Source of the DNA: Methanococcoides vulcani
GTDB taxonomy: Archaea; Halobacteriota; Methanosarcinia; Methanosarcinales; Methanosarcinaceae
DNA length: 64,000 bases
NCBI RefSeq assembly: GCF_900111645.1
Contig: NZ_FOHQ01000004.1
Coordinates: 62,001 to 126,000, forward strand
Reading direction: 5' to 3'
Shown: one piece after another, positions 1-64,000 of the stretch
Numbering within the stretch: position 1 is the stretch's first letter
Layout: each line of letters opens with the position of its first letter
Notes under the pieces: generated by a model
Told to the model about the DNA's origin: nothing
The model's input: only the letters and a program-made list of their open reading frames with translations
Databases searched by the model: none
Program-made: the position numbers and the translations under genes

Positions 1-70
1 CCATTTCAGCGTTGCCTTCTGTGTCATCGTATTCAAAAACGTTACAAACATTGCACCGATAGTTTGTCAT
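1..70 (-). CDS. Rubredoxin-like protein, N-terminal part (runs off window)
   Basis: The first 23 codons of a minus-strand gene are visible, beginning MTNYRCNVCNVFEYD with ATG at 70 and a GGAG ribosome-binding site at 82-85. The C-x2-C pair followed by an acidic F-E-Y-D-D segment is the first half of a rubredoxin Fe(Cys)4 site; the second C-x2-C would lie outside the window. Rubredoxins are small cytoplasmic electron carriers, often involved in oxidative-stress defence in anaerobes. The gene lies directly downstream of the DsrE-like and TusA-like genes on the same strand, so a redox/sulfur operon is likely. The family call rests on half the metal site only. Confidence 0.6.
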   Translation of the reverse strand, partial: MTNYRCNVCNVFEYDDTEGNAEM

Positions 71-90
71 TTCAATTCAGACTCCTTTTG

Positions 91-528
91 TTAAATGAAT
101 AGTGTTATTTTCGCATCCCTTGCTTCATTGATATAGGTGCCCACTGCACCGTATTCATCGATCCATTCGGTGCGAAGCTCTTCAACTTTGACTCCCATGA
201 TCTCCATGGTCATCTCACAGGCGAGTATTCTCCCGCCCAGTTCCTTGTAGTCGTTCATGAGCTTTTCAAGAGGAGCTACATTTGCTGCTTTCATGCGTTT
301 GTTTATCATCCACTTTCCAAGTCCCAGCATGTGCATCTTGGACAAAGGCCCCTTTTCAAGTCCGCCTTTCTTAAGTCGCTGAAGTCCCCAGAAAGTAAAG
401 TACATGGAAACATCCATTCCCATTGCAAGTGCTCCATTGCCAACTATAAGGGCGCTGTATAGTTTGTCCATATCCCCACTATGGACAATAATGACAGCCT
501 TATCGGTAATATCTGCCGTATCGGTCAT
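91..528 (-). CDS. DsrE/DsrF-like sulfur-relay family protein
   Basis: A 145-residue cytoplasmic protein of the DsrE/DsrF-like fold: VIIVHSGDMDKLYSALIVG is the first strand-helix, AMGMDVSMYFTFWGL the second, and RILACEMTMEIMGV the strand carrying the conserved Cys that receives persulfide sulfur in some members. The ATG at 528 is preferred to the upstream TTG at 540 because GGGGGT lies just before it. It lies downstream of a TusA-like gene and upstream of a rubredoxin-like gene, so it probably takes part in intracellular sulfur transfer or redox. The exact partner cannot be told from sequence. Confidence 0.8.
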   Translation of the reverse strand: MTDTADITDKAVIIVHSGDMDKLYSALIVGNGALAMGMDVSMYFTFWGLQRLKKGGLEKGPLSKMHMLGLGKWMINKRMKAANVAPLEKLMNDYKELGGRILACEMTMEIMGVKVEELRTEWIDEYGAVGTYINEARDAKITLFI

Positions 529-543
529 AGTAACCCCCAATTG

Positions 544-765
544 TTACCTGCGTATCTTTATCTTCCATTCCTCATCTTTTTCTTCAACACCAATGATCTC
601 AAGTCCCAGTGCTTTGCAGGCCATTGGTATCTCCTTTTTTGATGCGGGATGTGTTCCCAGAATCGTGACTTCATCTCCTGCTGATGCCTTCTTCAAAGCT
701 TTGCGGCATTCTACAAGAGGTACCGGGCATGTTTCGCCTCTGGTGTCGATTTCTATTTCTGCCAT
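544..765 (-). CDS. TusA/SirA-like sulfurtransferase
   Basis: A 73-residue TusA-family protein. The hallmark TRGETCPVPLVECRKAL is present, with the conserved C-P-x-P motif whose Cys carries the persulfide, followed by GDEVTILGTHPASKKEIPMA, the typical second half. A longer frame starts at 813, but the ATG at 765 has GGGGAAAA immediately upstream and matches the usual family N-terminus. The stop lies 15 bp before the DsrE start, so the two genes are almost certainly co-transcribed, as TusA and DsrE genes often are. Role: sulfur carrier for thiolation or Fe-S/cofactor sulfur trafficking; the acceptor is unknown. Confidence 0.88.
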   Translation of the reverse strand: MAEIEIDTRGETCPVPLVECRKALKKASAGDEVTILGTHPASKKEIPMACKALGLEIIGVEEKDEEWKIKIRR

Positions 766-859
766 GGTTTTCCCCATAAATTTGTGTAGATCATAAATGT
801 GATGCAGCACCACAAATTGATCCCAAATAAGCTATCTTTATTATACTATTAAAGTATTG

Positions 860-1315
860 TTACCTTGTCAAAAATAGCCGCATTGCGATCTTAACCGCAT
901 CCTGTGGACTTGCTGCAACCCGTGCTCCTTCAACATCCCATTTTGATTCCAGTGTGACCACGGGCTTTCCCATCTTAAGTGAAAGAGCTATCTCTGAAAG
1001 TGTACCGTATTCCCCATCTACAGCTATCAGCGCATCACATGATTGTGCAATGATCGCATTTCTTGCATGGCTCATTGCAGTCACGATAACAAGATCGATA
1101 TACTCGTTCGCATCCTCTTTCCTGTTTCCCGGAAGGATGCCTATGGCCTGTCCGCCTTCTGCTTTACATCCCTTTGCTGCGGCTTCCATCACACCACCCA
1201 GACCTCCGCAAATGAGTATTGCGTTGTTCTTTGCGATCTCAGCACCGACAGCCTCGGCAAGTCCGGCTACCCTATTATTGCATGAACCTGCACCTATGAC
1301 TCCTATCTGTATCAA
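860..1315 (-). CDS. TIGR00725/SLOG (LOG-like) family protein
   Basis: A 151-residue Rossmann-type protein. IGVIGAGSCNNRVAGLAEAVG at the N-terminus, ICGGLGGVMEAAAKG in the middle (the GG-x-GG-x-M-x-A nucleotide-binding loop of the LOG/SLOG superfamily) and DGEYGTLSEIALSLKMGKPV near the C-terminus (equivalent of the PGGxGTxxE motif) define it. Relatives include cytokinin-activating LOG enzymes and molybdenum-cofactor carrier proteins, so it probably binds a nucleotide-like ligand. The start is a TTG at 1315 with AGGAG upstream. It follows tsr3 on the same strand with a 23-bp gap. The substrate is not predictable. Confidence 0.8.
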   Translation of the reverse strand: MIQIGVIGAGSCNNRVAGLAEAVGAEIAKNNAILICGGLGGVMEAAAKGCKAEGGQAIGILPGNRKEDANEYIDLVIVTAMSHARNAIIAQSCDALIAVDGEYGTLSEIALSLKMGKPVVTLESKWDVEGARVAASPQDAVKIAMRLFLTR

Positions 1316-1338
1316 TGCATCATGCTCCTTTTTGTCGA

Positions 1339-1860
1339 TCAGATGTATTCGCCCTGGATCCTGATGATGTCCTTGCTGTCCTTTGCTCTGGAGTAATCTT
1401 CAAGGGGTTCTTTATTGACCTCAAGGAAACTATGTCCCCAGTTGAACTTTGACAGGATCTCCTCGGCCTGTTCCTTATTTCCAAGTATATAAAGGGCTGC
1501 TGCAAATGCTTCCACGGAGTTGAGCCTGAAAGGTCGGCCGAAGTTCACAGGATTGGCAGCTACAAGATAGGGAAGTGCACGGTGTTTGAGCTGCAATTTC
1601 AAAAGTTGTGGAAAAACTTCCTCAACTGTCTCCCAGGAGCAATCAAGTACAGTTATGTTCTGCTCGTTCCGATCTGCCGGGGAAAGTGCCTGCTCTGCCA
1701 TTGGGTCAAGCAGAATGCTTCCACGGGGGATCTTCTGGACCTTGTCGAAAAGGCGTGCAAGGTCAAATCGTGCCATCTTTTTCCCGGTGCATTTTTTCGG
1801 ATCACACTGGCGAGCGTGATAAATATGAAGGTGGTACTTTTTCTCTTTCTGTTTATCCAT
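1339..1860 (-). CDS. tsr3: tRNA/rRNA aminocarboxypropyltransferase Tsr3 (DUF367)
   Basis: A 173-residue protein of the Tsr3/DUF367 family. It uses S-adenosylmethionine to transfer an aminocarboxypropyl group to a hypermodified uridine of small-subunit rRNA. Recognisable blocks are [19 protein letters not shown] near the N-terminus, [32 protein letters not shown] and the conserved [18 protein letters not shown] that forms the SAM pocket. Length matches archaeal members, which lack the eukaryotic tail. It probably heads the operon with the SLOG-family gene, since a long gap separates it from the divergent gene at 2221. Confidence 0.9.
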
Positions 1861-2220
1861 GAAGCATTAATTGTTGTGTTTAAGGTTATACTTTTTGGAT
1901 TACAACCCCCATCACAAAAGTTGAAAAATAGGTATGAAGCCTGATACCGAGAATACCCTGTATCAGGTTCAAATTGGTGGTAGTATTCGTTTTTCCTCAA
2001 AGACATTCTCAAATAGGTTTTAATAATGCTTTTGAGTACTTGCTAATCAGCACTATACTATTTAAATGTTAACAGCGCAAACATTGTAAAAAACAGGTAT
2101 TGAAATATTAAAACCATTTCTTTATTTGTATCCCCCATGCACTTTTTCTCTTCAATAGATAACTAAATAAAATGTTCAGTTGTTATAATGCATGATATAG
2201 TAGCAGGATATGTTCTTATG
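1861..2220. promoter_or_regulatory. Divergent intergenic region with promoter-like TATA
   Basis: About 360 bp between tsr3 (minus) and the DUF5518 gene (plus). The segment ctatttaaatg at 2058-2067 resembles an archaeal TATA box facing rightwards, and the whole region is AT-rich. No protein or RNA gene is recognisable in it. Confidence 0.35.
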
Positions 2221-2565
2221 AATATTATAAAAGGAGCAATTATTGGACTGGTTTGCACGGTCGTTCTCTATATGGTGCCGTTGATAAATGCACTTTCTCC
2301 GTTCTTCGGAGGTTTTCTCGGAGGGTATGTTGCTTCCGAAGGTGCTTTCGGTGGCTTTAAAGTAGGTGTGTTGATGTCTTTACTGGCAGCTATTCCCGGA
2401 TTCATGCTTTCAGGTGCTTTGGCACTTCTGCTTGCAGATGTTCCTGTACTGGGTGCTATTCTGGCAGGATCAGGTATTTTTATCACATTCGTAATTGTCA
2501 TCTACACTGCGATATTCGGGATTATCGGTGGTGTTGTAGGTGGAGCAGTAGCGGATAACAACTGA
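2221..2565 (+). CDS. DUF5518 family membrane protein
   Basis: A small integral membrane protein of about 114 residues, made of three to four hydrophobic segments rich in Gly and Ala (IIKGAIIGLVCTVVLYMV, LMSLLAAIPGFMLSGALALLL, FIVIYTAIFGIIGGVVGG). The pattern, including the loop FFGGFLGGYVASEGAFGGF, is that of archaeal DUF5518 proteins, whose function is unknown. An in-frame ATG at 2188 exists, but 2221 has AGGATATG upstream and gives the usual short N-terminus. It is the first gene of a plus-strand run with sfsA 33 bp downstream. Confidence 0.75.
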   Translation, partial: NIIKGAIIGLVCTVVLYMVPLINALSPFFGGFLGGYVASEGAFGGFKVGVLMSLLAAIPGFMLSGALALLLADVPVLGAILAGSGIFITFVIVIYTAIFGIIGGVVGGAVADNN

Positions 2566-2598
2566 TCTGTCCTTATTCTTTTTTATCCGGGAAGCTAA

Positions 2599-3342
2599 AT
2601 GATACCTGAAAAAGAAGTAGTCATGGAGATCCCATGGGACGCTGAAGGGAGATTATTGTCAAGACCTAACAGGTTCTTGGGAATAGTGGACATCACATCA
2701 ATTTCCGGATCTCCTGCTGATATACAGGAAGAGAAGGTCCACATACATGATCCCGGAAGACTTGAAGACCTGCTTTATACAGGGAACGACCTGCTTTTGA
2801 AAAAAGCTTCCAATACTAACAGAAAGACCGGCTGGGATGTCATTGCTGCTAAAGCTGATGATGGATGGATCCTTATAAATTCAGCATTCCATCGCAAGAT
2901 CGCGGAATGGGCCATAAGGAATGAGGTCTGCCCTTTCTTTGAAGGACTGGATTCAGTTGCAGCCGAGCAGAAGTTCGGAGAAAGCCGGTTGGACTTCCTT
3001 CTCGGGAAAGGTGACAGGAGGATATGGGTTGAAGTAAAAGGCTGCACTCTCATAGATGATGGGAGAGCAATATTTCCTGATGCACCAACATCAAGGGGAA
3101 GAAGGCATGTTGGGGAGCTGATCAAGGCAGTTGTGGGTGGTGATGAAGCACTTCTGCTCATCCTTGTGTTCAGGCCTGATGCACAATGTTTCGCACCAAA
3201 TGAGGTTATTGATCCTGACCTTGCAGCCGCATTCAGGGATGCGATCGGTGCTGGTGTAAAGGTATGCCCTTTGGTATTCAGCTATGAGGGCCGGGAAATT
3301 ATCTACAGGGGAAGAATTCCTTTGTGTGATGGTTGGAGCTGA
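2599..3342 (+). CDS. sfsA: DNA/RNA nuclease SfsA
   Basis: A 247-residue SfsA-family protein. The N-terminal OB-like part includes NRFLGIVDI and HIHDPGRLEDLL; the C-terminal PD-(D/E)xK nuclease part shows ESRLDFLLGKGDRRIWVEVKG and FPDAPTSRGRRHVGEL, the family signatures. Bacterial SfsA was named as a sugar-fermentation stimulation protein and is now regarded as a nuclease; the role in archaea is unclear. The start at 2599 has GGGAAG upstream; an alternative is the ATG at 2623. It is read in the same direction as the flanking DUF5518 and methyltransferase genes. Confidence 0.9.
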   Translation: MIPEKEVVMEIPWDAEGRLLSRPNRFLGIVDITSISGSPADIQEEKVHIHDPGRLEDLLYTGNDLLLKKASNTNRKTGWDVIAAKADDGWILINSAFHRKIAEWAIRNEVCPFFEGLDSVAAEQKFGESRLDFLLGKGDRRIWVEVKGCTLIDDGRAIFPDAPTSRGRRHVGELIKAVVGGDEALLLILVFRPDAQCFAPNEVIDPDLAAAFRDAIGAGVKVCPLVFSYEGREIIYRGRIPLCDGWS

Positions 3343-3375
3343 TATTTTATTGTTACTTATAAGGAGTTGATGTGA

Positions 3376-4002
3376 TTGGATATCGAGGAAGTTGTGAGAA
3401 TTCATGCAAATCCTTCAGGGGAAGATGGGAGAAACGTGGGTCTTGAAATGAACGAGCATCATTATGAACTATGGAAATGGGGCATTGGGCATATTTCCAT
3501 TGGACAGGATTCATGGATACTCGATGTTGGTTGTGGTGGTGGTCGTGCTGTAAGTATACTTGCAGACCTGGTAAAGGCTGGTAAAGTTTATGGCGTTGAC
3601 CATTCCAGTGAGATGGTCGGTCTTGCTACCGAGCTGAACAGGGATGCGGTTGACAGTGAACATGTGACCATAATCCATTCCCCGGTCTCAGAGTTGCCGT
3701 TTCCTGATGATATGTTCGATATTGTCACAGCTTTTGAGACATGCTATTTCTGGCCGGATATTGTGGAGGATCTCAAAGAGGTCAGGCGTGTGCTCAAAGA
3801 TGATGGGACGCTTCTGATAGTCAATGAAATGTACGAGCATAGCAACTTTGGGGAAAGGAACTCACCTTTCACTGACGTGGGTGGAATGAACATCTTCTCA
3901 CCTCAGGATTACGGGGATATGCTTGAAAGTGCAGGTTTCTCTTCTGTTGAGATCGATGAGGTGCCGGAAAATAACTGGATAACCGTGATCGCAAAGAAAT
4001 GA
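3376..4002 (+). CDS. Class I SAM-dependent methyltransferase
   Basis: A 208-residue Rossmann methyltransferase. Motif I is WILDVGCGGGRAVSILADL, followed by the acidic post-I residue in VYGVDHSSEM and motif IV-like FDIVTAFETCYFWPDI; the end FSSVEIDEVPENNWITVIAKK is typical of UbiE/Methyltransf_11 proteins. The start is a TTG at 3376 placed 9 bases after AAGGAG; an ATG at 3370 hits a stop at once. The metallo-hydrolase gene follows after 13 bp, so they are probably co-translated. The substrate cannot be predicted. Confidence 0.85.
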   Translation: MDIEEVVRIHANPSGEDGRNVGLEMNEHHYELWKWGIGHISIGQDSWILDVGCGGGRAVSILADLVKAGKVYGVDHSSEMVGLATELNRDAVDSEHVTIIHSPVSELPFPDDMFDIVTAFETCYFWPDIVEDLKEVRRVLKDDGTLLIVNEMYEHSNFGERNSPFTDVGGMNIFSPQDYGDMLESAGFSSVEIDEVPENNWITVIAKK

Positions 4003-4015
4003 GCAGGGGTTGAAC

Positions 4016-4852
4016 ATGCAGGTAACAGAACATGTGCATGCCATAAAGATACCTTTCAGCCTGACCAGCGACTCAGGTATGCTCATCGAGCGCTTCGTAT
4101 ATGCCTATCTTATCTATGGCAGGGAAGTCTGCCTTGTGGATTGTGGTGTTGCATCCTCTGAGAAGATCATCTTTGACTACATGAAAAAGACAGGCAGGGA
4201 TCCGCAGGAGATCTCACTGATAGTGCAGACGCATTCCCATGCGGACCACATAGGTGCTACTCCTGTGATAAAGGAACTGACTGGATGCGAAGTTGCTGCT
4301 CACAGTGATGCTCTAGAGTGGATCGAAGATCCTGATGTACAGTTCAGGGAGCGTCCAATACCGAATTTTGATACACTTTCAGGCGGTCCGGTGAAAGTGG
4401 ACCGTGTGCTTGAGGATGGGGATGTGATCGACCTTGGCGAGGGTATGGCCATTAGAGTAATTCACACTCCCGGTCACTCAAATGGCTCGATCTCATTGGT
4501 GTTGTCCCCTGACCATGTGCTTTTCTCCGGTGATTCCATTCCTCTGCCGGGAGATATTCCGATCTATGATAATGTTGCAGAGGTCATCTCATCTCTCAGG
4601 AAGCTCAGGGAGACTGGTGGTGTGAAGTTGCTTTTATCCTCTTGGGATGATCCGGTCAAAGGTGATGATGTCTACAAGGCAATTGATGAGGGTATTGACT
4701 ATGTCAAAAGGGTTCATGAGGCTGTTCTGGGTTTCTCATCGGTTTCATGGGAAAAGGTTCTGGAAGAGATTGGATTGGAAGGTGTGCCTGTCAACCCACT
4801 GGTCGTGAGAACCTTTGAGGCTCATTTGAAAGAGGATGTAGATATTTCCTGA
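4016..4852 (+). CDS. MBL-fold metallo-hydrolase
   Basis: A 278-residue metallo-beta-lactamase-fold hydrolase. The metal-binding motif appears as THSHADHIGA, with the later His in IHTPGHSNGS and the Asp in LFSGDSIP, so the dinuclear zinc site is complete. The family includes glyoxalase II, lactonases and RNA-processing enzymes; the long C-terminus after 200 is helical and not diagnostic. The ATG at 4016 is chosen over the TTG at 4010 because AGGGG precedes it at a suitable distance. It follows the methyltransferase closely and is convergent with the MFS gene. Confidence 0.85.
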   Translation: MQVTEHVHAIKIPFSLTSDSGMLIERFVYAYLIYGREVCLVDCGVASSEKIIFDYMKKTGRDPQEISLIVQTHSHADHIGATPVIKELTGCEVAAHSDALEWIEDPDVQFRERPIPNFDTLSGGPVKVDRVLEDGDVIDLGEGMAIRVIHTPGHSNGSISLVLSPDHVLFSGDSIPLPGDIPIYDNVAEVISSLRKLRETGGVKLLLSSWDDPVKGDDVYKAIDEGIDYVKRVHEAVLGFSSVSWEKVLEEIGLEGVPVNPLVVRTFEAHLKEDVDIS

Positions 4853-4865
4853 CTTTTCTGTTCTT

Positions 4866-6071
4866 TCAATGGATTCCAGTATTTCTATTTTTGTCACTGT
4901 TCTTCCTTAATGCAGCCCATACCAAAATTCCTGATAGGACGATCAGTAAACTGCTTATGTGGAAAGGAGTTTCAAAACTGACATACCCTCCAAAAACACC
5001 TCCGATCAGAGGTCCCATTGCTACTCCTGCTGCCTGTGCACTGGTTATGGTGCTGACCTTGCTGCTAACTTTTTTCTCGCCTGATAGTTCCACTGCAAGA
5101 GCGAGCAGGGGTGTCTCAACTGCTGCCATGGCTATACCCTGTAGTAACCTCAGCAGGATGAGGGAGTTTATGTCATCTACATGCCCGAGGCCATAGACTA
5201 TGATCGCGTTAAAGAAGATGCCTGCAAGTATGGGAAGCTTTCTTCCGAACCTGTCCGAGAGGATGCCTATTGGCACCTGGAATACGATCCTTGAGATCAC
5301 GTAAGCAGATAGTGCTATCCCGAGCAGGAACTCACTTGCTTCAAGCCTTGTCTGATAGGCAGGCAGGAGAGAAAGTATGAGCATTATGCCTACAAGCATC
5401 ATGAACATGGCAATGGCAAGTATCTTAATGATGAAAGGTCCGTCAGTAGAAGCTTCATCCGGGTTTTTGGTCTCAGGTGCTTTTGTTTCTTTCACAAAAA
5501 GGACTATGAGGATAGTACTTAACAGAACAAGGGCTGCACTGATGTAGAATCCGGCAACGAATCCATAGTAGGTCACAACAGCACCGCCGACCATTGAACC
5601 TATTCCAAAGGCTGCTCCCCTGAGACTGAAGTAGATGCCAATTGCCTGACCTCTGGCCGTTGAAGCGGATAGGTGTGTGACCATTGTAATGATGGCAGGA
5701 ATGGTTGCACCTATTGCAATTCCCTGGATGATCCTGAAGAAAAGTATTGATTCAAAGTACCCTGAGATGGCATAGATGTAACAGATAATTGCGAAAATCA
5801 TGTAACCAATGGTCAGGAAAAGCTTCCTCCTGTCAAGCCGTTCGCTTAGCCTTCCCATATATGGTTGGGATATGGAGTTCGCCAGCCCGAATACAGTTGT
5901 TGCGAGTCCTGCTTTGAGAACAACCGGCATATCCTGCAGTATCAGGGAGTCCATGTTCGCAACGTACAAAGGTATTATGAACACCAGCATTCCGGTAGCA
6001 AGGTCTTTGAAGAGCTTGGATATGGAGAGGACGTAAAGCTGGCGCTTAATTGGATGGTCCGAGGGTGCCAT
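4866..6071 (-). CDS. MFS transporter
   Basis: A 401-residue, 12-helix major facilitator superfamily exporter. The cytoplasmic loop 2-3 signature is visible as GRLSERLDRRKLFL, and the equivalent loop in the second half as GILSDRFGRKLPIL, showing the internal duplication. A charged loop near residue 200 (KETKAPETKNPDEAS) separates the halves. The sequence resembles drug/multidrug efflux members, but the substrate is unknown. It is transcribed alone, convergent with the metallo-hydrolase and divergent from the small PLDc_N gene. Confidence 0.9.
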   Translation of the reverse strand: MAPSDHPIKRQLYVLSISKLFKDLATGMLVFIIPLYVANMDSLILQDMPVVLKAGLATTVFGLANSISQPYMGRLSERLDRRKLFLTIGYMIFAIICYIYAISGYFESILFFRIIQGIAIGATIPAIITMVTHLSASTARGQAIGIYFSLRGAAFGIGSMVGGAVVTYYGFVAGFYISAALVLLSTILIVLFVKETKAPETKNPDEASTDGPFIIKILAIAMFMMLVGIMLILSLLPAYQTRLEASEFLLGIALSAYVISRIVFQVPIGILSDRFGRKLPILAGIFFNAIIVYGLGHVDDINSLILLRLLQGIAMAAVETPLLALAVELSGEKKVSSKVSTITSAQAAGVAMGPLIGGVFGGYVSFETPFHISSLLIVLSGILVWAALRKNSDKNRNTGIH

Positions 6072-6196
6072 ATATTCATTTATTTATAATGTATGGTATA
6101 AAAGGAAGTAGGGTGGTATCTTGTTGTGGATTTTGATACATTTTTCTAAGAACTGTTAAATATTAATTATGTCAATCTAATATTGGAGGTTATAAA

Positions 6197-6370
6197 ATGA
6201 TCGAATCAATATGGGGTCTTTTTGAATTATTGGCAGTTGTCTGGGTCATCTATGATGTAGTGACACAGAATAAGAGACTAAGCGGTGCAATGAAAGTTGT
6301 GTGGATACTTGTTGCAGTTATATTTAATATCTTTGGCGCCGCTGCATATTACTTCTTAGGCAGAAAATAA
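6197..6370 (+). CDS. PLDc_N-domain small membrane protein (57 aa)
   Basis: A short gene of 57 codons with a good ribosome-binding site (GGAGGT at 6185-6190). The product has two hydrophobic helices: SIWGLFELLAVVWVIYDVV, then the conserved kink TQNKRLSGAMKVVWIL, then VAVIFNIFGAAAYYFLGRK. This is the phospholipase D N-terminal (PLDc_N) domain found alone in many small archaeal and bacterial proteins, ending in the typical Y-Y-F-L-G-R-K. Function unknown, membrane location likely. An AT-rich promoter region precedes it. Confidence 0.8.
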   Translation: MIESIWGLFELLAVVWVIYDVVTQNKRLSGAMKVVWILVAVIFNIFGAAAYYFLGRK

Positions 6371-6579
6371 GATTTCTGCCAGTTTTGTTTTTTGATTTTT
6401 TTTGAGATGCTTTGAAAATACAGCAGTGCTGATATGAAATAATAACATAGTTCTTCAAAGCAGCAATTCAAATCGAATCTGTGAAATATCAATGGTAAAT
6501 TCGATGGATAAAAAAGGAAATGATCTTCATTGAGTGTATTTCCTGAGTATCATTATCTGTTTATAGAAAAATGATTAAT

Positions 6580-6798
6580 TTACTTATTTTTGGCTCGAGC
6601 AGCCACTCCTCTTGAAAGTATCTTGTAGGTCATCAAATATATTCCAAGGATTAATAATATTATATTTTGAGTGATTGTAAGACCACTGTTAGATAGAACT
6701 GGTATGTTAATACCAAGGAAATTGCTTATACTGGCAATGAAGAATGCGAATCCTGCTGTCTCACTTATAATACTTTGGTTTTTGTCGATTATTCCCAT
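6580..6798 (-). CDS. Small hypothetical membrane protein
   Basis: A 72-residue protein with two predicted membrane helices (ETAGFAFFIASISNFLGI and TITQNIILLILGIYLMTYKI) and a basic C-terminal tail RGVAARAKNK, which suggests a cytoplasmic end. The ATG has GGATGATC upstream. No family is recognised. It stands alone between the PLDc_N gene and gdhA; flanking intergenic stretches (6371-6579 and 6799-7002) show nothing else. Confidence 0.5.
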   Translation of the reverse strand: MGIIDKNQSIISETAGFAFFIASISNFLGINIPVLSNSGLTITQNIILLILGIYLMTYKILSRGVAARAKNK

Positions 6799-7002
6799 AA
6801 TTGATCATCCATGAATTCGGTCATTAGTTCGAAGTTTTTGTTCATTAACTGGAACCGGCTGCTTCAAGTGTTCGATCATCTTTAATTTAATGAGTTAACG
6901 ATCTTTCACTCTAAATGGTCTTTATTTGTATTTAATTGCAGTGTCTGAAGAAAGAAAAAAGGAAATGTAAGATCAAAAATGAATGTGGGAATATGAACGA
7001 GA

Positions 7003-8277
7003 TCAAAGATTCCCACGCAGTCTCTCAGCGTATAGTATCCTGCGAACTGAGAATTGCAATGCTGCTCGCCTCATACTGCAATCCTGTTCCATGCAGATCT
7101 CATATACTTTATCAAACGCAGTTATCATCTTCTGCTGGAGCCTTTCCAGAACTTTATCTTCTTCCCAGTAATCCTGGCTGAGGTTCTGTATCCATTCAAA
7201 GTAACTTACAACAACGCCACCGGCATTGGCAAGTATGTCAGGTACAATTATTACGGATCTGTCAAGCAATATCCGGCTTGCGTCCATTGTAACAGGAGCA
7301 TTGGCAAGTTCAAGGATTATTTTTGCTTTTATGTCATTTACGTTCTCGCGTTTGATCTGTTTTGAAAGAGCTGCAGGGATGAGTATTTCACAATCGGTTG
7401 CCAGTAATTCTTCATTTGTTATATTCCTGGTCTCCGGGAAATCGATCACACTTCCGGTCTTGTACTTGTGGTCTATGACCTCCATGATATCAAGACCCTC
7501 TTCCTTGAAAATTCCACCACTTGAGTCGCTTACTGCACATATTGTGAATCCGTTCTCATAGAGAATCCGTGCAGCGTTCAATCCTACTTTTCCGAATCCC
7601 TGAATGGCAACACAAAGGCTGGACTTATCCAGTTCGAGCTTCTTCATGGCTGCTTCAAGTATGTAAACGCCTCCAAGGGATGTGGAATATTTCCTGACCT
7701 GACTTCCTCCTAACTCTATTGGCTTACCGGTAACAATCGAAGGGGTGTGCTCCCTTTTTATTCTCTCGAACTCGTCAAGTATCCATACCATGATCTGCTC
7801 ATCGGTATACACATCAGGTGCAGGAATGTCCTTCAATGGTCCGATGTAGTCAGCGATCTCCCGAATATAGGCTCTGGTAACTCTTTCAAGTTCACCTCGG
7901 CTGAGCTCTTTGGTATTGGTGACGATGCCGCCTTTTGCTCCCCCGAATGGTATGTCAACAAGGGCGCATTTTATAGACATCAGGAAGGCGAGGTCCTGAA
8001 GATATTCAATGGTAAGGTCCGGATGATATCGTATCCCTCCTTTAGTGGGGCCCCGGGCATCATTGTACTGTACCCTGTGACCCACGAACATCTTCATTCT
8101 CCCGGAATCCATGCGAACAGGGAAATGTACTGTAAAAGAACGTTTTGGCATGTCGAGCAGATCTATCTCCTCTGTTGACATGGCAAGGTGATCATAGAGG
8201 ATTTCCATTTCCTGCATGCACAGTGTGCAGGTCATTGCACTATCTGAATGGATCCTTTCGATTTTGTTTTCTTTCAA
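7003..8277 (-). CDS. gdhA: Glutamate dehydrogenase (Glu/Leu/Phe/Val dehydrogenase family)
   Basis: A 424-residue dehydrogenase interconverting glutamate and 2-oxoglutarate plus ammonia. The substrate domain shows GPTKGGIRYHPDLT, the catalytic-lysine segment MSIKCALVDIPFGGAKGGI and the PDVYTDEQIM loop. The NAD(P)-binding Rossmann part carries VAIQGFGKVGLNAARIL, and the end has ANAGGVVVSYFEWIQNL. Length and motifs match hexameric GDHs. The start is a TTG with AGGAAG upstream. The N-terminal C-T-L-C pair (residues 17-20) is unusual. It is monocistronic; cofactor preference cannot be settled by eye. Confidence 0.92.
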   Translation of the reverse strand: MKENKIERIHSDSAMTCTLCMQEMEILYDHLAMSTEEIDLLDMPKRSFTVHFPVRMDSGRMKMFVGHRVQYNDARGPTKGGIRYHPDLTIEYLQDLAFLMSIKCALVDIPFGGAKGGIVTNTKELSRGELERVTRAYIREIADYIGPLKDIPAPDVYTDEQIMVWILDEFERIKREHTPSIVTGKPIELGGSQVRKYSTSLGGVYILEAAMKKLELDKSSLCVAIQGFGKVGLNAARILYENGFTICAVSDSSGGIFKEEGLDIMEVIDHKYKTGSVIDFPETRNITNEELLATDCEILIPAALSKQIKRENVNDIKAKIILELANAPVTMDASRILLDRSVIIVPDILANAGGVVVSYFEWIQNLSQDYWEEDKVLERLQQKMITAFDKVYEICMEQDCSMRRAALQFSVRRILYAERLRGNL

Positions 8278-8456
8278 AATTGCACTTCCTGATCTTCCCT
8301 TATGCTAATATTCGAGTAACCGTTTTCCTTTGTCAAAATGAAATGGCCAGTACTGTATCGATGTTCAGGCTGGCAGGTAGACCTATGGCAATTTGCAATA
8401 GGTATAATAGTTCATTGTTTTTAGAACTTATAACCTGAACTGATGTTCTTTAAATA

Positions 8457-10751
8457 TCAGCCATAGGCAGGCCCCTCTATCTCTCTGGATCTCTTGGTTT
8501 TCAGGTCGCCTTTAAGGTCTTCGTAATATTTCATGGTGTCAGACGTGACCGATGCTCCCGTCTCAGCGATCGCTTTCAGGAAATGCTTCTGTAAGACCTC
8601 TTTTGCCATTAGGTCTTCACGAAGAGCAAAGCGTCCTGCTTTTTTACAGACTGCTGCAATATCAGCTCCTGTGTACTTGTCTGTTGCAGTTACAAGTTCA
8701 TCTATATTGACATCACTTGCAAGTGCCATCTTTCTGGTATGGACCTCAAAAATCTTACGTCGGGTGACCAGATCAGGTACCGGAACAAGTATAAGTTCAT
8801 CAAATCTTCCCGGGCGGATCAGTGCCGGATCGATGATATCTGGTCTGTTCGTAGCACCTACGATCACAACACCGTGGAGCTCTTCAAGACCGTCAAGCTC
8901 TGAGAGTAGCTGGTTCACGATACGTTCGGTAACCTGTGGTTCTCCCATTGAACCGCCCCGTATGGGAGCAAGTGCATCAAGTTCATCAAGGAGAATGATG
9001 GATGGTGCTACCTGGCGTGCACGGGCGAACATCTCTGAGATGTGCTTTTCAGATTCCCCATACCACTTTGAAAGCAGATCACTTCCCTTTGCGGTTATAA
9101 AATTAGCATTAGATTCATGGGCGATGGCTTTTGCCAGCATTGTCTTACCGGTTCCCGGCGGCCCATACAGCAATACTCCCTTTGGAGGCTCCACTCCGAT
9201 ACGCTGGAACGATTCCGGATTTTTAAGAGGCCACTCAACAGCTTCTTTGAGCAGTTCCTTAACATCTTCCAGTCCTCCGACATCGTTCCATCCCACATTT
9301 GGCGTCTCGATCATGATCTCACGCATGGGGGATGGTTCCACATCCTTCTGAGCGATTTTAAAATCTTCTGATGTGACGATCAGCTTTTCAAGGATCTCTG
9401 CAGGGATATGTTCTTCTTCAAGGTTGATATGGGGAAGGACCTTCCTAAGAGAGCTCATTGCTGCTTCACGACAAAGTGCTGCTATGTCCGCTCCCACGAA
9501 ACCATATGTTGTTTCAGCCAGTGCCTTAAGGTCCACGTCATCTGCCAGTGGCATTCCACGGGTGTGTATCTGGAATATCTCCAGCCGTCCATCCTGATCA
9601 GGTACATGTAGCACTATCTCACGATCGAACCTTCCTGGACGGCGCAGGGCCAGGTCCAGGGCTTCCGGACGGTTGGTTGCACCTATGACGATGACGTTCT
9701 TCCGCTCCTTCAGGCCGTCCATCAATGAAAGAAGCTGTGAGACGACCCTTCTTTCGACCTCTCCGGTAACTTCTGCTCTCTTCGGTGCAATGGAATCGAT
9801 CTCATCAAGGAATATGATGGCTGGTGCATTCTGTTCGGCCTCATCGAATATCTCACGTATCTGGTGTTCGGATTCACCATAATATTTGGACATTATCTCG
9901 GGACCATTGATCGATATGAAATACGCATCGGACTCATTGGCAACTGCTCTTGCCAGCATGGTCTTGCCGGTCCCGGGCGGGCCATGCAACAACACACCTC
10001 TTGGAGGTTCGATTCCCAGCCTGTCAAATAGCTCCGGGTGCTTTAACGGAAGCTCGATTATTTCCCTTACTTTGGAAATAGCCGGTTTGATGCCTCCAAG
10101 GTCCTCATACATTACCGTAGGGATAGACTGCTCCGGCGGGAGCTCTACAGCTTCGGGTAGAAGCTGAAGTTCTGTCACATCAGTGATCTTGACGATGCCC
10201 TTTGGGGATGTTGAGACCACCTGCATTTTGATCTCACCCAGGCCGAACGAGTAATCAAAAATATCACTGAACATATCCTCGAGCATCATACTTCTGGCAG
10301 GGCTGTCCTTTGATCTCTTGAAATGTGTAGTAGAGATGAAATCCCCTTTTGATACGGTCCTGTTCCTGAAAACGGATGTAAGGATGTCACTTGAGGCTGA
10401 AATGTGCATACCTTTGCTCACAGGTGCAAGAGTGACATTAAGTGCTTCCTTCCACTCTGCTTTCCTGACCTCTACATAATCTCCAATGCTGATCTTTGCA
10501 TTGGCACGCATAAGGCCATCCATTCGGATGACATCAAGGCCGACGTCTGTCGGATCTGTATTTATCGCAAGTGCTGATGTTGCACGTCCTCCCTCGATCT
10601 GCACAACCTCATACTCCCCAACATCGATCTTTTCCCTGTGTGCCGGATCGATACGCACAATACCTTTACCCACATCTTCCTGGGATGCCTCAGCTACTTT
10701 TAATTTAATACTATCCCCGTTCGAATTGCTTTTCTCTACAATTGCTGCCAT
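8457..10751 (-). CDS. Cdc48/p97-type AAA ATPase (VAT)
   Basis: A 764-residue two-ring AAA protein, the archaeal VAT/Cdc48 unfoldase that extracts and unfolds proteins, probably feeding the proteasome. An N-domain of about 190 residues (double-psi barrel start [19 protein letters not shown]) is followed by D1 with [29 protein letters not shown] and the arginine-finger region RRPGRFDRE, then D2 with [34 protein letters not shown] and IRPGRFDEL. Both Walker A and B motifs are intact. The ATG at 10751 has GGGAGAT upstream and gives the family's usual start; an earlier frame adds 14 unlikely residues. Confidence 0.95.
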
Positions 10752-10922
10752 ATCCCTATCTCCCACAGATAATCTTAGTATATAATATAACAACTTCCAG
10801 TATTTATTATTGTTTGGAAGTGATGTGGGGGATTTTTCAAATGGTTTTGCAGGAATTACTTCAAAGACATGCTATCGATGACCTGCCAGATAACAAATAC
10901 CGATAAGAAAATGATAATTGAC

Positions 10923-10981
10923 CATGGTGTCAGGGTCGGCATAGTCCTTGATCCTGGAACATGGGAACTCTTCACATTCAA
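10923..10981 (-). pseudogene. DUF3795 gene fragment (60-bp copy)
   Basis: On the minus strand this segment encodes FECEEFPCSRIKDYADPDTM, a piece of the DUF3795 Cys-rich domain, with no start and no continuation. It is nearly identical in DNA to 12018-12079, inside the larger DUF3795 remnant, and differs at a few positions including AAG (Lys) where the other copy has TAG. It abuts the 3' end of the DMT transporter, whose last codons overlap it. Confidence 0.7.
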
Positions 10982-11844
10982 AATGAAAAAATTATAATTG
11001 CACCAAGTGTCATTATAGCAGCTCCAAAACCTTTTCTCCGAACGTTTGTCTCTTTGAATATCAGTATCCCGTATGCCACACTGAACAGTGCATTTAATCG
11101 TTTCACGGAAATGACGTATGGGACTATCTGCATGCTCAATGCAATATTTATTGATACAGCGATCAGGGCTATCACTATGCCGATCAGGATGAAAACGGGC
11201 AGATCATTGAAGTATGCGATTTTTATGTTGCTGGGCCTTTTGCATAGGGAGATTACAAGGAACGTTACGCTGATCAGCAAACATACGATCGATGTGCCAA
11301 AGAAGATGTCTGAATTTAGAACAACCAGTTTGTCGAAGTTCGATGAGATGCTGAACAGGAACGCAACGATCAGCATGTAGAGAGAACCCCTGTTCCTGAT
11401 GATCGCCCTTAGTGGGTCTAACATATTTTGCTGGTCGGTGGTCGAATTCAATACATAAGAGCCCGCAACGATCAGCATTATACCGAAAATGCCCTGTGAG
11501 GAAGGAAATTCACCAAGCATGATGAATGATGTTACTATCAGGAAAGCAGGTGTAAAGGAGATCATCGGGACGGTCAGGGACAGGTCTGTGATCTTCAGTG
11601 CCCTGTACGATAGAACAACGGCTATGACATTGAGCAGTGTGGTCGAGAACACAGACTGAAAAAAAGCATCTCCAAGGGGCGGAAATCCCTTGAACCAGGA
11701 AATGGTGAAAAGGATGACAAAACCAAAGAAGAACGTTCCGGTGGCAAGAACATACTGGTCAACCTCTTTGAGCAGTTTCTTGACCAGCATAAAATAAGTG
11801 GCGTCAAAAAAGGCACCCAGAACAGCAAAAAGGAACCAGATCAT
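10978..11844 (-). CDS. EamA/DMT-superfamily transporter
   Basis: A 288-residue drug/metabolite transporter with about ten membrane helices in two EamA repeats; the first starts MIWFLFAVLGAFFDATYFMLVKKLL, and each half ends in a long hydrophobic helix. The conserved region of repeat 1 is SLTVPMISFTPAFLIVTSFIMLGEFPSSQ; repeat 2 ends VKRLNALFSVAYGILIFKE. The last helix stops abruptly at GAIIIFSF, exactly where a DUF3795 fragment begins. A hydrophobic reading frame (IIIFLSVFVIWQVIDSM) is found beyond the fragment, suggesting the original C-terminus was displaced. Substrate unknown. Confidence 0.85.
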   Translation of the reverse strand: MIWFLFAVLGAFFDATYFMLVKKLLKEVDQYVLATGTFFFGFVILFTISWFKGFPPLGDAFFQSVFSTTLLNVIAVVLSYRALKITDLSLTVPMISFTPAFLIVTSFIMLGEFPSSQGIFGIMLIVAGSYVLNSTTDQQNMLDPLRAIIRNRGSLYMLIVAFLFSISSNFDKLVVLNSDIFFGTSIVCLLISVTFLVISLCKRPSNIKIAYFNDLPVFILIGIVIALIAVSINIALSMQIVPYVISVKRLNALFSVAYGILIFKETNVRRKGFGAAIMTLGAIIIFSF

Positions 11845-11892
11845 ATGAAATAATGATTGGTGATACTTTATCAGACTTTCCGCAAATGTCGA

Positions 11893-12247
11893 TCAATGTT
11901 GCTATGGTTTTAACGATGGTACTTTCTGCAGATGTATCTCATAACCTTCCCTGGCTTTTTGCACCTGTTCCTCAACCCATGGCTCAGATCCGATCTCCTT
12001 GAATCGCTCATACCTGTCCATGGTGTCAGGGTCGGCATAGTCCTAGGTCCTGGAACATGGTAACTCTTCACATTCAAAACAGATGGGTAACCCCTTTTCA
12101 GTACAGCATTCCCTTACCTCACACCAGGGTGGTCCTCCACACTGTCGGCACTCTGGACATGTTGCATTATCGATGAACCATTCTAATCCCTGCATAAATT
12201 GTTTGAAATCGAACTCCCCAATTACAATTTTTCTGAAAGTTAATTAA
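11893..12247 (-). pseudogene. Truncated DUF3795 protein gene with in-frame TAG
   Basis: Minus-strand translation gives EFDFKQFMQGLEWFIDNATC, then PECRQCGGPPWCEVRECCTE, then a block ending FECEELPCSRT, a TAG at 12045-12043, then DYADPDTMDRYERFKEIGS and a tail to about 11893. The spaced cysteines and the C-E-x-R-x-C-C core are those of DUF3795 zinc-finger-like proteins. The N-terminal Cys block and a start codon are missing (an in-frame TAA lies near 12245), so this is a 5'-truncated remnant whatever happens at the TAG. The partial copy at 10923-10981 has Lys at the TAG position. Confidence 0.75.
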
Positions 12248-12420
12248 ATTGATCGATGCGAGTATGCGGAGGTGTAGATGTTGGTTTGTTTTATGGTTCA
12301 ATGGTTGTATGAATGAGCAACAACTTTTAATATTTTTTAATCTCACGTCTATAAGGGTCGATCCTGTTGAATTAGGGAGAATCTCAGATATACTGTTAAC
12401 AAAAAGAAAGAGAACTTGCA

Positions 12421-12873
12421 ATGGAACCTATAATTGATGAAAACACAACATTATTAATTGTTGGAACTTTTCCTTCACAAATATCTCGGGATATAGGTCA
12501 ATACTATGGCAATCCCAGAAACCAGTTCTGGAAATTGTTGGGCAGTATACTTGATATCAATTTACAAGAATTGGAATATAATGGCAGAATCAGGGTTTTA
12601 CAGGAGCACAAAATAGGATTGTGGGACACTGTGAAAAGTTGCCAGATAAAAGGAAGTTCAGATCAGAGTATTCGCAATGAAGAGTATAATGACTTTTCTC
12701 ATCTGACCAACATCAAGAAGATCATATGCAATGGAAGCAAAGCAATGAAATTTATCAAACATTGCAATGTACCAGATGGTGTTTCTATTTCATCAGTTCC
12801 TTCTTCAAGCCCGGCGAGAGCCATAAAATTTTCTGAGAAATTAAAAGAATGGGGGGAAGAAATTGTTATTTAA
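12421..12873 (+). CDS. DNA-deoxyinosine (hypoxanthine-DNA) glycosylase, UDG family 6
   Basis: A 150-residue member of the uracil-DNA glycosylase superfamily. Motif 1 reads LIVGTFPSQISRDIGQYYGN followed by PRNQFWKLLG; the G-Q-Y-Y-G-N-P-R-N-Q-F-W block is characteristic of family 6 (HDG), first characterised from Methanosarcina barkeri, which removes hypoxanthine left by adenine deamination. Motif 3 is SSVPSSSPARA near the C-terminus. The enzyme starts base excision repair. The gene is the last chromosomal gene before the integrated element and is intact; its 3' end lies 100 bp from the attachment repeat. Confidence 0.88.
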   Translation: MEPIIDENTTLLIVGTFPSQISRDIGQYYGNPRNQFWKLLGSILDINLQELEYNGRIRVLQEHKIGLWDTVKSCQIKGSSDQSIRNEEYNDFSHLTNIKKIICNGSKAMKFIKHCNVPDGVSISSVPSSSPARAIKFSEKLKEWGEEIVI

Positions 12874-12972
12874 TTCATGTCAATAGAATAAAGTTTAATT
12901 TTAATCAATAAAATTTCTCAAAAACTCAAAGCTTCGCATCTCATAAATAACAACTTAGAAAAATAGTTAGAA

Positions 12973-12988
12973 TGGTGCTCCGGCCGGG
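12973..12988. repeat. Attachment-site repeat, integrase side
   Basis: The 16-bp sequence tggtgctccggccggg is identical to the 3' end of the tRNA-Glu gene at 37972-37987, but here there is no tRNA body next to it. It therefore marks the far junction of the integrated element. Confidence 0.9.
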
Positions 12989-13002
12989 GGTATCTGCAAA
13001 AG

Positions 13003-13043
13003 GTTTATAACCCCTTATATAAATATATAAGAGGTGTAATAGA
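13003..13043 (+). promoter_or_regulatory. Integrase promoter region
   Basis: Two overlapping TATA-like stretches, gtttataa (13003-13010) and cttatataaatatataag (13014-13031, nearly palindromic), lie just upstream of the integrase ATG. GAGGTG at 13031-13036 is the ribosome-binding site. The near-palindrome could also be an operator. Confidence 0.5.
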
Positions 13044-14267
13044 ATGACCCGCAATGTAGATGATGTCCACTCATACGATAGTGGCTATGAAAATGCATTG
13101 ATTAGGCTTGAAAAGCTTACTACCAGTGACAAAAACAAAACACTGGTAGAAAAGTTCGTTCGTTCTTGCAGAAGAAATGAACTTGCGAAAAGTACCATTA
13201 CTAACTACATAAATCTACTAAAAAGAATGATTCAAAGGTTGGAAGATATTGGATACACTGACGACCTTGATAAGCTCGACCAGGAGACTTTTGACTACTT
13301 GTTGTTCCATCTGGAGGATGATTGTGAGTTATCAAAGGGTGAGATACGCAATTACAAAAAATGCGTAAAGAAGTTCTTCAAAACGATTATGGATGAGGAT
13401 GGTGTGCCGCGTTGGGTACATGACCTTAAACTAAAATCCATTGAAACGCCGGTGCAACCTTCAGACCTTCCGACAAAGGAAGAAGTCGATGCAATGCTAA
13501 AAGCTTGCAAAAATGCAAGGGACAGAGCATTTTTAGCTATTCTTTGTGATGCAGGTCTGCGCATTGGAGCACTGGCATCTTGCAGGATTAAAAACGTTGA
13601 ATCCAACGAATATGGTTCAATGATATACATCAGCACCACAAGCAGGAGCAAGAAGACAACTCCACCTAAAGGTCTACCACTGACATGGTCATCCGGCTAT
13701 CTGCAACAGTGGATGGCTTTGCATCCACTAAGGGAAGACCCTGAAGCACCTCTATGGGTGACACTCACGGTCAAGAAGGAACCGATAAGCTACAATTCCA
13801 TAAGAGTGACCCTCAAAAGAATTGCTAAAAGGGCAGGTGTTACTAAAAACATTCACGCACACGTGTTTAGGCATTATGCTATAACCTGTTGGATATTGGA
13901 TGGTCTCAGTGAACAAATGATCAATTTTAGAGCGGGATGGGCTAAAAACAGCAAACAGATGTACACTATATATGCCAATTTCACTGACCAAGAAATGAAT
14001 GATTTGGTTTATGAAAAATATGGTCTTAAGACTAAAGATAAACGTCATGTGACCCTTAGCAACTGTCCACGCTGCAATAATGTTTTACAGGAGACTGATC
14101 GCTTCTGTAGCCAATGTAATCTTGTCCTTGACCATGAGATGAACAATAAAATGAATGAAATGAAGACGAAAGTTCCAACAGGTCTGAGTTTGTTACTATC
14201 TGATCCTGAAGTGCAGGCACTACTGGCTGAGAAGATGGGTAAAATAACAACTGGCACTGAGATTTAA
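13044..14267 (+). CDS. Tyrosine-type integrase with C-terminal zinc ribbon
   Basis: A 407-residue site-specific recombinase, the likely enzyme of integration and excision. The N-terminal SAM-like DNA-binding domain (residues 15-120) is followed by the catalytic domain: first Arg in LCDAGLRIGALASCRI, the H-x-x-R-H box as HVFRHYAITCWI, and the nucleophile Tyr in WAKNSKQMYTIYANF. After about residue 335 comes a zinc ribbon, NCPRCNNVL then RFCSQCNLV, common in haloarchaeal and methanogen integrases. It lies beside the left attachment repeat and is transcribed inward. A hairpin terminator follows the TAA stop. Confidence 0.93.
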   Translation: MTRNVDDVHSYDSGYENALIRLEKLTTSDKNKTLVEKFVRSCRRNELAKSTITNYINLLKRMIQRLEDIGYTDDLDKLDQETFDYLLFHLEDDCELSKGEIRNYKKCVKKFFKTIMDEDGVPRWVHDLKLKSIETPVQPSDLPTKEEVDAMLKACKNARDRAFLAILCDAGLRIGALASCRIKNVESNEYGSMIYISTTSRSKKTTPPKGLPLTWSSGYLQQWMALHPLREDPEAPLWVTLTVKKEPISYNSIRVTLKRIAKRAGVTKNIHAHVFRHYAITCWILDGLSEQMINFRAGWAKNSKQMYTIYANFTDQEMNDLVYEKYGLKTKDKRHVTLSNCPRCNNVLQETDRFCSQCNLVLDHEMNNKMNEMKTKVPTGLSLLLSDPEVQALLAEKMGKITTGTEI

Positions 14268-14268
14268 A

Positions 14269-14286
14269 GGAAGGGTAATCCCTTCC
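14269..14286 (+). terminator. Hairpin after the integrase
   Basis: ggaaggg - taat - cccttcc is a perfect 7-bp hairpin starting two bases after the integrase TAA and followed by T-rich DNA. It lies between the converging integrase and 46-aa genes, so it may serve both. Confidence 0.65.
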
Positions 14287-14306
14287 ATTTCTCCAAAATT
14301 CTTATT

Positions 14307-14447
14307 TTATGCCTTTGCAACAGATCTTTTTCCAACGATCTCTTTACAAGTTTCAATAACAGCTCTCTCTATTGGAGAGAAGAGCTTCAAAAACTGTTCA
14401 TCACAGGAAGCAAGTTCCTGAATTGTAGTATCTTCTGCAATATCCAT
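14307..14447 (-). CDS. Small hypothetical protein (46 aa)
   Basis: A short minus-strand frame with ATG at 14447 and TAA at 14309-14307. It encodes MDIAEDTTIQELASCDEQFL followed by KLFSPIERAVIETCKEIVGK and a basic end RSVAKA. The composition looks coding (acidic, helical, no hydrophobic run). It converges on the integrase. No family is recognised; small regulators at this place in integrative elements are common, but that is only a suggestion. Confidence 0.4.
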   Translation of the reverse strand: MDIAEDTTIQELASCDEQFLKLFSPIERAVIETCKEIVGKRSVAKA

Positions 14448-14554
14448 ATTTTTCACTTCATTTCCAAGGTACGCATTTCAAAAGCACATGCATCTGGAAT
14501 GGTGACTAATTCAGATACAATTCATTTGAAACTTTTGACTGTTTGGGTTTCTAC

Positions 14555-14684
14555 TATATAAATGGAGTGTCGTTGTCAATGCTATTTTTCGGAAAAAAGT
14601 TCGATGGCAATACATTTTTTCAAAAAGCAATCGTTGCCAGTGAAGCCTTTTTTGCAGCGTTGACAACCACAGTACATTTATATA
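14555..14684. promoter_or_regulatory. Paired inverted promoter/operator repeats
   Basis: A 28-bp sequence beginning tatataaatg and ending gttgtcaaygc occurs at 14555-14582 and, inverted, at 14657-14684 with 4 mismatches. Each copy starts with a TATA-like motif, so the pair looks like two opposed promoters or a duplicated operator upstream of the AbrB-like gene at 14759. The 74 bp between the copies encode nothing recognisable. Confidence 0.5.
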
Positions 14685-14758
14685 CTTCTTCATTTCTTGT
14701 ATTCAGTGTGGAAGTGTGCCATGCGTGCACATCCCAGATATCGCGAGAGTGATAAGAA

Positions 14759-14974
14759 ATGACTGAAAAATATATACAAAAAAATGAAAATGTCATAACC
14801 AGGAAGCTGTATTGCAGAACAGGTGCCGGCATGCGCGTGCAAATACCTGCAGTACTTGCAACTTTAGCAGGTCTGAAAGGTAACGAAGACGTCCAATTGG
14901 ACTTAGAGAACGGGAAGATTGTCATTACCCCCGTTTCAGATTTATTGGTAAAAGCTATGGAGATAAAATGTTAA
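14759..14974 (+). CDS. AbrB/SpoVT-like DNA-binding protein
   Basis: A 71-residue protein with a swapped-hairpin AbrB-type pattern: TRKLYCRTGAGMRVQIPAVL followed by ATLAGLKGNEDVQLDLENGK and IVITPVSD. Such proteins are transcription regulators, often autoregulatory, or antitoxins. No toxin gene adjoins it. Its 3' end overlaps the start of the helicase gene by 7 bp, so the two are translated together, and it may control element replication. The inverted repeats upstream at 14555-14684 are a plausible binding site. Confidence 0.7.
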   Translation: MTEKYIQKNENVITRKLYCRTGAGMRVQIPAVLATLAGLKGNEDVQLDLENGKIVITPVSDLLVKAMEIKC

Positions 14975-16302
14975 AGCAAAACAACGATGCAAAGAAGTGC
15001 AAGTTCGATGCATCGCGAAATAGGAATGATTCAATGACTGATTGTAACTCTTACCTTAAAAGTGTTTCCAAGGATGAAGCTATAGACATTAAAGCTGTAG
15101 CTGATGATATCTTGTCACACATTAGAGTCTTGCATATTCAAGAAACAGGCGAGACTTTGTATTATAAAGATGGAAGGTATGTCAAAAGTGGCGAATGGAT
15201 TATCAGAAGAGAAATCCAACGCCTCATCGGTTCTTATGCTGATGAAAAAACAAAAAGGGACATTATTTCATACATTTGTGATGAAACTCGAATCTCCAGA
15301 GATGATCTAGATTGTGACCCTGATGTCATCAACTTGGAAAATGTTCTGTATGATGTGAAGACTGGAGAATTCAGGGAACATAGTCCAGAATTCCTGTCAA
15401 CAATACAAATTCCAGTGGTTTATGTACCAGGCATGTCATGTCCTTTGATTATGAAAACACTGACAGAACTATTACCACCTGAAGATTTACAGATATGTTT
15501 GGAATTTTTAGGTTATTGTCTTACACCAAAGACCAACATGAAAAAGGCATTGATGCTCTTGGGTTTGGAAAACACTGGTAAATCTGTGTTAATGGACTTG
15601 GCGACATATTTCCTTGGAGTGGATAATACATCACGTATTTCGCTTCAAAAGATGTCATATGACAAATATGCCACTTCCAGATTTGATGGTACATTGTTAA
15701 ACTGCTATTCTGATATCGATTGGAAGAAAACTTCCAGCTTATCAGTTTTTAAGGAAGTAACTGGTGAACGTTTTGTGCATGCCGAAGAGAAATATGGCAC
15801 TTCATATGAGTTTAACAACATGACTAAACACATGTTTGCTGCAAGCCGTCTGCCACATGGAAAATACCTTGATTCTGTATTTTTGGACAGATGGTTGGTC
15901 ATTAATCTCAAACATCAGTACAAAGGCAAGGATGCTGATGTTGATCTTATTGACAAGCTCAACAAACCGGATGAATTATCAGGACTATTAAATTTGGTCT
16001 TAAATGCATTAAAAGGCTTGAGAGAGCGTGGTTACTTCAAGCATGCCGACAAGTCCGCAAAGATATTGGATGCACTGAGTAGTGATACAGCATCAGTCCA
16101 ATCATTTGTCAAGGATGTTGTAACTCGGAAAAAAGGACATTCAATTTACAAAAGTGATATGTATGCTGCATATGCGAACTGGTGTAATAGTTCTTTGATG
16201 GTACCAACTTCAAAGATTGGATTTGGAAGGGCTTTTTCAGGCTGCAGTTTCAATGGAGATAAAAATAAATGGCATAATTGCTCTTTAAAAGGGGAATATT
16301 AA
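14968..16302 (+). CDS. Phage/plasmid primase-helicase C-terminal type (D5/P4 family)
   Basis: A 444-residue protein with the D5_N/SF3 helicase arrangement of P4-family replication proteins: an N-terminal part of about 180 residues including LIMKTLTELLPPEDLQICLE (D5_N), Walker A as LMLLGLENTGKSVLMDLATY, Walker B region LNCYSDIDW, and sensor-like NMTKHMFAASRLPHG followed by FLDRWLVINL. It is shorter than full primase-helicases because there is no AEP/primase domain; the host primase may be used. It is the likely replication initiator helicase, directly upstream of origin-like repeats. Stop TAA is followed by a long T-run. Confidence 0.85.
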   Translation: MLKQNNDAKKCKFDASRNRNDSMTDCNSYLKSVSKDEAIDIKAVADDILSHIRVLHIQETGETLYYKDGRYVKSGEWIIRREIQRLIGSYADEKTKRDIISYICDETRISRDDLDCDPDVINLENVLYDVKTGEFREHSPEFLSTIQIPVVYVPGMSCPLIMKTLTELLPPEDLQICLEFLGYCLTPKTNMKKALMLLGLENTGKSVLMDLATYFLGVDNTSRISLQKMSYDKYATSRFDGTLLNCYSDIDWKKTSSLSVFKEVTGERFVHAEEKYGTSYEFNNMTKHMFAASRLPHGKYLDSVFLDRWLVINLKHQYKGKDADVDLIDKLNKPDELSGLLNLVLNALKGLRERGYFKHADKSAKILDALSSDTASVQSFVKDVVTRKKGHSIYKSDMYAAYANWCNSSLMVPTSKIGFGRAFSGCSFNGDKNKWHNCSLKGEY

Positions 16303-16348
16303 CTCCCTTTTTCTTTTTTTTGGAATCATCCTCGGATAGTCGCATTTT

Positions 16349-16521
16349 ATCTTTCCATCTATCTTTCCACAGAAAAAAATGCGATCAAACTGCAGAAGGA
16401 AAGATAGGCTCATTTTTTACTACTTTATTATAGATATATAATAAAAGATACAAATTTTGGCTCTATCTTTCCAATGGAAGTCCCCTTTCAGTTTTTTTCA
16501 TGGAAAGATAGATGGAAAGAT
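16349..16521. repeat. Origin-like inverted repeats
   Basis: atctttccatctatctttcca at 16349-16369 and its exact reverse complement at 16501-16521 form a perfect 21-bp inverted repeat, each arm itself a doublet of the octamer tctttcca. Single additional copies lie at 16397-16407 and 16463-16473, and the centre (16420-16460) is very AT-rich. Iterons around an AT-rich core beside the replicative helicase gene suggest a replication origin. The region 16303-16788 contains no gene. Confidence 0.55.
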
Positions 16522-16788
16522 AGAATTGATCTGACTATGTGTATTTTTATGTTGATATGGTGAATAGTCCTGGGTATCCTGATAGCTATCGAGTTTTATA
16601 GTGTAATATCTGAAAGCTCATATCGGCTTATATTCGCTTTTAGATCTCAAGATCATGGAATGCATTCATATGCCCTTGAAAGTTCAAATACGGTTGAATT
16701 TGATCCATAGAAACCAGTCTTTGCCAACGGATGACCCAAGGATATGGAACATTAACAATCTCGCAGATAAGGTGAAATTGAAAGATGA

Positions 16789-17091
16789 TTGAAAAATGTC
16801 ACCATGCTTGGAACCGGCGCGGCACCTGATTGCATAGGTGCGGCATTTGATCACATATATGATGAATTTGTAGAACTTACTGAAATTAATGTATATGAGT
16901 CATTTTATGTTGTGAAACTGAAGAAAATACCGATGGATGAATTATTTGATGTTCCTCCAGTATTTTATTTTTTCCAAATACTTTGGTATACTTGGGTATA
17001 TTTTAATGCCTACTGCTTCGGGTTTATAAACCAACATATATTATATATTTCGACAGACATCTACTTATTTTGGCTACCCTATTTATATTAG
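16789..17091 (+). CDS. Doubtful hypothetical ORF
   Basis: The first 57 codons (VTMLGTGAAPDCIGAAFDHI followed by an acidic-amphipathic stretch to KIPMDELFDVPP) look coding. The remainder is Tyr/Phe-rich, coincides with AT-rich promoter-like DNA and ends at a TAG. It may be a fragment of a larger gene. The start could be TTG 16789 or ATG 16804. No family is recognised. Confidence 0.2.
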   Translation: MKNVTMLGTGAAPDCIGAAFDHIYDEFVELTEINVYESFYVVKLKKIPMDELFDVPPVFYFFQILWYTWVYFNAYCFGFINQHILYISTDIYLFWLPYLY

Positions 17092-17429
17092 AAAATTAAT
17101 GTGGATGATGCGATTGCAAGTTTGAAATGAATTAGTAGAATAATATCATAAGACAAGATTAAATGCAAAAATCATGGCATATCCATAAGTAGGACTATTG
17201 TGAGTAGATCCTACCATGGAATAGCACCTGTAAGCAAGGTAAAGGTATGTGAAATCTCCTATATTAATTATTTCATACCTTGAGCTGTTTCTATGGATAA
17301 GCTGGTTATCACCAAGAGCGGTAGCCTTTGATTTTCCACAACTTGTTAGAGAAAATGATGTTATATCTACAATAATTCGGGACTTAGTCGAATAGAAACA
17401 CATCGAAAAAATACAATGAGTGATAAAAT
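17092..17429. other. Gene-poor stretch with decayed coding traces
   Basis: Short plus-strand frames (for example one ending in the residues IIRDLVE near 17395) are separated by stops and frame changes. An 85-codon minus-strand frame crosses them without coding character. I see no intact gene here. Confidence 0.35.
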
Positions 17430-18032
17430 ATGTTTAACAACAAATTTGAAAATATGGACATCGGTGAAGATTTTGATGAATGGGAAATAAACCATCACGT
17501 CTGGGAAATTGGCGATGCGATTGAAAGGCTGCAAGAATTAATGCTTTCCATACAGTCCCTGAAGGTTGAAGAGAAGGACGGTAGTTATTCCTATTCTTAT
17601 GCCCAGATGGTCCCGGGTGATGAATCCTCTTTTGAGGAAATAGAAGAAGAATCTACGCTACCAATGAGTGAATTTTTCAGGGAAAAAATGGCTGAAATTT
17701 TGCTAGGATGTTATAACATCAAGGAGTTGGAAGAAGTCTATAAAGAAGAGAAAATCGTGGAATTAAAACGTGATTTTTATAGACAGGGCATTAAATGTCA
17801 GTGGCTTCATGATCAAATTGCAAGAGGAGAAGTGGTCGATCAATCTCCTGAAGATATCATGGATAATGATTCCTACAGATGCTATAGAACCTAGGTAAAC
17901 GAGTTCGAAATATTTAGGACGGAATTCTGTAAGATTTGCAGAGAGGAAGAAGAAGCACGTCGAAACGAGGAGGAGGAATCTCATAGGGATGCTACTGAAG
18001 AGAGAGGCGGTTTAGGAGCCCTCTTCTCTTAA
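17430..18032 (+). CDS. Acidic element protein with in-frame TAG at codon 155 (paralog A)
   Basis: Read to the first TAG (17892-17894) this is a 154-residue acidic protein. Beyond the TAG the same frame stays open for 45 codons, starting VNEFEIFRTEFCKICREEEE, to a TAA at 18030-18032. It is a paralog of the gene at 18825-19352: both contain the DG-x-Y-x-Y-S-Y core, a D/E-FF-x-x-K block and N-I/D-x-LE-x-Y. Their C-termini align without gaps across the TAG (DNDSYRCYRT-TAG-VNEFEIF against DNDVYNYYLYQRERYLIF), the TAG facing Gln. Full length is therefore probably 200 residues with pyrrolysine or another residue at 155. Function unknown. Confidence 0.7.
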
Positions 18033-18084
18033 ATGCATTTGTCAATGGGAAATTTTACGGACTTTAGAATATGGAGATATTAAT

Positions 18085-18561
18085 ATGACTAATCGTAATG
18101 AAATTATGTTTGGTTATTGTCAAGAAGTGATAGAAAAGGTGTCTGGACTGTTAGTACAGTCCACGCCTGCTCTTATGGAATTGGCTGAAATTGGTGATAC
18201 GGAGATTACATTCCATCGAGGAAATAATATTGCGGTGGCTGATAAGTCTGTTTATGTTAGAGTCAAGACACCTTTTTCATGTGATTTGTTATGTGCAGAT
18301 ACATTAGCTATGTTAAATGTGTTCGTTGATACAGAAAATTTTGATGACAATACATCATTACCTGCTTATGAATGCATGCGTCTTCTTCTGAACGGCATAT
18401 TGTCTCTTTTGATAATAACACCTGAACAGAGAGATGCACAATTCCATCTTGCAGAATACCTTGCATCACCAGAATTTCAAGAAGGTGGAATGGTGAAGTT
18501 TTTGCCTGATCTTTCTGTTGATTTTGAAAATCTTGTTTATTATGAAGAATCTGAAGACTGA
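18085..18561 (+). CDS. Hypothetical protein
   Basis: A 158-residue acidic protein with GGAGAT upstream of its ATG. The sequence appears globular and mixed alpha/beta (GYCQEVIEKVSGLLVQSTPA, then ITFHRGNNIAVADKSVYVRV, then CADTLAMLNVFVDTENFDD). There is no membrane segment and no motif that I recognise. It lies between the two acidic paralogs, all on the plus strand, and probably forms a small operon with them. Ends with TGA. Confidence 0.6.
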   Translation: MTNRNEIMFGYCQEVIEKVSGLLVQSTPALMELAEIGDTEITFHRGNNIAVADKSVYVRVKTPFSCDLLCADTLAMLNVFVDTENFDDNTSLPAYECMRLLLNGILSLLIITPEQRDAQFHLAEYLASPEFQEGGMVKFLPDLSVDFENLVYYEESED

Positions 18562-18602
18562 TTGAGGCAATAACTTCTATCAGAGGAAGAATTGCAAGAG
18601 GA

Positions 18603-18788
18603 ATGGTGGGATTATACAGGTGGCTGCGGCTTAGATCTGTAAGGAAATACCATCATTCGGTGCACTTGTCAATGTGGATGGTGATGTCATCATCATCCTT
18701 TCCAATAGGATTTGCTGTGAGTTTTGCTATTTATGTGACATATTGTATGGTTCACTCAATCTTAAATATTCAAAAAGAATGCAAATAA
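18603..18788 (+). CDS. Doubtful small ORF
   Basis: 61 codons, basic N-terminal half and one hydrophobic stretch (GFAVSFAIYVTYCMVHSIL). There is no clear ribosome-binding site. Another frame over the same DNA gives acidic coding-like peptides (EEELQEEWWDYTGGCGLDL), so this could be a decayed gene rather than a membrane protein. Confidence 0.2.
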   Translation: MVGLYRWLRLRSVRKYHHSVHLSMWMVMSSSSFPIGFAVSFAIYVTYCMVHSILNIQKECK

Positions 18789-18824
18789 AATCAAAAATTG
18801 ATTAATTTGAAAATTGGTAAAATA

Positions 18825-19352
18825 ATGGATGAAATTAGTCTAAAAAATATTAGAGTTGATGAAGAGTTTGATGCAATGGTAAAGGAATACTGTCAAAAAA
18901 GAATTCACATGACAAACAAATTCACATCGTTTGCTAATACTTTAAATTTTGAAGAAAATGGTGATGGCTACACGTATTCCTATAGCTATAAGGTATCAGA
19001 TAATACTAATACTGAAGTTATTAGAGAGGATTCTAATCTGGAACCAGACGATTTTTTCCAAATGAAGAAAGATAAAATGTTCAAAGAATTGTATAGTATC
19101 AATGACTTGGAACAGATATATTGGTTTGGAAAATGCATTGAAATGGGGTATGAACAATGGTTGCTGGTAAGGTTGTGTGAATATCTAAAATCTAGGGGTA
19201 CGATGGCTGTAAAGGTACATAATAATTCATATGAGGTTTTTGATAATGATGTATACAATTACTATCTATATCAAAGAGAACGATATCTGATTTTTCACGA
19301 AGAAATGGAAGTACTTCGAAATGAGTGGAATCAAGATAAAGGTGGAGCATAA
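18825..19352 (+). CDS. Acidic element protein (paralog B)
   Basis: A 175-residue protein, paralog of 17430-18032. An upstream TTG at 18798 is possible, but the ATG at 18825 aligns residue for residue with the start of paralog A. Shared features are the DGYTYSYSYKV core, a following acidic loop, FFQMKKDKM and INDLEQIY; the C-terminal DNDVYNYYLYQRERYLIFHE is uninterrupted here. Rich in Asp, Glu and Tyr, no membrane segment. Function unknown. Its uninterrupted C-terminus is the evidence that the TAG in paralog A lies inside a coding region. Confidence 0.65.
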   Translation: MDEISLKNIRVDEEFDAMVKEYCQKRIHMTNKFTSFANTLNFEENGDGYTYSYSYKVSDNTNTEVIREDSNLEPDDFFQMKKDKMFKELYSINDLEQIYWFGKCIEMGYEQWLLVRLCEYLKSRGTMAVKVHNNSYEVFDNDVYNYYLYQRERYLIFHEEMEVLRNEWNQDKGGA

Positions 19353-19419
19353 ACCAATCCCACCATCTACTTGTTTCTGTTCCTTACTGTCGTATACACT
19401 AAAGCAGAGGGCGCCGCCC

Positions 19420-20475
19420 TCAAACCCCATCCTTTGCCAGTGCCTGGCACTTGCTGTAATCAGTCTTCTTCATTATCCTGCACCCCTTCACTCCAGAAAC
19501 CTCTGAAACCACCCATATCCCATCATATTGCAATTTTATATGGAATCGGTGTTCTTGTATGTCCTTCGCTCCCAACTCTTCACAGAACCCTTCATTGACC
19601 ATTTTGATTCCAGTTCTGGTATCACATACAACAACTTCACCATTCTTCCACTTCATTTTCATCAATTCCCCAACATTGGATGATGCTATTATGCGGTATG
19701 GGCGATAATGGACAAGCGAATCGAAAAATTTCTTTTTCAAATATCGACCATGATATTCATTGATCAGATCGAATCTCTTCACCATGTCGGTACTGACACT
19801 CTTCTTTGCAGTGGTCTTTGATGGTTCCTTTTCAGATTCAGATGGCTTTACCTTCATTTTTTCCATCTGAATGTTGTGGTTCAACTGTTGATTCCGCAAG
19901 CGGTTGATTTCTTCCTTCAGCTCATCAATTTTCTTATTGGAAAGCTCATTGCTCTCTACTAATTCCTCATATGAAAGAACACGCTGTTCCCCATATTCAT
20001 CATCAACGGCTTCGATGGACTCTGGAACAGGTAACACTTTTATAACTTTCTGGACGGTTTCAACTATCTCAGGCTTATCGTCCTGAAGGGTCTTCAGATA
20101 ATCTTCTATTTGCTCCCTCGCAGTTTCATCACCTGATAGGTACTTCACAGCGATTTCCATTCCAATATTTGTTCCATATCTGGAAACAATGGCATCAAGC
20201 TTATTTGCAAACCTTTCTCTGCATAGATAGGGATTATCGGCATGGAGCTAACCTTTTTCAGTCAGGGAATAATAATATGGCTTCTTTCCCTGCATCTGAA
20301 TGTAGCCGTTCTTGCAGTATTTATTCAGGTTCACCCTGAATGAATTATAATTTTCATATGGAATGCTATTAAAGATGTCTTTCGATATCAATGGTGCCGG
20401 AATCAAGGCTTGCAGAACCATAGCCTTGAGATGACAGTCGTTCGAGGAGATTTTGTTTACCGAAATATTTTCCAT
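19420..20475 (-). CDS. Winged-helix/coiled-coil protein with in-frame TAG at codon 76
   Basis: A 74-codon winged-helix frame (MENISVNKISSNDCHLKAMV, ending KKPYYYSLTEKG) reaches a TAG at 20250-20248. The same frame then runs on with no stop through LHADNPYLCRERFANKLDAI into a 246-codon coiled-coil protein that begins at 20160 and ends at 19420. Read through, the product is 351 residues: wHTH (1-75), linker, coiled coil (about 175-235, with KKIDELKEEINRLRN), and a C-terminal alpha/beta domain (WKNGEVVVCDTRTG, DGIWVVSEVSG). The S-L-T-E-K-G wing end is normally followed by more protein. Likely a DNA-binding regulator or partition-like protein. Confidence 0.7.
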
Positions 20476-21213
20476 TTTTCATCAAGTCCAAAATTGCAAC
20501 TTCATTGAAGTTACCCTTATATAGATAACATGGAACTTTCAATGGTTATATGTGTTGCTACAATGTCAATGCAATGCGTTTTTGATGGCAATCTCTTCGG
20601 TGAATATGTAAAAAAGAAGATGGATATGAATTTTGCATCGATTTTATTATTAATAATAATCTTCAAAATTTGATTACTAGTAATAATATTTGAGTGGTTG
20701 GAATTTCCTGTATTTCTTTGAGTTTGTGATAGATTTGTGAAATTCAATATATTCACATAATTCCCACAATATCAATAGTTGATATTGAAAAATAGTGATT
20801 GAAAGATGTTTCAGTAATTTTCAATGAATTTTGTCGTTTTCACATAATCATTTGTGTTTTTATAGGTTCGAATCTTACCTCCCGCATGTAATGTTGGGGA
20901 TATAGGTAACTCGAATTTTTTGTACGCTAGATTGACAATGATAACTGTATGAATATTTGATATTCCACTCATTTTCTAGTTTGTCTAGTAACTTTCAAAT
21001 ATATTCATATAAGTTACATTGAAGGAGCCTCTGAATTTTATATAAGCACAGATACAATTCAAAATTTATATATACTATTGCACAGTTACAAATTAGCGTT
21101 CGGTTCAGTTGAACATAACGCTCTTGATACTATTTATAGAAATAATGTATGGAGTCTGATGAATAAAATTTTAATCCCTATGCTATAAGTATATGAAAAT
21201 GAAGGTGCTTTTT
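20476..21213. other. AT-rich intergenic region, 0.7 kb
   Basis: No gene is recognisable between the wHTH gene and modA. It contains a tRNA-3'-end-like fragment (20862-20886) and, before modA, the TATA-like tttatatatacta near 21066. Confidence 0.4.
20862..20886 (+). repeat. tRNA 3'-end-like fragment
   Basis: ataggttcgaatcttacctcccgca carries a T-loop (ttcgaat) with mostly pairable flanks and a following seven-base stretch ctcccgc plus A, in the position of an acceptor strand and discriminator. No tRNA body precedes it. It resembles the remnant left by an earlier tRNA-targeted integration. Confidence 0.35.
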
Positions 21214-22026
21214 ATGAATAAAAGAAATCAAACGTTAATGGTTGCCACAGCAATCATTATTGTCATAGTTCTTTCGGCTTTCTCAATTAATTCGAATGAT
21301 GACGAACAGAAACCTACCTCCATCACCATATCTGCATCAGCAGTGTTGACTGAAGTTTTCACAGATATGGAAGAAGAGTTTGAGGCTGAAAATCCTGATA
21401 TAGATGTCATAATGAACTTTGCAAATGCTGGTTCTCTAAGGATGCAAATTGAAGGAGGGGCACCTATAGATGTGTACGCTCCAGCAGATAGAGTTCAAAT
21501 GGATATTCTGGCTTCTGATGAATTCGTTTACAACGATTCCCGAAAAGACTTTGCAGGTAGCTACCTTGTGATAATAGTTCCAAAAGGCAATGTTCTTAAC
21601 CTAACAACAATGGAGGACCTTTCAAAGCCTGAAGTAAAAAGGATAGCTTCCACCGATACACAGATTTCAACAGTGGGTAAGTATGCAAAACAATCGCTAA
21701 TTGAAAAAGGCTTATGGAATAGCGTGCAAAATAAGATGATAGTAGGTGACACGGTAAAATCCGCAATGGTTCATGTAGAGAGAGGAGAAGTTGATGCCGG
21801 ATTTGTCTTCATGACAGATGTCAAGACTGCAAAACCAGATACAATAGAAGTGATAACTTCTGTACCGATGAGTGAAACTATTTTTTATCCTATAGCTGTA
21901 GTTACATCAACCCAACACCAGAAAGAATCTCAGATGTTCGTAGATTTTGTCACGGGAGAAAAAGGTAGCTCAATATTGGAGCAGTACGGTTTCACAATTC
22001 CAAAACACGATTTAGAAGATACTTAA
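21214..22026 (+). CDS. modA: Molybdate ABC transporter substrate-binding protein ModA-like
   Basis: A 270-residue extracytoplasmic binding protein. An N-terminal hydrophobic anchor (TLMVATAIIIVIVLSAFSI) is followed by the ModA start SITISASAVLTEVFTDMEEE, FANAGSLRMQIEGGAPIDVY and PKGNVLNL. The conserved Asp/Tyr ligand region VDAGFVFMTDVKTA and the C-terminal FVDFVTGEKGSSILEQYGF are also family features. It would bind molybdate or tungstate outside the membrane. The start at 21214 has AAGGTG upstream. No modB or modC gene is next to it, so in this element it is an orphan that would need host permease parts. Confidence 0.85.
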   Translation: MNKRNQTLMVATAIIIVIVLSAFSINSNDDEQKPTSITISASAVLTEVFTDMEEEFEAENPDIDVIMNFANAGSLRMQIEGGAPIDVYAPADRVQMDILASDEFVYNDSRKDFAGSYLVIIVPKGNVLNLTTMEDLSKPEVKRIASTDTQISTVGKYAKQSLIEKGLWNSVQNKMIVGDTVKSAMVHVERGEVDAGFVFMTDVKTAKPDTIEVITSVPMSETIFYPIAVVTSTQHQKESQMFVDFVTGEKGSSILEQYGFTIPKHDLEDT

Positions 22027-22527
22027 TAAGCCCCTTCTTTATGGTTAGCCAGATTTCCTACAATACATCGTTTTTCACTAAATAACGATGAAGCTTCAAA
22101 TATATTAATTTCCTTTAGGTTTATTCAAAATTGTCTATAGTTCCATTGTAGTGCTTTCATTATCCTTTCCACATTCCTTGAACCAAAATTCAAATCCTTT
22201 TCCTTTACTTTTTTCTTCAAAAGCCTTTAACAACACTCTCCCCAACTCTCCAACCTTTCCCTAACATGAGCATTGGGAGTAAATAGTTTATCACTCTTGG
22301 CGTTCTGCTTCATATAATGCAATGTGCCTTTAGAGAACCCATCTTCTTCCTCAGCAGGTCAGTATCATTCCTCCTACCAACATAAACAGGCTTCATGAAT
22401 TCAACCGTTTTTTTCTTCCCCACAAGATGATGGCTGGACAGAACTCAATCACACAATACAGGTGTATTCCGTTCCATATTATATGGTCGGTAAAGATATA
22501 TATACTGTGTAACATAAAATATATTTT
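22027..22527. other. Intergenic region with minus-strand gene remnant
   Basis: On the minus strand, roughly 22240-22400, there are two short frames in different phases: MKPVYVGRRNDTDLLRKKMG, and GFSKGTLHYMKQNAKSDKLF with a basic end. They overlap and look like the frameshifted C-terminus of a lost DNA-binding or enzyme gene. The promoter of the serine recombinase (tatatatactgtgtaac, near 22495) closes the region. Confidence 0.35.
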
Positions 22528-23160
22528 ATGGAAGAATTGAAAAACGCAGTTGGATATGCCAGAACAAGCACCAAAGACCAGAATATCGATACACAGATAC
22601 TGCAACTGAAAAACAAGGGAATGCCTGCTGAACACATCTTTTATGATGAAGGTATCAGTGGAAGTATTCCTGCTGGAAAAAGACCTGGGTTCAAGCAATT
22701 GTTGAAATGCATTGAATCCAATGACATCGATACTATCTACCTTTTTGAAATATCAAGGCTTGGAAGGACGTTTATTGATACATTGAACCTGATAATGGAT
22801 TTTGAAGATAAAGGAATCAGGATTGTTTCATTGAGTCCAAGTGAATCATGGTCTACTATTGAAGATTCTCATTATAGAAGGCTGCTGACCTCTTTGTTTG
22901 GTTGGGTGGCTGAGAATGAGAAGAGGATTTTACAGGAACGTATTAAGGTAGGTATTGAACGGTATAAGAAAGAGAATGATAGATGGGGTCGACCTACAAA
23001 GGAACCTGATAAGAAAGAGGTTATGAAGTACAGAAAGAAGGGACTGACTTGGGCTGAGATTTCACGGGTGATGAATATTCCAGCAAGCACGTTGTACAAG
23101 TACAGGGATATCTGGGAAGAACGGGGTAGGGTGGAGAAGGTTAAGGGTGTGGATGGGTAA
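22528..23160 (+). CDS. Serine recombinase (resolvase/invertase family)
   Basis: A 210-residue small serine recombinase. The catalytic N-terminus reads VGYARTSTKDQNIDTQILQL with the active Ser in the A-R-T-S segment. FYDEGISGSIPAGKRPGFKQ and IYLFEISRLGRTFIDTLNLI carry the conserved Arg residues of the active site. The C-terminal helix-turn-helix is KKGLTWAEISRVMNIPASTL. It may catalyse inversion, resolution or transposition. No TnpB-type partner is adjacent, so an IS607-type element is unlikely. A 5'-truncated copy lies at 24797-25209. Confidence 0.9.
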   Translation: MEELKNAVGYARTSTKDQNIDTQILQLKNKGMPAEHIFYDEGISGSIPAGKRPGFKQLLKCIESNDIDTIYLFEISRLGRTFIDTLNLIMDFEDKGIRIVSLSPSESWSTIEDSHYRRLLTSLFGWVAENEKRILQERIKVGIERYKKENDRWGRPTKEPDKKEVMKYRKKGLTWAEISRVMNIPASTLYKYRDIWEERGRVEKVKGVDG

Positions 23161-23209
23161 ATGACAATTTCATTCCATTACTCTTGTCAATCCCATTCGA
23201 TACCGACAG

Positions 23210-23917
23210 ATGAGAGTGGAACAGCACATGGAAATGCAAAATATCCTTCACAATCTCCAACATGAAAATAATTCACTTGTCCGTGAGGTCGCTGAACTTC
23301 AGAACCAGACTGATAGTGACAATCAACCTGCTGGTTCAAATCAAGTTCAAGCCCCCATAGGAGCAAATGGTGACACTTTAATTTTCAGACCCGATGAAAC
23401 CCTTGAAACAGATGTAACTAGTGTCTATGGCGCTAATTATAATCTTCAGAAAAAAGTTAAGAAATTTGTATCGGTTATTGAAAATTTGAATCGAACAATA
23501 GATAAATTGCGGCTTGATGTTGCTATTTTGAAAGAAACAAATTCAAAATTAGCGTCACCTGAAGTTAATAATATCGTTGAACAAAAGGTGCAGGCTGGTG
23601 TTAAAAAGAACATCAGTGCTGAAAAAAGAAGGTCAATGGTCAACTGGTATAAACACAATCAAAATGGCTTTCTGGATTATGCTTTTTTTGCTGATTGGGG
23701 TGTCTATCCTGTTCGGGTGAAAGGTAAAAATGTCATACGGAAAGGCGATATTGAAATTATTGCACATAGCAATGCAGAATTTAAGCGTGGTCACATCAAA
23801 TATGAGCTTACACCAGAACAGGTTTATCAAGGTGATTTTCACATCTGTGGTGAAACAAAAAGTGGGATTTACGTTATCGGGAGCGGCATGAAAGATTCGA
23901 AGTATTTGAAATATTAA
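23210..23917 (+). CDS. Coiled-coil protein
   Basis: A 235-residue protein with two coiled-coil stretches, about residues 1-35 (NILHNLQHENNSLVREVAEL) and 80-125 (VKKFVSVIENLNRTIDKLRL). A C-terminal basic/aromatic domain after 145 has RRSMVNWYKHNQNGFLDYAF and SGIYVIGSGMKDSKYLKY. Architecture (coiled coil then small beta-rich end) resembles the wHTH/coiled-coil protein at 19420-20475, but homology is not clear by eye. It follows the serine recombinase by 49 bp. Function unknown. Confidence 0.55.
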   Translation: MRVEQHMEMQNILHNLQHENNSLVREVAELQNQTDSDNQPAGSNQVQAPIGANGDTLIFRPDETLETDVTSVYGANYNLQKKVKKFVSVIENLNRTIDKLRLDVAILKETNSKLASPEVNNIVEQKVQAGVKKNISAEKRRSMVNWYKHNQNGFLDYAFFADWGVYPVRVKGKNVIRKGDIEIIAHSNAEFKRGHIKYELTPEQVYQGDFHICGETKSGIYVIGSGMKDSKYLKY

Positions 23918-24061
23918 TGGTGATAAAAGAACTTTGCTTCTTAATTACACCTTTGCTAACTCATCAAACAACCACTTGTGTTCTAAATAAATCTCATTAA
24001 TTGATTTTTCGATGCAACATATATACATTTTGTTACATTATCCTGGTAAAAAGGATTAAGA

Positions 24062-24352
24062 TTAATCGATTGTTTGTTTACCAACTGTAGGTATTGCGCC
24101 TGCAAAAGATTTCATAATTAAAGGTGCAGAAACTCCTACATGAATGATTAAAATGGGCGAATACTCCATTCCACCTTCATAATATGCCCAAGCAAGAAAA
24201 CTTCCAACAAGTGGTCCACCGAAGAACTGTACTGTATACAACCAATCAGAAAAAGTTGGAGTACGTTTAGCTTTAGGAGTAGTTTGCAACTCTAAAAGAC
24301 GAATAAAATTTATTGCTAAGCCACCAAAATATGCTAAAAGAACAAATTTCAT
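24062..24352 (-). CDS. Small hypothetical membrane protein
   Basis: About 96 residues with two to three hydrophobic segments (MKFVLLAYFGGLAINFIRLL, WLYTVQFFGGPLVGSFLAWA, YSPILIIHVGVSAPLIM). GGGGGT lies 11 bases before the ATG at 24352; an upstream ATG at 24379 is the alternative. It follows the wHTH gene at 24389-24658 by a short gap and is probably its operon partner. No family is recognised. Confidence 0.5.
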   Translation of the reverse strand: MKFVLLAYFGGLAINFIRLLELQTTPKAKRTPTFSDWLYTVQFFGGPLVGSFLAWAYYEGGMEYSPILIIHVGVSAPLIMKSFAGAIPTVGKQTID

Positions 24353-24388
24353 TAAAATGGTTTTACCCCCTTTTATCATCCAGTCTTT

Positions 24389-24658
24389 TTATTTTACCTT
24401 ATCAGATAAAGCCGTTAATATGCGATTAGCGAAGTTTCCCTTTCTCATATATTTTTTCTTTGTTGTAAATATTTCATGTCCATTGTCATCCAAGTTAGAA
24501 GATTCGACAACCACACCTTTCATTTGAAGCTTAAATATTGCATGTTCTACTACATCTTTATTTAATGAATTTTCTCTAGCAATCCCACTGACAGTTCGCC
24601 AATCATATTCCGGTTCGTTTAACGAAGCAATTACTCTAATTTCTATATCGTCCGACAT
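24389..24658 (-). CDS. Small winged-helix-like protein
   Basis: An 89-residue protein beginning MSDDIEIRVIASLNEPEYDW, with the helical pattern of a winged helix (WRTVSGIARENSLNKDVVEH, then AIFKLQMKGVVVESSNLDDN) and a basic tail. A longer frame begins at 24763, but the ATG at 24658 has a strong GGAGGAAC site. A wHTH paired with a small membrane protein occurs in several stress or defence modules; that reading is speculative here. Confidence 0.5.
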   Translation of the reverse strand: MSDDIEIRVIASLNEPEYDWRTVSGIARENSLNKDVVEHAIFKLQMKGVVVESSNLDDNGHEIFTTKKKYMRKGNFANRILTALSDKVK

Positions 24659-24796
24659 ATTGCTAGTTCCTCCATTTAAATTGTAATTTTTTGTATGCCA
24701 ATTAAATAATTTTGTTCTTTTACTATTTAAAGATAATGACAAAATTTTTCTTATTTTGCTCAACCATTATTTATAATTTCATTTCTTGCTTGAATG

Positions 24797-25209
24797 AAAT
24801 ATCAAGGCTGGGAAGGACATTTGTTGATACCTTGAACCTGATTATGGATTTTGAAGAAAAAGGCATCAGGGTCGTTTCATTGAGTCCCAGTGAATCATGG
24901 TCTACGATTGAAGATTCACATTACAGAAGGCTGCTGACATCACTGTTCGGATGGGTAGCTGAGAATGAGAAGAGGATTTTACAAGAACGTATCAAGGTCG
25001 GTATTGAGCGGTACAAGAAGGAAAATGACAAGTGGGGGAGACCTACAAAGGAACCCGATAAGAAAGAAGTCATGAAATATAGGAAAAAAGGTTTGACATG
25101 GGCTGAAATTTCACGGGTGATGAATATTCCTGCCAGCACGTTGTATAAGTACAGGGATATTTGGGACGAACGTAGCAGGGTGGAGAAGGTTAGGGGTATT
25201 GTTGAATGA
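24797..25209 (+). pseudogene. 5'-truncated serine recombinase copy
   Basis: Nearly the same sequence as the last two thirds of the recombinase at 22528-23160 (matching from about 22748), beginning at EISRLGRTFVDTLNLIMDFE and ending with the intact HTH. The catalytic serine segment and first Arg are absent; the DNA upstream belongs to the opposite-strand wHTH gene region. It cannot be an active recombinase, although a DNA-binding fragment could be made. Divergence from the intact copy is mostly silent third-position change. Confidence 0.85.
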
Positions 25210-25669
25210 TAGTATAGTAGAACATTATGACTACTGTGAAGCATTATGTGGATTACACTGAACATTGAGAGGGATTTGATTAAGCAGCATGTGACGAGCT
25301 TGATGGGGTAGTGAAAAAGTAAGGCTTCTACACGAAAATCAGATATAGTTAGTTTGTATTGGAATGAAGATGGAATAAAAGAGCTCGGATTCCTTTCCTT
25401 GTATCTATGTTAGATTCTAAACAAAGATAAAAGACACGAGCTAATGAATGTTTAAGGATTAATGAAATCCATTTATTCCTATATTACAAATGAATGAGTC
25501 CAGTTTAAGTTATTTTATTTTAAAATTTTTATTTTTGTTTCATGATACCCAAAACTTAGATTTGTTACTAATGAACATTGGTATTTTTCTGAAATAGTAA
25601 TCCTGATTAATACTCTAAATCAGAAGAAGATTAATTTTGTCAAAATCTTAATAACAAAACCTTCTGATT
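25210..25669. other. Intergenic region without recognisable gene
   Basis: 460 bp of AT-rich DNA between the truncated recombinase and the 3' end of the radical SAM gene. I see no coding frame, RNA gene or clear repeat. Confidence 0.4.
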
Positions 25670-27322
25670 TCAAAGGAAAGAAGAAAATAATAAAAATATA
25701 GAAAGATATTCCTTTTGATCTTCCATCTCGAGTCCCTTCAAAGAAATATCAAACCCATTTTTAACGCAAAAACTCTTTGCTTTATTCATTCGTTCAATCA
25801 ATTCCAATATATCCTTGTCTGATTGAATTGCAGAAAATTCAGGAGGTCTATCAAGGTCAAAAAAACGGTATGTTGAATAAATATCACACCAATCATACAT
25901 ATCCAAAAGCTTTTGTCTTTGCTGTTTAATGTTCAGATTTTTTAAAGAAAGTGTTAAGTCGAATTTTTTACATCTGGTTCTTACTTGATTCATTAGTTTG
26001 ATGTGCTCAATCATCTTTTCATTCGATTGAATTTGATCATAACTCGTTGGCCTTCCTAATCCAAAAAATTTGTAAGTTGAGCGAATTGCACTCCATTTTT
26101 CCATATCTTTATTATACCCTATTTTGTCTTTGTAGAAATCTAGCAATTCTAATGGCTTGTTTATTCCTTTCATTTCGGTCCAGATTTTGTCAGGATTTTT
26201 AAGTTTAGACAAAACATATCTCACAGAAATATTGTGAATACGTACTAGTTTTCTAAAAAGCCTTACATCTGAGTCAGACCAATTTTCATGAATGAAATAA
26301 TCTTTCGAGCTTTGTCCAGATCTCCATTTGTGAGGGTCATAATTGTCATTTTTAATACTTAGTGGGCGGTATCTACAATCTGTAATCTGAACTTCCCACT
26401 TAAAACAATATTTGATTTTTTCAATCATCTCATCAATCGGAATTTCATAGTTGTAAATCATGAATACAAAAATATCTTTGCTGTTGTATCCAGCATCAAT
26501 AAGATGTTTTATCTGCATGGCAATCGTTTGCTTGTCAGAAATCGCACCATCCCACGCAATTCTGACATTTGTAAATCTTGCTTTTTTTAGTAAAATTGCA
26601 ATGTCAGGATCATTTTCTAGTAGTCTACCATCAAATCCACTTTGTGATTCATAAATAATTGGTCTCCCATTGATTCGTATTTCGGATAGTGCTACCAGTA
26701 CTTCCTTTATGTGCTTATTTGCCAAAAAATTATTGTCAAAAAAGATAACTTTATTTTTCCCAGCTGCCAAAATCTCTTCACTGATTCTTTCAGGTGTTTT
26801 ATCGAGTCTTTTGGGTTCAATTTTCCAAGTACCACAGAATGAACATTTTCTAATACAGCCCCTCATCCCATGCATTACATGATAATCTACGTTGTCTATG
26901 AGAGAATAATCAGGCATAGCCTCTTCTGCTTCACTATTAAGTCCCACAAAAACTTCTGCTTCATATTGTGTTAATTGTTTTTTGAAATAATCCATCTTAT
27001 GATGTAAAGTGGCATAGATACCACCAATAATGATCTTAGACTTCGGGAATTCATTTCTATAATGAGAAACACACTTCCAAACATTATCAGACCAATAAGT
27101 GAATAAAGTCGTGATCATTATCGTTTCATAGTCTCTCTTTAATTCTGTTTTAGACTTGTTGCCCCTAACCAGATTTACATAGCATCCTCTACTCTTGCAC
27201 TAGCTACCTATTTTCAAGAGACCAATTGGAATAAAGTTTTTATGAACTGAATTCGCCTTATTTTTACTTTTCTTTGGGTATGGAAAATTAGGTTCCACCA
27301 ATAAAATTGATTTCTTGTCCAT
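25670..27322 (-). CDS. Radical SAM protein with in-frame TAG at codon 41
   Basis: From ATG 27322 the frame encodes MDKKSILLVEPNFPYPKKSK and runs to HKNFIPIGLLKIGS, then a TAG at 27202-27200, then CKSRGCYVNLVRGN. It continues without a stop to TGA at 25670, 550 residues in all. The N-terminus is typical of B12-binding-type radical SAM proteins (ILLVEP and IPIGLLKI), the later YETIMITTLFTYWSD and IIIGGIYATL complete that domain, and GCIRKCSFCGTWK supplies the C-x3-C-x2-C [4Fe-4S] cluster. Starting downstream of the TAG would lose a third of the N-terminal fold. Substrate unknown. The TAG sits where a Tyr or similar residue is expected. Confidence 0.8.
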
Positions 27323-27438
27323 TATTTTTCCCTTATTGATGAATATGTTTTGAGGACTGAATTAAACAAAAGTGCTATTGGGTAAACTAGTTGCTCCAAT
27401 ATACAATTTTTGATGTGGTAAGGATTATATGGCAATTA

Positions 27439-30400
27439 TCAACTGTTTCTTTTTATGATTAAACACTTTTTAAGCTTTTCACTGATAGCATCATCAATTG
27501 GATCAGACAGTCTACTATTTCCACTAGCTACCCTTCTCAATGAAAAACCAAACATTCTTAAGAATCTACCAATTAATGACCCTTTTTTATTGATGAATTG
27601 ATAATTTTCAATAACATCTGAATTCCCAATTAATTTACCAATTACCAGTAAATTGTTCACATTATGGAATGAATAGTGCTTTTGTTCATTGATTCTTGCA
27701 GAACACAATACTTTAAAAGACGCTTCTTTATAAGAAACTAAACCTAATTCCATTGCTAAAGAATATAGCTTTTTTTTAGTGATTTTGTTATTCCCTTCAC
27801 TAAAAATATCAAGTACCTTTTCAGGACCAATTTCATTCCAAATGCTATTAAAGAATAAATTGTTAAATTCTTCTTCTGACAAACATTTTTTATCTAACAG
27901 AAAACCCACGAGATTAAATAAATTTTCTTTCTGTTGAAGAGATAACCAATATAAGCGTTTCATTTTTGTTTCATCATATTTCTTTCTGTAGTCTAAAGAA
28001 TTCAACACATCATAAAACGTTTTTAGATTTACCAAAGGCTCCAATATTGCTTCAAGAGCCATTTCATCTTCACTCATTAATGTCTTTAATAAGTAATTTT
28101 CAATACTTTCCCTTTCAACACCTTGGATATAAAATATTAAATCGCCTTCAACGAGTTCATCCACAGGTAAAAGAATGTAATCATCACTGACTTTCTTTCT
28201 AATCAATGTATTTATAGGGAAGGAGATAGTGCCAGTTTCATCTGTGTCATACTTAACAAGAAACTCAATTTGTTCTTTACAAGCATGAGATTCAACTGAA
28301 TTCTGAATACCTTCTGTGTTAGATTTCCATTTTAGTTCAGTCCAAAGATCTTGAATTGTTCTAATTTCATCTTTTTCAAGATCATTGTTGCCAAATGATG
28401 ACAAAATTTCATCCCTTATTAAAGTGTCAATTGGCGAATCATCGTTAATTTCATTCGCATTGTCCACAAATGAATTTTGAGTAGATGGCAATTGAAATCG
28501 TTTACTTTCACTTGTATTATTTACTGAAAATGATAAATCTTTATCAGAAATAATAGTTCGTTTTTCTGAAAGAAGAGCATCATATAAACTTATTTGATAC
28601 AATAATTGTTTGAAATTTGCTCCAGGATATCCAAAAAAAGTCACCTTCTTGAATGGAAGTAAGAGAGAATCATACCCTTGTGAAATCAAAATATCATTAT
28701 CTGAAACTGTGTGGAAAGGAAGTGGACCAGGAATTAATAATTCTGTATTTTGGATTAAACCAATTGGGAGGGTCAACATTTTTGAAAGCTTGCAATACAA
28801 AATATCTAGTTCATGCAAAGATTTTGAACGAGCATCTCTATCTCTGTATTGTAATTCAACATTTAATTTCAAACTGTTCTGGAATTTATTAAATTTTTGA
28901 TCGAAATCGATATTTAATACTGTCTTTTCATAAAAAGAACCGTTTTTCTGTACTGTCAAATTATATAGCACAAAACTATCAAATGTATCCCTACATGCCC
29001 TCTTGACATCCTCATTATACCTTAAATACCTGACAGAATTTTTTGTGGAAATAATAACTTTGAATTCATTATTTTCATAATACGTTTCTAACCTGATAAT
29101 CGAAGAAGATGCAAACATTTTTTTTAGTTTTTTTGTACTTGATCTTTGAAAGAGGCCTTGTTGATAAATTAGTACCTTTGATTTGTCTCCAAATATTAAA
29201 TATAATTCACTGTTTTTATACATTAATTTAGGAATATTTTGTGCATTCAACAGGTTTTTCATCGATTTGACAAGATAAAGTATAGAATCAATAAAAGATG
29301 ATTGTGTTGCTAAATATGGATATAAATTTGCTACTAAAATGGACTTATTACTATCATTCACATCTGTTTTTGGATTGTTAATCTCGAGCCCTTTGTTCAA
29401 TGTTTCAACTATGTAACTTTGAAAAAGTGTCCGTTTTGAGATTGCAGAAGTTGAAAATAAATTCCTGAATTCATACCCGATATCCCTAGAATTATTCAAT
29501 TCTGAGCATAGCCCACAAAATGTACTAACTGAGTGATTCTTTTCTTTCATAGTTGTAGAAAATATTTGATCTATAGGAAGAGTCATCCAAGATCCATTTT
29601 TAATACAACTGGTTTTAATTTCAGATGGTAAAAGAAAACTATTGAGCATTGGCGGAAAACTTATCAAATTTCTTTCCTTTTTCTCAATTTTTTCAGTATT
29701 AAGATGATCACGGATATTTTTTAGCTGTACATCAAGAGGCCAATCCCACTGAATAATATCATCTTTAGATATGTAGTTCGAACTAGTATTTAGCGGAGGT
29801 AAAATTATGCTATACAATAATGATGTGTTTTCTGGATAGTATAAATCCCATAGATCTCCTTCTAACGATAAGTTAACAATACTAGATGGAGGTTTTTCAA
29901 AACGATTACGTGATTCAAGACAAAATTGTTTTCCCAAATGAATTATATTTATTTCATTATTGTCTTTGATCTTGTCCAAAAAGGATGCTAACCCTTTAAG
30001 ATAAGGCCATGAAAAATGTAAAACCAGTTTAGTATCCATCTCACAAGATCTGTTTATTAAGCGAATAAGATTTTCAAAATTATACTTCCTCTCGTTTATT
30101 GATTCATATATTATCAATTTCGGATTGAAATTATTTAGTTGATAGTTGTCTTTTTCGAATTTAATCGTTTTTTCAGAAATAACAGATGCTGGAGATATAT
30201 CTGTAATTGGAATCGAAACAATCTTAGGCATTGTCTGAAAATTGCCATTTGATAAGTTGTTACTTACATTAGAATCATATTCATTTTTGTATTTTCTAGT
30301 TCCATATTTTGGCCTCTTTGAAACTTCAAATTCAGTTATTTCATTTGTGTCTTCATCAATAATCCCTTTACACCACAAAACATCGTGATAAAAATATAAT

Positions 30401-30750
30401 GAGCTAGACTGCAAACCATTAACGAGTTTTTTATACATTAAAGAAAAATAAACATCCGTACTTTTATTGAACGATTCATTGAACTGAAATCTCGAAGTTC
30501 CAATCAAAACATCACTTTTTGAATCATATGCAAATAAACATGATGCAAGGGCAGACATATTGAAAGGCCCTTGTGAAAATATAATGGTTACTTTTTTTGA
30601 TGATTTTTTTGATAATATAGAATCAAGAATGCTCAGTGAAATCGGAGACAGTTTATCCTCTGTATTTTTAGAAATAATCGACTATTGGAGTTCGTTTTCT
30701 TTACCTAAAATACATTTATATTCCACAGAACAAATCTCATCTTGATTCAT
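27439..30750 (-). CDS. Large DISARM-associated protein (DrmE-position), in-frame TAG at codon 23
   Basis: The ATG at 30750 overlaps the drmC stop as ATGA, and the frame encodes MNQDEICSVEYKCILGKENE-LQ, a TAG at 30684-30682, then SIISKNTEDKLSPISLSILD and on to TGA at 27439, 1103 codons in all. A conventional call would start at an internal ATG (30558) with no ribosome-binding site. I recognise no domain with certainty. The C-terminal third has FPINTLIRKKVSDDYILL and VDELVEGDLIFYI, a beta-strand pattern that reminds me of DrmE-like proteins of class 2 DISARM. Low GC, Lys/Asn/Ser-rich. Translational coupling to drmC argues for a shared function. Confidence 0.65.
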
Positions 30751-31556
30751 TTCCAAACACTCCCTTGCGAAAACATAAAATCAAAAACTTCACAGATTCC
30801 AAATACCTGAATACCTTCAATTAAACATCCGACTTCAAAATTCGCAACGAGATTGTTCATGCGTAATTCTGCACTTCCAACATATGCCATATCAAAATCA
30901 GCAATTATGAGTTTTGCATGAGTACTAGAAATTACATGCTTTTCACTAAAGTGATAGTCTATAATTTTTAAATTATCCACTTTTCCCAGATCTGTTGCCA
31001 TATCAATTAACCATTGAACTTCATTTCCACGGATTTTAGGTCGTTTGAATAGTTCTCTTGTCAGTAATCTAATTTCCACATCTCTTTTTAGTGCATCAGA
31101 CAACAACTTTCTTAAATCTGGAAAAGAAGAGTCATCTAAAACATTTTCTTCTATAAATGGTGAACAAATTCGAAGACATGTCTTAGTAGAACGAATTATT
31201 TTACGAAAACAATCAACACTATCTATCTGATTATTCCTTTTTTCAATGCTTTCAAGGCTTAATTCCCTTAATCGTGGTCTGGAAATTACAATTGATGTTT
31301 TAGTTTTAAAATTTGGTAGTTGAAAGGGTTTTATGAGCCTAACAACAGAGTCTTCCCAAGGATTTTTTTTAATAACCATAGCAAGAGTACCACTATCAAT
31401 TCCATTTTTGACAGTATTTATGAACTCTGCTTTGGTAATCGGTATCGAAGAAGTATATTGTTGACGAATATCTTTAATGCTGCTAGCTTTTGAATCGCAT
31501 AAGAAATCCTGAATATGATTACAGATTACTTCTTCGATATTTGGATTAATAATCAT
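30747..31556 (-). CDS. drmC: DrmC-like phospholipase D-family protein
   Basis: A 269-residue protein of the PLD superfamily. A clear HxK(x)4D motif is STHAKLIIADFDMAYVGSAE near residue 212, and the first half contains TCLRICSPFIEENVLDD, the usual strand before a (here degenerate) first motif. Size and gene order after drmA and drmB fit DrmC of the DISARM phage-defence system, a likely nuclease component that is dispensable in some experiments. The start ATG overlaps the drmB stop (ATGA), and its own stop overlaps the next ATG in the same way. Confidence 0.8.
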   Translation of the reverse strand: MIINPNIEEVICNHIQDFLCDSKASSIKDIRQQYTSSIPITKAEFINTVKNGIDSGTLAMVIKKNPWEDSVVRLIKPFQLPNFKTKTSIVISRPRLRELSLESIEKRNNQIDSVDCFRKIIRSTKTCLRICSPFIEENVLDDSSFPDLRKLLSDALKRDVEIRLLTRELFKRPKIRGNEVQWLIDMATDLGKVDNLKIIDYHFSEKHVISSTHAKLIIADFDMAYVGSAELRMNNLVANFEVGCLIEGIQVFGICEVFDFMFSQGSVWK

Positions 31557-33475
31557 AACAGGTAACCTTTCCCAAAGCGTTCAGAGTTCCCAACCAATGT
31601 CGATCTATCAAGCCCTTGGTTAAAATTGTAACAGACAAATTCAGGAATGTAACTACACGAATTGCATGCTCCCCCTTCATCATACATACAAGCAGGGTCT
31701 TGAGGACAATCTTCTGCCAACTCTTTCACTCTACTAAACCAGTCTTCTAAGTGGTATTCGTATGTAAATTCTAAACCACCAATATTGATACTGTTTGTAG
31801 AATAAATGAAAATTGAACTGGTATACGGACAAATGATTTCAGAAAGACTGCTGATATCCAACCCAGTATCAATTGTTGATTGTTGGATCAACATATGAGA
31901 ATATGTATGCAATAGAGTGTTAACTGCTTCTTTACATTTGTCATCATTTAGGACAGTATTTCTGAAATGTGTGTATGCATCAACTCCTTTCGGAACTTGT
32001 ATGTCACATGTAGATCCTATTTGTTCTTTATTAGCATGTAACCATTGCAATATTCTATCAAAATCAAGTTGGAACAATACACCCTCTGTAATGAAATCCC
32101 TTGCAAAAACGGTAGGCTTCTGCTTATTTGAGGCACCAGTCTCAATCGTCCTAAAAAGAACAGGGTCTCTTCTAGTTGAACCTTCAATTATTCCTAAAAG
32201 TGCCTGAATAATTTTTATATCTGAAAAATGAACAATTTTGTATAATCCAAACTTATTCAACCAAGTAGAAAAATCGTCTGGTTTACAAGAAGGTTCTTCT
32301 TTTTTGCTTCGATCTACAGAATAAAGTAAATTTGAGCATTGAAGATCATTTTCACTAAAATGTATGTTTTGTACAGATTCAAGAACCTTTTCAATATAGA
32401 TAATGCCATATCTGTTTTTAATTTTGACCTCATCAGCACCATCATCAATTCGAGATTTAGACTCTTTTAATACTCTTTGAACAAATGTTAAGAATGGGTT
32501 ATGATGAAGTTGATTGTGCTCTTCAATTTTTAGATTCAAATCAAGATCATCACAAACATCCTCAAAAATCTCTTTAATTTTTGACATGTTCCAAAATTCT
32601 TCTTCATTTGATAATGCACTTTTGAATTCAGGAAGACTTAATTTTGATTCCTCTTTCAAAGAACTAAAAAAGTAATTAAATGCTTCAGACAATAATATGT
32701 CATTAGTATTACTTTTTTTATCGGTATTGCTTTTCTTTGATAAATCAGGAATTGAAATCACATAAGGATGAACAATTGCTCCAGATCTTGCAGGAACCCC
32801 ACGGAATTGTTTTGGTTTTTTTGTTGACAAAACTTCTCCAGTTTTACGAATTGTGTGATCGCATTTATAAAAATAGAGACCTTGTTCATCATGACATTTT
32901 GTACATTGTACTTTATATGATCCAATTTTGTCTTTACCTTTCCATCCTAACTTTAGAAGTGTTCCCTTACCACCACATTTCTTACAATCATCTTTAATAT
33001 TTGTCATATAGTGAAGAGGTAAAAGTCTTCCACATTCATCACAAAAAGCAAGAAATGTAAATTGTTCCCAAGGATCATTGTTTTTGTGACCACACGTTCT
33101 TCCTTTATTCATTTCAAAATATTGATAGCAGCCGTCTTTTTTACAAATAGCACTTGATGGTGAAATTTTGAAAACACCTGATGCACCTTCTTCATCCACG
33201 TCATCAACAAGTTTAATTTTTTTGATTATTAAATCATCAGGAATTATTTCATGGAACATTCCACCGTCTGCCTTTCTCTGTGAAATTTTTTTGTTAATAA
33301 GTTTACTAAATATAGGTTTATACCTCTCAGAATTAAAATCATTTACAAAATCATAAAAGTTGAGACTTACTTCAAAACTCAAATATTGACCATATTTTCG
33401 TGAAAAAAATTGTCCTTTATGTCCTTGAAAAAAGCAACTACTTTCGGCGATGTCATGAATATATTTATTTTTCAT
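31553..33475 (-). CDS. drmB: DrmB-like DUF1998 protein
   Basis: A 640-residue protein. Several zinc-binding cysteine pairs occur in the first 230 residues (FCDECGRLLPLHY, DDCKKCGGKG, CTKCHDEQGLYFYKC). The DUF1998 signature occupies about residues 515-600 (TLLHTYSHMLIQQSTIDTGL, then CPYTSSIFIYSTNSINIGGL), and a final Cys cluster is DCPQDPACMYDEGGACNSC. In DISARM, DrmB forms a complex with the helicase DrmA and helps recognise foreign DNA. GGAGGTG spanning the drmA stop is its ribosome-binding site, so it is translated directly after drmA. Confidence 0.85.
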   Translation of the reverse strand: MKNKYIHDIAESSCFFQGHKGQFFSRKYGQYLSFEVSLNFYDFVNDFNSERYKPIFSKLINKKISQRKADGGMFHEIIPDDLIIKKIKLVDDVDEEGASGVFKISPSSAICKKDGCYQYFEMNKGRTCGHKNNDPWEQFTFLAFCDECGRLLPLHYMTNIKDDCKKCGGKGTLLKLGWKGKDKIGSYKVQCTKCHDEQGLYFYKCDHTIRKTGEVLSTKKPKQFRGVPARSGAIVHPYVISIPDLSKKSNTDKKSNTNDILLSEAFNYFFSSLKEESKLSLPEFKSALSNEEEFWNMSKIKEIFEDVCDDLDLNLKIEEHNQLHHNPFLTFVQRVLKESKSRIDDGADEVKIKNRYGIIYIEKVLESVQNIHFSENDLQCSNLLYSVDRSKKEEPSCKPDDFSTWLNKFGLYKIVHFSDIKIIQALLGIIEGSTRRDPVLFRTIETGASNKQKPTVFARDFITEGVLFQLDFDRILQWLHANKEQIGSTCDIQVPKGVDAYTHFRNTVLNDDKCKEAVNTLLHTYSHMLIQQSTIDTGLDISSLSEIICPYTSSIFIYSTNSINIGGLEFTYEYHLEDWFSRVKELAEDCPQDPACMYDEGGACNSCSYIPEFVCYNFNQGLDRSTLVGNSERFGKGYLL

Positions 33476-33477
33476 AT

Positions 33478-36400
33478 TTACACCTCCATTTTGTCCAACA
33501 GCATCTTATCCCTGTTATTTAGCTCAAGTGCTACATTTTTTTGCATACCCCTCATTCCAGATTGTGTACGGTAGTACGGATGGCCCGTTTTCGTGAGAAT
33601 ATTTGGGAAAAAAGTATCCTCTTTATCTTTTCCAAGTTTGATCTCGTTTAGTCTTTCTTCGACCTCTGTTCGAACGTCAATATCTAATATACGATCCCCA
33701 TAAACATTGTATATAAAATTTATTAGTTCTTCAATATCATCATCTTTTAAATTTAAAATATCTTTTTTCTTGTAAAGTGGTTTACCTTTTTCATTTGATA
33801 GATAGTTGAGAATACCTGCACAAAAAACAGAATTCATTGTCTGCAACAAACCTAATTTTGAAAACCTATTTATTGGAATTGGACGGACTTCATGATCTAA
33901 AGAATTGTGATATCTATTGAAGTTTCGATAAAAACTTTCATCTCTGACACGATTAGGATAAAACCACAGTAAAATCATACCCAAATGCTTTCTTCCTACA
34001 CGGGAAAGTGCTTGAATATACTCTGAAGTTGAATATGGTAAGCCTTGGAATACCATAAAATTAAGTTCATCTAGATCAACCCCATGTGAAACAACAGAAT
34101 TAGAATATATTGGTTCAAACTGAATTCCATCCATATCAACTGCAGAAGGGTTATAATTGAAGACAAAATCACGAACTTTATCAATTGCTTTCTTTAAATC
34201 TTCGAGCTCACTATCACCTGTCAATACTATACCCTGAATATCAGAATTATTAAACTCGTTCTTTTTTAATGCATCATTAACAACTGCATCTTTTAATCGT
34301 CCCATATCATAAACATCTTGTTTTTTAATGTGATACGTAAGTGGTACAAGATAATGATTCAAAAGTTTCTGTGCCTCTTTACTATTTGTTATTCCATACT
34401 TAGCACAAAATTTAGATGAATTAGAATTAAGTTCTTTTTGTGAAGTAATTATAAATTCTGCATAGTGCAACAATGTTCTCAAAGAAGCATAATGGTTATC
34501 CCTTAAATTTGGTTTTAAGCCATAAATGATTCTTTTTGGGCCATCTCTTTGTTCAAAGAAAAAATCGTTTTCACTGCCTGCACCTTCTGGACATCTACCA
34601 GGAATTACAAAGAATTTTTTATTATAAAGTTCTTTGATCTGTTTTTCCGCTCCGTTTAGAGTTGCACTCATTGCAATATGCTTCATTTTACGACCAGATC
34701 TCTCCTCGACTATTGCTTCAATCAATCCTTCGAAATGAGAAGAAATTGTGCCAAATCCTTCTTTTAATAAGTGCATTTCATCTTGGATAGAAAGACGAGG
34801 GCCACTCATACTAGGTGTAAACTCACCAATATTAGTGCATTGAAATTCTTCTTCCTTTTTGTCTTCACATTTGTCCCCTGAAGGAATAAATCCATGATTA
34901 TCTGGACACATACTTCCAGCTCCCCCCAAGAGGTTACGAGCTCTTCTCTGTTGTGACAAACTTGCCCACTTATCAACGGTTGAGACAATAACAGTTGGTC
35001 TCCATCTAAAAATCTCCCTATCACTTTGGTATATAGAAAATTGTTTGTTGCAGTTATCACATTGATGAATAATTGTTTTTTTTGCAGAGTCTTCCTTTAA
35101 TTGAATATTGCCCTTTGAATTTGATGAACATAATGGGCATATAGACAAAATTGAAGAAATCGGCGCAGGAGATATTATTTTGTTATGATCATAAAGATTG
35201 TTTCTCACTTTCGAATACAAATCTGGAAAATCATCACTTTTACTGCCTACATAATACCCAAGTGAGAATGGAACACCAGGGAACAATTGATTATTTTGCT
35301 TACGAATTTCTTCAGCATGAATTATGATGCTTGCGATTCTTTCAAGCTGTTGAATCGATAACATTCGAAGTGGAAATTTTACAATTGCGCTTACTCCCTC
35401 TATTTTACCAGTAATTCTTTCATAAAAAGAAGTAAAAATTACAAGAGCAAAATACGCCTCAGACTTACCTCCACCAGTATCCACATGAAGAACATCTGTT
35501 GTATCTAGATCAGTTTCTTCCGAAATTGATTCGATGCTTGATAAGAAGAAGGCAAGCTGGAACAACCTCCAACCAGCGTTTGGTACTGAAGGATTTTTAG
35601 TTGAATAGTAATTGTTAAATGTTTTGTTTGTTTTAAGAAAAGATTGTTGAACATCTTTACTTGATTTTATTAGTTCAATTCCTTTTTCAACCCGAGCAAT
35701 GAGTTTTTCAAAATTGTCTGCATAAAATATTCGTTCTCCCCAAGTACTTTGCCTATTTTCATTGCTTTTTCTAACTTCAAACTCATCTATTGATACATCT
35801 GAAGGAATATTGTTTTTGTAGATCTCATTATATTTTTTCATTTCAGAAACAAATGCATCCAGAGTTCCTATTGAAGTGTCCAGTTCCATCAAATTAGAAA
35901 ATGTGAGATTTAAATTCGAAATATTAGATCTTGGTAAAATGTTTTTTTGTTCAAAGCGAGCAAAATGATCAGTAACAAATTTGTTTTGTTGTTCATCCAC
36001 CCAACTTGCCTGACAATTCATCGTTCGAAAATCATAAAAATATCGTTGCTTATGTCCTTCATAAGAATAATTATCAACAAATTCTTCAGTAGATAGGTTG
36101 TCGATATCAACTTCAAGTCTACAATCGAAAAGAGTGTTTTCAAACGCATTTTTTTTAGTAGAATCCGAAGCTTTTTCTGAGGATTCATCTTTAACAAGTT
36201 CTTTTCCAGTATTTTCATAGCTTAAAGTAATTAATTTATTTTCATCGTCAAATTCGGAAATCTTTACCGATACTTTTGCAGCCCACAAATTGTCATTTAT
36301 ACTTCTGATAATCAAAGGATCAGAATTTGCTTTTTCACGAACATCAAAAAAATCGAGATGCATCTCTTTTTCAGTTGATAAGTCTATTTTGTATGTGTTA

Positions 36401-36783
36401 GAAAAGGGCAATCTTTTCCATAGATTTTTGCTTTGTTTACCCTGTTTGGTTGAGTTGGGGCCAAAATTTTCTTCAGCATCAGATATATTTTTGATATTAT
36501 AGTAAACATTCCCAAGTGCATTTATAGTAATTTTAGGTTTATTTTGAATTTTATTATTTTTTACCAAAAAAGACACTTTTAGTTTCGATGCACGTATAGA
36601 TGCTGCTTTTTCATCTTCTACTTTATCATCACTACTCTTTCTTGCTGCAAGAGTTCCAACAAGGTACATACGGCTTGGTTTTTCAGAAACAGTTTCATCT
36701 TTAAGATGAGTTCCTGAAACTTTGGATATTATATAATGTGAGAGGTCGGAAGCAAATTTGTCTTGGGTAAGTATATCAATCAT
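33478..36783 (-). CDS. drmA: DrmA-like SF2 helicase
   Basis: A 1101-residue helicase. The N-terminal 400 residues are unique. Walker A is VDTGGGKSEAYF near residue 435, a treble-clef-like cysteine set (ICPLCSSNS, HQCDNCNKQF) lies at 550-590, the DExH box is IQDEMHLLKEGFG near 665 with MSATLNG after it, and motif VI is ALSRVGRKHLG near 925. Motif spacing and the drmB-drmC neighbours fit DrmA of DISARM, which binds the 5' end of DNA and restricts phage. It is the first gene of the operon, with GAAGGTAG before ATG. No methyltransferase gene adjoins it. Confidence 0.85.
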   Translation of the reverse strand: MIDILTQDKFASDLSHYIISKVSGTHLKDETVSEKPSRMYLVGTLAARKSSDDKVEDEKAASIRASKLKVSFLVKNNKIQNKPKITINALGNVYYNIKNISDAEENFGPNSTKQGKQSKNLWKRLPFSNTYKIDLSTEKEMHLDFFDVREKANSDPLIIRSINDNLWAAKVSVKISEFDDENKLITLSYENTGKELVKDESSEKASDSTKKNAFENTLFDCRLEVDIDNLSTEEFVDNYSYEGHKQRYFYDFRTMNCQASWVDEQQNKFVTDHFARFEQKNILPRSNISNLNLTFSNLMELDTSIGTLDAFVSEMKKYNEIYKNNIPSDVSIDEFEVRKSNENRQSTWGERIFYADNFEKLIARVEKGIELIKSSKDVQQSFLKTNKTFNNYYSTKNPSVPNAGWRLFQLAFFLSSIESISEETDLDTTDVLHVDTGGGKSEAYFALVIFTSFYERITGKIEGVSAIVKFPLRMLSIQQLERIASIIIHAEEIRKQNNQLFPGVPFSLGYYVGSKSDDFPDLYSKVRNNLYDHNKIISPAPISSILSICPLCSSNSKGNIQLKEDSAKKTIIHQCDNCNKQFSIYQSDREIFRWRPTVIVSTVDKWASLSQQRRARNLLGGAGSMCPDNHGFIPSGDKCEDKKEEEFQCTNIGEFTPSMSGPRLSIQDEMHLLKEGFGTISSHFEGLIEAIVEERSGRKMKHIAMSATLNGAEKQIKELYNKKFFVIPGRCPEGAGSENDFFFEQRDGPKRIIYGLKPNLRDNHYASLRTLLHYAEFIITSQKELNSNSSKFCAKYGITNSKEAQKLLNHYLVPLTYHIKKQDVYDMGRLKDAVVNDALKKNEFNNSDIQGIVLTGDSELEDLKKAIDKVRDFVFNYNPSAVDMDGIQFEPIYSNSVVSHGVDLDELNFMVFQGLPYSTSEYIQALSRVGRKHLGMILLWFYPNRVRDESFYRNFNRYHNSLDHEVRPIPINRFSKLGLLQTMNSVFCAGILNYLSNEKGKPLYKKKDILNLKDDDIEELINFIYNVYGDRILDIDVRTEVEERLNEIKLGKDKEDTFFPNILTKTGHPYYRTQSGMRGMQKNVALELNNRDKMLLDKMEV

Positions 36784-36863
36784 AAAACTACCTTCAAAAC
36801 TTAATTAGGCCCATTCCATATAAATTTATTGAAGTTGTGCCGTACATAAAACAGATGCCATGC

Positions 36864-37248
36864 ATGACACCTAAAAAACTTATTTGAAAAACTTGAAGGC
36901 CCATTTGATTGGAACGGTGCAATATATGAAAAACTTGCTGAAAAAGCAGGTGTATATGTGATAAATGTAAGGGGATGGGACTGGACATTAGATTATCCTG
37001 ATGGTAAGAGTGATATCATTTACATTGGTGAATCAGAAGATATTGGTAGAAGGCTTAAGCAACACAAATCTTCTGGGAAGAATCTTGGTTTGGCGGGCTA
37101 TGCGAAGAGGCTGTCTTTGAATATCTATCTCAGGAAAGTGTATCATAAATCTGAACTGGAAAGACATGAGGCATATATGATAAACCAATTTGCGAATAAA
37201 TATGGTTCTATACCCATTTGCAATGGTCAAAGACCGGATGCTGACTGA
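36864..37248 (+). pseudogene. GIY-YIG nuclease-domain protein, frameshifted near its start
   Basis: The GIY-YIG domain reads GVYVINVRGWDWTL, then DIIYIGESEDIGRRLKQH, with the conserved Arg and a C-terminal catalytic-type Glu in ELERHEAYMI. The frame is open upstream (FEKLEGPFDWNGAIYEKLAE) but has no start codon; ATGs at 36855 and 36864 lie one base out of phase, reading MTPKKLI then TGA. Removing one T in cttatttgaa (36880-36889) would join MTPKKLI to EKLEGPFDWNG. Thus one base is in excess, by mutation or sequencing error. The role would be a small endonuclease or DNA-repair/mobility enzyme. Confidence 0.7.
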
Positions 37249-37971
37249 TAGGTACTTTCTGTAAAATTGTCCTTTGCTAATAAGAGTAATATTTCCATTA
37301 GCAGTGACTGAGATAGAATGCGCATGAACTATGGCATTTTTTTAGATAATGAAGTTCATTGCTGATTGAAATAGAAATTCCGTTTTCTTTTTTGCTAATA
37401 TCCAATTTAAAGGCTTTTAAGAGATCTAAAGTTCTTTATCCATGGAAAAGTAGGTAATGAATAGATATTTTCAGTGAAGAGGTTTATTTTAGCTATGAGA
37501 TGGGTTTGCAACACACAGATGAAGTTGGTTTGACAGACATACAGAATATGGATCAAATATTTAAAAATGTAAAGAAGAAAGAATACTATCATGTAGAAAA
37601 AAATCAAAAAGCAATCCGTCATAGTATAATATAACCGGATACCCAATAGTTTGAGGTAAAAAATTCAATTTTTCAATAGGTATTGCCTTCAGTTTGAATA
37701 AATTAAAACTGCTTGCTTTTTACAACTTTATAAAATTAATTAAATAAGTTTAATATCACGGTATTTGGGATACTTCAAACTTTGAAAGGTATAAATGTAA
37801 TATGTCGCAGCATTTTGGGAATAAGTTATGCGTGCGCGCATGTGCAATAATCAGATGCCATATGTTAAACTGATCGAGAAGAATAATTTAATGAAGCAAT
37901 GCTTAATATAGAATATAAATCATATCAATATGTAACTTAAATCAAAATAAGTGGGATTATAAACAAGAAGT
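37249..37971. other. Gene-free end of the element, 0.7 kb
   Basis: AT-rich DNA between the GIY-YIG gene and the tRNA-Glu gene. A 79-codon minus-strand frame (37407-37646) has no coding character. A CG-alternating patch, tgcgtgcgcgcatg (near 37829), stands out but has no assigned role. Confidence 0.4.
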
Positions 37972-37987
37972 TGGTGCTCCGGCCGGG
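37972..37987. repeat. Attachment-site repeat, tRNA side
   Basis: The tggtgctccggccggg copy that forms the CCA end, discriminator, acceptor strand and first T-stem bases of tRNA-Glu. Identical to 12973-12988; integration here regenerates the intact tRNA gene. Confidence 0.9.
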
Positions 37988-38049
37988 ATTCGAACCCGAG
38001 TCTTCGGCTCGAAAGGCCGGAATGATTGACCGGACTACACTACCGGAGC
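37972..38049 (-). tRNA. tRNA-Glu (UUC), CCA encoded
   Basis: The minus strand gives acceptor GCTCCGG/CCGGAGC with discriminator A and encoded CCA, anticodon loop CTTTCGA with anticodon TTC, and T-arm TCGGG-TTCGAAT-CCCGG. The anticodon stem CCGGC/GCCGA has a C-A mismatch at its outer pair (27-43), where Glu tRNAs of relatives usually have a T-A pair. It is the integration target of the element. Confidence 0.93.
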
Positions 38050-38120
38050 ACGCTGTTTTTTGCTTACCTTGAAGCGACCCTAGTAGGTACGTTAGCAATA
38101 TAAAGCTTTCGGCCGAAGGG

Positions 38121-38474
38121 TCATTCTTCGTCTTTTTTTATCTCGTCTTCCAGGGTTAACTGGTTGATCCAGGTGGATAGTAGTTCGCAGATCTCGGGCT
38201 GGCAGGCTAATCTGCAGCCTGCGCAGGGGGAGAACATCTCTCCTGCGAGAAGGAGATCATAGGATTCCTCTTCTGGTGCAACTACTTTGATCAAATAGGT
38301 CCTTGCGCCGTTATTGACCGCAGACTCACGGATGATCAGATCCGAGTTCATCAGCTTGGTGATGACCCTTGAGCACTTGCGGCTGTCGATCTCCAGCATC
38401 TTCCAGAGTTCGTTCTGGTAGACACCGTCTTTGCTATCGCTTATCAGTTTAAGAGTTCTTTCTTCTATTTCCAT
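38121..38474 (-). CDS. Winged-helix protein with four-Cys cluster
   Basis: A 117-residue protein. Residues 1-65 form a winged helix (TLKLISDSKDGVYQNELWKM, then RVITKLMNSDLIIRESAVNN). The C-terminal part has CAGCRLACQPEIC, a C-x2-C-x3-C-x4-C cluster able to hold an Fe-S cluster or zinc. A wHTH followed by such a cluster recalls the RPC34/TFE-beta type of transcription factor and also redox-sensing regulators; I cannot choose between them. It is next to the LSm gene on the same strand, 26 bp apart, likely co-transcribed. Confidence 0.7.
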   Translation of the reverse strand: MEIEERTLKLISDSKDGVYQNELWKMLEIDSRKCSRVITKLMNSDLIIRESAVNNGARTYLIKVVAPEEESYDLLLAGEMFSPCAGCRLACQPEICELLSTWINQLTLEDEIKKDEE

Positions 38475-38500
38475 GGTTTATGTCCGGAAAATAAAAGCTT

Positions 38501-38725
38501 TCAGTTCTCTACAGGGATGATCAGGATTATGTTGTTACCTCTCAATACAACGGAACCAAGAGAGCGCAGGCGCTGTCCGTCAGCTATCTCAACAGTGTCC
38601 ACAAGGTGAAGGTTAAGGTAATCGTCAGCACTTTCTAATGTACCTTCAAGAATATGCTGGTTGCCTTTCATCTCTACCTGGACCTTAGATCCTACCAATT
38701 TCTGAACTTTCTTATTTGGGAACAA
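38501..38725 (-). CDS. LSm (Sm-like) RNA-binding protein
   Basis: A 74-residue archaeal Sm-fold protein that assembles into heptameric rings and binds U-rich RNA. Sm1 is GSKVQVEMKGNQHILEGTLE followed by SADDYLNLHLVD, and Sm2 is GSVVLRGNNIILI, with the conserved N-L-H-L and R-G-N nucleotide-binding residues. The frame extends upstream to 38815, but a TTG at 38725, six bases after GAGGAT, gives the family-like start FPNKKVQKLVG. It sits upstream of the wHTH gene. Confidence 0.88.
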   Translation of the reverse strand: MFPNKKVQKLVGSKVQVEMKGNQHILEGTLESADDYLNLHLVDTVEIADGQRLRSLGSVVLRGNNIILIIPVEN

Positions 38726-38902
38726 GATCGTATCCTCACACTCATTATTCAAAGATAATAAACAATATGATCTGCAATATGTATTACTACGTATTGGAAA
38801 AGGTAAACTGTCCAACCTACTATTTATTACTGCCGATTAGAACCCCTTATCAACTGTCCTTATAGTAGTATGCAGCTAACTTCTTCAAGTTTAGCTTTAG
38901 TT

Positions 38903-39280
38903 TTAGATGTATCCCTGTATCTCGGATGTATCCTCAGGCTGCTTCATTTTTGGTGGCTGCTTCTGCACTCTGGTGATCGGTCCAAACATCGCCTCGTAGT
39001 CGCGGATGTGCTGCTCAAGCCAGTGGGAAAGCTCCAGTGCCGCAAGAGGTGAGAGTATCACTTCTGTCTCAATGCTTCTCTGGACCACCTGTGAATTAGA
39101 TGACTTGTCGAATCCCTTTGGGCTGTCATTGTAGAAGCCGATCCTGAAATCATAAGGGCTGTGTCCGCCAAGTGCACCGATGGCATAAACCTGTTTGAAG
39201 TCCTCAGGTTTCCTGATCTCGATCTTCAACTTCTTTGTCACTTTACCTTCAGGATTTTTTTTCTCTTCTGTCATGGTCAT
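38903..39280 (-). CDS. DUF3467 protein
   Basis: A protein of about 125 residues belonging to the DUF3467 family: VYAIGALGGHSPYDFRIGFY in the middle and the diagnostic TEVILSPLAALELSHWLEQH near the end, followed by a Pro/Gln-rich tail. Function unknown in both bacteria and archaea. The ATG at 39280 is next to GAAGGA; an ATG six bases on (39274) is equally possible. The gene starts 88 bp after the helicase gene ends, on the same strand. Confidence 0.82.
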   Translation of the reverse strand: MTMTEEKKNPEGKVTKKLKIEIRKPEDFKQVYAIGALGGHSPYDFRIGFYNDSPKGFDKSSNSQVVQRSIETEVILSPLAALELSHWLEQHIRDYEAMFGPITRVQKQPPKMKQPEDTSEIQGYI

Positions 39281-39368
39281 ATATCCTTCAAAAGCCGTAC
39301 CTAATTTGGAAAAGTAATTGTTAACATACATTAAAAGGTTTTGTTATCATTAATTCAAAGTGCGGTCT

Positions 39369-41846
39369 TCATCCCACGATAAGCTTCTTAAGATGCCTCG
39401 CCGAATTTGCCAGGTCCTTTTTGGAATAAGCCTTTGCGATCCTTTCAACAGCATCAAGGTTGCGTATCGCATCATCCAGGTATCCCAGCAGGTCTCCCGG
39501 GTAGGCAGTGATGCCGTACTTATCCTCAAGATAGTTCACGATCTGTATTGGGTCATAACCGTCAACCCTCAGGTCAATGATCTTCTCCGAGAACAATCTC
39601 TCAGGACAACCGCAGTAAGGACTTTCCTTGCAACCGCAGGTCAGGAAATCAGTAGCGAAGTTCAGGATCTGGTCCTGCATCTTCATCTCAAGCCTGGAAA
39701 GGTTCTCACCCTCAAGCACAATGTCCATGGAAGCGCCCTGGAACACCCTTGAAGGCATGTTGATCTTCAGTGCAGTAGATATCTGGGCTGCGTACTTGAA
39801 ATAGACCGCTTCAAAGAACTCCAGGTTGGTTATTATCTCCACCGGCCTGTGATCGGAAAGCACTGCATCCCGTATCAGGAATGCCTTTGAAACGGAAAGG
39901 AAATGTCCGGCAGCAATGCTTCCGAACTTCGTAAGTGCGATATTGTCCCCCTTGATGTTCAGGAACTTCTTTTTCTGTAGCCTTGAAAGCAGTGCCTTCA
40001 ATGAATAGTTTGCAAGCATAGCTTTGTGTATCGCCTCAAGGTCACGCTTGGACGATGTCACCGCAGCAGTAGCCAGGATCTCCTCCATCTGTTCCTCTTC
40101 GCCATATTCCACATCGGTGTGCTCCATCTCTCCGTTAAGGAGCTTGATGGCAACCTCTTCCTCAGTGCCGTTCTGCTCGCTTGTATAGCTCTTCTGTGGC
40201 GTAGCAAGCACCACTACCACACCCCTGTCATGGAAATCCGGTCTTCCTGCACGTCCCAGCATCTGCAGGAACTCCTGCATGGTAAGCCATTCGATACCCA
40301 TTGAAAGGGATTCGAATATCACCTGTGATGCAGGGAAATCAACACCTGCTGCAAGTGCAGCTGTTGTGACCACGACAGGTAGCTCTCCTTTCTCAAAACG
40401 TCTCTCTACCTTCTTCCTCTCCTGCATGGAAAGGCCTGCATGGTAAGGGGCGGTCGATATTGGAAGTGCCTGAGCTATTCGATGGCAGTTCCTTCGTGAG
40501 TTCGTAAAAATTATCGTCTGGCCCTTATGGCCTTTAGAGGATGTTTTGGCATACTCGTCCCGCACAAGCTTTGACATAAGCCTGATCTTGTTGCTCTCCG
40601 GGCAGAACAGCAGGTGGCGCTCAATGGGCACAGGCCTGTATTCATACTCCACAAGCTCGGCATTAAGTCTTTTCGCAAGCAGTTTCGGTTTAGCCACGGT
40701 GGCTGAAAGATAGATGAACTGTGCTCCCGATGCAACGTACTTCAGCCTTCCGATAAGTCCGTCCACCCTATGGCCACGCTCGGAATCCTCGATCATGTGG
40801 ACCTCATCGATAACAACAGTGCCGATCTGGCCCAGAAGGTCGGAATCCTTTGACCTTAGTATGTAGTCAAGACCTTCATATGTGGCCACAATGATGTCCG
40901 AATCAAGTGTTCTTCGCATGGACTTTGTCTTCGATGTCCGTATCCTGGAACTTCCCACTCTTATGGAAGCCTTAAGGCCGAGTTCAGAATACCTCTTGTT
41001 GAACTGGTCATACTTCTGGTTCGCCAATGCCACAAGCGGTACAAGATATAGCATCTTCCCCTGACCACGTATGATGTTCTCAATACCGGCTATCTCTCCA
41101 ATGAGCGTCTTTCCGGTAGCAGTTACCGATGTCACAAGCTGGTTCTTACGCTTTAACAGTCCTTTTTCCACCGACAGAGATTGTACCGGCAACAGGGTAT
41201 CGGACTTCTTTAATAGTATCTTTTTGAACTTATTTGACAGGGGGATGTCCTTTATCCTGATCTGCGTGAGCTGTGTCTGGGCCTCTATCGTATCAAACCG
41301 TGTGTACTCAAGGTCAAGGTCCTCCGGACTCAACATGCCTATTGTGCGGTCAAGGTCCCGTGTGTTGAGCATGATCTGCTGGATTCGTTCTGCTGCTTCA
41401 TCTCCGAAATAGCTATGGGCATTTCGAAGTGCACGGTCCAGTTCTTCTTTTGCACACTCCTCGCAAATAAGCTCATGATGGTATTTGATGGATTTTTTAT
41501 TGATAAAGTTGAATCTCTTTTTCAAAAGGCAGAACCTGCACACATGTGCATGCTCCCAACCAAGATGGAAACCTGCAAGCAGTTCCTTAACATCTCCCTC
41601 TCCCTTCTTCTCGCTTTCGATGTCGATGAGAATACGCTCTGACATCCGTAGCAGGTCTATGAACTCTTCAGGTGGCCTTAGTTCATCCTTCTCGTCCCTG
41701 AAGATCCGGAACTTATGTGGACGCGGTCCTGCGTCTGTCTTTCTCAGGATAAGCTCTCCGGTAAACTGGGGAAGACGTTTCCTGTCTTTAATGGCCATTA
41801 CAATGACCTTGGCCTTTTCAGCCTTGAGAAATGTCCACAGAGTCAT
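39369..41846 (-). CDS. Ski2-like DEAD/DEAH-box helicase with zinc finger
   Basis: An 825-residue SF2 helicase. An N-terminal region of about 110 residues precedes a zinc finger (CRFCLLKKRFNF and LICEECAKEEL). The helicase core has Walker A VTSVTATGKTLIGE, the DEVH box TVVIDEVHMIEDSERG, SATVAKPKLLAKRL, and motif VI FLQMLGRAGRPDFH. The end has a Cys-rich stretch, CGCKESPYCGCPERLF. This is an archaeal family related to Hel308/Ski2, probably in RNA or DNA remodelling. Intact, long, and transcribed singly or with DUF3467. Confidence 0.85.
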   Translation of the reverse strand: MTLWTFLKAEKAKVIVMAIKDRKRLPQFTGELILRKTDAGPRPHKFRIFRDEKDELRPPEEFIDLLRMSERILIDIESEKKGEGDVKELLAGFHLGWEHAHVCRFCLLKKRFNFINKKSIKYHHELICEECAKEELDRALRNAHSYFGDEAAERIQQIMLNTRDLDRTIGMLSPEDLDLEYTRFDTIEAQTQLTQIRIKDIPLSNKFKKILLKKSDTLLPVQSLSVEKGLLKRKNQLVTSVTATGKTLIGEIAGIENIIRGQGKMLYLVPLVALANQKYDQFNKRYSELGLKASIRVGSSRIRTSKTKSMRRTLDSDIIVATYEGLDYILRSKDSDLLGQIGTVVIDEVHMIEDSERGHRVDGLIGRLKYVASGAQFIYLSATVAKPKLLAKRLNAELVEYEYRPVPIERHLLFCPESNKIRLMSKLVRDEYAKTSSKGHKGQTIIFTNSRRNCHRIAQALPISTAPYHAGLSMQERKKVERRFEKGELPVVVTTAALAAGVDFPASQVIFESLSMGIEWLTMQEFLQMLGRAGRPDFHDRGVVVVLATPQKSYTSEQNGTEEEVAIKLLNGEMEHTDVEYGEEEQMEEILATAAVTSSKRDLEAIHKAMLANYSLKALLSRLQKKKFLNIKGDNIALTKFGSIAAGHFLSVSKAFLIRDAVLSDHRPVEIITNLEFFEAVYFKYAAQISTALKINMPSRVFQGASMDIVLEGENLSRLEMKMQDQILNFATDFLTCGCKESPYCGCPERLFSEKIIDLRVDGYDPIQIVNYLEDKYGITAYPGDLLGYLDDAIRNLDAVERIAKAYSKKDLANSARHLKKLIVG

Positions 41847-42016
41847 TTTCGGGTTTCAAAGAGATGTACTTGTATATAAACAATGTTAATCCTTGTAATT
41901 TCACAATGAGTGTACTTCATGTGGCCATATGTGTTCATACCTTTTATATGCATGTACATGCCTACATTCAATTGAGTATATCTAACCTGGTCGTATAATT
42001 TCGGAGTGGGATAACA

Positions 42017-42952
42017 ATGTCAAGCCAGCTTTCTGTAGGTACGGAAATAATAATAACTCCAAGGACGTCGCAACATAAAGTAGCGGCAGAACAGGAGATA
42101 TCTCTTGCAGAAGAGTCCCAGGTTCGCAGGAAGCTTGAGCTACGTACCGTCCCGAAGGAAACTGCTCCTGTAACTGAAACAAAGGCCGTCGGGGAGATCC
42201 GCGTAACAAATGAGGTAAGGGACGTCCAAAAGAATGTCTATAATGGTCCTGTTGTTGTTCCAACTGGTATCTACGTATTGGACAGGACCCTTGGAGGTGG
42301 CCTTCCTCTAAACTCCATGGTCTATTTCTCTGCAGATCCAAGATCCATGTCTGAAGTATTCTTTTACGAGTTCACACAGTCCCGTAAAACCTATTACTTT
42401 ACCACTGGACGCAGACCTAAATATGTCCGCAGTGATATCATGAACCAGAACCTTGATCCTTCGAATGTCATATTTGTGGACATCTATAGTGAGTATTATT
42501 TCACTTCCATGGGAGACATGGTCGATCATCTGGGTAATGGGCACATTGATTCCAAGATCATAGAGTACGCCGAATATAACTTACGCACCATCCTGAATGA
42601 TTCACAGGGCGAAGAGATCAACATCATTTTTGATAATTTCTCGTTCTTCATGAACCTCAATGTGAATCCGGGACTTCTCAAGCGTCTGATCAATCTTCTC
42701 TATGAGACCACAAAAGAGGCCAACAGCATTACATTCCTTTATTCTTTGAAAGGAAGTCATGATGAACAGGCTGAAAATGAGATTCTCAATGCATCAGATG
42801 TTATCTTTGATGTAGATGTTGAAAGGCATCCTGATAAGATCATGAGCAAGCTTTCGATCCCAAAGATACGTGGAATGGCACCTAAAACAGATGTTATCAA
42901 GTTCAATGTCTCAGAAGGCATCAATATTGATACATCAAAGGATATTGCATAA
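42017..42952 (+). CDS. RAD55/KaiC-like RecA-superfamily protein without Walker A
   Basis: A 311-residue protein. After a charged 80-residue N-terminus, the RecA-like fold starts with VVVPTGIYVLDRTLGGGLPL, as in RAD55/KaiC relatives. The P-loop position reads YFSADPRSMSEVF, lacking the G-x-x-x-x-G-K-T/S. The Walker B-like strand is EINIIFDNFSFFM. ATP hydrolysis is therefore doubtful and it may be a structural or regulatory paralog. GGAGTGGG precedes the ATG. Divergent from the helicase gene, with a shared 170-bp promoter region. Confidence 0.78.
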   Translation: MSSQLSVGTEIIITPRTSQHKVAAEQEISLAEESQVRRKLELRTVPKETAPVTETKAVGEIRVTNEVRDVQKNVYNGPVVVPTGIYVLDRTLGGGLPLNSMVYFSADPRSMSEVFFYEFTQSRKTYYFTTGRRPKYVRSDIMNQNLDPSNVIFVDIYSEYYFTSMGDMVDHLGNGHIDSKIIEYAEYNLRTILNDSQGEEINIIFDNFSFFMNLNVNPGLLKRLINLLYETTKEANSITFLYSLKGSHDEQAENEILNASDVIFDVDVERHPDKIMSKLSIPKIRGMAPKTDVIKFNVSEGINIDTSKDIA

Positions 42953-43021
42953 TCCATTTTTATTTTCTTCTTCTTCTTCTGCTTTTAGTTATTCTAAAGC
43001 TTCAATTCGGCTAGAATTAAC

Positions 43022-43786
43022 TTAAAGACGTGCTCCTTGCGTAGCGTTCATGCATTCACATTCACGTGTTGCAGGAATGCAGTCAATGACATCGGTTAGC
43101 ACTTCCAGCAGGATGTCCTGCGTCGTGCCAAGCTCAACAACGACCTCGTCGGCTGTTATCTTGTTCTCGGTCAGTCCGCATGCCTGGTTCGTTATGGTGC
43201 AAATGGATGCATAGCATAGTTCCAGTTCACGTGCAAGGACAACTTCCGGAAGTCCTGTCATGCCTACAATATCCCCGATCATGCTCATCATTTTGATCTC
43301 TGCACGGGTCTCAAAGCGTGGTCCTTCGGTACAAACGTATGTCCCTCTGGTATAGTCAAGCCCTTTCTTCTCAAGTGTATCCATAAGACACTTGCTGATC
43401 TGGGGGCAATATGGTTCTGTCATATCAACATGAATTGTGTTCTTGTCATAGAATGTGGATATGCGGCTCTTGGTGAGATCGATAAAATCATCAGGGATGA
43501 CAAAACTGCCAATGTTGTGACCTTTCATGGTTCCTACTGAATTGGTGGCTATTATCTTTTCCACACCAAGCTCCTTTATCGCCCAGATGTTAGCACGGTA
43601 ATTGATCATATGGGGAGGAACATGCTCAACAGCTCCGGAATGCCTCGGGACTATTGCTATGGTCTTATCATTCAGTTCGATGATGTATACACCAACATCC
43701 CCGTAAGGTGTATTAACGATCTTTGCAGATCCTTCTATAAAAGATGAGAATCCAACACCACCAAGTACTGCTGCATCGATTTTCAT
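43022..43786 (-). CDS. mtnP: S-methyl-5'-thioadenosine/thioinosine phosphorylase
   Basis: A 254-residue PNP/MTAP-family phosphorylase that splits methylthioadenosine (or methylthioinosine) with phosphate, recycling the by-product of polyamine and SAM chemistry. Signatures are the phosphate-site PRHSGAVEHVPPHMINYRAN, the base-site YVCTEGPRFETRAEI, and VGMTGLPEVVLARELELCYA. The final residues carry a CEC motif similar to hyperthermophile MTAPs. In methanogens the related enzyme prefers methylthioinosine, so substrate choice is open. It precedes a DUF373 gene and ends convergent with the RecA-like gene. Confidence 0.88.
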   Translation of the reverse strand: MKIDAAVLGGVGFSSFIEGSAKIVNTPYGDVGVYIIELNDKTIAIVPRHSGAVEHVPPHMINYRANIWAIKELGVEKIIATNSVGTMKGHNIGSFVIPDDFIDLTKSRISTFYDKNTIHVDMTEPYCPQISKCLMDTLEKKGLDYTRGTYVCTEGPRFETRAEIKMMSMIGDIVGMTGLPEVVLARELELCYASICTITNQACGLTENKITADEVVVELGTTQDILLEVLTDVIDCIPATRECECMNATQGARL

Positions 43787-43803
43787 TGTGGTACTCGGTC
43801 TTA

Positions 43804-44931
43804 TTATTTTTTAGTTTTACCCTTTCCTTTCTTCGGGAGCTTCTCAGGTGATGGACTGGTCATGGATATCTTGATGCCGAGAAGGGCGATCAGTATAGCG
43901 CCGACTACGGAATAAACAAAATACTGCAGGCTCAGTTCATTGCTTGTCGTATCGCCGGTAAAAGCGCTTACTGAGAGAATATAGGTGCTTGCACCCCAGA
44001 AAAGCAGACCAATTGCTATTATGAAAAGGGCTGGAGAAATCTCTTTTATTGTAAAACTTTCGCTGATCTTCTGGTCGACCATTTTCCCGATGTCTGCAAA
44101 AAGGATGGCTATAACGTACCACCAGATGGTGACATTAATGAAAACGGTAATGAGGGTAACTATTCCATAGTACCAGCTACCTCCTGTAATGTAGTACTGC
44201 CAGAGCGTCACAGCTCCTATCATAGTGGCGATCACTCCGAGGATAGCAGCTATTGTGTAAGTGACAAAGGTCATCTGGCCTTCGTAAAAGGAATCCTTCA
44301 TTTTCTCTCTCAAAAGAGCGAATGGCTGGTCGAGGTTAAATCCCCTGTAAAGCATGTACATGCCGATCGCAGCCGAAATGCCAATAATTGCACCTTCGGG
44401 GTATCTTGCCAGCAGAAAAATTGCATAGATAAGTGCTGCAAGTCCCAGCGGAACAAAGAAGGTCTGCGATATTTTCGGATCGTTCAGTGCATTTTTCAGG
44501 ATATAGTAAGTACTTTCGAGGTTTGCACTTTGCTTTACCACGATACGCTTGACCGAATCGATCTTGATACGGGATTGAACGATGGGGATGAGTGTTTCAT
44601 CCTCTGCTCCATCAGATATGAATATTGCATTTGTGATCTCATTCTCGCTCAGGAATGCATCCAGCTGGGCAGATATCTTCTGGTCTGATATAACGCCCAC
44701 ATTCTTGTCACCTGCAAATGTGATGATCTGGGCATCCAGTCCCTTTGCAAGCAGTTCATCAAGAACATTGACACCGCCAAATATCGTATTGCTGTCGGAA
44801 TCCTCCGGATCTGCAGTTGCAAGTTTCACTGCTGCATCGATGTTATCTTCACGTCCTATGAGTGGAGTGATAACATTTGCTTTTTCACCAAGATCATTGT
44901 CCCTGTCAATGCATATGACTAAAGTTTGCAT
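43804..44931 (-). CDS. DUF373 family membrane protein
   Basis: A 375-residue archaeal DUF373 protein. The first 150 residues are a soluble alpha/beta domain (TLVICIDRDNDLGEKANVIT and DGAEDETLIPIVQSRI, with acidic loops resembling nucleotide- or metal-binding sites). The rest is a membrane domain with about six helices (PLGLAALIYAIFLLARYP, IIGISAAIGMYMLY, IAAILGVIATMIGAVTLW) and a Lys-rich cytoplasmic tail. AGAGGTTTC precedes ATG. Function unknown. The mtnP gene follows 17 bp downstream and is probably in the same operon. Confidence 0.88.
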   Translation of the reverse strand: MQTLVICIDRDNDLGEKANVITPLIGREDNIDAAVKLATADPEDSDSNTIFGGVNVLDELLAKGLDAQIITFAGDKNVGVISDQKISAQLDAFLSENEITNAIFISDGAEDETLIPIVQSRIKIDSVKRIVVKQSANLESTYYILKNALNDPKISQTFFVPLGLAALIYAIFLLARYPEGAIIGISAAIGMYMLYRGFNLDQPFALLREKMKDSFYEGQMTFVTYTIAAILGVIATMIGAVTLWQYYITGGSWYYGIVTLITVFINVTIWWYVIAILFADIGKMVDQKISESFTIKEISPALFIIAIGLLFWGASTYILSVSAFTGDTTSNELSLQYFVYSVVGAILIALLGIKISMTSPSPEKLPKKGKGKTKK

Positions 44932-45047
44932 GAAACCTCTTTATGATGTAACTTTGTACGAATAACACTTCAATTCTGTCCATTGTGTTAAAATTCACTA
45001 CCTGACTTTAGAAGTATTACAATTAAAAGAATATAAAGGATGCTATC

Positions 45048-45254
45048 TCAGCCTTGATATATTGCATCTGATGTTGTATTATTATGCCTGATGATACACT
45101 TGATTATTTTTTCTGCTCTTGATTCAGGAAATAAACCTTGAGAATTCAAATAGTAACGTTCACCGGAATTATTAATTATGTCTGGATCAAGATCTTTAGC
45201 AGTTTGATCAGTTGCCTTGAAGGCAATAATAAGAATTGTTTGAACCAATTGCAT
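45048..45254 (-). CDS. Doubtful small ORF
   Basis: A 68-codon frame with an amphipathic C-terminal half (SRAEKIIKCIIRHNNTTSDA) but a weak translation start and no recognisable family. It lies alone between the DUF373 gene and the catalase region. It could be a small regulator or not a gene. Confidence 0.25.
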   Translation of the reverse strand: MQLVQTILIIAFKATDQTAKDLDPDIINNSGERYYLNSQGLFPESRAEKIIKCIIRHNNTTSDAIYQG

Positions 45255-45355
45255 AAGTCCTAAGCATACTCATAAGGAGGTCTGGGAATGAAATCTTCCT
45301 GCTATTCTCTTCAGTGTAGTGGCAATGGCAGTAGAAGTAATAGCAGCGGTAGTAG

Positions 45356-45414
45356 TAACCACCGTGAAACCAGAATTGATTGGAAATCAGGATATTTCAG
45401 TTTCACGGTGGTTA
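45356..45414. repeat. 15-bp perfect inverted repeat downstream of catalase
   Basis: taaccaccgtgaaac (45356-45370) and gtttcacggtggtta (45400-45414) pair perfectly with a 29-base loop. It lies 25 bp beyond the catalase stop on the minus strand, so it is well placed to form a 3' RNA hairpin for termination or stability. No T-tract follows. Confidence 0.55.
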
Positions 45415-45439
45415 TAAAACATTTCATCGTACTGCAGTT

Positions 45440-46978
45440 TTACTTTTCAGTCGCTTTTGCACGTTCCTCTTTGGTCATATCAGCAAGACGCTCTACTTCC
45501 TTTATATCAAGTCCCAGCCTCTCGGCCACCCGGCTTCCATAATCCGGGTCAGCCTTGAAGAACAGAGCTGTCTGCCTTAACTGGGTACGCTTTTGTGCAC
45601 CTGATAGATGTGATACAATATTGCCTACCAGATTCGCACGGGCCTGATCGTCCATAACGTTGCGATACAGGTTGCCTGCCTGTACAAAATAATCGTTGGG
45701 ATGGTTATAAGGCGTACGTGCTGCCGGGCCGGATACTTCAAATTCCGGCTCCAGAGCATCCGGATATGGCTCAGGTCCGCCAAAACTGTTGGGCCAGTAA
45801 TTGGGTCCGCTACCACCATTGGCATCAATGCGCATGAATCCGTCACGCTGATAATTAAGCTCAGGTGCGTTCTTTGGTCTGTTCACAGGGATCAGGTGGT
45901 AGTTAGGCCCAAGTCGGTGGATGTGAGTGTCGTGGTAGGAAAATACCCTTGCCTGCAGCATCTTGTCTGGCGAGATCGCGATTCCCGGCACCAGGTTACC
46001 GGGACTGAAGGCTGCCTGCTCCACCTCTGCAAAGTAATTGTCCGGGTTCCGGTTCAGCACCAGCTTTCCGATCTTGATTGTCGGGAAATCACCGTGTGGC
46101 CAGACTTTGGTTATGTCAAGGATATCAAACCGGTATTCTTTGGCCTGCTCCGGTGTCATGATCTGCATCTCAAGTGTCCAGGAAGGGTAGTCTCCCCTCT
46201 CGATAGCTTCATAGAGGTCCCTTGTAGCATGGTCCGGGTCGCTGCCGCTTAATTTATCCGCTTCCTCGCGGGTCAGGTTCTTTATCCCCTGGTCAGTCTT
46301 GAAATGGTACTGTACCCAGACGTAATCCCCATCTTCAATGTACCATTTGTATGTGTGGCTCGAGTAGCCGTTCATGTTGCGGTAAGTTGCAGGCGTACCC
46401 CTGTCCGAGAACAGGATCGTGACCTGATGGATAGATTCCGGAGTGAGGGAAAGGAAGTCCCAGAACATGTTCGGGTCCTTGCAGTTGGTAGCAGGATTCC
46501 TTTTCTGTGTGTGGATGAAATCAGGGAACTTCAAGGGGTCCCGAATGAAGAACACAGGGGTATTGTTACCTGCCAGATCGTAGTTTCCCTCTTCTGTGTA
46601 GAACTTAATAGCAAACCCGCGTGGATCGCGTGCTGCATCGGCAGAACCCTTCTCCCCACCCACTGTGGAAAAGCGGGCAAAGACCTCGGTACGCTTCCCG
46701 ATCTCTGAAAGGAATTTGGCTTTTGTGTAATTGGTAACGTCGGCGGTCACCTCGAAGTAACCTCCGGCACCTGCACCTTTTGCATGTACCACTCGCTCAG
46801 GTATGCGCTCACGGTCAAAATGTCCAAGTTTCTCCAGCAAATGCACATCCTGCACGAGAACAGGCCCACGCTCTCCGGCTGTTAAACTGTTCTGATCGTC
46901 CCCGACCGGGATCCCAAAGGCAGTAGTTAATACCTTTGGAGCTTTCTCATTTGTATCACTCAATCTTGTTTCCCCCAT
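45440..46978 (-). CDS. Heme catalase (monofunctional)
   Basis: A 512-residue small-subunit heme catalase that disproportionates hydrogen peroxide. The distal histidine lies in [20 protein letters not shown], the distal Asn region is [19 protein letters not shown], and the proximal heme Tyr is in [18 protein letters not shown]. The start [18 protein letters not shown] is typical. ATG 46978 is favoured; a TTG at 47008 is possible. The GC content is somewhat higher than that of its neighbours and catalases are scattered among methanogens, so acquisition from bacteria is plausible. It supports oxygen tolerance. Confidence 0.95.
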
Positions 46979-47050
46979 TGTTGATCTAACTTCAATTGGT
47001 GTTCGCAAGAGAAGAATAAGGATCTCTCTTATGCTTCACCTTTCTTGAAA

Positions 47051-47126
47051 GAATAGTATAATATCGATCTCTCCCGCTGTCTCGAGGATACGGGGAGCGA
47101 ACTCATACCCACCGCTCATACTATTC
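47051..47126 (-). promoter_or_regulatory. Structured region upstream of catalase
   Basis: gaatagtat (47051-47059) and atactattc (47118-47126) are inverted, enclosing a second GC-rich pair (ctcccg at 47071 and cggggag at 47091). It lies 70-150 bp upstream of the catalase start, so it could be an operator or a folded leader for peroxide-responsive control. The role is inferred from position only. Confidence 0.4.
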
Positions 47127-47283
47127 AGTAATTATTTGTGTTCTAATTTCTAATGTTCAGACAGTTTGCCCCCAATTGTCTGATATAAAATTTATGTTTA
47201 CATATTATTTATCTATTCTGTAAGCAGGGGGTATATGGCAAAAAACGTAAGCAACAGTTAACAACTCTTTATAGGTTTCAATA

Positions 47284-47367
47284 GGTGGCGCATTGCTAGA
47301 GCAAAACCTGGCCACCCCCTCTGTTTATTACTTATAAAAAATGTATAGGTTTTGCTATAATGCCACC
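47284..47367. repeat. Imperfect long inverted repeat (MITE-like or terminator)
   Basis: ggtggcgcattgctagagcaaaacct (positions 47284-47309 in two adjoining pieces) is the imperfect inverse of aggttttgctataatgccacc at 47347-47367, ending in ggtggc/gccacc. The 84-bp unit with terminal inverted repeats lies between the catalase promoter and the mptE stop. Confidence 0.45.
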
Positions 47368-47392
47368 AAGGGTAAACACAAAAAAGAAAGTT

Positions 47393-48016
47393 TCAGAAAG
47401 CCCCTAAGAGCTTCTGTGCCCACTTGAGCTTCTTTTCCTTCATTGGTGTCACATTCTTATCATAGAAATCAAAACCCACAAGGGTTATGCTTTCAGCATT
47501 GAACTCGGAAGCAAGGAATACACATCTGTCTCCGTCCGTGAAACCACCGAAGTTATGAATGTTTGCAAAAGGTTCTGCCTGGGTGGTGCCGATGACGTTC
47601 TTGAATTGTGGAACGTATCTTAGCAGCTTTTCAGTATTGTCGCCATGTGCATGGACAACCATGATCGAACCTTGCTGATTTGCCTGTATCTCTTTTTCCA
47701 CATCACCATCAAGGTCTGTGACGATAACGTGTGGGACAATACCCTTATCGATAAGGTGTGCTGTGGCGCCATCGGCTGCTATGATCACGTAGTCGTCTAC
47801 GTTCACTTCCTTCAGGTCGACCAGAAGCTTTGGTGCATTGCCACATACCAGGACGTCCTTTCCGCTGATCAGTTCCTCAAGTGCGTCTGTATCAACAGTA
47901 CTCGGTCCAATTAAAAGATGGGAAAGGAGGGTGGCGGAATTCTCGTCATCCTCCCTGGAAAACCCGAAGTCCTCAAGGATCTTCTGGTAGACTGGCTCCC
48001 ACTTCTTAAAATCCAT
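47393..48016 (-). CDS. mptE: 6-hydroxymethyl-7,8-dihydropterin pyrophosphokinase MptE
   Basis: A 207-residue archaeal MptE (DUF115-type) enzyme. It activates 6-hydroxymethyl-dihydropterin with ATP during methanopterin (C1-carrier) synthesis. Recognisable blocks are DVLVCGNAPKLLVDL, VIIAADGATAHLIDKGIVPH followed by VIVTDLDGD (metal-binding acidic residues), MVVHAHGDNTEKL and NFGGFTDGDRCVFLASEF. The second of two adjacent ATGs (48016) is better spaced from GAGGTGG. It follows ileS by 15 bp on the same strand, so it is probably read from the ileS promoter. Confidence 0.9.
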   Translation of the reverse strand: MDFKKWEPVYQKILEDFGFSREDDENSATLLSHLLIGPSTVDTDALEELISGKDVLVCGNAPKLLVDLKEVNVDDYVIIAADGATAHLIDKGIVPHVIVTDLDGDVEKEIQANQQGSIMVVHAHGDNTEKLLRYVPQFKNVIGTTQAEPFANIHNFGGFTDGDRCVFLASEFNAESITLVGFDFYDKNVTPMKEKKLKWAQKLLGAF

Positions 48017-48031
48017 CATTCCACCTCGTTC

Positions 48032-51000
48032 TCATTCTTCCTTTGAGATCGCGATGTGCATTGAAATGCCTTCGACATTCCAGTCCTTTGCAAGCTCACC
48101 GGTCGTATCGACATCTAAGCCGATCACAAGAACATTTGCACGAACTTCTTTTGCGATGTAGTTCTCAAAGTCAAGTACAAGGTCAAGGACCCCTTCATCG
48201 TCGATCTGGATGTGTGCCTTTATGCTGTCATCAACATCAAGGTCAAGCTCCTTGCGCATGTCCTGTATCCTGCGGATAACTTCCCTTGAGTATCCTTCGG
48301 ATTCGATCTCACGGGTAAGGTTTGCATCTACAAAGACAACTCCGCCTGCAAATTCAGCACTTGCTACAGCTTCCGGAAGTGTTTCGGAAAAGTTCACCAT
48401 CTTCTCTGTGATGGTGACATTTGTGCCATCTGCAAGGGGTATCTCCATTTCGCCGTCTGCAAGTCCCTTCTTTAGTTCCATAGCGTCCATTGAAGCGATA
48501 GCTGCATTCACCTTGCCGGCATCTCCCTTGAAGACAGGTCCGATAGCTCCGGGGTTTGGTGCAGCTTCAACTCCGAGTTCGTTCCAGCTTTCGCCTATCT
48601 CTATAAGCTCGATATACTTGGCGTTGGTCTGGTCCATAAGGACATAGCGAAGTTGTTCAACGGCTGCAACGGTGTTCTCATCGGTCGGGCTGACCACGAT
48701 GCGTGATACAGGCCATCTGAGCTTGCGTCCGACCTTCTGGCGTGCGTTCGAAGAAGATTCAACCATAGAGCGTACCGCTTTCATATGTGCTTCAAGGTCC
48801 GTATCCACAAGTGCCTCGTTGACAGTTGGCCAGTCGCAAAGATGGATGGTCGCAGGAGCATTCTCATCGACATTCCTGACAAGGTTCTGGTACATCTCTT
48901 CTGCAAGGTGTGGCATGAATGGTGCGATCACCTTTGCAGTTGTCACGAACACATCATAGAGCACCCTGTAAACTGCAAGTTTGTCTGGATCATTTGCTTC
49001 GGTCCATGTCCTTGGCCTGATAAGCTGGATATACCATCTTGAAAGGTCCTCAAGTACGAATTCATTAACAGCACGCATTGCCTTGTGCAGTAATCTCTCT
49101 TCCATTGCCTTGTTGACATCTGCAATGACGGACTGCATGCGTGAAAGTATCCACTTGTCCTCGCTTCTTAAATGTGCTTCAACGGATTCGTATGAAACTT
49201 CCTGTGGGTCGAACTTGTCAAGTGCCATGTATGGAAGTGGGAAACGATAGACATTCCACAGGATGTTGTTTGTCCTGTGTATTGTTGCGATCTCGTCCCA
49301 GTTGAACTTCAGGTCTTCCCATGGTGCGCTGGAGGCTAGTACGTATGCTCTTAGGGTGTCAGCACCGAACTTTTCGATGACCTCTGCTGGCTGCACAACA
49401 TTTCCAATGCTCTTTGACATCTTCTTTCCGCTGCCGTCAAGAGTGAAACCGTGCATGAGCACGTTCTTGTATGGTGCTTTTCCAAATGCTACCATGCTGG
49501 CGCCAAGTTGTGAATAGAACCATCCGCGAGTCTGATCGTGTCCCTCTGTGATAAAGTCAGCAGGCCACCACTCATCGAACTGTTCCTTTGTGTGCGGGAA
49601 CCTGAGTGTAGCCCAGGATGCCACTGCAGAGTCGAACCATACGTCGAAAACATCTTCCACACGTTCCATGGTGCCGCCGCAATCACAAGGCATAGTGATC
49701 TTGTCAACATACGGTCTGTGCAATTCAATATCTGCATCTGCACCGGAACGCTCCACAAGCTCTTCCCTTGTGCCGATCACATCGATCTTTGCACACTTTG
49801 AACATTTCCATACTGGAATTGGGATTCCCCAGTAACGCTGCCTGGAGATACACCAGTCACGTGCACCTTCGATCCAGTCCTTGAACCTTGCAGAACCTGC
49901 CCAGTCGGGTGTCCAGTTGACCTTCTTGATCTCCTCAAGCATAGCTTCTTTGAGCTCACCGATCTTCAGGAACCACTGTTCGGTTGCAAGGTAGATTATA
50001 GGTGTCTTGCATCTCCAGCAGTGACCGTATCTGTGGCTGATGGTCTTCTCGGAGATAAGCAGTCCCTTCTCGAGGAGGTCATCCATAACAACACGGTTTG
50101 CGTCACGGATGTTCATGCCGGTGTATTTTCCTGCTTCATCTGTGTAGCTACCATTGGAACCCACAGGGCAGAAGATGGGCAGCCCGTTCTTGACACCGAC
50201 CTCGAAATCGTCAATACCATGTCCGGGAGCAATGTGGACACAACCGGTGTTCTCTGCTGTAACATAATCTGCATTGTAGACCTTGTGTTCTATCTCAGCT
50301 TGGAGAGGCACGAGGTCTGCAAGAGGATGCTCATAGGCCAGACCAGCAATGTCTTCTCCGCTCATGGTCTCAATGATCTCGTAGTCTGCATATCTTCCTA
50401 TCCGAAGTACGTTTTCTACAAGTTCAGTAGCCATTATCAGTGTTTCACTGTCACCTTCGGTGTTGAATGCCTTCACTCTGGCATACTCGAACTCAGGGTG
50501 TACTGCCACAGCGATGTTGGATGGGATGGTCCACGGTGTGGTAGTCCATATAACGATGAATGCATTCTCTTCATCCTTTAACTTGAACTTGATGTAAATT
50601 GAAGGATCGTCGCGGTCCTCATATTCGACTTCAGCATCAGCGATAGCTGTTTCGCATCTGGGGCACCAGTTGACAACTCTCTTTCCGGTATCAAGCAGGT
50701 CTTTTTCATGTGCCTGCTTCAATGTCCACCATGCAGCTTCTATGTACTCATCCTTGAGTGTCATGTATGGATCTTCCCAGTCAAGCCATGCACCCAGTGT
50801 ACGGAACTGACCGGTCATGTCATCCTTCTGGCGAAGTGCGAACTCCTTGCATTTCTCAATGAAATTACCGACACCATAGGCCTCGATGTCTTTCTTTGAC
50901 TCAAAACCAAGCGCACCCTCGACCTTTACTTCGATAGGGAGTCCATGCATATCCCATCCTGCCCTGTCAAGGATGTCATGGTCGTTCATGGACATGTATC

Positions 51001-51208
51001 GCAGGATGGAGTCCTTTATTATCTTGTTCCAGGCAGTACCGAGGTGGATGTGACCTGTTGTGTATGGTGGTCCGTCCACAAAAAAGAACTTCTTGGCGCC
51101 TTTTCTGTGTTCACGTACTGCTCTGTATGCATTATTTGCTTCCCAGAACTCGTGAACCTTCATTTCGATCTCATTAGCATTGTACTGATCAGTAACTTCT
51201 TTTATCAT
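48032..51208 (-). CDS. ileS: Isoleucyl-tRNA synthetase
   Basis: A 1058-residue class I synthetase charging tRNA-Ile. The HIGH motif appears in [17 protein letters not shown], the editing domain around residues 190-390 has [20 protein letters not shown], and the KMSKS loop is [14 protein letters not shown]. Zinc-binding CxxC pairs ([10 protein letters not shown] and [10 protein letters not shown]) and a long archaeal/eukaryotic-type C-terminal region complete it. Length is normal for archaeal IleS. It is the first gene of an operon with mptE and lies divergent to nothing closer than KamA's 3' end. Confidence 0.97.
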
Positions 51209-51384
51209 GCTGGTGGCCTCCCGGATAGGTCCAGTTTCTTGGCTACGTTATAGATACCATCCTAATGCAGTAACCAATTTAAATATTATTGTATGATACT
51301 GCCACAATAGAAATTAAAATAAAATGTATATGTGCACAGTTCGTGCACCTTTAAACATCGACCAATACAGGTAACAAGTTCTTC

Positions 51385-52701
51385 TTATTCAAAGAAGAAC
51401 TTCTCTTTCCCAAAAGCAGGTTCAAGATCATTAAGCCATGAAGCCGTTGGGGAATATTTCGCAAAGAACGGCTTGCGCACCCACTTGCTTTCACGTCCCT
51501 GCAGGAACTCAAGAAGGAATACTTTTTCATCGTTTATCTCCTGTACTCCGAGAATATTGATCTTTCCGGGATCGGTGGACATGCTTGGTCCGCGAACCGT
51601 TCTTGCAAGACCGCTGACGTTCTGGTATGCCTTCTGGAAGATCTCCCATGCCCTTGCCATAGGTACGTCAAAATAGTGCTTTGCACCTGTGTTCCTTACC
51701 ATGAACATATAGTAGGGTACACAACCCAGGCGAACCTGTTCGCTCCACATCTCTTCCCAGAGTGCAGGTTCATCATTTATGTGTGCTATCAGGGGTGACT
51801 GGGTTCGTATCTGTGTACCTGTCGCACGGATGTTCTGTATTGCTTTCTTCACAATATCAGTGGAAAGTTCCCTAGGATGGTTGAAGTGTGCCATGAGTGC
51901 CATGTGCTTTTTGTGTTCTGTAACATTGCTGAATAGAGAAAGTATATCTTCGCTATCCTTATCAGAAACAAAACGCTGAGGCCAGTAGCTTAATGATTTG
52001 GTACCTATCCTTATGTTCTCAAGGCTGCGAATGTCCGCTTCAAGGACAGGTTCGATATATTTTTTGAGAAGGCCTGCACTCATGGTCATGGGATCCCCGC
52101 CTGTGAAAAGCACATCCTTGATCTCCGGATGTTCCTGCAGATATGATATTAGAAGTTCGATCTCTCTACTGGCAAATTTCAGGTCATCCATGCCTATGAA
52201 CTGTGCCCACCTGAAACAGAAAGTACAGTATGCATGGCAGGTCTGGCCCTGTGCAGGGAAGAAAAGGATCGTTTCATCGTATTTGTGCTGCATTCCATGG
52301 ATGATCTTTCCATCATGTTCCGGAACGTTCTTCTCCAGTTGCCCTGCAGGATGTGGATTAAGGCTCAGGCGTATCTTCTGGATCTCATTTTGTATGTCTT
52401 CTTCCGTGGCATCATTTCGTAAAAGATCCGCCATTTTTTCATAATGCTGGGGAAGCAGCATGTCCCTGTTAGGGAATGTCAATGTAAATATCGGGTCATT
52501 TGGAACATCATTCCAGTTGATGAGTTCCTCGATCACATAATTGTTGACACGGAAAGGTAGTATGCGTGCAGCAATTTCTATCTCTTCCAGATGTTGCTGG
52601 CTTAGATCCTCTATCTGGGGAATGTCTTTGTAATTCGAAAGAGTGTATGCAGAATACTTCTTTCTCTCAGCATCACTTATGCTAGGACCTCCATAAATCA
52701 T
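51385..52701 (-). CDS. KamA-family radical SAM aminomutase-like protein
   Basis: A 438-residue relative of lysine 2,3-aminomutase. The radical SAM cluster motif is QTCHAYCTFCFRWAQFIGM (C-x3-C-x2-C), followed by VLFTGGDPMTMSAGLL and IRIGTKSLSYWPQRF, as in KamA proteins. A lysine in the C-terminal TDPGKINILG could hold PLP. It differs from the canonical lysine mutase AblA and no AblB acetyltransferase gene is beside it, so production of the osmolyte acetyl-beta-lysine by this gene is uncertain. Monocistronic. Confidence 0.82.
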   Translation of the reverse strand: MIYGGPSISDAERKKYSAYTLSNYKDIPQIEDLSQQHLEEIEIAARILPFRVNNYVIEELINWNDVPNDPIFTLTFPNRDMLLPQHYEKMADLLRNDATEEDIQNEIQKIRLSLNPHPAGQLEKNVPEHDGKIIHGMQHKYDETILFFPAQGQTCHAYCTFCFRWAQFIGMDDLKFASREIELLISYLQEHPEIKDVLFTGGDPMTMSAGLLKKYIEPVLEADIRSLENIRIGTKSLSYWPQRFVSDKDSEDILSLFSNVTEHKKHMALMAHFNHPRELSTDIVKKAIQNIRATGTQIRTQSPLIAHINDEPALWEEMWSEQVRLGCVPYYMFMVRNTGAKHYFDVPMARAWEIFQKAYQNVSGLARTVRGPSMSTDPGKINILGVQEINDEKVFLLEFLQGRESKWVRKPFFAKYSPTASWLNDLEPAFGKEKFFFE

Positions 52702-53065
52702 TTTTTAGAAAACCGATCAAGTTGAACGGTTATGGTGTACTTACTATGATATGTCTATCTTGAGTTTCTCAGTTTATGCTAATTGCAGTGGGTTAGTTGC
52801 AATGTACTATATGTATCATTCGGCCACTCATGCTAAACATTCACGATGTCTGTAGTTTCTTGTTGATCGTGACAGTTCCGGTATTTCTATCATATGATAT
52901 AAGCCATGGTTCTTTTTGTTCATGCTCGAAAGGAATTGGAATGCTTCCTTAAATTGTGTGTTCAGTTCATTCTTTGCTCCTTTCGACATCGCCTGCGCGA
53001 AACGTTTAAGGATAAATGATGCTTAATGTGGTGCAAGCTAATATTTTCTTATCAAAGGTGGTAAG
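52702..53065. other. Intergenic region, 0.36 kb
   Basis: Between kamA (minus) and the PUA gene (plus). Apart from the 53-codon minus-strand frame listed separately, I see only AT-rich promoter-like sequence such as gtttaaggataaat near 53006. Confidence 0.4.
52828..52989 (-). CDS. Possible small protein (53 aa)
   Basis: A short frame from ATG 52989 to TGA 52828 encodes MSKGAKNELNTQFKEAFQFL, then SSMNKKNHGLYHMIEIPELS and a basic end. Composition is coding-like, but the ribosome-binding site is poor and no family is recognised. It may also be the tail of a lost gene. Confidence 0.3.
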   Translation of the reverse strand: MSKGAKNELNTQFKEAFQFLSSMNKKNHGLYHMIEIPELSRSTRNYRHRECLA

Positions 53066-53551
53066 TTGAAAATAAAGTCCAGAGTTCAACTACGAAAATC
53101 TGCAAAGAACAAATTGTTGACTTCCCTTAGGTCCTCCTTTGGCGATGTCATTGACAAGATCGAAGAGCGAAAGTTAGAAAGTGCTACAGCAGACTGGTTT
53201 AATATCATAATAGTGGATGGTGATATCCTGTTCTTCCAGGAAAAGGATGATCGTCCTTTCCCAACTGTCAGAGGTGTACTGGAGCTTGAGCTTGACTGTT
53301 GTAAAGTGACAGTGGATGCCGGAGCAGTGAAGTTCGTTGTCAACGGTGCAGATATCATGTGTCCGGGTATCGTAAGTGCTGATCCTGAAATTGCGGCGAA
53401 CGATTTTGTTATCATCGCAGAAGAGACTCACGGCAAACCGCTTGCTATTGGTCGTGCACTGATACCTGCGAGCGAGATGGTCGGGAAGTCCGGAAAAGCG
53501 GTAAAATCCATTCATTATGTCGGGGATGATCTGTGGAATCTTGAAGCATAA
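53066..53551 (+). CDS. PUA-domain RNA-binding protein (archaeal MCT-1-like)
   Basis: A 161-residue protein. An N-terminal domain of about 75 residues (MKIKSRVQLRKSAKNKLLTS) is followed by a PUA domain: TVDAGAVKFVVNGADIMCPG, then IVSADPEIAANDFVIIAEET and HGKPLAIGRALI, with the conserved G-A-x-K/F-V-x-x-G-A-x-x-x-x-P-G-I pattern. The architecture matches MCT-1/Tma20-type ribosome-associated proteins. The start is TTG 53066, five bases after AAGGTGG. It heads a plus-strand run before sepF. Confidence 0.85.
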   Translation: MKIKSRVQLRKSAKNKLLTSLRSSFGDVIDKIEERKLESATADWFNIIIVDGDILFFQEKDDRPFPTVRGVLELELDCCKVTVDAGAVKFVVNGADIMCPGIVSADPEIAANDFVIIAEETHGKPLAIGRALIPASEMVGKSGKAVKSIHYVGDDLWNLEA

Positions 53552-53734
53552 GATGTCGGTGATATTTATGGATGCAAAGCCACCATTAAAATATGATGAC
53601 CATACATAATAAACCCGTTAACATTGCTGCAAAGCTAAAAGTTCCTAAAATGGCTAATGGCTTAAATATTAAAAGACTTAATAGAGATATATTCTATATC
53701 CATTCAATAAAATTTTAACACAAAGGTGCGGACT

Positions 53735-54115
53735 ATGGCAAATTTCATGGACAAATTATTTGGAAGCGGATCAAAGGGTGCAACAGATGCTGACGAATAT
53801 ACCGAGCTTGATCTCGGCAAGTTTGAGCAGGAACTGGCAGATGAACCTGCAGAGACCTATGTCAGAGTGGCAGAACTTACGAACCTGAACGAGCTTCCTG
53901 GTCTGAAGAAAGAGGTCTATGATGGCAATATCCTCATGATCGACATCTCCAACATCAAAGCTGACAAACTTATGCTTGACAGGGCACTCAAGGACCTGAA
54001 GGATGTAGTCATCGATGTGCATGGTGATATTGCAGGTATCAAGGATGATCAGGTGCTTGTCACACCAACAGGCGTCAAGATAGACAGGTCTAAGATAGTT
54101 GGTGGAAGGTATTGA
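53735..54115 (+). CDS. sepF: Cell division protein SepF
   Basis: A 126-residue archaeal SepF, the membrane anchor for FtsZ during division. The N-terminal MANFMDKLFGSGSKG is the short amphipathic membrane-binding helix, and the C-terminal SepF core is YVRVAELTNLNELPGLKKEV, then YDGNILMIDISNIKADK and a beta-rich end DQVLVTPTGVKID. ATG 53735 has AAGGTG at good distance; an upstream GTG at 53726 would overlap that site. The AT-rich promoter region (53640-53700) precedes it and the ZPR1 gene overlaps its stop. Confidence 0.9.
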   Translation: MANFMDKLFGSGSKGATDADEYTELDLGKFEQELADEPAETYVRVAELTNLNELPGLKKEVYDGNILMIDISNIKADKLMLDRALKDLKDVVIDVHGDIAGIKDDQVLVTPTGVKIDRSKIVGGRY

Positions 54116-54777
54116 GCACAGAGAACGATTCCGGGGAAGGGTCCCGGAATTCTTTTGAGACACGAACATCATGCCCTCTCTGCCATGAGGAGCTTGTTAT
54201 CAAGTGGAATGGCGATGAGATCCCCTATTTCGGGGAAGTGATGTATATTTCGACTACTTGTTCTAATTGTAGTTTCAGGTTCACGGACACTATGATCCTG
54301 ACCCAAAAAGAACCAGTGCGTTTTGAGATGATGGTAGAAGGCCTGGAAGATCTTAATGCAAGGGTAATTCGTTCCACGTCAGGTACTATCCGCATTCCTG
54401 ATCTGGGCATTGACGTTGAACCGGGCTCAGTTTCAGAGTCCTATGTAACAAATATTGAAGGCATCCTGGAAAGGGTCAGATCTGTTGTAGTGACAGCTAC
54501 TGAATGGGTAAAGGATGAACCTGAAGCATATGAACGTGGCCTGGAGCTACAGAAGATGCTTGAAGAAGCTATTCAGGGTGAACTTCCGTTAAAGGTCATT
54601 ATCGAGGATCCTCTGGGAAATAGTGCTATCATTTCTGAAAAAGCGACATCCCGTACTCTTTCTGAAGAAGAGGCAGCTAACCTCCATAGTGGTATGGTAG
54701 TCTTTGACGTCGATTCTTCCGAGCTGGAAGTCGATTCTTCTGATAAGATCCAGCCGATTGGAAATGAATATAAATGA
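54112..54777 (+). CDS. ZPR1-type zinc finger protein
   Basis: A 221-residue archaeal ZPR1-related protein. A zinc finger at residues 17-55 has TSCPLCHEELVIKWNGDEIP and STTCSNCSFRFTD (C-x2-C twice). The beta-rich ZPR1 domain follows with VRFEMMVEGLEDLNARVIRS, TIRIPDLGIDVEPGSVSESY and VTNIEGILER. Eukaryotic ZPR1 assists folding of translation factor eEF1A; the archaeal role is not established. It starts at a TTG that overlaps the sepF TGA, so they are translationally coupled. Confidence 0.88.
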   Translation: MSTENDSGEGSRNSFETRTSCPLCHEELVIKWNGDEIPYFGEVMYISTTCSNCSFRFTDTMILTQKEPVRFEMMVEGLEDLNARVIRSTSGTIRIPDLGIDVEPGSVSESYVTNIEGILERVRSVVVTATEWVKDEPEAYERGLELQKMLEEAIQGELPLKVIIEDPLGNSAIISEKATSRTLSEEEAANLHSGMVVFDVDSSELEVDSSDKIQPIGNEYK

Positions 54778-54847
54778 TGCATGTGTTAGCTGACACAATT
54801 CTAATTAAATATTCTAATTGAATCATTTTGATCTTATTGGTGACATT

Positions 54848-56284
54848 ATGGCCGAACAAGAAAAAGAAGCAGCGCTTCCTCCAAAAGAGAACTTCAGTGA
54901 ATGGTATAACGACCTACTCCAGGTGGCAGAGATCATGGATGTACGTTATCCTGTGAAGGGTTCGTACGTATGGTATCCTTTTGGTTTTTCCATTCGCAGG
55001 AACGTGTATGGGATAATTCGTGAACTTCTCGACAAGGACCATCAGGAAACGATGTTCCCTCTTTTGATACCTGAAAATGAGTTCATGAAGGAAGCAGAGC
55101 ACATTAAAGGTTTCGAGGATGAAGTTTACTGGGTATTGAACGGAGGAACAACTCCTCTGGATGTGAAGCTTGCACTTCGCCCTACCAGTGAAACTGCAAT
55201 TTATCCTATGTACCGTCTCTGGGTGCGCTCGCATGCTGACCTCCCATTGAAATTGTATCAGATCGTTAACACTTTCAGGTATGAAACAAAGCATACCCGT
55301 CCACTTATACGCCTGCGAGAGATCACATCTTTCAAGGAGGCACACACGGTACACGCTACATGGGATGAGGCTGCTGCACAGGTGGATGAGGCCATAAGGC
55401 TATACTCTGAGTTCTACAGGAGACTCGCAGTTCCTGTGTTACCTTCAAAGCGACCTAACTGGGATAAGTTCCCGGGTGCTGATTATACGGTCGCAGTGGA
55501 TGCACTGATGCCGGATGGCAAGACATTGCAGGTTGGAACTGCCCATCATCTGGGTGACAATTTTGCAAAGACCTTCGATATCAAATATGAAGATGTTGCA
55601 GGTGAACAGGTCTATGCCCACCAGACATGCTATGGGGTTTCTGAACGTTCTATTGCTGCTCTGATCTCTATTCATGGTGATGACAAGGGTCTTATCATGC
55701 CACCGGAGGTCGCACCTGTCCAGGCAGTGATCATTCCGATCCTCTTCAAGAAGTCAGAAGCTGTTCTGGCTGCATGTAATGATGTAAAGGAAACCCTTGA
55801 AGCTGCAGGTGTCCGTGTTACTATCGATGATAGTGATAAGCGTCCTGGTTCCAAGTACTACAAATGGGAAATGAAAGGTGTTCCTTTAAGGATCGAGATA
55901 GGTCCGAGGGATCTTGAGAAGGAAGCCGCTATGCTTGTAAGGCGTGATACTGGTGAGAAAGAACAGGTACCTATTTCGTCTATTGCCAATGAAGTGATCG
56001 AGAGGTTCGCTGTCATCCAGTTCTCTCTCTTGGAGAATGCAAAAGAGAACCTTAAAGCACGTATATTTGATTGTAATACTGTGGAAGAGATTAAAGAAAA
56101 GGTTTCTGAAGGTATTGCACATGTTCCATGGTGTGGCGAGGAGAAATGTGGACTTGAAATGGATGAAGAGGTTGGTGCAGGCATACTTGGAATTCCTACC
56201 GATCAGGATGACGAAGGGAACTACAAGTGCCCTATGTGTGGCAAGGATACCAGCATAAGGGTTTATGTTGCAAAGACTTACTAA
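54848..56284 (+). CDS. proS: Prolyl-tRNA synthetase (archaeal/eukaryotic type)
   Basis: A 478-residue class II synthetase charging tRNA-Pro. Motif 2 is [20 protein letters not shown], motif 3 lies near [17 protein letters not shown], and the catalytic region includes [20 protein letters not shown]. There is no bacterial-type editing insertion. The C-terminal zinc-binding end shows [13 protein letters not shown] and [14 protein letters not shown], as in the archaeal type. ATG 54848 with GGTGA upstream is preferred to a frame ten codons longer. cobT follows 30 bp later. Confidence 0.95.
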
Positions 56285-56314
56285 TATTGTAAATACACGG
56301 GAGGGTGATCAATA

Positions 56315-57361
56315 ATGGAATCTCTGATAGCTAATGATAAGAAACCTGAAAAGCCACTTTTCATTTGTGTGCTGGCAAATACTGAAACTGCCTACATTGA
56401 AAAGATATCTGCCGCAGGAAAGACTGCCAAACTGACGGACTATACTCCGACAGGGGATGCAGAACTTGTGGAGACCGGTGGTATCATCAGCACTCCGGTA
56501 CTTCCAATGACCCCTCCGTACAATACCCCTACTCCGGGTCTTATCACCCGTGCATCCTTGCAGCTTTCAAATGTACCTCATCTCTTCGTGAATTCCGGTT
56601 TAAAGATCGCTCCTAAGGTTCCATTTGAGGACCTTAAGGCAAAGCCCGGTGAAGATATCCGTAAAGAGATCGCGGTTCATGATGTCGAAGATATTATTGA
56701 GCGTGCACGTGAAGTGGGTGAGAAGGTACGTGATGATCATGATATGTTCGTGATCGGGGAAAGTACTCCTGCCGGAACGACCACTGCAATGGGTGTGCTC
56801 AATGCACTTGGGTATGATGGCCATGTAAGCAGTAGTTCTTCTGAGAACCCGGTTGCTTTAAAGCAGAAAGTGGTTAGTGAAGCAATGGAGGTCTCAGGTG
56901 TTACAAAGGGAAGTCTTCAGTCTGACCCTCTAAGAGCTCTTTCATGTCTTGGCGATCCTATGATGCCTGCAACCGCAGGTCTTGTGGAAGGTCTCAAAGG
57001 TAAGCGTATTATCCTTGCAGGTGGTACTCAGATGGCAGCGGTCTACGCTTTCATGAAACATATGGGTGCTGATCTCCGTAATGTTTCCATTGTGACCACC
57101 AGCTATGTGGTGGATGATGAAAGTGCCAATTTCGAAGAGATCATTGAAGCAATTGGTGCGGATATGCATGCTATTGACCCTGGATTTGGACGTTCTTCCC
57201 ACAAAGGCCTGAGACAGTATGAGCTTGGATATGTTAAGGAAGGCGTTGGTGCAGGTGGTGCACTTTATCTTGCAGGTCTTCTGGGTGTATCTGTGGACAG
57301 CATTCGTGAAGAGATCGAGAATATCTGCATTGAGCTTGCTGACCTTATAGACGCGGAATAA
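56315..57361 (+). CDS. cobT: Nicotinate mononucleotide-dependent phosphoribosyltransferase CobT
   Basis: A 348-residue archaeal CobT-family protein. It makes the alpha-ribotide of the lower-ligand base for cobamide synthesis, important here because methylotrophic methanogenesis uses many corrinoid proteins. Blocks include [20 protein letters not shown] (the conserved E-S-T-x-x-G-T-T-T), [20 protein letters not shown] followed by [14 protein letters not shown], and [27 protein letters not shown] precedes ATG. Same strand as proS; tRNA-Trp follows. Confidence 0.93.
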
Positions 57362-57480
57362 TTGTTAGTGTTGTGGTTATGGATGTATTCCTATGCATTC
57401 TAAACCCGATTTTTCAGTCCCTCATACCGATACCTATATTATTGATGAGATGTATTTGAGGGTTGCAATCGCAAGGTTGC

Positions 57481-57679
57481 GGGGCTGTGGCCTAGCCAGG
57501 AATGGCGACGGGCTCCAGCGGATAAATGATGAACAACGGGTCTGCTGAGATTTACCCGACGGGGTAGGTCGGTGAGGAACCGTTGGAGCACTGATGTGTG
57601 TTCTTTAAGAACATTTACTGTCGTAATGGCAGTGTTCGGAGAGACCCGTCGATCGTGAGTTCGAATCTCACCAGCCCCA
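57481..57679 (+). tRNA. tRNA-Trp (CCA) with intron
   Basis: Exon 1 57481-57518 and exon 2 57644-57679 join to a 74-nt tRNA: acceptor GGGGCTG/CAGCCCC, anticodon arm ACGGG-CTCCAGA-CCCGT with anticodon CCA, T-arm with loop TTCGAAT, discriminator A, CCA not encoded. The 125-nt intron lies after position 37, the usual archaeal place, and needs the bulge-helix-bulge endonuclease. The tRNA-Trp intron is conserved in Euryarchaea and carries a guide RNA (listed separately). Confidence 0.95.
57519..57643 (+). ncRNA. Box C/D guide RNA inside the tRNA-Trp intron
   Basis: Box C ATGATGA at 57526-57532, box D' CTGA at 57545-57548, box C'-like CGGTGAG at 57570-57576 and box D CTGA at 57591-57594. The nine bases before D' (57536-57544) complement the spliced junction CAG-ACCCGT, placing the fifth base opposite C39. 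The bases before D (57584-57589) complement GCTCCA, placing the fifth base opposite C34. These are the two 2'-O-methylation targets known for the haloarchaeal intron RNA. Confidence 0.9.
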
Positions 57680-57749
57680 CGTCCTTTCTTTTTATTTTCT
57701 TAATTTTCAAATAGCCCTGCTTCTTTTTATTTTCGTCTTATACAAAGCT

Positions 57750-57868
57750 TTAAATGGTATGGTGTATGTACTACCGGATGTTTCAATGTCGGGATGAGAG
57801 TCCCGTAGGAGTGTGGCCGAAGTAACTTTGGCTGAACCGTGAAACTAACATGAAACAAGGTGAACAAA
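57750..57868 (+). promoter_or_regulatory. rpl15e promoter and structured leader
   Basis: tttaaatggt near 57752 resembles a TATA box. The leader then shows two hairpin-capable segments: cggga-tgagag-tcccg (57790-57810 region) and ggccgaag-taa-ctttggct (57822-57842 region). A folded leader could serve ribosomal-protein feedback control or be a separate small RNA. AGGTGA precedes the TTG start. Confidence 0.45.
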
Positions 57869-58462
57869 TTGTCAAAATCATTTTATGGATATGTAAGAGA
57901 CGCATGGAAGAACCCTGGAGATTCATATGTTCGTGATCTCAGATGGGAAAGACTTCAGGTATGGAGAAAGGAAGGCTCAGTTACAAGGGTAGAGCGCCCA
58001 ACCCGTATCGATCGTGCACGAGCACTTGGCTACAAGGCAAAGCAGGGTATCGTCGTAGCTCGTGTGAAGGTCCGAAGGGGTAGCATGAGGAAGTCACGCT
58101 ACATCCGTGGTAGGCGTACTCAGCATACAGGTAAGAACAAGATCACTGTTGGCAAAAGCATCCAGAGGATCTCTGAAGAGCGTGCAAGCAGGAAATTCCC
58201 TAACATGGAAGTACTTAACTCTTACTGGGTTGGCGAAGACGGTAAACAGAAATGGTATGAAGTTATCCTTGTTGACCCAAGCCACCCTGTTATCAAAAGC
58301 GACAAGAACCTCAACTGGATCTGTGACAAGGCTCACAGTGGAAGGGCATTCCGCGGTAAGACCAGCGCAGGCCGCAAAGGCAGAGGTATGAGGGCGCGCG
58401 GCACCGGTACTGAAAAGACCAGGCCAAGCATCAGATCAAACATCAACAGCAGCAGAAAGTGA
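57869..58462 (+). CDS. rpl15e: Ribosomal protein L15e
   Basis: A 197-residue archaeal/eukaryotic large-subunit protein. It begins [20 protein letters not shown] and contains [20 protein letters not shown], then [20 protein letters not shown] and the Arg/Gly/Lys-rich end, all family hallmarks. TTG 57869 is taken as start because AGGTGA lies six bases upstream and the product then begins as in relatives; the GTG at 57860 lacks a site. It heads the conserved run with COG1325, rnp3 and rnp2; its stop overlaps the next start. Confidence 0.95.
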
Positions 58463-58914
58463 TTCACTATATCTCTGTGCGTGTAACCGCACATGCTACT
58501 GAGGATGAGTCCAGAGTAAGAAATGCTCTGGACCTATTTTTATTAAATTCATTTGACAAGGGCAAATGTACTGATACTGGGAAGTATGTTGAGGTACTTA
58601 ATGTCGAAGGTTACCATGGTAACCCTATTTCCCTTTTAAGTGCTACTATCAAAAGAAAACCCGATACACGTGCTTTTGCAACATTTGTTCGTAGCAACAT
58701 GTCTCCTGGGGATGTGGAACTGCTTAGAAGTGAGATGCCTGGCAGGCTGGATGATGACCAGATGTTCCACTTAAGGTTCGATAAGCAGGCGGCATATGAT
58801 GGTAAGGTAAAACTTTCCTCTTCATCTGATGCGATAATCGTGAAGTTGAAGATAGAAACATACCCAAAGGACCGTCAGCAGGCCGGAATTATTGTGGAGG
58901 AATTATTTGGCTGA
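58459..58914 (+). CDS. COG1325 (DUF54) RNA-binding protein, exosome/RNase P neighbour
   Basis: A 151-residue archaeal protein of the COG1325 family: [20 protein letters not shown] at the start, [20 protein letters not shown] in the middle, and [17 protein letters not shown] near the end. It has the split-beta/alpha fold shared with L5-like RNA-binding proteins and is predicted to bind RNA, being consistently found next to L15e and RNase P genes. The GTG start overlaps the L15e stop. It overlaps rnp3 by 8 bp, so translation is coupled. Confidence 0.88.
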
Positions 58915-59638
58915 TCCTGTGTTCTATGATCTTTGTGTTCATTGTGCACCAGATGGCAAAAGTACACAGGAAGAAATGGTTGCAATGGCAAGACATCTGG
59001 GTTTTGGTGGCATTGCACTAACGAATCATTCCAATTCGGATTCCCTTCCAAAAGGTAGTTCAGACAAAGGCTTTGAGGTATTACGCGGGGTCGAACTGGT
59101 CTCTTCTAATCCTTCTAAGCTCCACGGGATTGTAGGGAAATATCGCAAAAAAGTGGAGATACTTGCTGTACATGGCGGCGATGAGGGCATAAATCGTGCA
59201 GCGGTGGAAAATCCGAATGTGGATATACTTTTGCATCCTGGCACTCCAAAAGGATGTGGATTGAACCATGTGCTTGCAAAGTCCGCAAGCGATAATAATG
59301 TCGCAATTGCATTTGATATGGCTTCTCTCATAATGTTGCGTGGAGGCCGGCGTGTGCATAGTCTTTCACATTTCAGGGAGATCCTGGCACTTGCAAGGAA
59401 ATATGATGTTCCGTTTTTGCTTACGAATAATGCATCATTCTCTTATGGTCTGCGTGCTCCGCGAGAGATGATGGCTCTGGCAACACTTTTTGGAATGGAG
59501 CGCGGTGAGGCCTTAATGGCTTTGAGCGAGACTCCTGCAGAAATTATAAGGCGAGTTCGCCGTGGTAACAACTTCATATGCGAAGGTGTGGAGATCCTTG
59601 AAGATGATCCTTCGGGCATGAAAGGTGAGGATAAATGA
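58907..59638 (+). CDS. rnp3: RNase P protein component Rpp30 (RNP3)
   Basis: A 243-residue TIM-barrel protein of RNase P, which matures tRNA 5' ends. It begins [20 protein letters not shown] and shows FGGIALTNHS, EVLRGVELVSSNPSKLHGIV, DILLHPGTPKGCGLNHVLAK and FLLTNNASFSYGLRAPREMM, matching archaeal Rpp30. The TTG at 58907, six bases after GGAGG, is preferred to the TTG at 58892. It pairs with Rpp14/Pop5-type RNP2, whose ATG overlaps its stop as ATGA; in vitro, RNP2 and RNP3 act as a catalytic sub-complex. Confidence 0.93.
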   Translation: MADPVFYDLCVHCAPDGKSTQEEMVAMARHLGFGGIALTNHSNSDSLPKGSSDKGFEVLRGVELVSSNPSKLHGIVGKYRKKVEILAVHGGDEGINRAAVENPNVDILLHPGTPKGCGLNHVLAKSASDNNVAIAFDMASLIMLRGGRRVHSLSHFREILALARKYDVPFLLTNNASFSYGLRAPREMMALATLFGMERGEALMALSETPAEIIRRVRRGNNFICEGVEILEDDPSGMKGEDK

Positions 59639-59997
59639 AGATACTTCCTCCCACACAGCGTACTAATAAAAGGTACTTTGCTTTTGAACTGATAGGTGGA
59701 AATGGTGTAGATCGCAGTGACCTTCTTCGCGAGATCTTTTCGTGCGCAGGCTCGCTTATTGGTGACAGAGGTTCCAGTGAATGTAATATAAGGTTACTTG
59801 ATTTTGAGGATTCCAAAGGTGTTGTACGTTGCCTCCGGGAAAGGATGGATATGACACGTGCAGTCCTTGCTTCTGTGACTTCAGTTAATGGGAATCCTGT
59901 GATGGTCCATGTTCTGGGTATATCAGGTACTGTTCATGGAGCAACAAAAAAGTATTTAGAAGGGTGTACGGTATATAGTCCTGAAGAAAAACCATGA
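59635..59997 (+). CDS. rnp2: RNase P protein component Pop5/Rpp14 (RNP2)
   Basis: A 120-residue RNase P protein: RYFAFELIGGNGVDRSDLLR at the start, SSECNIRLLDFEDSKGVVRC in the middle, then AVLASVTSVNGNPVMVHVLG IS at the end, the ferredoxin-like Pop5 fold. It partners with RNP3 to activate the catalytic domain of RNase P RNA. Start ATG overlaps the rnp3 stop. A 110-bp gap with a TATA-like atttaaata near 60014 separates it from psmA, so a second promoter probably begins there. Confidence 0.92.
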   Translation: MKILPPTQRTNKRYFAFELIGGNGVDRSDLLREIFSCAGSLIGDRGSSECNIRLLDFEDSKGVVRCLRERMDMTRAVLASVTSVNGNPVMVHVLGISGTVHGATKKYLEGCTVYSPEEKP

Positions 59998-60111
59998 ACA
60001 TCCATTTATAGAATAATTTAAATAAGTTATAAGTGAACTAGGTGAATGTACAGAAACTCTATTCATACGTTTTTTAGCATCACGAAAGTAAATAGTAGGA
60101 GATAAAAGATC

Positions 60112-60885
60112 ATGCAAATGGCACCACAAATGGGTTATGATAGAGCAATTACTGTTTTTAGTCCTGATGGAAGGCTTTTCCAGGTAGAGTATGCAAGGGA
60201 GGCTGTCAAGAGAGGTACTACGGCAGCTGGCATAAAAGCAAAGGACGGTGTGGTTCTGTTGGTAGATAAGAGGATCACAAGCAGATTGATAGAGGCAGAG
60301 TCAATTGAAAAGATCTTCCAGATAGATGAGCATATAGGTGTTGCAACATCAGGACTTGTTGCAGATGCACGTGCACTTGTAGATCGTGCAAGGGTCGAAG
60401 CTCAGATCAATATGGTCACATATGACGAGCCTATAGGTGTAGAGGTTCTCTCCAAGAAGATCTGTGACCACAAGCAGACCTATACACAATACGGCGGAGT
60501 TCGTCCGTACGGTACTGCTCTTTTGATAGCAGGCGTTGATGACAACAAACCAAGGTTATTCGAAAGTGATCCAAGTGGCGCACTTCTTGAGTACAAGGCA
60601 ACTGCTATCGGTGCAGGCAGGAACACCTTCATGGAAACCTTCGAGGAAAAACACCGCGATGATATGACCATGGATGAAGTTGTTATGCTTGGTATGGAAG
60701 CACTTTACAGAGCAACAGATGTGAAACTGGATGCATCCACACTTGAAGTGGGTATGGTAACTCTTGAAGACCACCAGTTCAGAAAATGTCCTGAAGAAGA
60801 GGTCGCATCCTTTGTGGAACGCATTCTTGAAGAACACAAAGAAGACGACGAAAAGGAAGAGTCAGAGGGACAGCAGGAAGAGTAA
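60112..60885 (+). CDS. psmA: Proteasome subunit alpha
   Basis: A 257-residue 20S proteasome alpha subunit. The N-terminal gate and signature are YDRAITVFSPDGRLFQVEYA followed by REAVKRGTTA, and the HbYX pocket lysine region lies in VLLVDKRI. The tail after residue 232 is strongly acidic (EEHKEDDEKEESEGQQEE), as in many archaea. It forms the outer rings that accept substrates from PAN or Cdc48/VAT ATPases such as the one at 8457-10751. It leads the conserved archaeal superoperon with sbds and exosome genes. Confidence 0.96.
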   Translation: MQMAPQMGYDRAITVFSPDGRLFQVEYAREAVKRGTTAAGIKAKDGVVLLVDKRITSRLIEAESIEKIFQIDEHIGVATSGLVADARALVDRARVEAQINMVTYDEPIGVEVLSKKICDHKQTYTQYGGVRPYGTALLIAGVDDNKPRLFESDPSGALLEYKATAIGAGRNTFMETFEEKHRDDMTMDEVVMLGMEALYRATDVKLDASTLEVGMVTLEDHQFRKCPEEEVASFVERILEEHKEDDEKEESEGQQEE

Positions 60886-60927
60886 TTCATTTTGAACATT
60901 GCTTAGTAAAATAGGAGGGAGTAAAGT

Positions 60928-61620
60928 ATGGTATCACTTGATGAATCATTGGTTGCAAGGTTGAAGAAAGGCAGCATGCATTATGAAGTGCTTGTAGATC
61001 CTGATAAGGCACTGGAGTTCAAGAAAGGTGGCAATGTAAAGATAGAGGATATTCTTGCAGTCGAATCCATCTTTGAGGATGCTGGCAAAGGATACCACGC
61101 GGCGGAGTCCGATCTCTCCAATGCATTCGAGACCACTGATGTGTTCGAGATCGCAGCACATATTATAAAACACGGTGAACTTCAGCTCACTAAAGAGCAG
61201 AGGAAACACATTCTTGAGGAAAAGACCAAACAGGTCATTTCCATTATTGCACAGAACGCGATCAATCCACAGACTAGGACCCCTCATCCCCCGGCACGTA
61301 TAGAGAAGGCCATGGAAGAGGCAAAGATCCACATTGACCCATTAAAAAGCGTCGATGAGCAGGTCAATATCGTAATGAAGGCCATTAGACCAATTATACC
61401 AATACGTTTTGAAGAAGTGGAGGTAGAGGTCAAGGTCCCTGCAGAATATGCTGGTAAATCATATGGTGATATTGCAAAGTTCGGCACTATGCTTAAAGAT
61501 AGGTGGGAGAATGATGGATCATGGGTTGCTGTGGTCAAGATGCCTGCAGGGTTGCAGAATGATTTTTACGGTCTTGTAAACAATCTGACAAAAGGGGATG
61601 CTGAAACCAAACTTTTGTAA
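60928..61620 (+). CDS. Ribosome maturation protein SBDS (Sdo1)
   Basis: A 230-residue SBDS-family protein with three domains. FYSH-type domain 1 has YEVLVDPDKALEFKKGGNVK and VFEDAGKGYHAAES-like text (IFEDAGKGYHAAESDLSNAF), domain 2 has RTPHPPARIEKAMEEAKIHI, and domain 3 is a ferredoxin-like end, WVAVVKMPAGLQNDFYGLVN. In eukaryotes it releases the anti-association factor eIF6 from the 60S subunit. GGAGGGAG precedes ATG. It lies 42 bp after psmA and 11 bp before rrp4. Confidence 0.95.
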   Translation: MVSLDESLVARLKKGSMHYEVLVDPDKALEFKKGGNVKIEDILAVESIFEDAGKGYHAAESDLSNAFETTDVFEIAAHIIKHGELQLTKEQRKHILEEKTKQVISIIAQNAINPQTRTPHPPARIEKAMEEAKIHIDPLKSVDEQVNIVMKAIRPIIPIRFEEVEVEVKVPAEYAGKSYGDIAKFGTMLKDRWENDGSWVAVVKMPAGLQNDFYGLVNNLTKGDAETKLL

Positions 61621-61631
61621 GAGGCAAATTC

Positions 61632-62420
61632 ATGGATCGGAAAATCGTAATCCCCGGACAGCTCCTTTCTGATAAGGAGAAAATGGCCGGACCGGGAACA
61701 TATGTAAAGGATGGCAAGGTATATTCCTTGCTCTATGGAATTGCAAACGTCAAGAACAAAGTTTCAGTTGTACCTTTTTCAGGGAAATATTATCCTTCAC
61801 GCAAGGATTTCATAATCGGTACTGTAATTGATGTAACTCCTTCGAATTGGATAATGGAAACTGGTTCTCCTTATGACGGATTGCTTCATGTTTCCGAATA
61901 TCCAAAGCGCGTTGACTCCTCAGAAATGAGAAAATGTATGAGTATTGGGGATTGCGTAATTGTTCGTATAAAGGATGTCAGCAAGTCCATGAAAGTGGAA
62001 CTTACCATGCGTGAGCCGGGTTCAAGAGTGTTGACAAAGGGTCGTATCATCGATGTCGTACCTGCAAAGGTCCCTCGTGTGATCGGTCATAGTGGTTCCA
62101 TGGTCTCGATCCTTAAGAAAGAGTCGAATTGTGATGTGTTCGTAGGAAAGAACGGCCGTATCTGGATCAACGGAAAATCAGATGATATGGATCATCTGGC
62201 GGCTGCTATTGAAATGATCGAACGTGAATCTCATATATCCGGTTTAACGGATAAAATAGGCAGGTTCCTGAGGAATGAACCGGAAGAGGTTGCGGAGTCG
62301 GATGCGGATGAGCTGATAGAGGAAGAAAGGTCAACTCTGCCCGCAAAAGAAGACAACGTTACAGAAGAAACCTGTCGTAAGGTCGATGCACTCCTTGATG
62401 ATGAAGTGGATGAGGCATGA
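61632..62420 (+). CDS. rrp4: Exosome RNA-binding protein Rrp4
   Basis: A 262-residue exosome cap subunit. The N-terminal part has IVIPGQLLSDKEKMAGPGTY, the S1 domain spans IIGTVIDVTPSNWIMETGSP to DVSKSMKVELTMREPG, and the KH domain has VIGHSGSMVSILKKESNCDV and VGKNGRIWINGKSDDM. A Glu/Asp-rich C-terminal tail of about 45 residues is present. Rrp4 guides RNA into the Rrp41-Rrp42 ring. Its start is 11 bp after the SBDS stop, and rrp41 follows after 50 bp. Confidence 0.95.
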   Translation: MDRKIVIPGQLLSDKEKMAGPGTYVKDGKVYSLLYGIANVKNKVSVVPFSGKYYPSRKDFIIGTVIDVTPSNWIMETGSPYDGLLHVSEYPKRVDSSEMRKCMSIGDCVIVRIKDVSKSMKVELTMREPGSRVLTKGRIIDVVPAKVPRVIGHSGSMVSILKKESNCDVFVGKNGRIWINGKSDDMDHLAAAIEMIERESHISGLTDKIGRFLRNEPEEVAESDADELIEEERSTLPAKEDNVTEETCRKVDALLDDEVDEA

Positions 62421-62470
62421 ACAAGACCTGCTGAACTATGGGAGAAAAGAGATGAAATTGGAGATTGAAT

Positions 62471-63496
62471 ATGAGTGATAAACCGGAAAAATTTATTGAT
62501 GAAAACGGGATTCGCCTTGACGGTAGGCGTGTCGATGAGATCCGCCCTATGACCGTTGAGATGGGCGTACTCACAAGGGCAGATGGTTCATGTTATCTTG
62601 AATGGGGTAATAACAAGGTTCTTGCTGCAGTTTATGGTCCAAGGGAACTTCACCCACGCAGGCTTCAGCGCCCTGGTGAAGCGCTTGTCAGATACAGGTA
62701 CAATATGGCAGCATTCTCCGTTGAGGACCGCATACGTCCTGGTCCAAGCAGGAGAAGCACTGAGATATCCAAAGTAAGTGGAGAAGCATTCGAACCTGTT
62801 GTTATGAAGCAGTTTTACCCATCTGCTGTTATCGATGTGTTTGCAGAGGTCCTTCAGGCCGATGCAGGAACAAGGACAGCTGCTATCAATGCTGCAACAC
62901 TTGCATTGGTGGATGCCGGTATCCCTATGAAGGGACTGGTGGCTGCCTGTGCTGTCGGTAAGGTGGACGGTCAGCTTGTGCTTGACCTTAACAAACCTGA
63001 GGACAACTATGGTGATGCAGATCTGCCTATTGCAATGACCGAAGATGGTGACATTACTCTCTTGCAGATGGATGGAAACCTGACCGTTGAGGAGGTCAAC
63101 AAGGGTATCGAGATGGTCAGGGAAGGCTGTGAGCAGATATTTGCAATACAGAAAGCCGCTCTTCTGGAAAGGTTCGGCACTGCTGAAGAGGAAGAGGTCC
63201 TTGAAGATGCTGAGCTTCAGGCTGAGCTCATGTCCGAGGAAGAAGAAGTTTCTGAAGCAGCTGAAGAAGAGGATGCTGTGGAAGAAAGTGAAGACCTTGA
63301 AGCTGCAGAAACCGAAGATCCTGAAGATGTTGAGGTCGAAGAAGCTGAAGCCATGTTCGAAGAAGACGTCACTGAATTTGAAGTGAACGAGGAAGAGGCC
63401 GAGGAAGAAGCAGCAGAAGTAAATGAAGAAGACATCGCTTCAGAGCCAGAGGGCGAGGAGTCCACTGAGGAAGAGGGTGAGAAATATGAGCAATGA
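62471..63496 (+). CDS. rrp41: Exosome exonuclease Rrp41 with long acidic tail
   Basis: A 341-residue RNase PH-fold subunit that carries the phosphorolytic active site of the archaeal exosome. The core, residues 1-240, has GIRLDGRRVDEIRPMTVEMG, CYLEWGNNKVLAAVYGPREL followed by HPRRLQRPGEALVRYRYNMA, the catalytic region DLPIAMTEDGDITLLQMDG and the end MVREGCEQIF. From about residue 240 comes a 100-residue tail of mostly Glu, Ala, Val and Asp, much longer than the usual end of Rrp41. The core is normal, so the tail is an added disordered segment. Overlaps rrp42 by 11 bp. Confidence 0.94.
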   Translation: MSDKPEKFIDENGIRLDGRRVDEIRPMTVEMGVLTRADGSCYLEWGNNKVLAAVYGPRELHPRRLQRPGEALVRYRYNMAAFSVEDRIRPGPSRRSTEISKVSGEAFEPVVMKQFYPSAVIDVFAEVLQADAGTRTAAINAATLALVDAGIPMKGLVAACAVGKVDGQLVLDLNKPEDNYGDADLPIAMTEDGDITLLQMDGNLTVEEVNKGIEMVREGCEQIFAIQKAALLERFGTAEEEEVLEDAELQAELMSEEEEVSEAAEEEDAVEESEDLEAAETEDPEDVEVEEAEAMFEEDVTEFEVNEEEAEEEAAEVNEEDIASEPEGEESTEEEGEKYEQ

Positions 63497-64000
63497 AGCT
63501 GTATCAAGACTTAAAAAAGATTTTATATTCAACCTGGCTCTCAAGGGTCAGCGTGAGGACGGTCGTGCATTCGATGAGATGCGTGACATCAAACTTGAGA
63601 CCAATGTTATAGACAAAGCAGAAGGTTCTGCAAAGGTCTATTACGGCGATACCCAGGTTATTGTAGGTATAAAGCTTCAGGTCGGTACACCTTTCCCGGA
63701 TTCTGCTGATAAGGGTGTTATAATCACCAGCATGGAATTGAATCCGATCGCTTCACCAGACTTCGAGGCAGGTCCTCCAAGACCGAAAGCTATCGAAATG
63801 GCACGCGTGGTCGACCGTGGTATCCGTGAATCAGGCGCAATTGATTTAAACAAGTTGTGTATTACGGAAGGAGAAGAGGTCTGGATGGTCTTTATAGACG
63901 TCCATGTCTTGAACGACAGCGGAAACCTGCTGGATGCAGCATCACTTGGTGCAATTGCAGCTCTCATGACAGCAACCATCCCGGCAGAACGCGAAGGCCG
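63486..64000 (+). CDS. rrp42: Exosome subunit Rrp42 (partial, runs off window)
   Basis: From ATG 63486 the frame is open to the window end, giving the first 171 residues. MSNEAVSRLKKDFIFNLALK is followed by GQREDGRAFDEMRDIKLETN, AKVYYGDTQVIVGIKLQVGT and PFPDSADKGVIITSMELNPI, all typical of archaeal Rrp42, the inactive RNase PH partner that forms the hexameric ring with Rrp41. It overlaps the rrp41 stop by 11 bp, as in other archaea, so the two are co-translated for 1:1 assembly. Confidence 0.95.
   Translation, partial: MSNEAVSRLKKDFIFNLALKGQREDGRAFDEMRDIKLETNVIDKAEGSAKVYYGDTQVIVGIKLQVGTPFPDSADKGVIITSMELNPIASPDFEAGPPRPKAIEMARVVDRGIRESGAIDLNKLCITEGEEVWMVFIDVHVLNDSGNLLDAASLGAIAALMTATIPAEREG

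What the first reader, a model, noticed from the sequence alone, without database searches (positions are those of the whole stretch)
17430..30750. Four element genes share a single in-frame TAG: pyrrolysine-type recoding in a mobile element
Seen in sequence: four long frames of the element are each broken by exactly one TAG (17892-17894; 20250-20248; 27202-27200; 30684-30682), never by TAA or TGA, and each continues with coding-like sequence for 45 to 1080 codons. Each has independent support: paralog alignment, domain fusion, restored N-terminal fold, or ATGA overlap. Established knowledge: Methanosarcinaceae translate UAG with pyrrolysyl-tRNA and few genes end in TAG. Inference: these proteins, including one in a defence operon, contain pyrrolysine or are conditionally made, tying element functions to the host's Pyl system. 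Known Pyl proteins are mainly methylamine methyltransferases.
Basis: partly seen in the sequence, partly recalled or inferred. Interest (0 to 1): 0.93.

Follow-up and report, generated by a model that had tools for sequence, protein, structure and literature searches.

The report
Amber-containing genes in a methanogen element
A 25-kb mobile element in a methane-making archaeon carries four genes, one of them closing a defence-related operon, that can only be read in full if the 'stop' triplet TAG is translated as the 22nd amino acid pyrrolysine; the host appears to do this genome-wide, so the case is real but extends something already known.

Summary
In detail: all four frames carry exactly one TAG and continue for 45, 275, 509 and 1080 codons. 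The recoding reading is well supported. The host has pylT, pylS, pylB, pylC and pylD. In a 675-kb sample TAG ends almost no gene, and in-frame TAG also occurs in ordinary host genes. One acyl-CoA ligase has TAG where nine sister genomes have CAG, with strong purifying selection on both sides. Homologues without a stop continue through each element TAG: Lys (AAG) in the closest relative of one, an invariant Tyr in another, Arg/Gln in the third, variable residues in the fourth. The fourth gene's ATGA start overlap, upstream of the TAG, is conserved in three homologous operons. The TAGs themselves are not conserved. The best explanation is that the element uses the host's amber-as-pyrrolysine code and acquired TAG as a permitted codon by single-base changes; a dedicated pyrrolysine switch has no support. 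The element spans about 12973-37987 at tRNA-Glu and carries a DISARM-related drmABC operon. Pyrrolysine-coding archaea and amber-containing transposases are already known; new is a cargo-bearing element with a defence-related operon under this code.

The parts
12973..12988 (.). attL: TGGTGCTCCGGCCGGG, 16-bp copy of the tRNA-Glu 3' end
   Evidence: exact match to 37972-37987
37972..37987 (.). attR, inside the 3' end of tRNA-Glu
37972..38049 (-). tRNA-Glu(TTC), integration target
   Evidence: ARAGORN
13044..14267 (+). tyrosine integrase with C-terminal zinc-ribbon-like stretch
   Evidence: PF00589 E=8e-18; NF040815 E=1e-24
14968..16302 (+). D5-type primase-helicase (D5_N + DUF5906)
   Evidence: Pfam
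17430..18032 (+). P1: 200-aa element protein with TAG at codon 155; paralogue of 18798-19352
17892..17894 (+). in-frame TAG of P1; faces Arg/Arg/Gln in relatives
18798..19352 (+). P1 paralogue without a stop, continues through the homologous position
   Evidence: 28% identity; alignment
19420..20475 (-). P2: 351-aa protein, winged-helix-like N-terminus (my reading of the sequence) fused to a longer C-terminal part, TAG at codon 76
   Evidence: 63% identical stop-free homologue in a sister species
20248..20250 (-). in-frame TAG of P2; AAG (Lys) in the sister species
25670..27322 (-). P3: radical SAM protein (weak B12-type rSAM similarity), TAG at codon 41
   Evidence: PF04055 E=1.5e-10; weak B12 rSAM matches; 51% identical stop-free homologue L002
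27200..27202 (-). in-frame TAG of P3; faces a Tyr conserved in 10 of 10 homologues
27439..30750 (-). P4: 1103-aa last gene of the drm operon, TAG at codon 23; start overlaps the drmC stop (ATGA)
30682..30684 (-). in-frame TAG of P4, in a variable N-terminal segment
30747..31556 (-). drmC-like phospholipase-D protein
   Evidence: PADLOC DrmC E=7.5e-14
31553..33475 (-). drmB-like protein
   Evidence: PADLOC DrmB E=1.8e-18
33478..36783 (-). drmA-like helicase
   Evidence: PADLOC DrmA E=3.6e-96
11893..12195 (-). host DUF3795 protein outside the element, itself with two in-frame TAGs
   Evidence: PF12675 E=1.9e-7

Best explanation
The host is a Pyl-decoding methanogen, inferred to be a Methanococcoides species, in which TAG is for practical purposes a sense codon (pyrrolysine) and almost no gene uses it as a stop. 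An integrative element at tRNA-Glu, carrying a DISARM-related drmABC-P4 operon and a radical SAM gene, is expressed under that code. Four of its genes each acquired one TAG, most simply by a single-base change from a sense codon (TAG faces AAG in the closest relative of P2; a Tyr codon to TAG is inferred for P3). Charged tRNA-Pyl (CUA) is predicted to read each TAG, giving full-length proteins with one pyrrolysine. Shown: the sequences, the pyl genes, frame conservation, and purifying selection on P2. Inferred: actual insertion of pyrrolysine, neutral origin, and dependence of full-length products on the host's Pyl supply.
For: pylS, tRNA-Pyl CUA and pylB, pylC and pylD above curated cut-offs. 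TAG ends 10 of 611 called ORFs in 675 kb, and most of those are internal TAGs or spurious calls. Host acyl-CoA ligase: TAG against CAG in 9 of 9 sisters at 88-98% identity, dN/dS 0.02-0.06 on both sides. P2: TAG against AAG, dN/dS 0.13 before the TAG, 0.11 between the TAG and the next ATG, 0.26 over the whole part after the TAG. P3: homologues run through the position with Tyr. P4: the ATGA start upstream of the TAG is the same in three homologous operons and the N-terminal residues align. Element genes never end in TAG.
Against: No peptide evidence. pylB itself ends in TAG, so TAG can still stop (PMC2933860 says the same of M. burtonii and others). P3's TAG replaces an invariant Tyr, which could mean damage. 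P3 and P4 have no close relative, so selection there was not measured. The C-terminal part of P1 is supported only over about 10-30 residues.
Confidence: 0.85

Rival explanations
1. The TAGs are regulatory: full-length P1-P4 are made only when pyrrolysine is plentiful (methylamine growth), so the element couples its defence and control genes to host metabolism.
For: TAGs may be more frequent in the element than in host genes (3 of 12 against about 6 of 385 hand-filtered genes, p=0.0016; unfiltered p=0.054). P4's TAG lies near its start and P2's right after a winged-helix-like domain, where termination would have a clear effect. Carbon-source-dependent UAG decoding is described for Acetohalobium (cited in PMC8211752).
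Against: No TAG is conserved in any homologue. Three of the four 100-nt stretches from the TAG show no unusual structure and one is marginal (z from -1.57 to 1.47). Similar TAGs sit in unrelated host genes.
Confidence: 0.07
2. The four genes are decaying: the TAGs are plain nonsense mutations.
For: The element carries a truncated resolvase copy (24712-25209); P3's TAG hits an invariant Tyr.
Against: All four lesions are TAG and none is TAA or TGA, although TAG is only 18% of stop triplets in the sample. P2 is under purifying selection on both sides. The host carries TAG inside a strongly conserved gene.
Confidence: 0.05
3. The TAGs are true stops and the downstream parts start at internal ATGs (20160, 27118, 30558) as separate genes.
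For: Such ATGs exist and give long frames.
Against: Conserved sequence lies between TAG and internal ATG in P2, P3 and P4. The homologues are single fused frames. P4's start is fixed by a conserved ATGA overlap upstream of the TAG.
Confidence: 0.03

Closest known systems
Pyl-code archaea in which all TAG codons are read as pyrrolysine (Kivenson et al., Science 2025, including Methanococcoides burtonii; recalled from memory, not in the library)
   Same: Same genus by inference, TAG nearly absent as a stop, TAG inside unrelated genes
   Different: Here it is shown in an integrative element with a defence-related cargo; no proteomics here
Methanosarcina transposases and TetR regulator with in-frame UAG (Zhang et al. 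2005, reviewed in PMC2933860; PMC3639795)
   Same: Mobile-element genes with an in-frame amber in a Pyl-decoding host
   Different: Those TAGs are shared among transposase copies; these four are not shared with any homologue found and lie in cargo and element-specific genes
Pyrrolysine in Methanosarcina tRNA-His guanylyltransferase, Thg1 (neutral appearance; discussed in PMC2933860, details recalled)
   Same: TAG at a position best explained by neutral drift
   Different: A single host gene there; four element genes here
DISARM systems (drmA, drmB, drmC)
   Same: drmA-drmB-drmC order and homology
   Different: All three score below NCBIfam's curated cut-offs; the fourth gene P4 matches no DrmE or other model; no methyltransferase was seen in the operon; a radical SAM gene is associated

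Membership tests
Pyrrolysine-decoding host | pylT, pylS, pylB, pylC, pylD in the genome | tested here: met
Pyrrolysine-decoding host | methylamine methyltransferase genes with in-frame TAG | tested here: met
   two sampled host genes with TAG at codons 334 and 356, named mttB-like and mtbB-like by my reading of their sequences, not by a family search
Pyl-code archaeon (TAG as general sense codon) | TAG essentially unused as gene terminator | tested here: met
   10 of 611 ORFs in a 675-kb sample, most of them internal TAGs or spurious; pylB is the clear exception
Pyl-code archaeon (TAG as general sense codon) | peptides with pyrrolysine at many TAGs | not testable with these tools
   needs mass spectrometry
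Pyl-containing protein (P1-P4) | reading frame conserved on both sides of the TAG in stop-free homologues | tested here: met
   weakest for P1
Pyl-containing protein (P1-P4) | TAG itself conserved, as in MtmB, MtbB and MttB | tested here: not met
   no homologue found shares the TAG
DISARM | drmA, drmB and drmC | tested here: inconclusive
   clear PADLOC homology but below NCBIfam curated cut-offs
DISARM | DNA methyltransferase (drmMI or drmMII) | tested here: inconclusive
   none among the operon's searched proteins; the rest of the genome was not searched
DISARM | DrmE in the fourth position | tested here: not met
   P4 matches no PADLOC or NCBIfam model
Integrative element at a tRNA gene | integrase, and att repeats one of which is the tRNA 3' end | tested here: met
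   16-bp exact repeat 12973/37972; tyrosine integrase at 13044

The most novel reading that the evidence does not exclude
The element is code-locked: by spreading single TAGs through its control, radical SAM and defence genes it works fully only in hosts that translate TAG as pyrrolysine, and its defence operon is throttled by pyrrolysine supply, so that immunity depends on methylamine metabolism.
Probability: 0.12. Interest if true: 0.8.

Novelty: new member of a known kind. Interest (0 to 1): 0.45.

Why it matters
It shows that horizontally moving DNA, including a defence-related operon, has taken on an archaeal host's non-standard code, which should limit such DNA to Pyl-decoding hosts. It also warns that standard annotation splits these genes: P4, P3 and P2 would be mis-started or cut. 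Absence of such genes from annotations of methanogens may therefore be an artefact.

Tried and rejected
Viral contigs: no relatives of the D5 protein or of P2. A scan of genome contigs with P3 found one bacterial relative only. A downstream RNA signal (PYLIS-like): three of four stretches ordinary, one marginal. A simple gene caller with TAG as sense also gives spurious upstream extensions and wrong-strand frames; I did not count those as Pyl genes. Enrichment of TAG in the element depends on hand filtering (p 0.0016 to 0.054), so I do not rely on it.

Full report
Observation. The four TAGs exist at the stated coordinates and each is the only stop in its joined frame. The joined proteins are P1 (17430-18032, 200 aa), P2 (20475-19420, 351 aa), P3 (27322-25670, 550 aa) and P4 (30750-27439, 1103 aa). 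None of the 18 listed element genes ends in TAG.

Host. The genome holding the window has pylS next to a tRNA-Pyl with anticodon CUA, and pylB, pylC and pylD all above NCBIfam cut-offs. There is one full aRF1. One genome of the same genus has 2,575,032 bases, the size I remember for Methanococcoides burtonii; I therefore take the genus to be Methanococcoides, as an inference.

Is TAG a sense codon in this host? I sampled 675 kb. Of 611 called ORFs, 326 end in TGA, 275 in TAA and 10 in TAG. Six of the ten TAGs are internal to longer genes: two methylamine methyltransferase-like genes, a SepCysS-like gene, an acyl-CoA ligase, a YHS-type gene and P1 (names from my reading of the sequences, except the ligase). 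One is pylB, and the other three look like wrong-strand or marginal calls. Among TAGs that end a coding-like segment, 5 of 8 are followed in frame by coding-like sequence, against 29 of 517 TAA/TGA (p = 4e-5). A 200-kb sample of the sister genome shows the same pattern: five of its 6 TAG ends are followed by coding-like frames of 24 to 1271 codons. The best single test is the acyl-CoA ligase just outside the window (G000:C10:129036-130337). Its codon 202 is TAG where nine sister genomes at 88-98% identity have CAG, with dN/dS of 0.02-0.06 before and after. pylB does end in TAG, as a review reports for M. burtonii and others (PMC2933860), so termination at TAG is not excluded everywhere.

The four element genes. 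P2: a 63% identical homologue in a sister species has AAG (Lys) at the TAG. dN/dS is 0.13 before the TAG, 0.11 between the TAG and the next ATG, and 0.26 over the whole part after the TAG. About 20 more distant relatives read through the place in one frame with various residues. P3: a 51% identical bacterial homologue and nine others have Tyr exactly there, within a conserved block. P4: the homologues in three other genomes lie in the same operon order, drmA-drmB-drmC-P4. In all three the start ATG overlaps the drmC stop by four bases, as it does here. The residues before and after the TAG align, so the gene starts upstream of the TAG. P1: its paralogue has Gln and two relatives have Arg at the TAG; homology continues about 10-30 residues beyond it.

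The element. A 16-bp exact copy of the tRNA-Glu 3' end lies at 12973, beside a tyrosine integrase, so the element spans about 12973-37987. It carries a D5-type primase-helicase, serine resolvases and a DISARM-related operon. The drm proteins are clear homologues but below NCBIfam's curated cut-offs, and P4 matches no DrmE model, so I call the operon DISARM-related only. P3 homologues sit close to the same operon in the three other genomes, and in one of them a DGQHR-domain gene adjoins it, so P3 is probably part of the same module.

Mechanism. The evidence fits ordinary translation of TAG as pyrrolysine by the host system. The sites differ from each other in the residue they replace, no homologue found shares a TAG, and three of four TAG-proximal stretches have no unusual RNA structure, the fourth being marginal. 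I see no support for a dedicated switch. P3's TAG at an invariant Tyr is the one site where pyrrolysine might change function or mark damage.

Relation to known work. In-frame amber codons in transposases and a TetR gene of Methanosarcina, and neutral appearance of pyrrolysine, are in the literature (PMC2933860, PMC3639795). From memory, and not in the library, a 2025 Science paper by Kivenson and colleagues reports archaea including M. burtonii that read all TAG codons as pyrrolysine. I found no paper on pyrrolysine in an integrative element's defence cargo in the searches made, but most subscription papers were not searchable.

Noticed in passing
window 11893-12195 (-): Host DUF3795 gene outside the element with two in-frame TAGs; a partial copy lies at 10914-10983.
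   Followed up: partly
L007:3036-4340 (+), G000:C10:129036-130337: Acyl-CoA ligase with TAG where nine sister genomes have CAG, under strong purifying selection.
   Followed up: yes
L108:3461-5982, L109:3175-5715, L110:12252-14764: P3-like radical SAM genes near the drmABC-P4 operon; in L108 the neighbour is a DGQHR (DpdB-like) gene, and genes of similar size sit beside it in L109 and L110. Possibly an undescribed DISARM/Dpd hybrid.
   Followed up: partly
L003:9795-10907 (-): pylB ends in TAG right at the start of pylC; read-through would add 42 residues. A possible self-regulating stop.
   Followed up: partly
L079:9746-10309 (-): A gene near the related element of sister genome G016 has its own in-frame TAG at codon 86; its coding score is low, so it may be spurious.
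   Followed up: no
window 22528-23160 and 24712-25209 (+): Two serine resolvase copies, 86% identical over 300 nt; the second lacks its N-terminal part.
   Followed up: no
window 21193-22026 (+): A periplasmic substrate-binding protein (SBP_bac_11) carried inside the element.
   Followed up: no
L103-L107 (G017), joined position 66189-68867 (-): A sister-genome frame of 892 codons continues past TAG for 1271 more coding-like codons.
   Followed up: no
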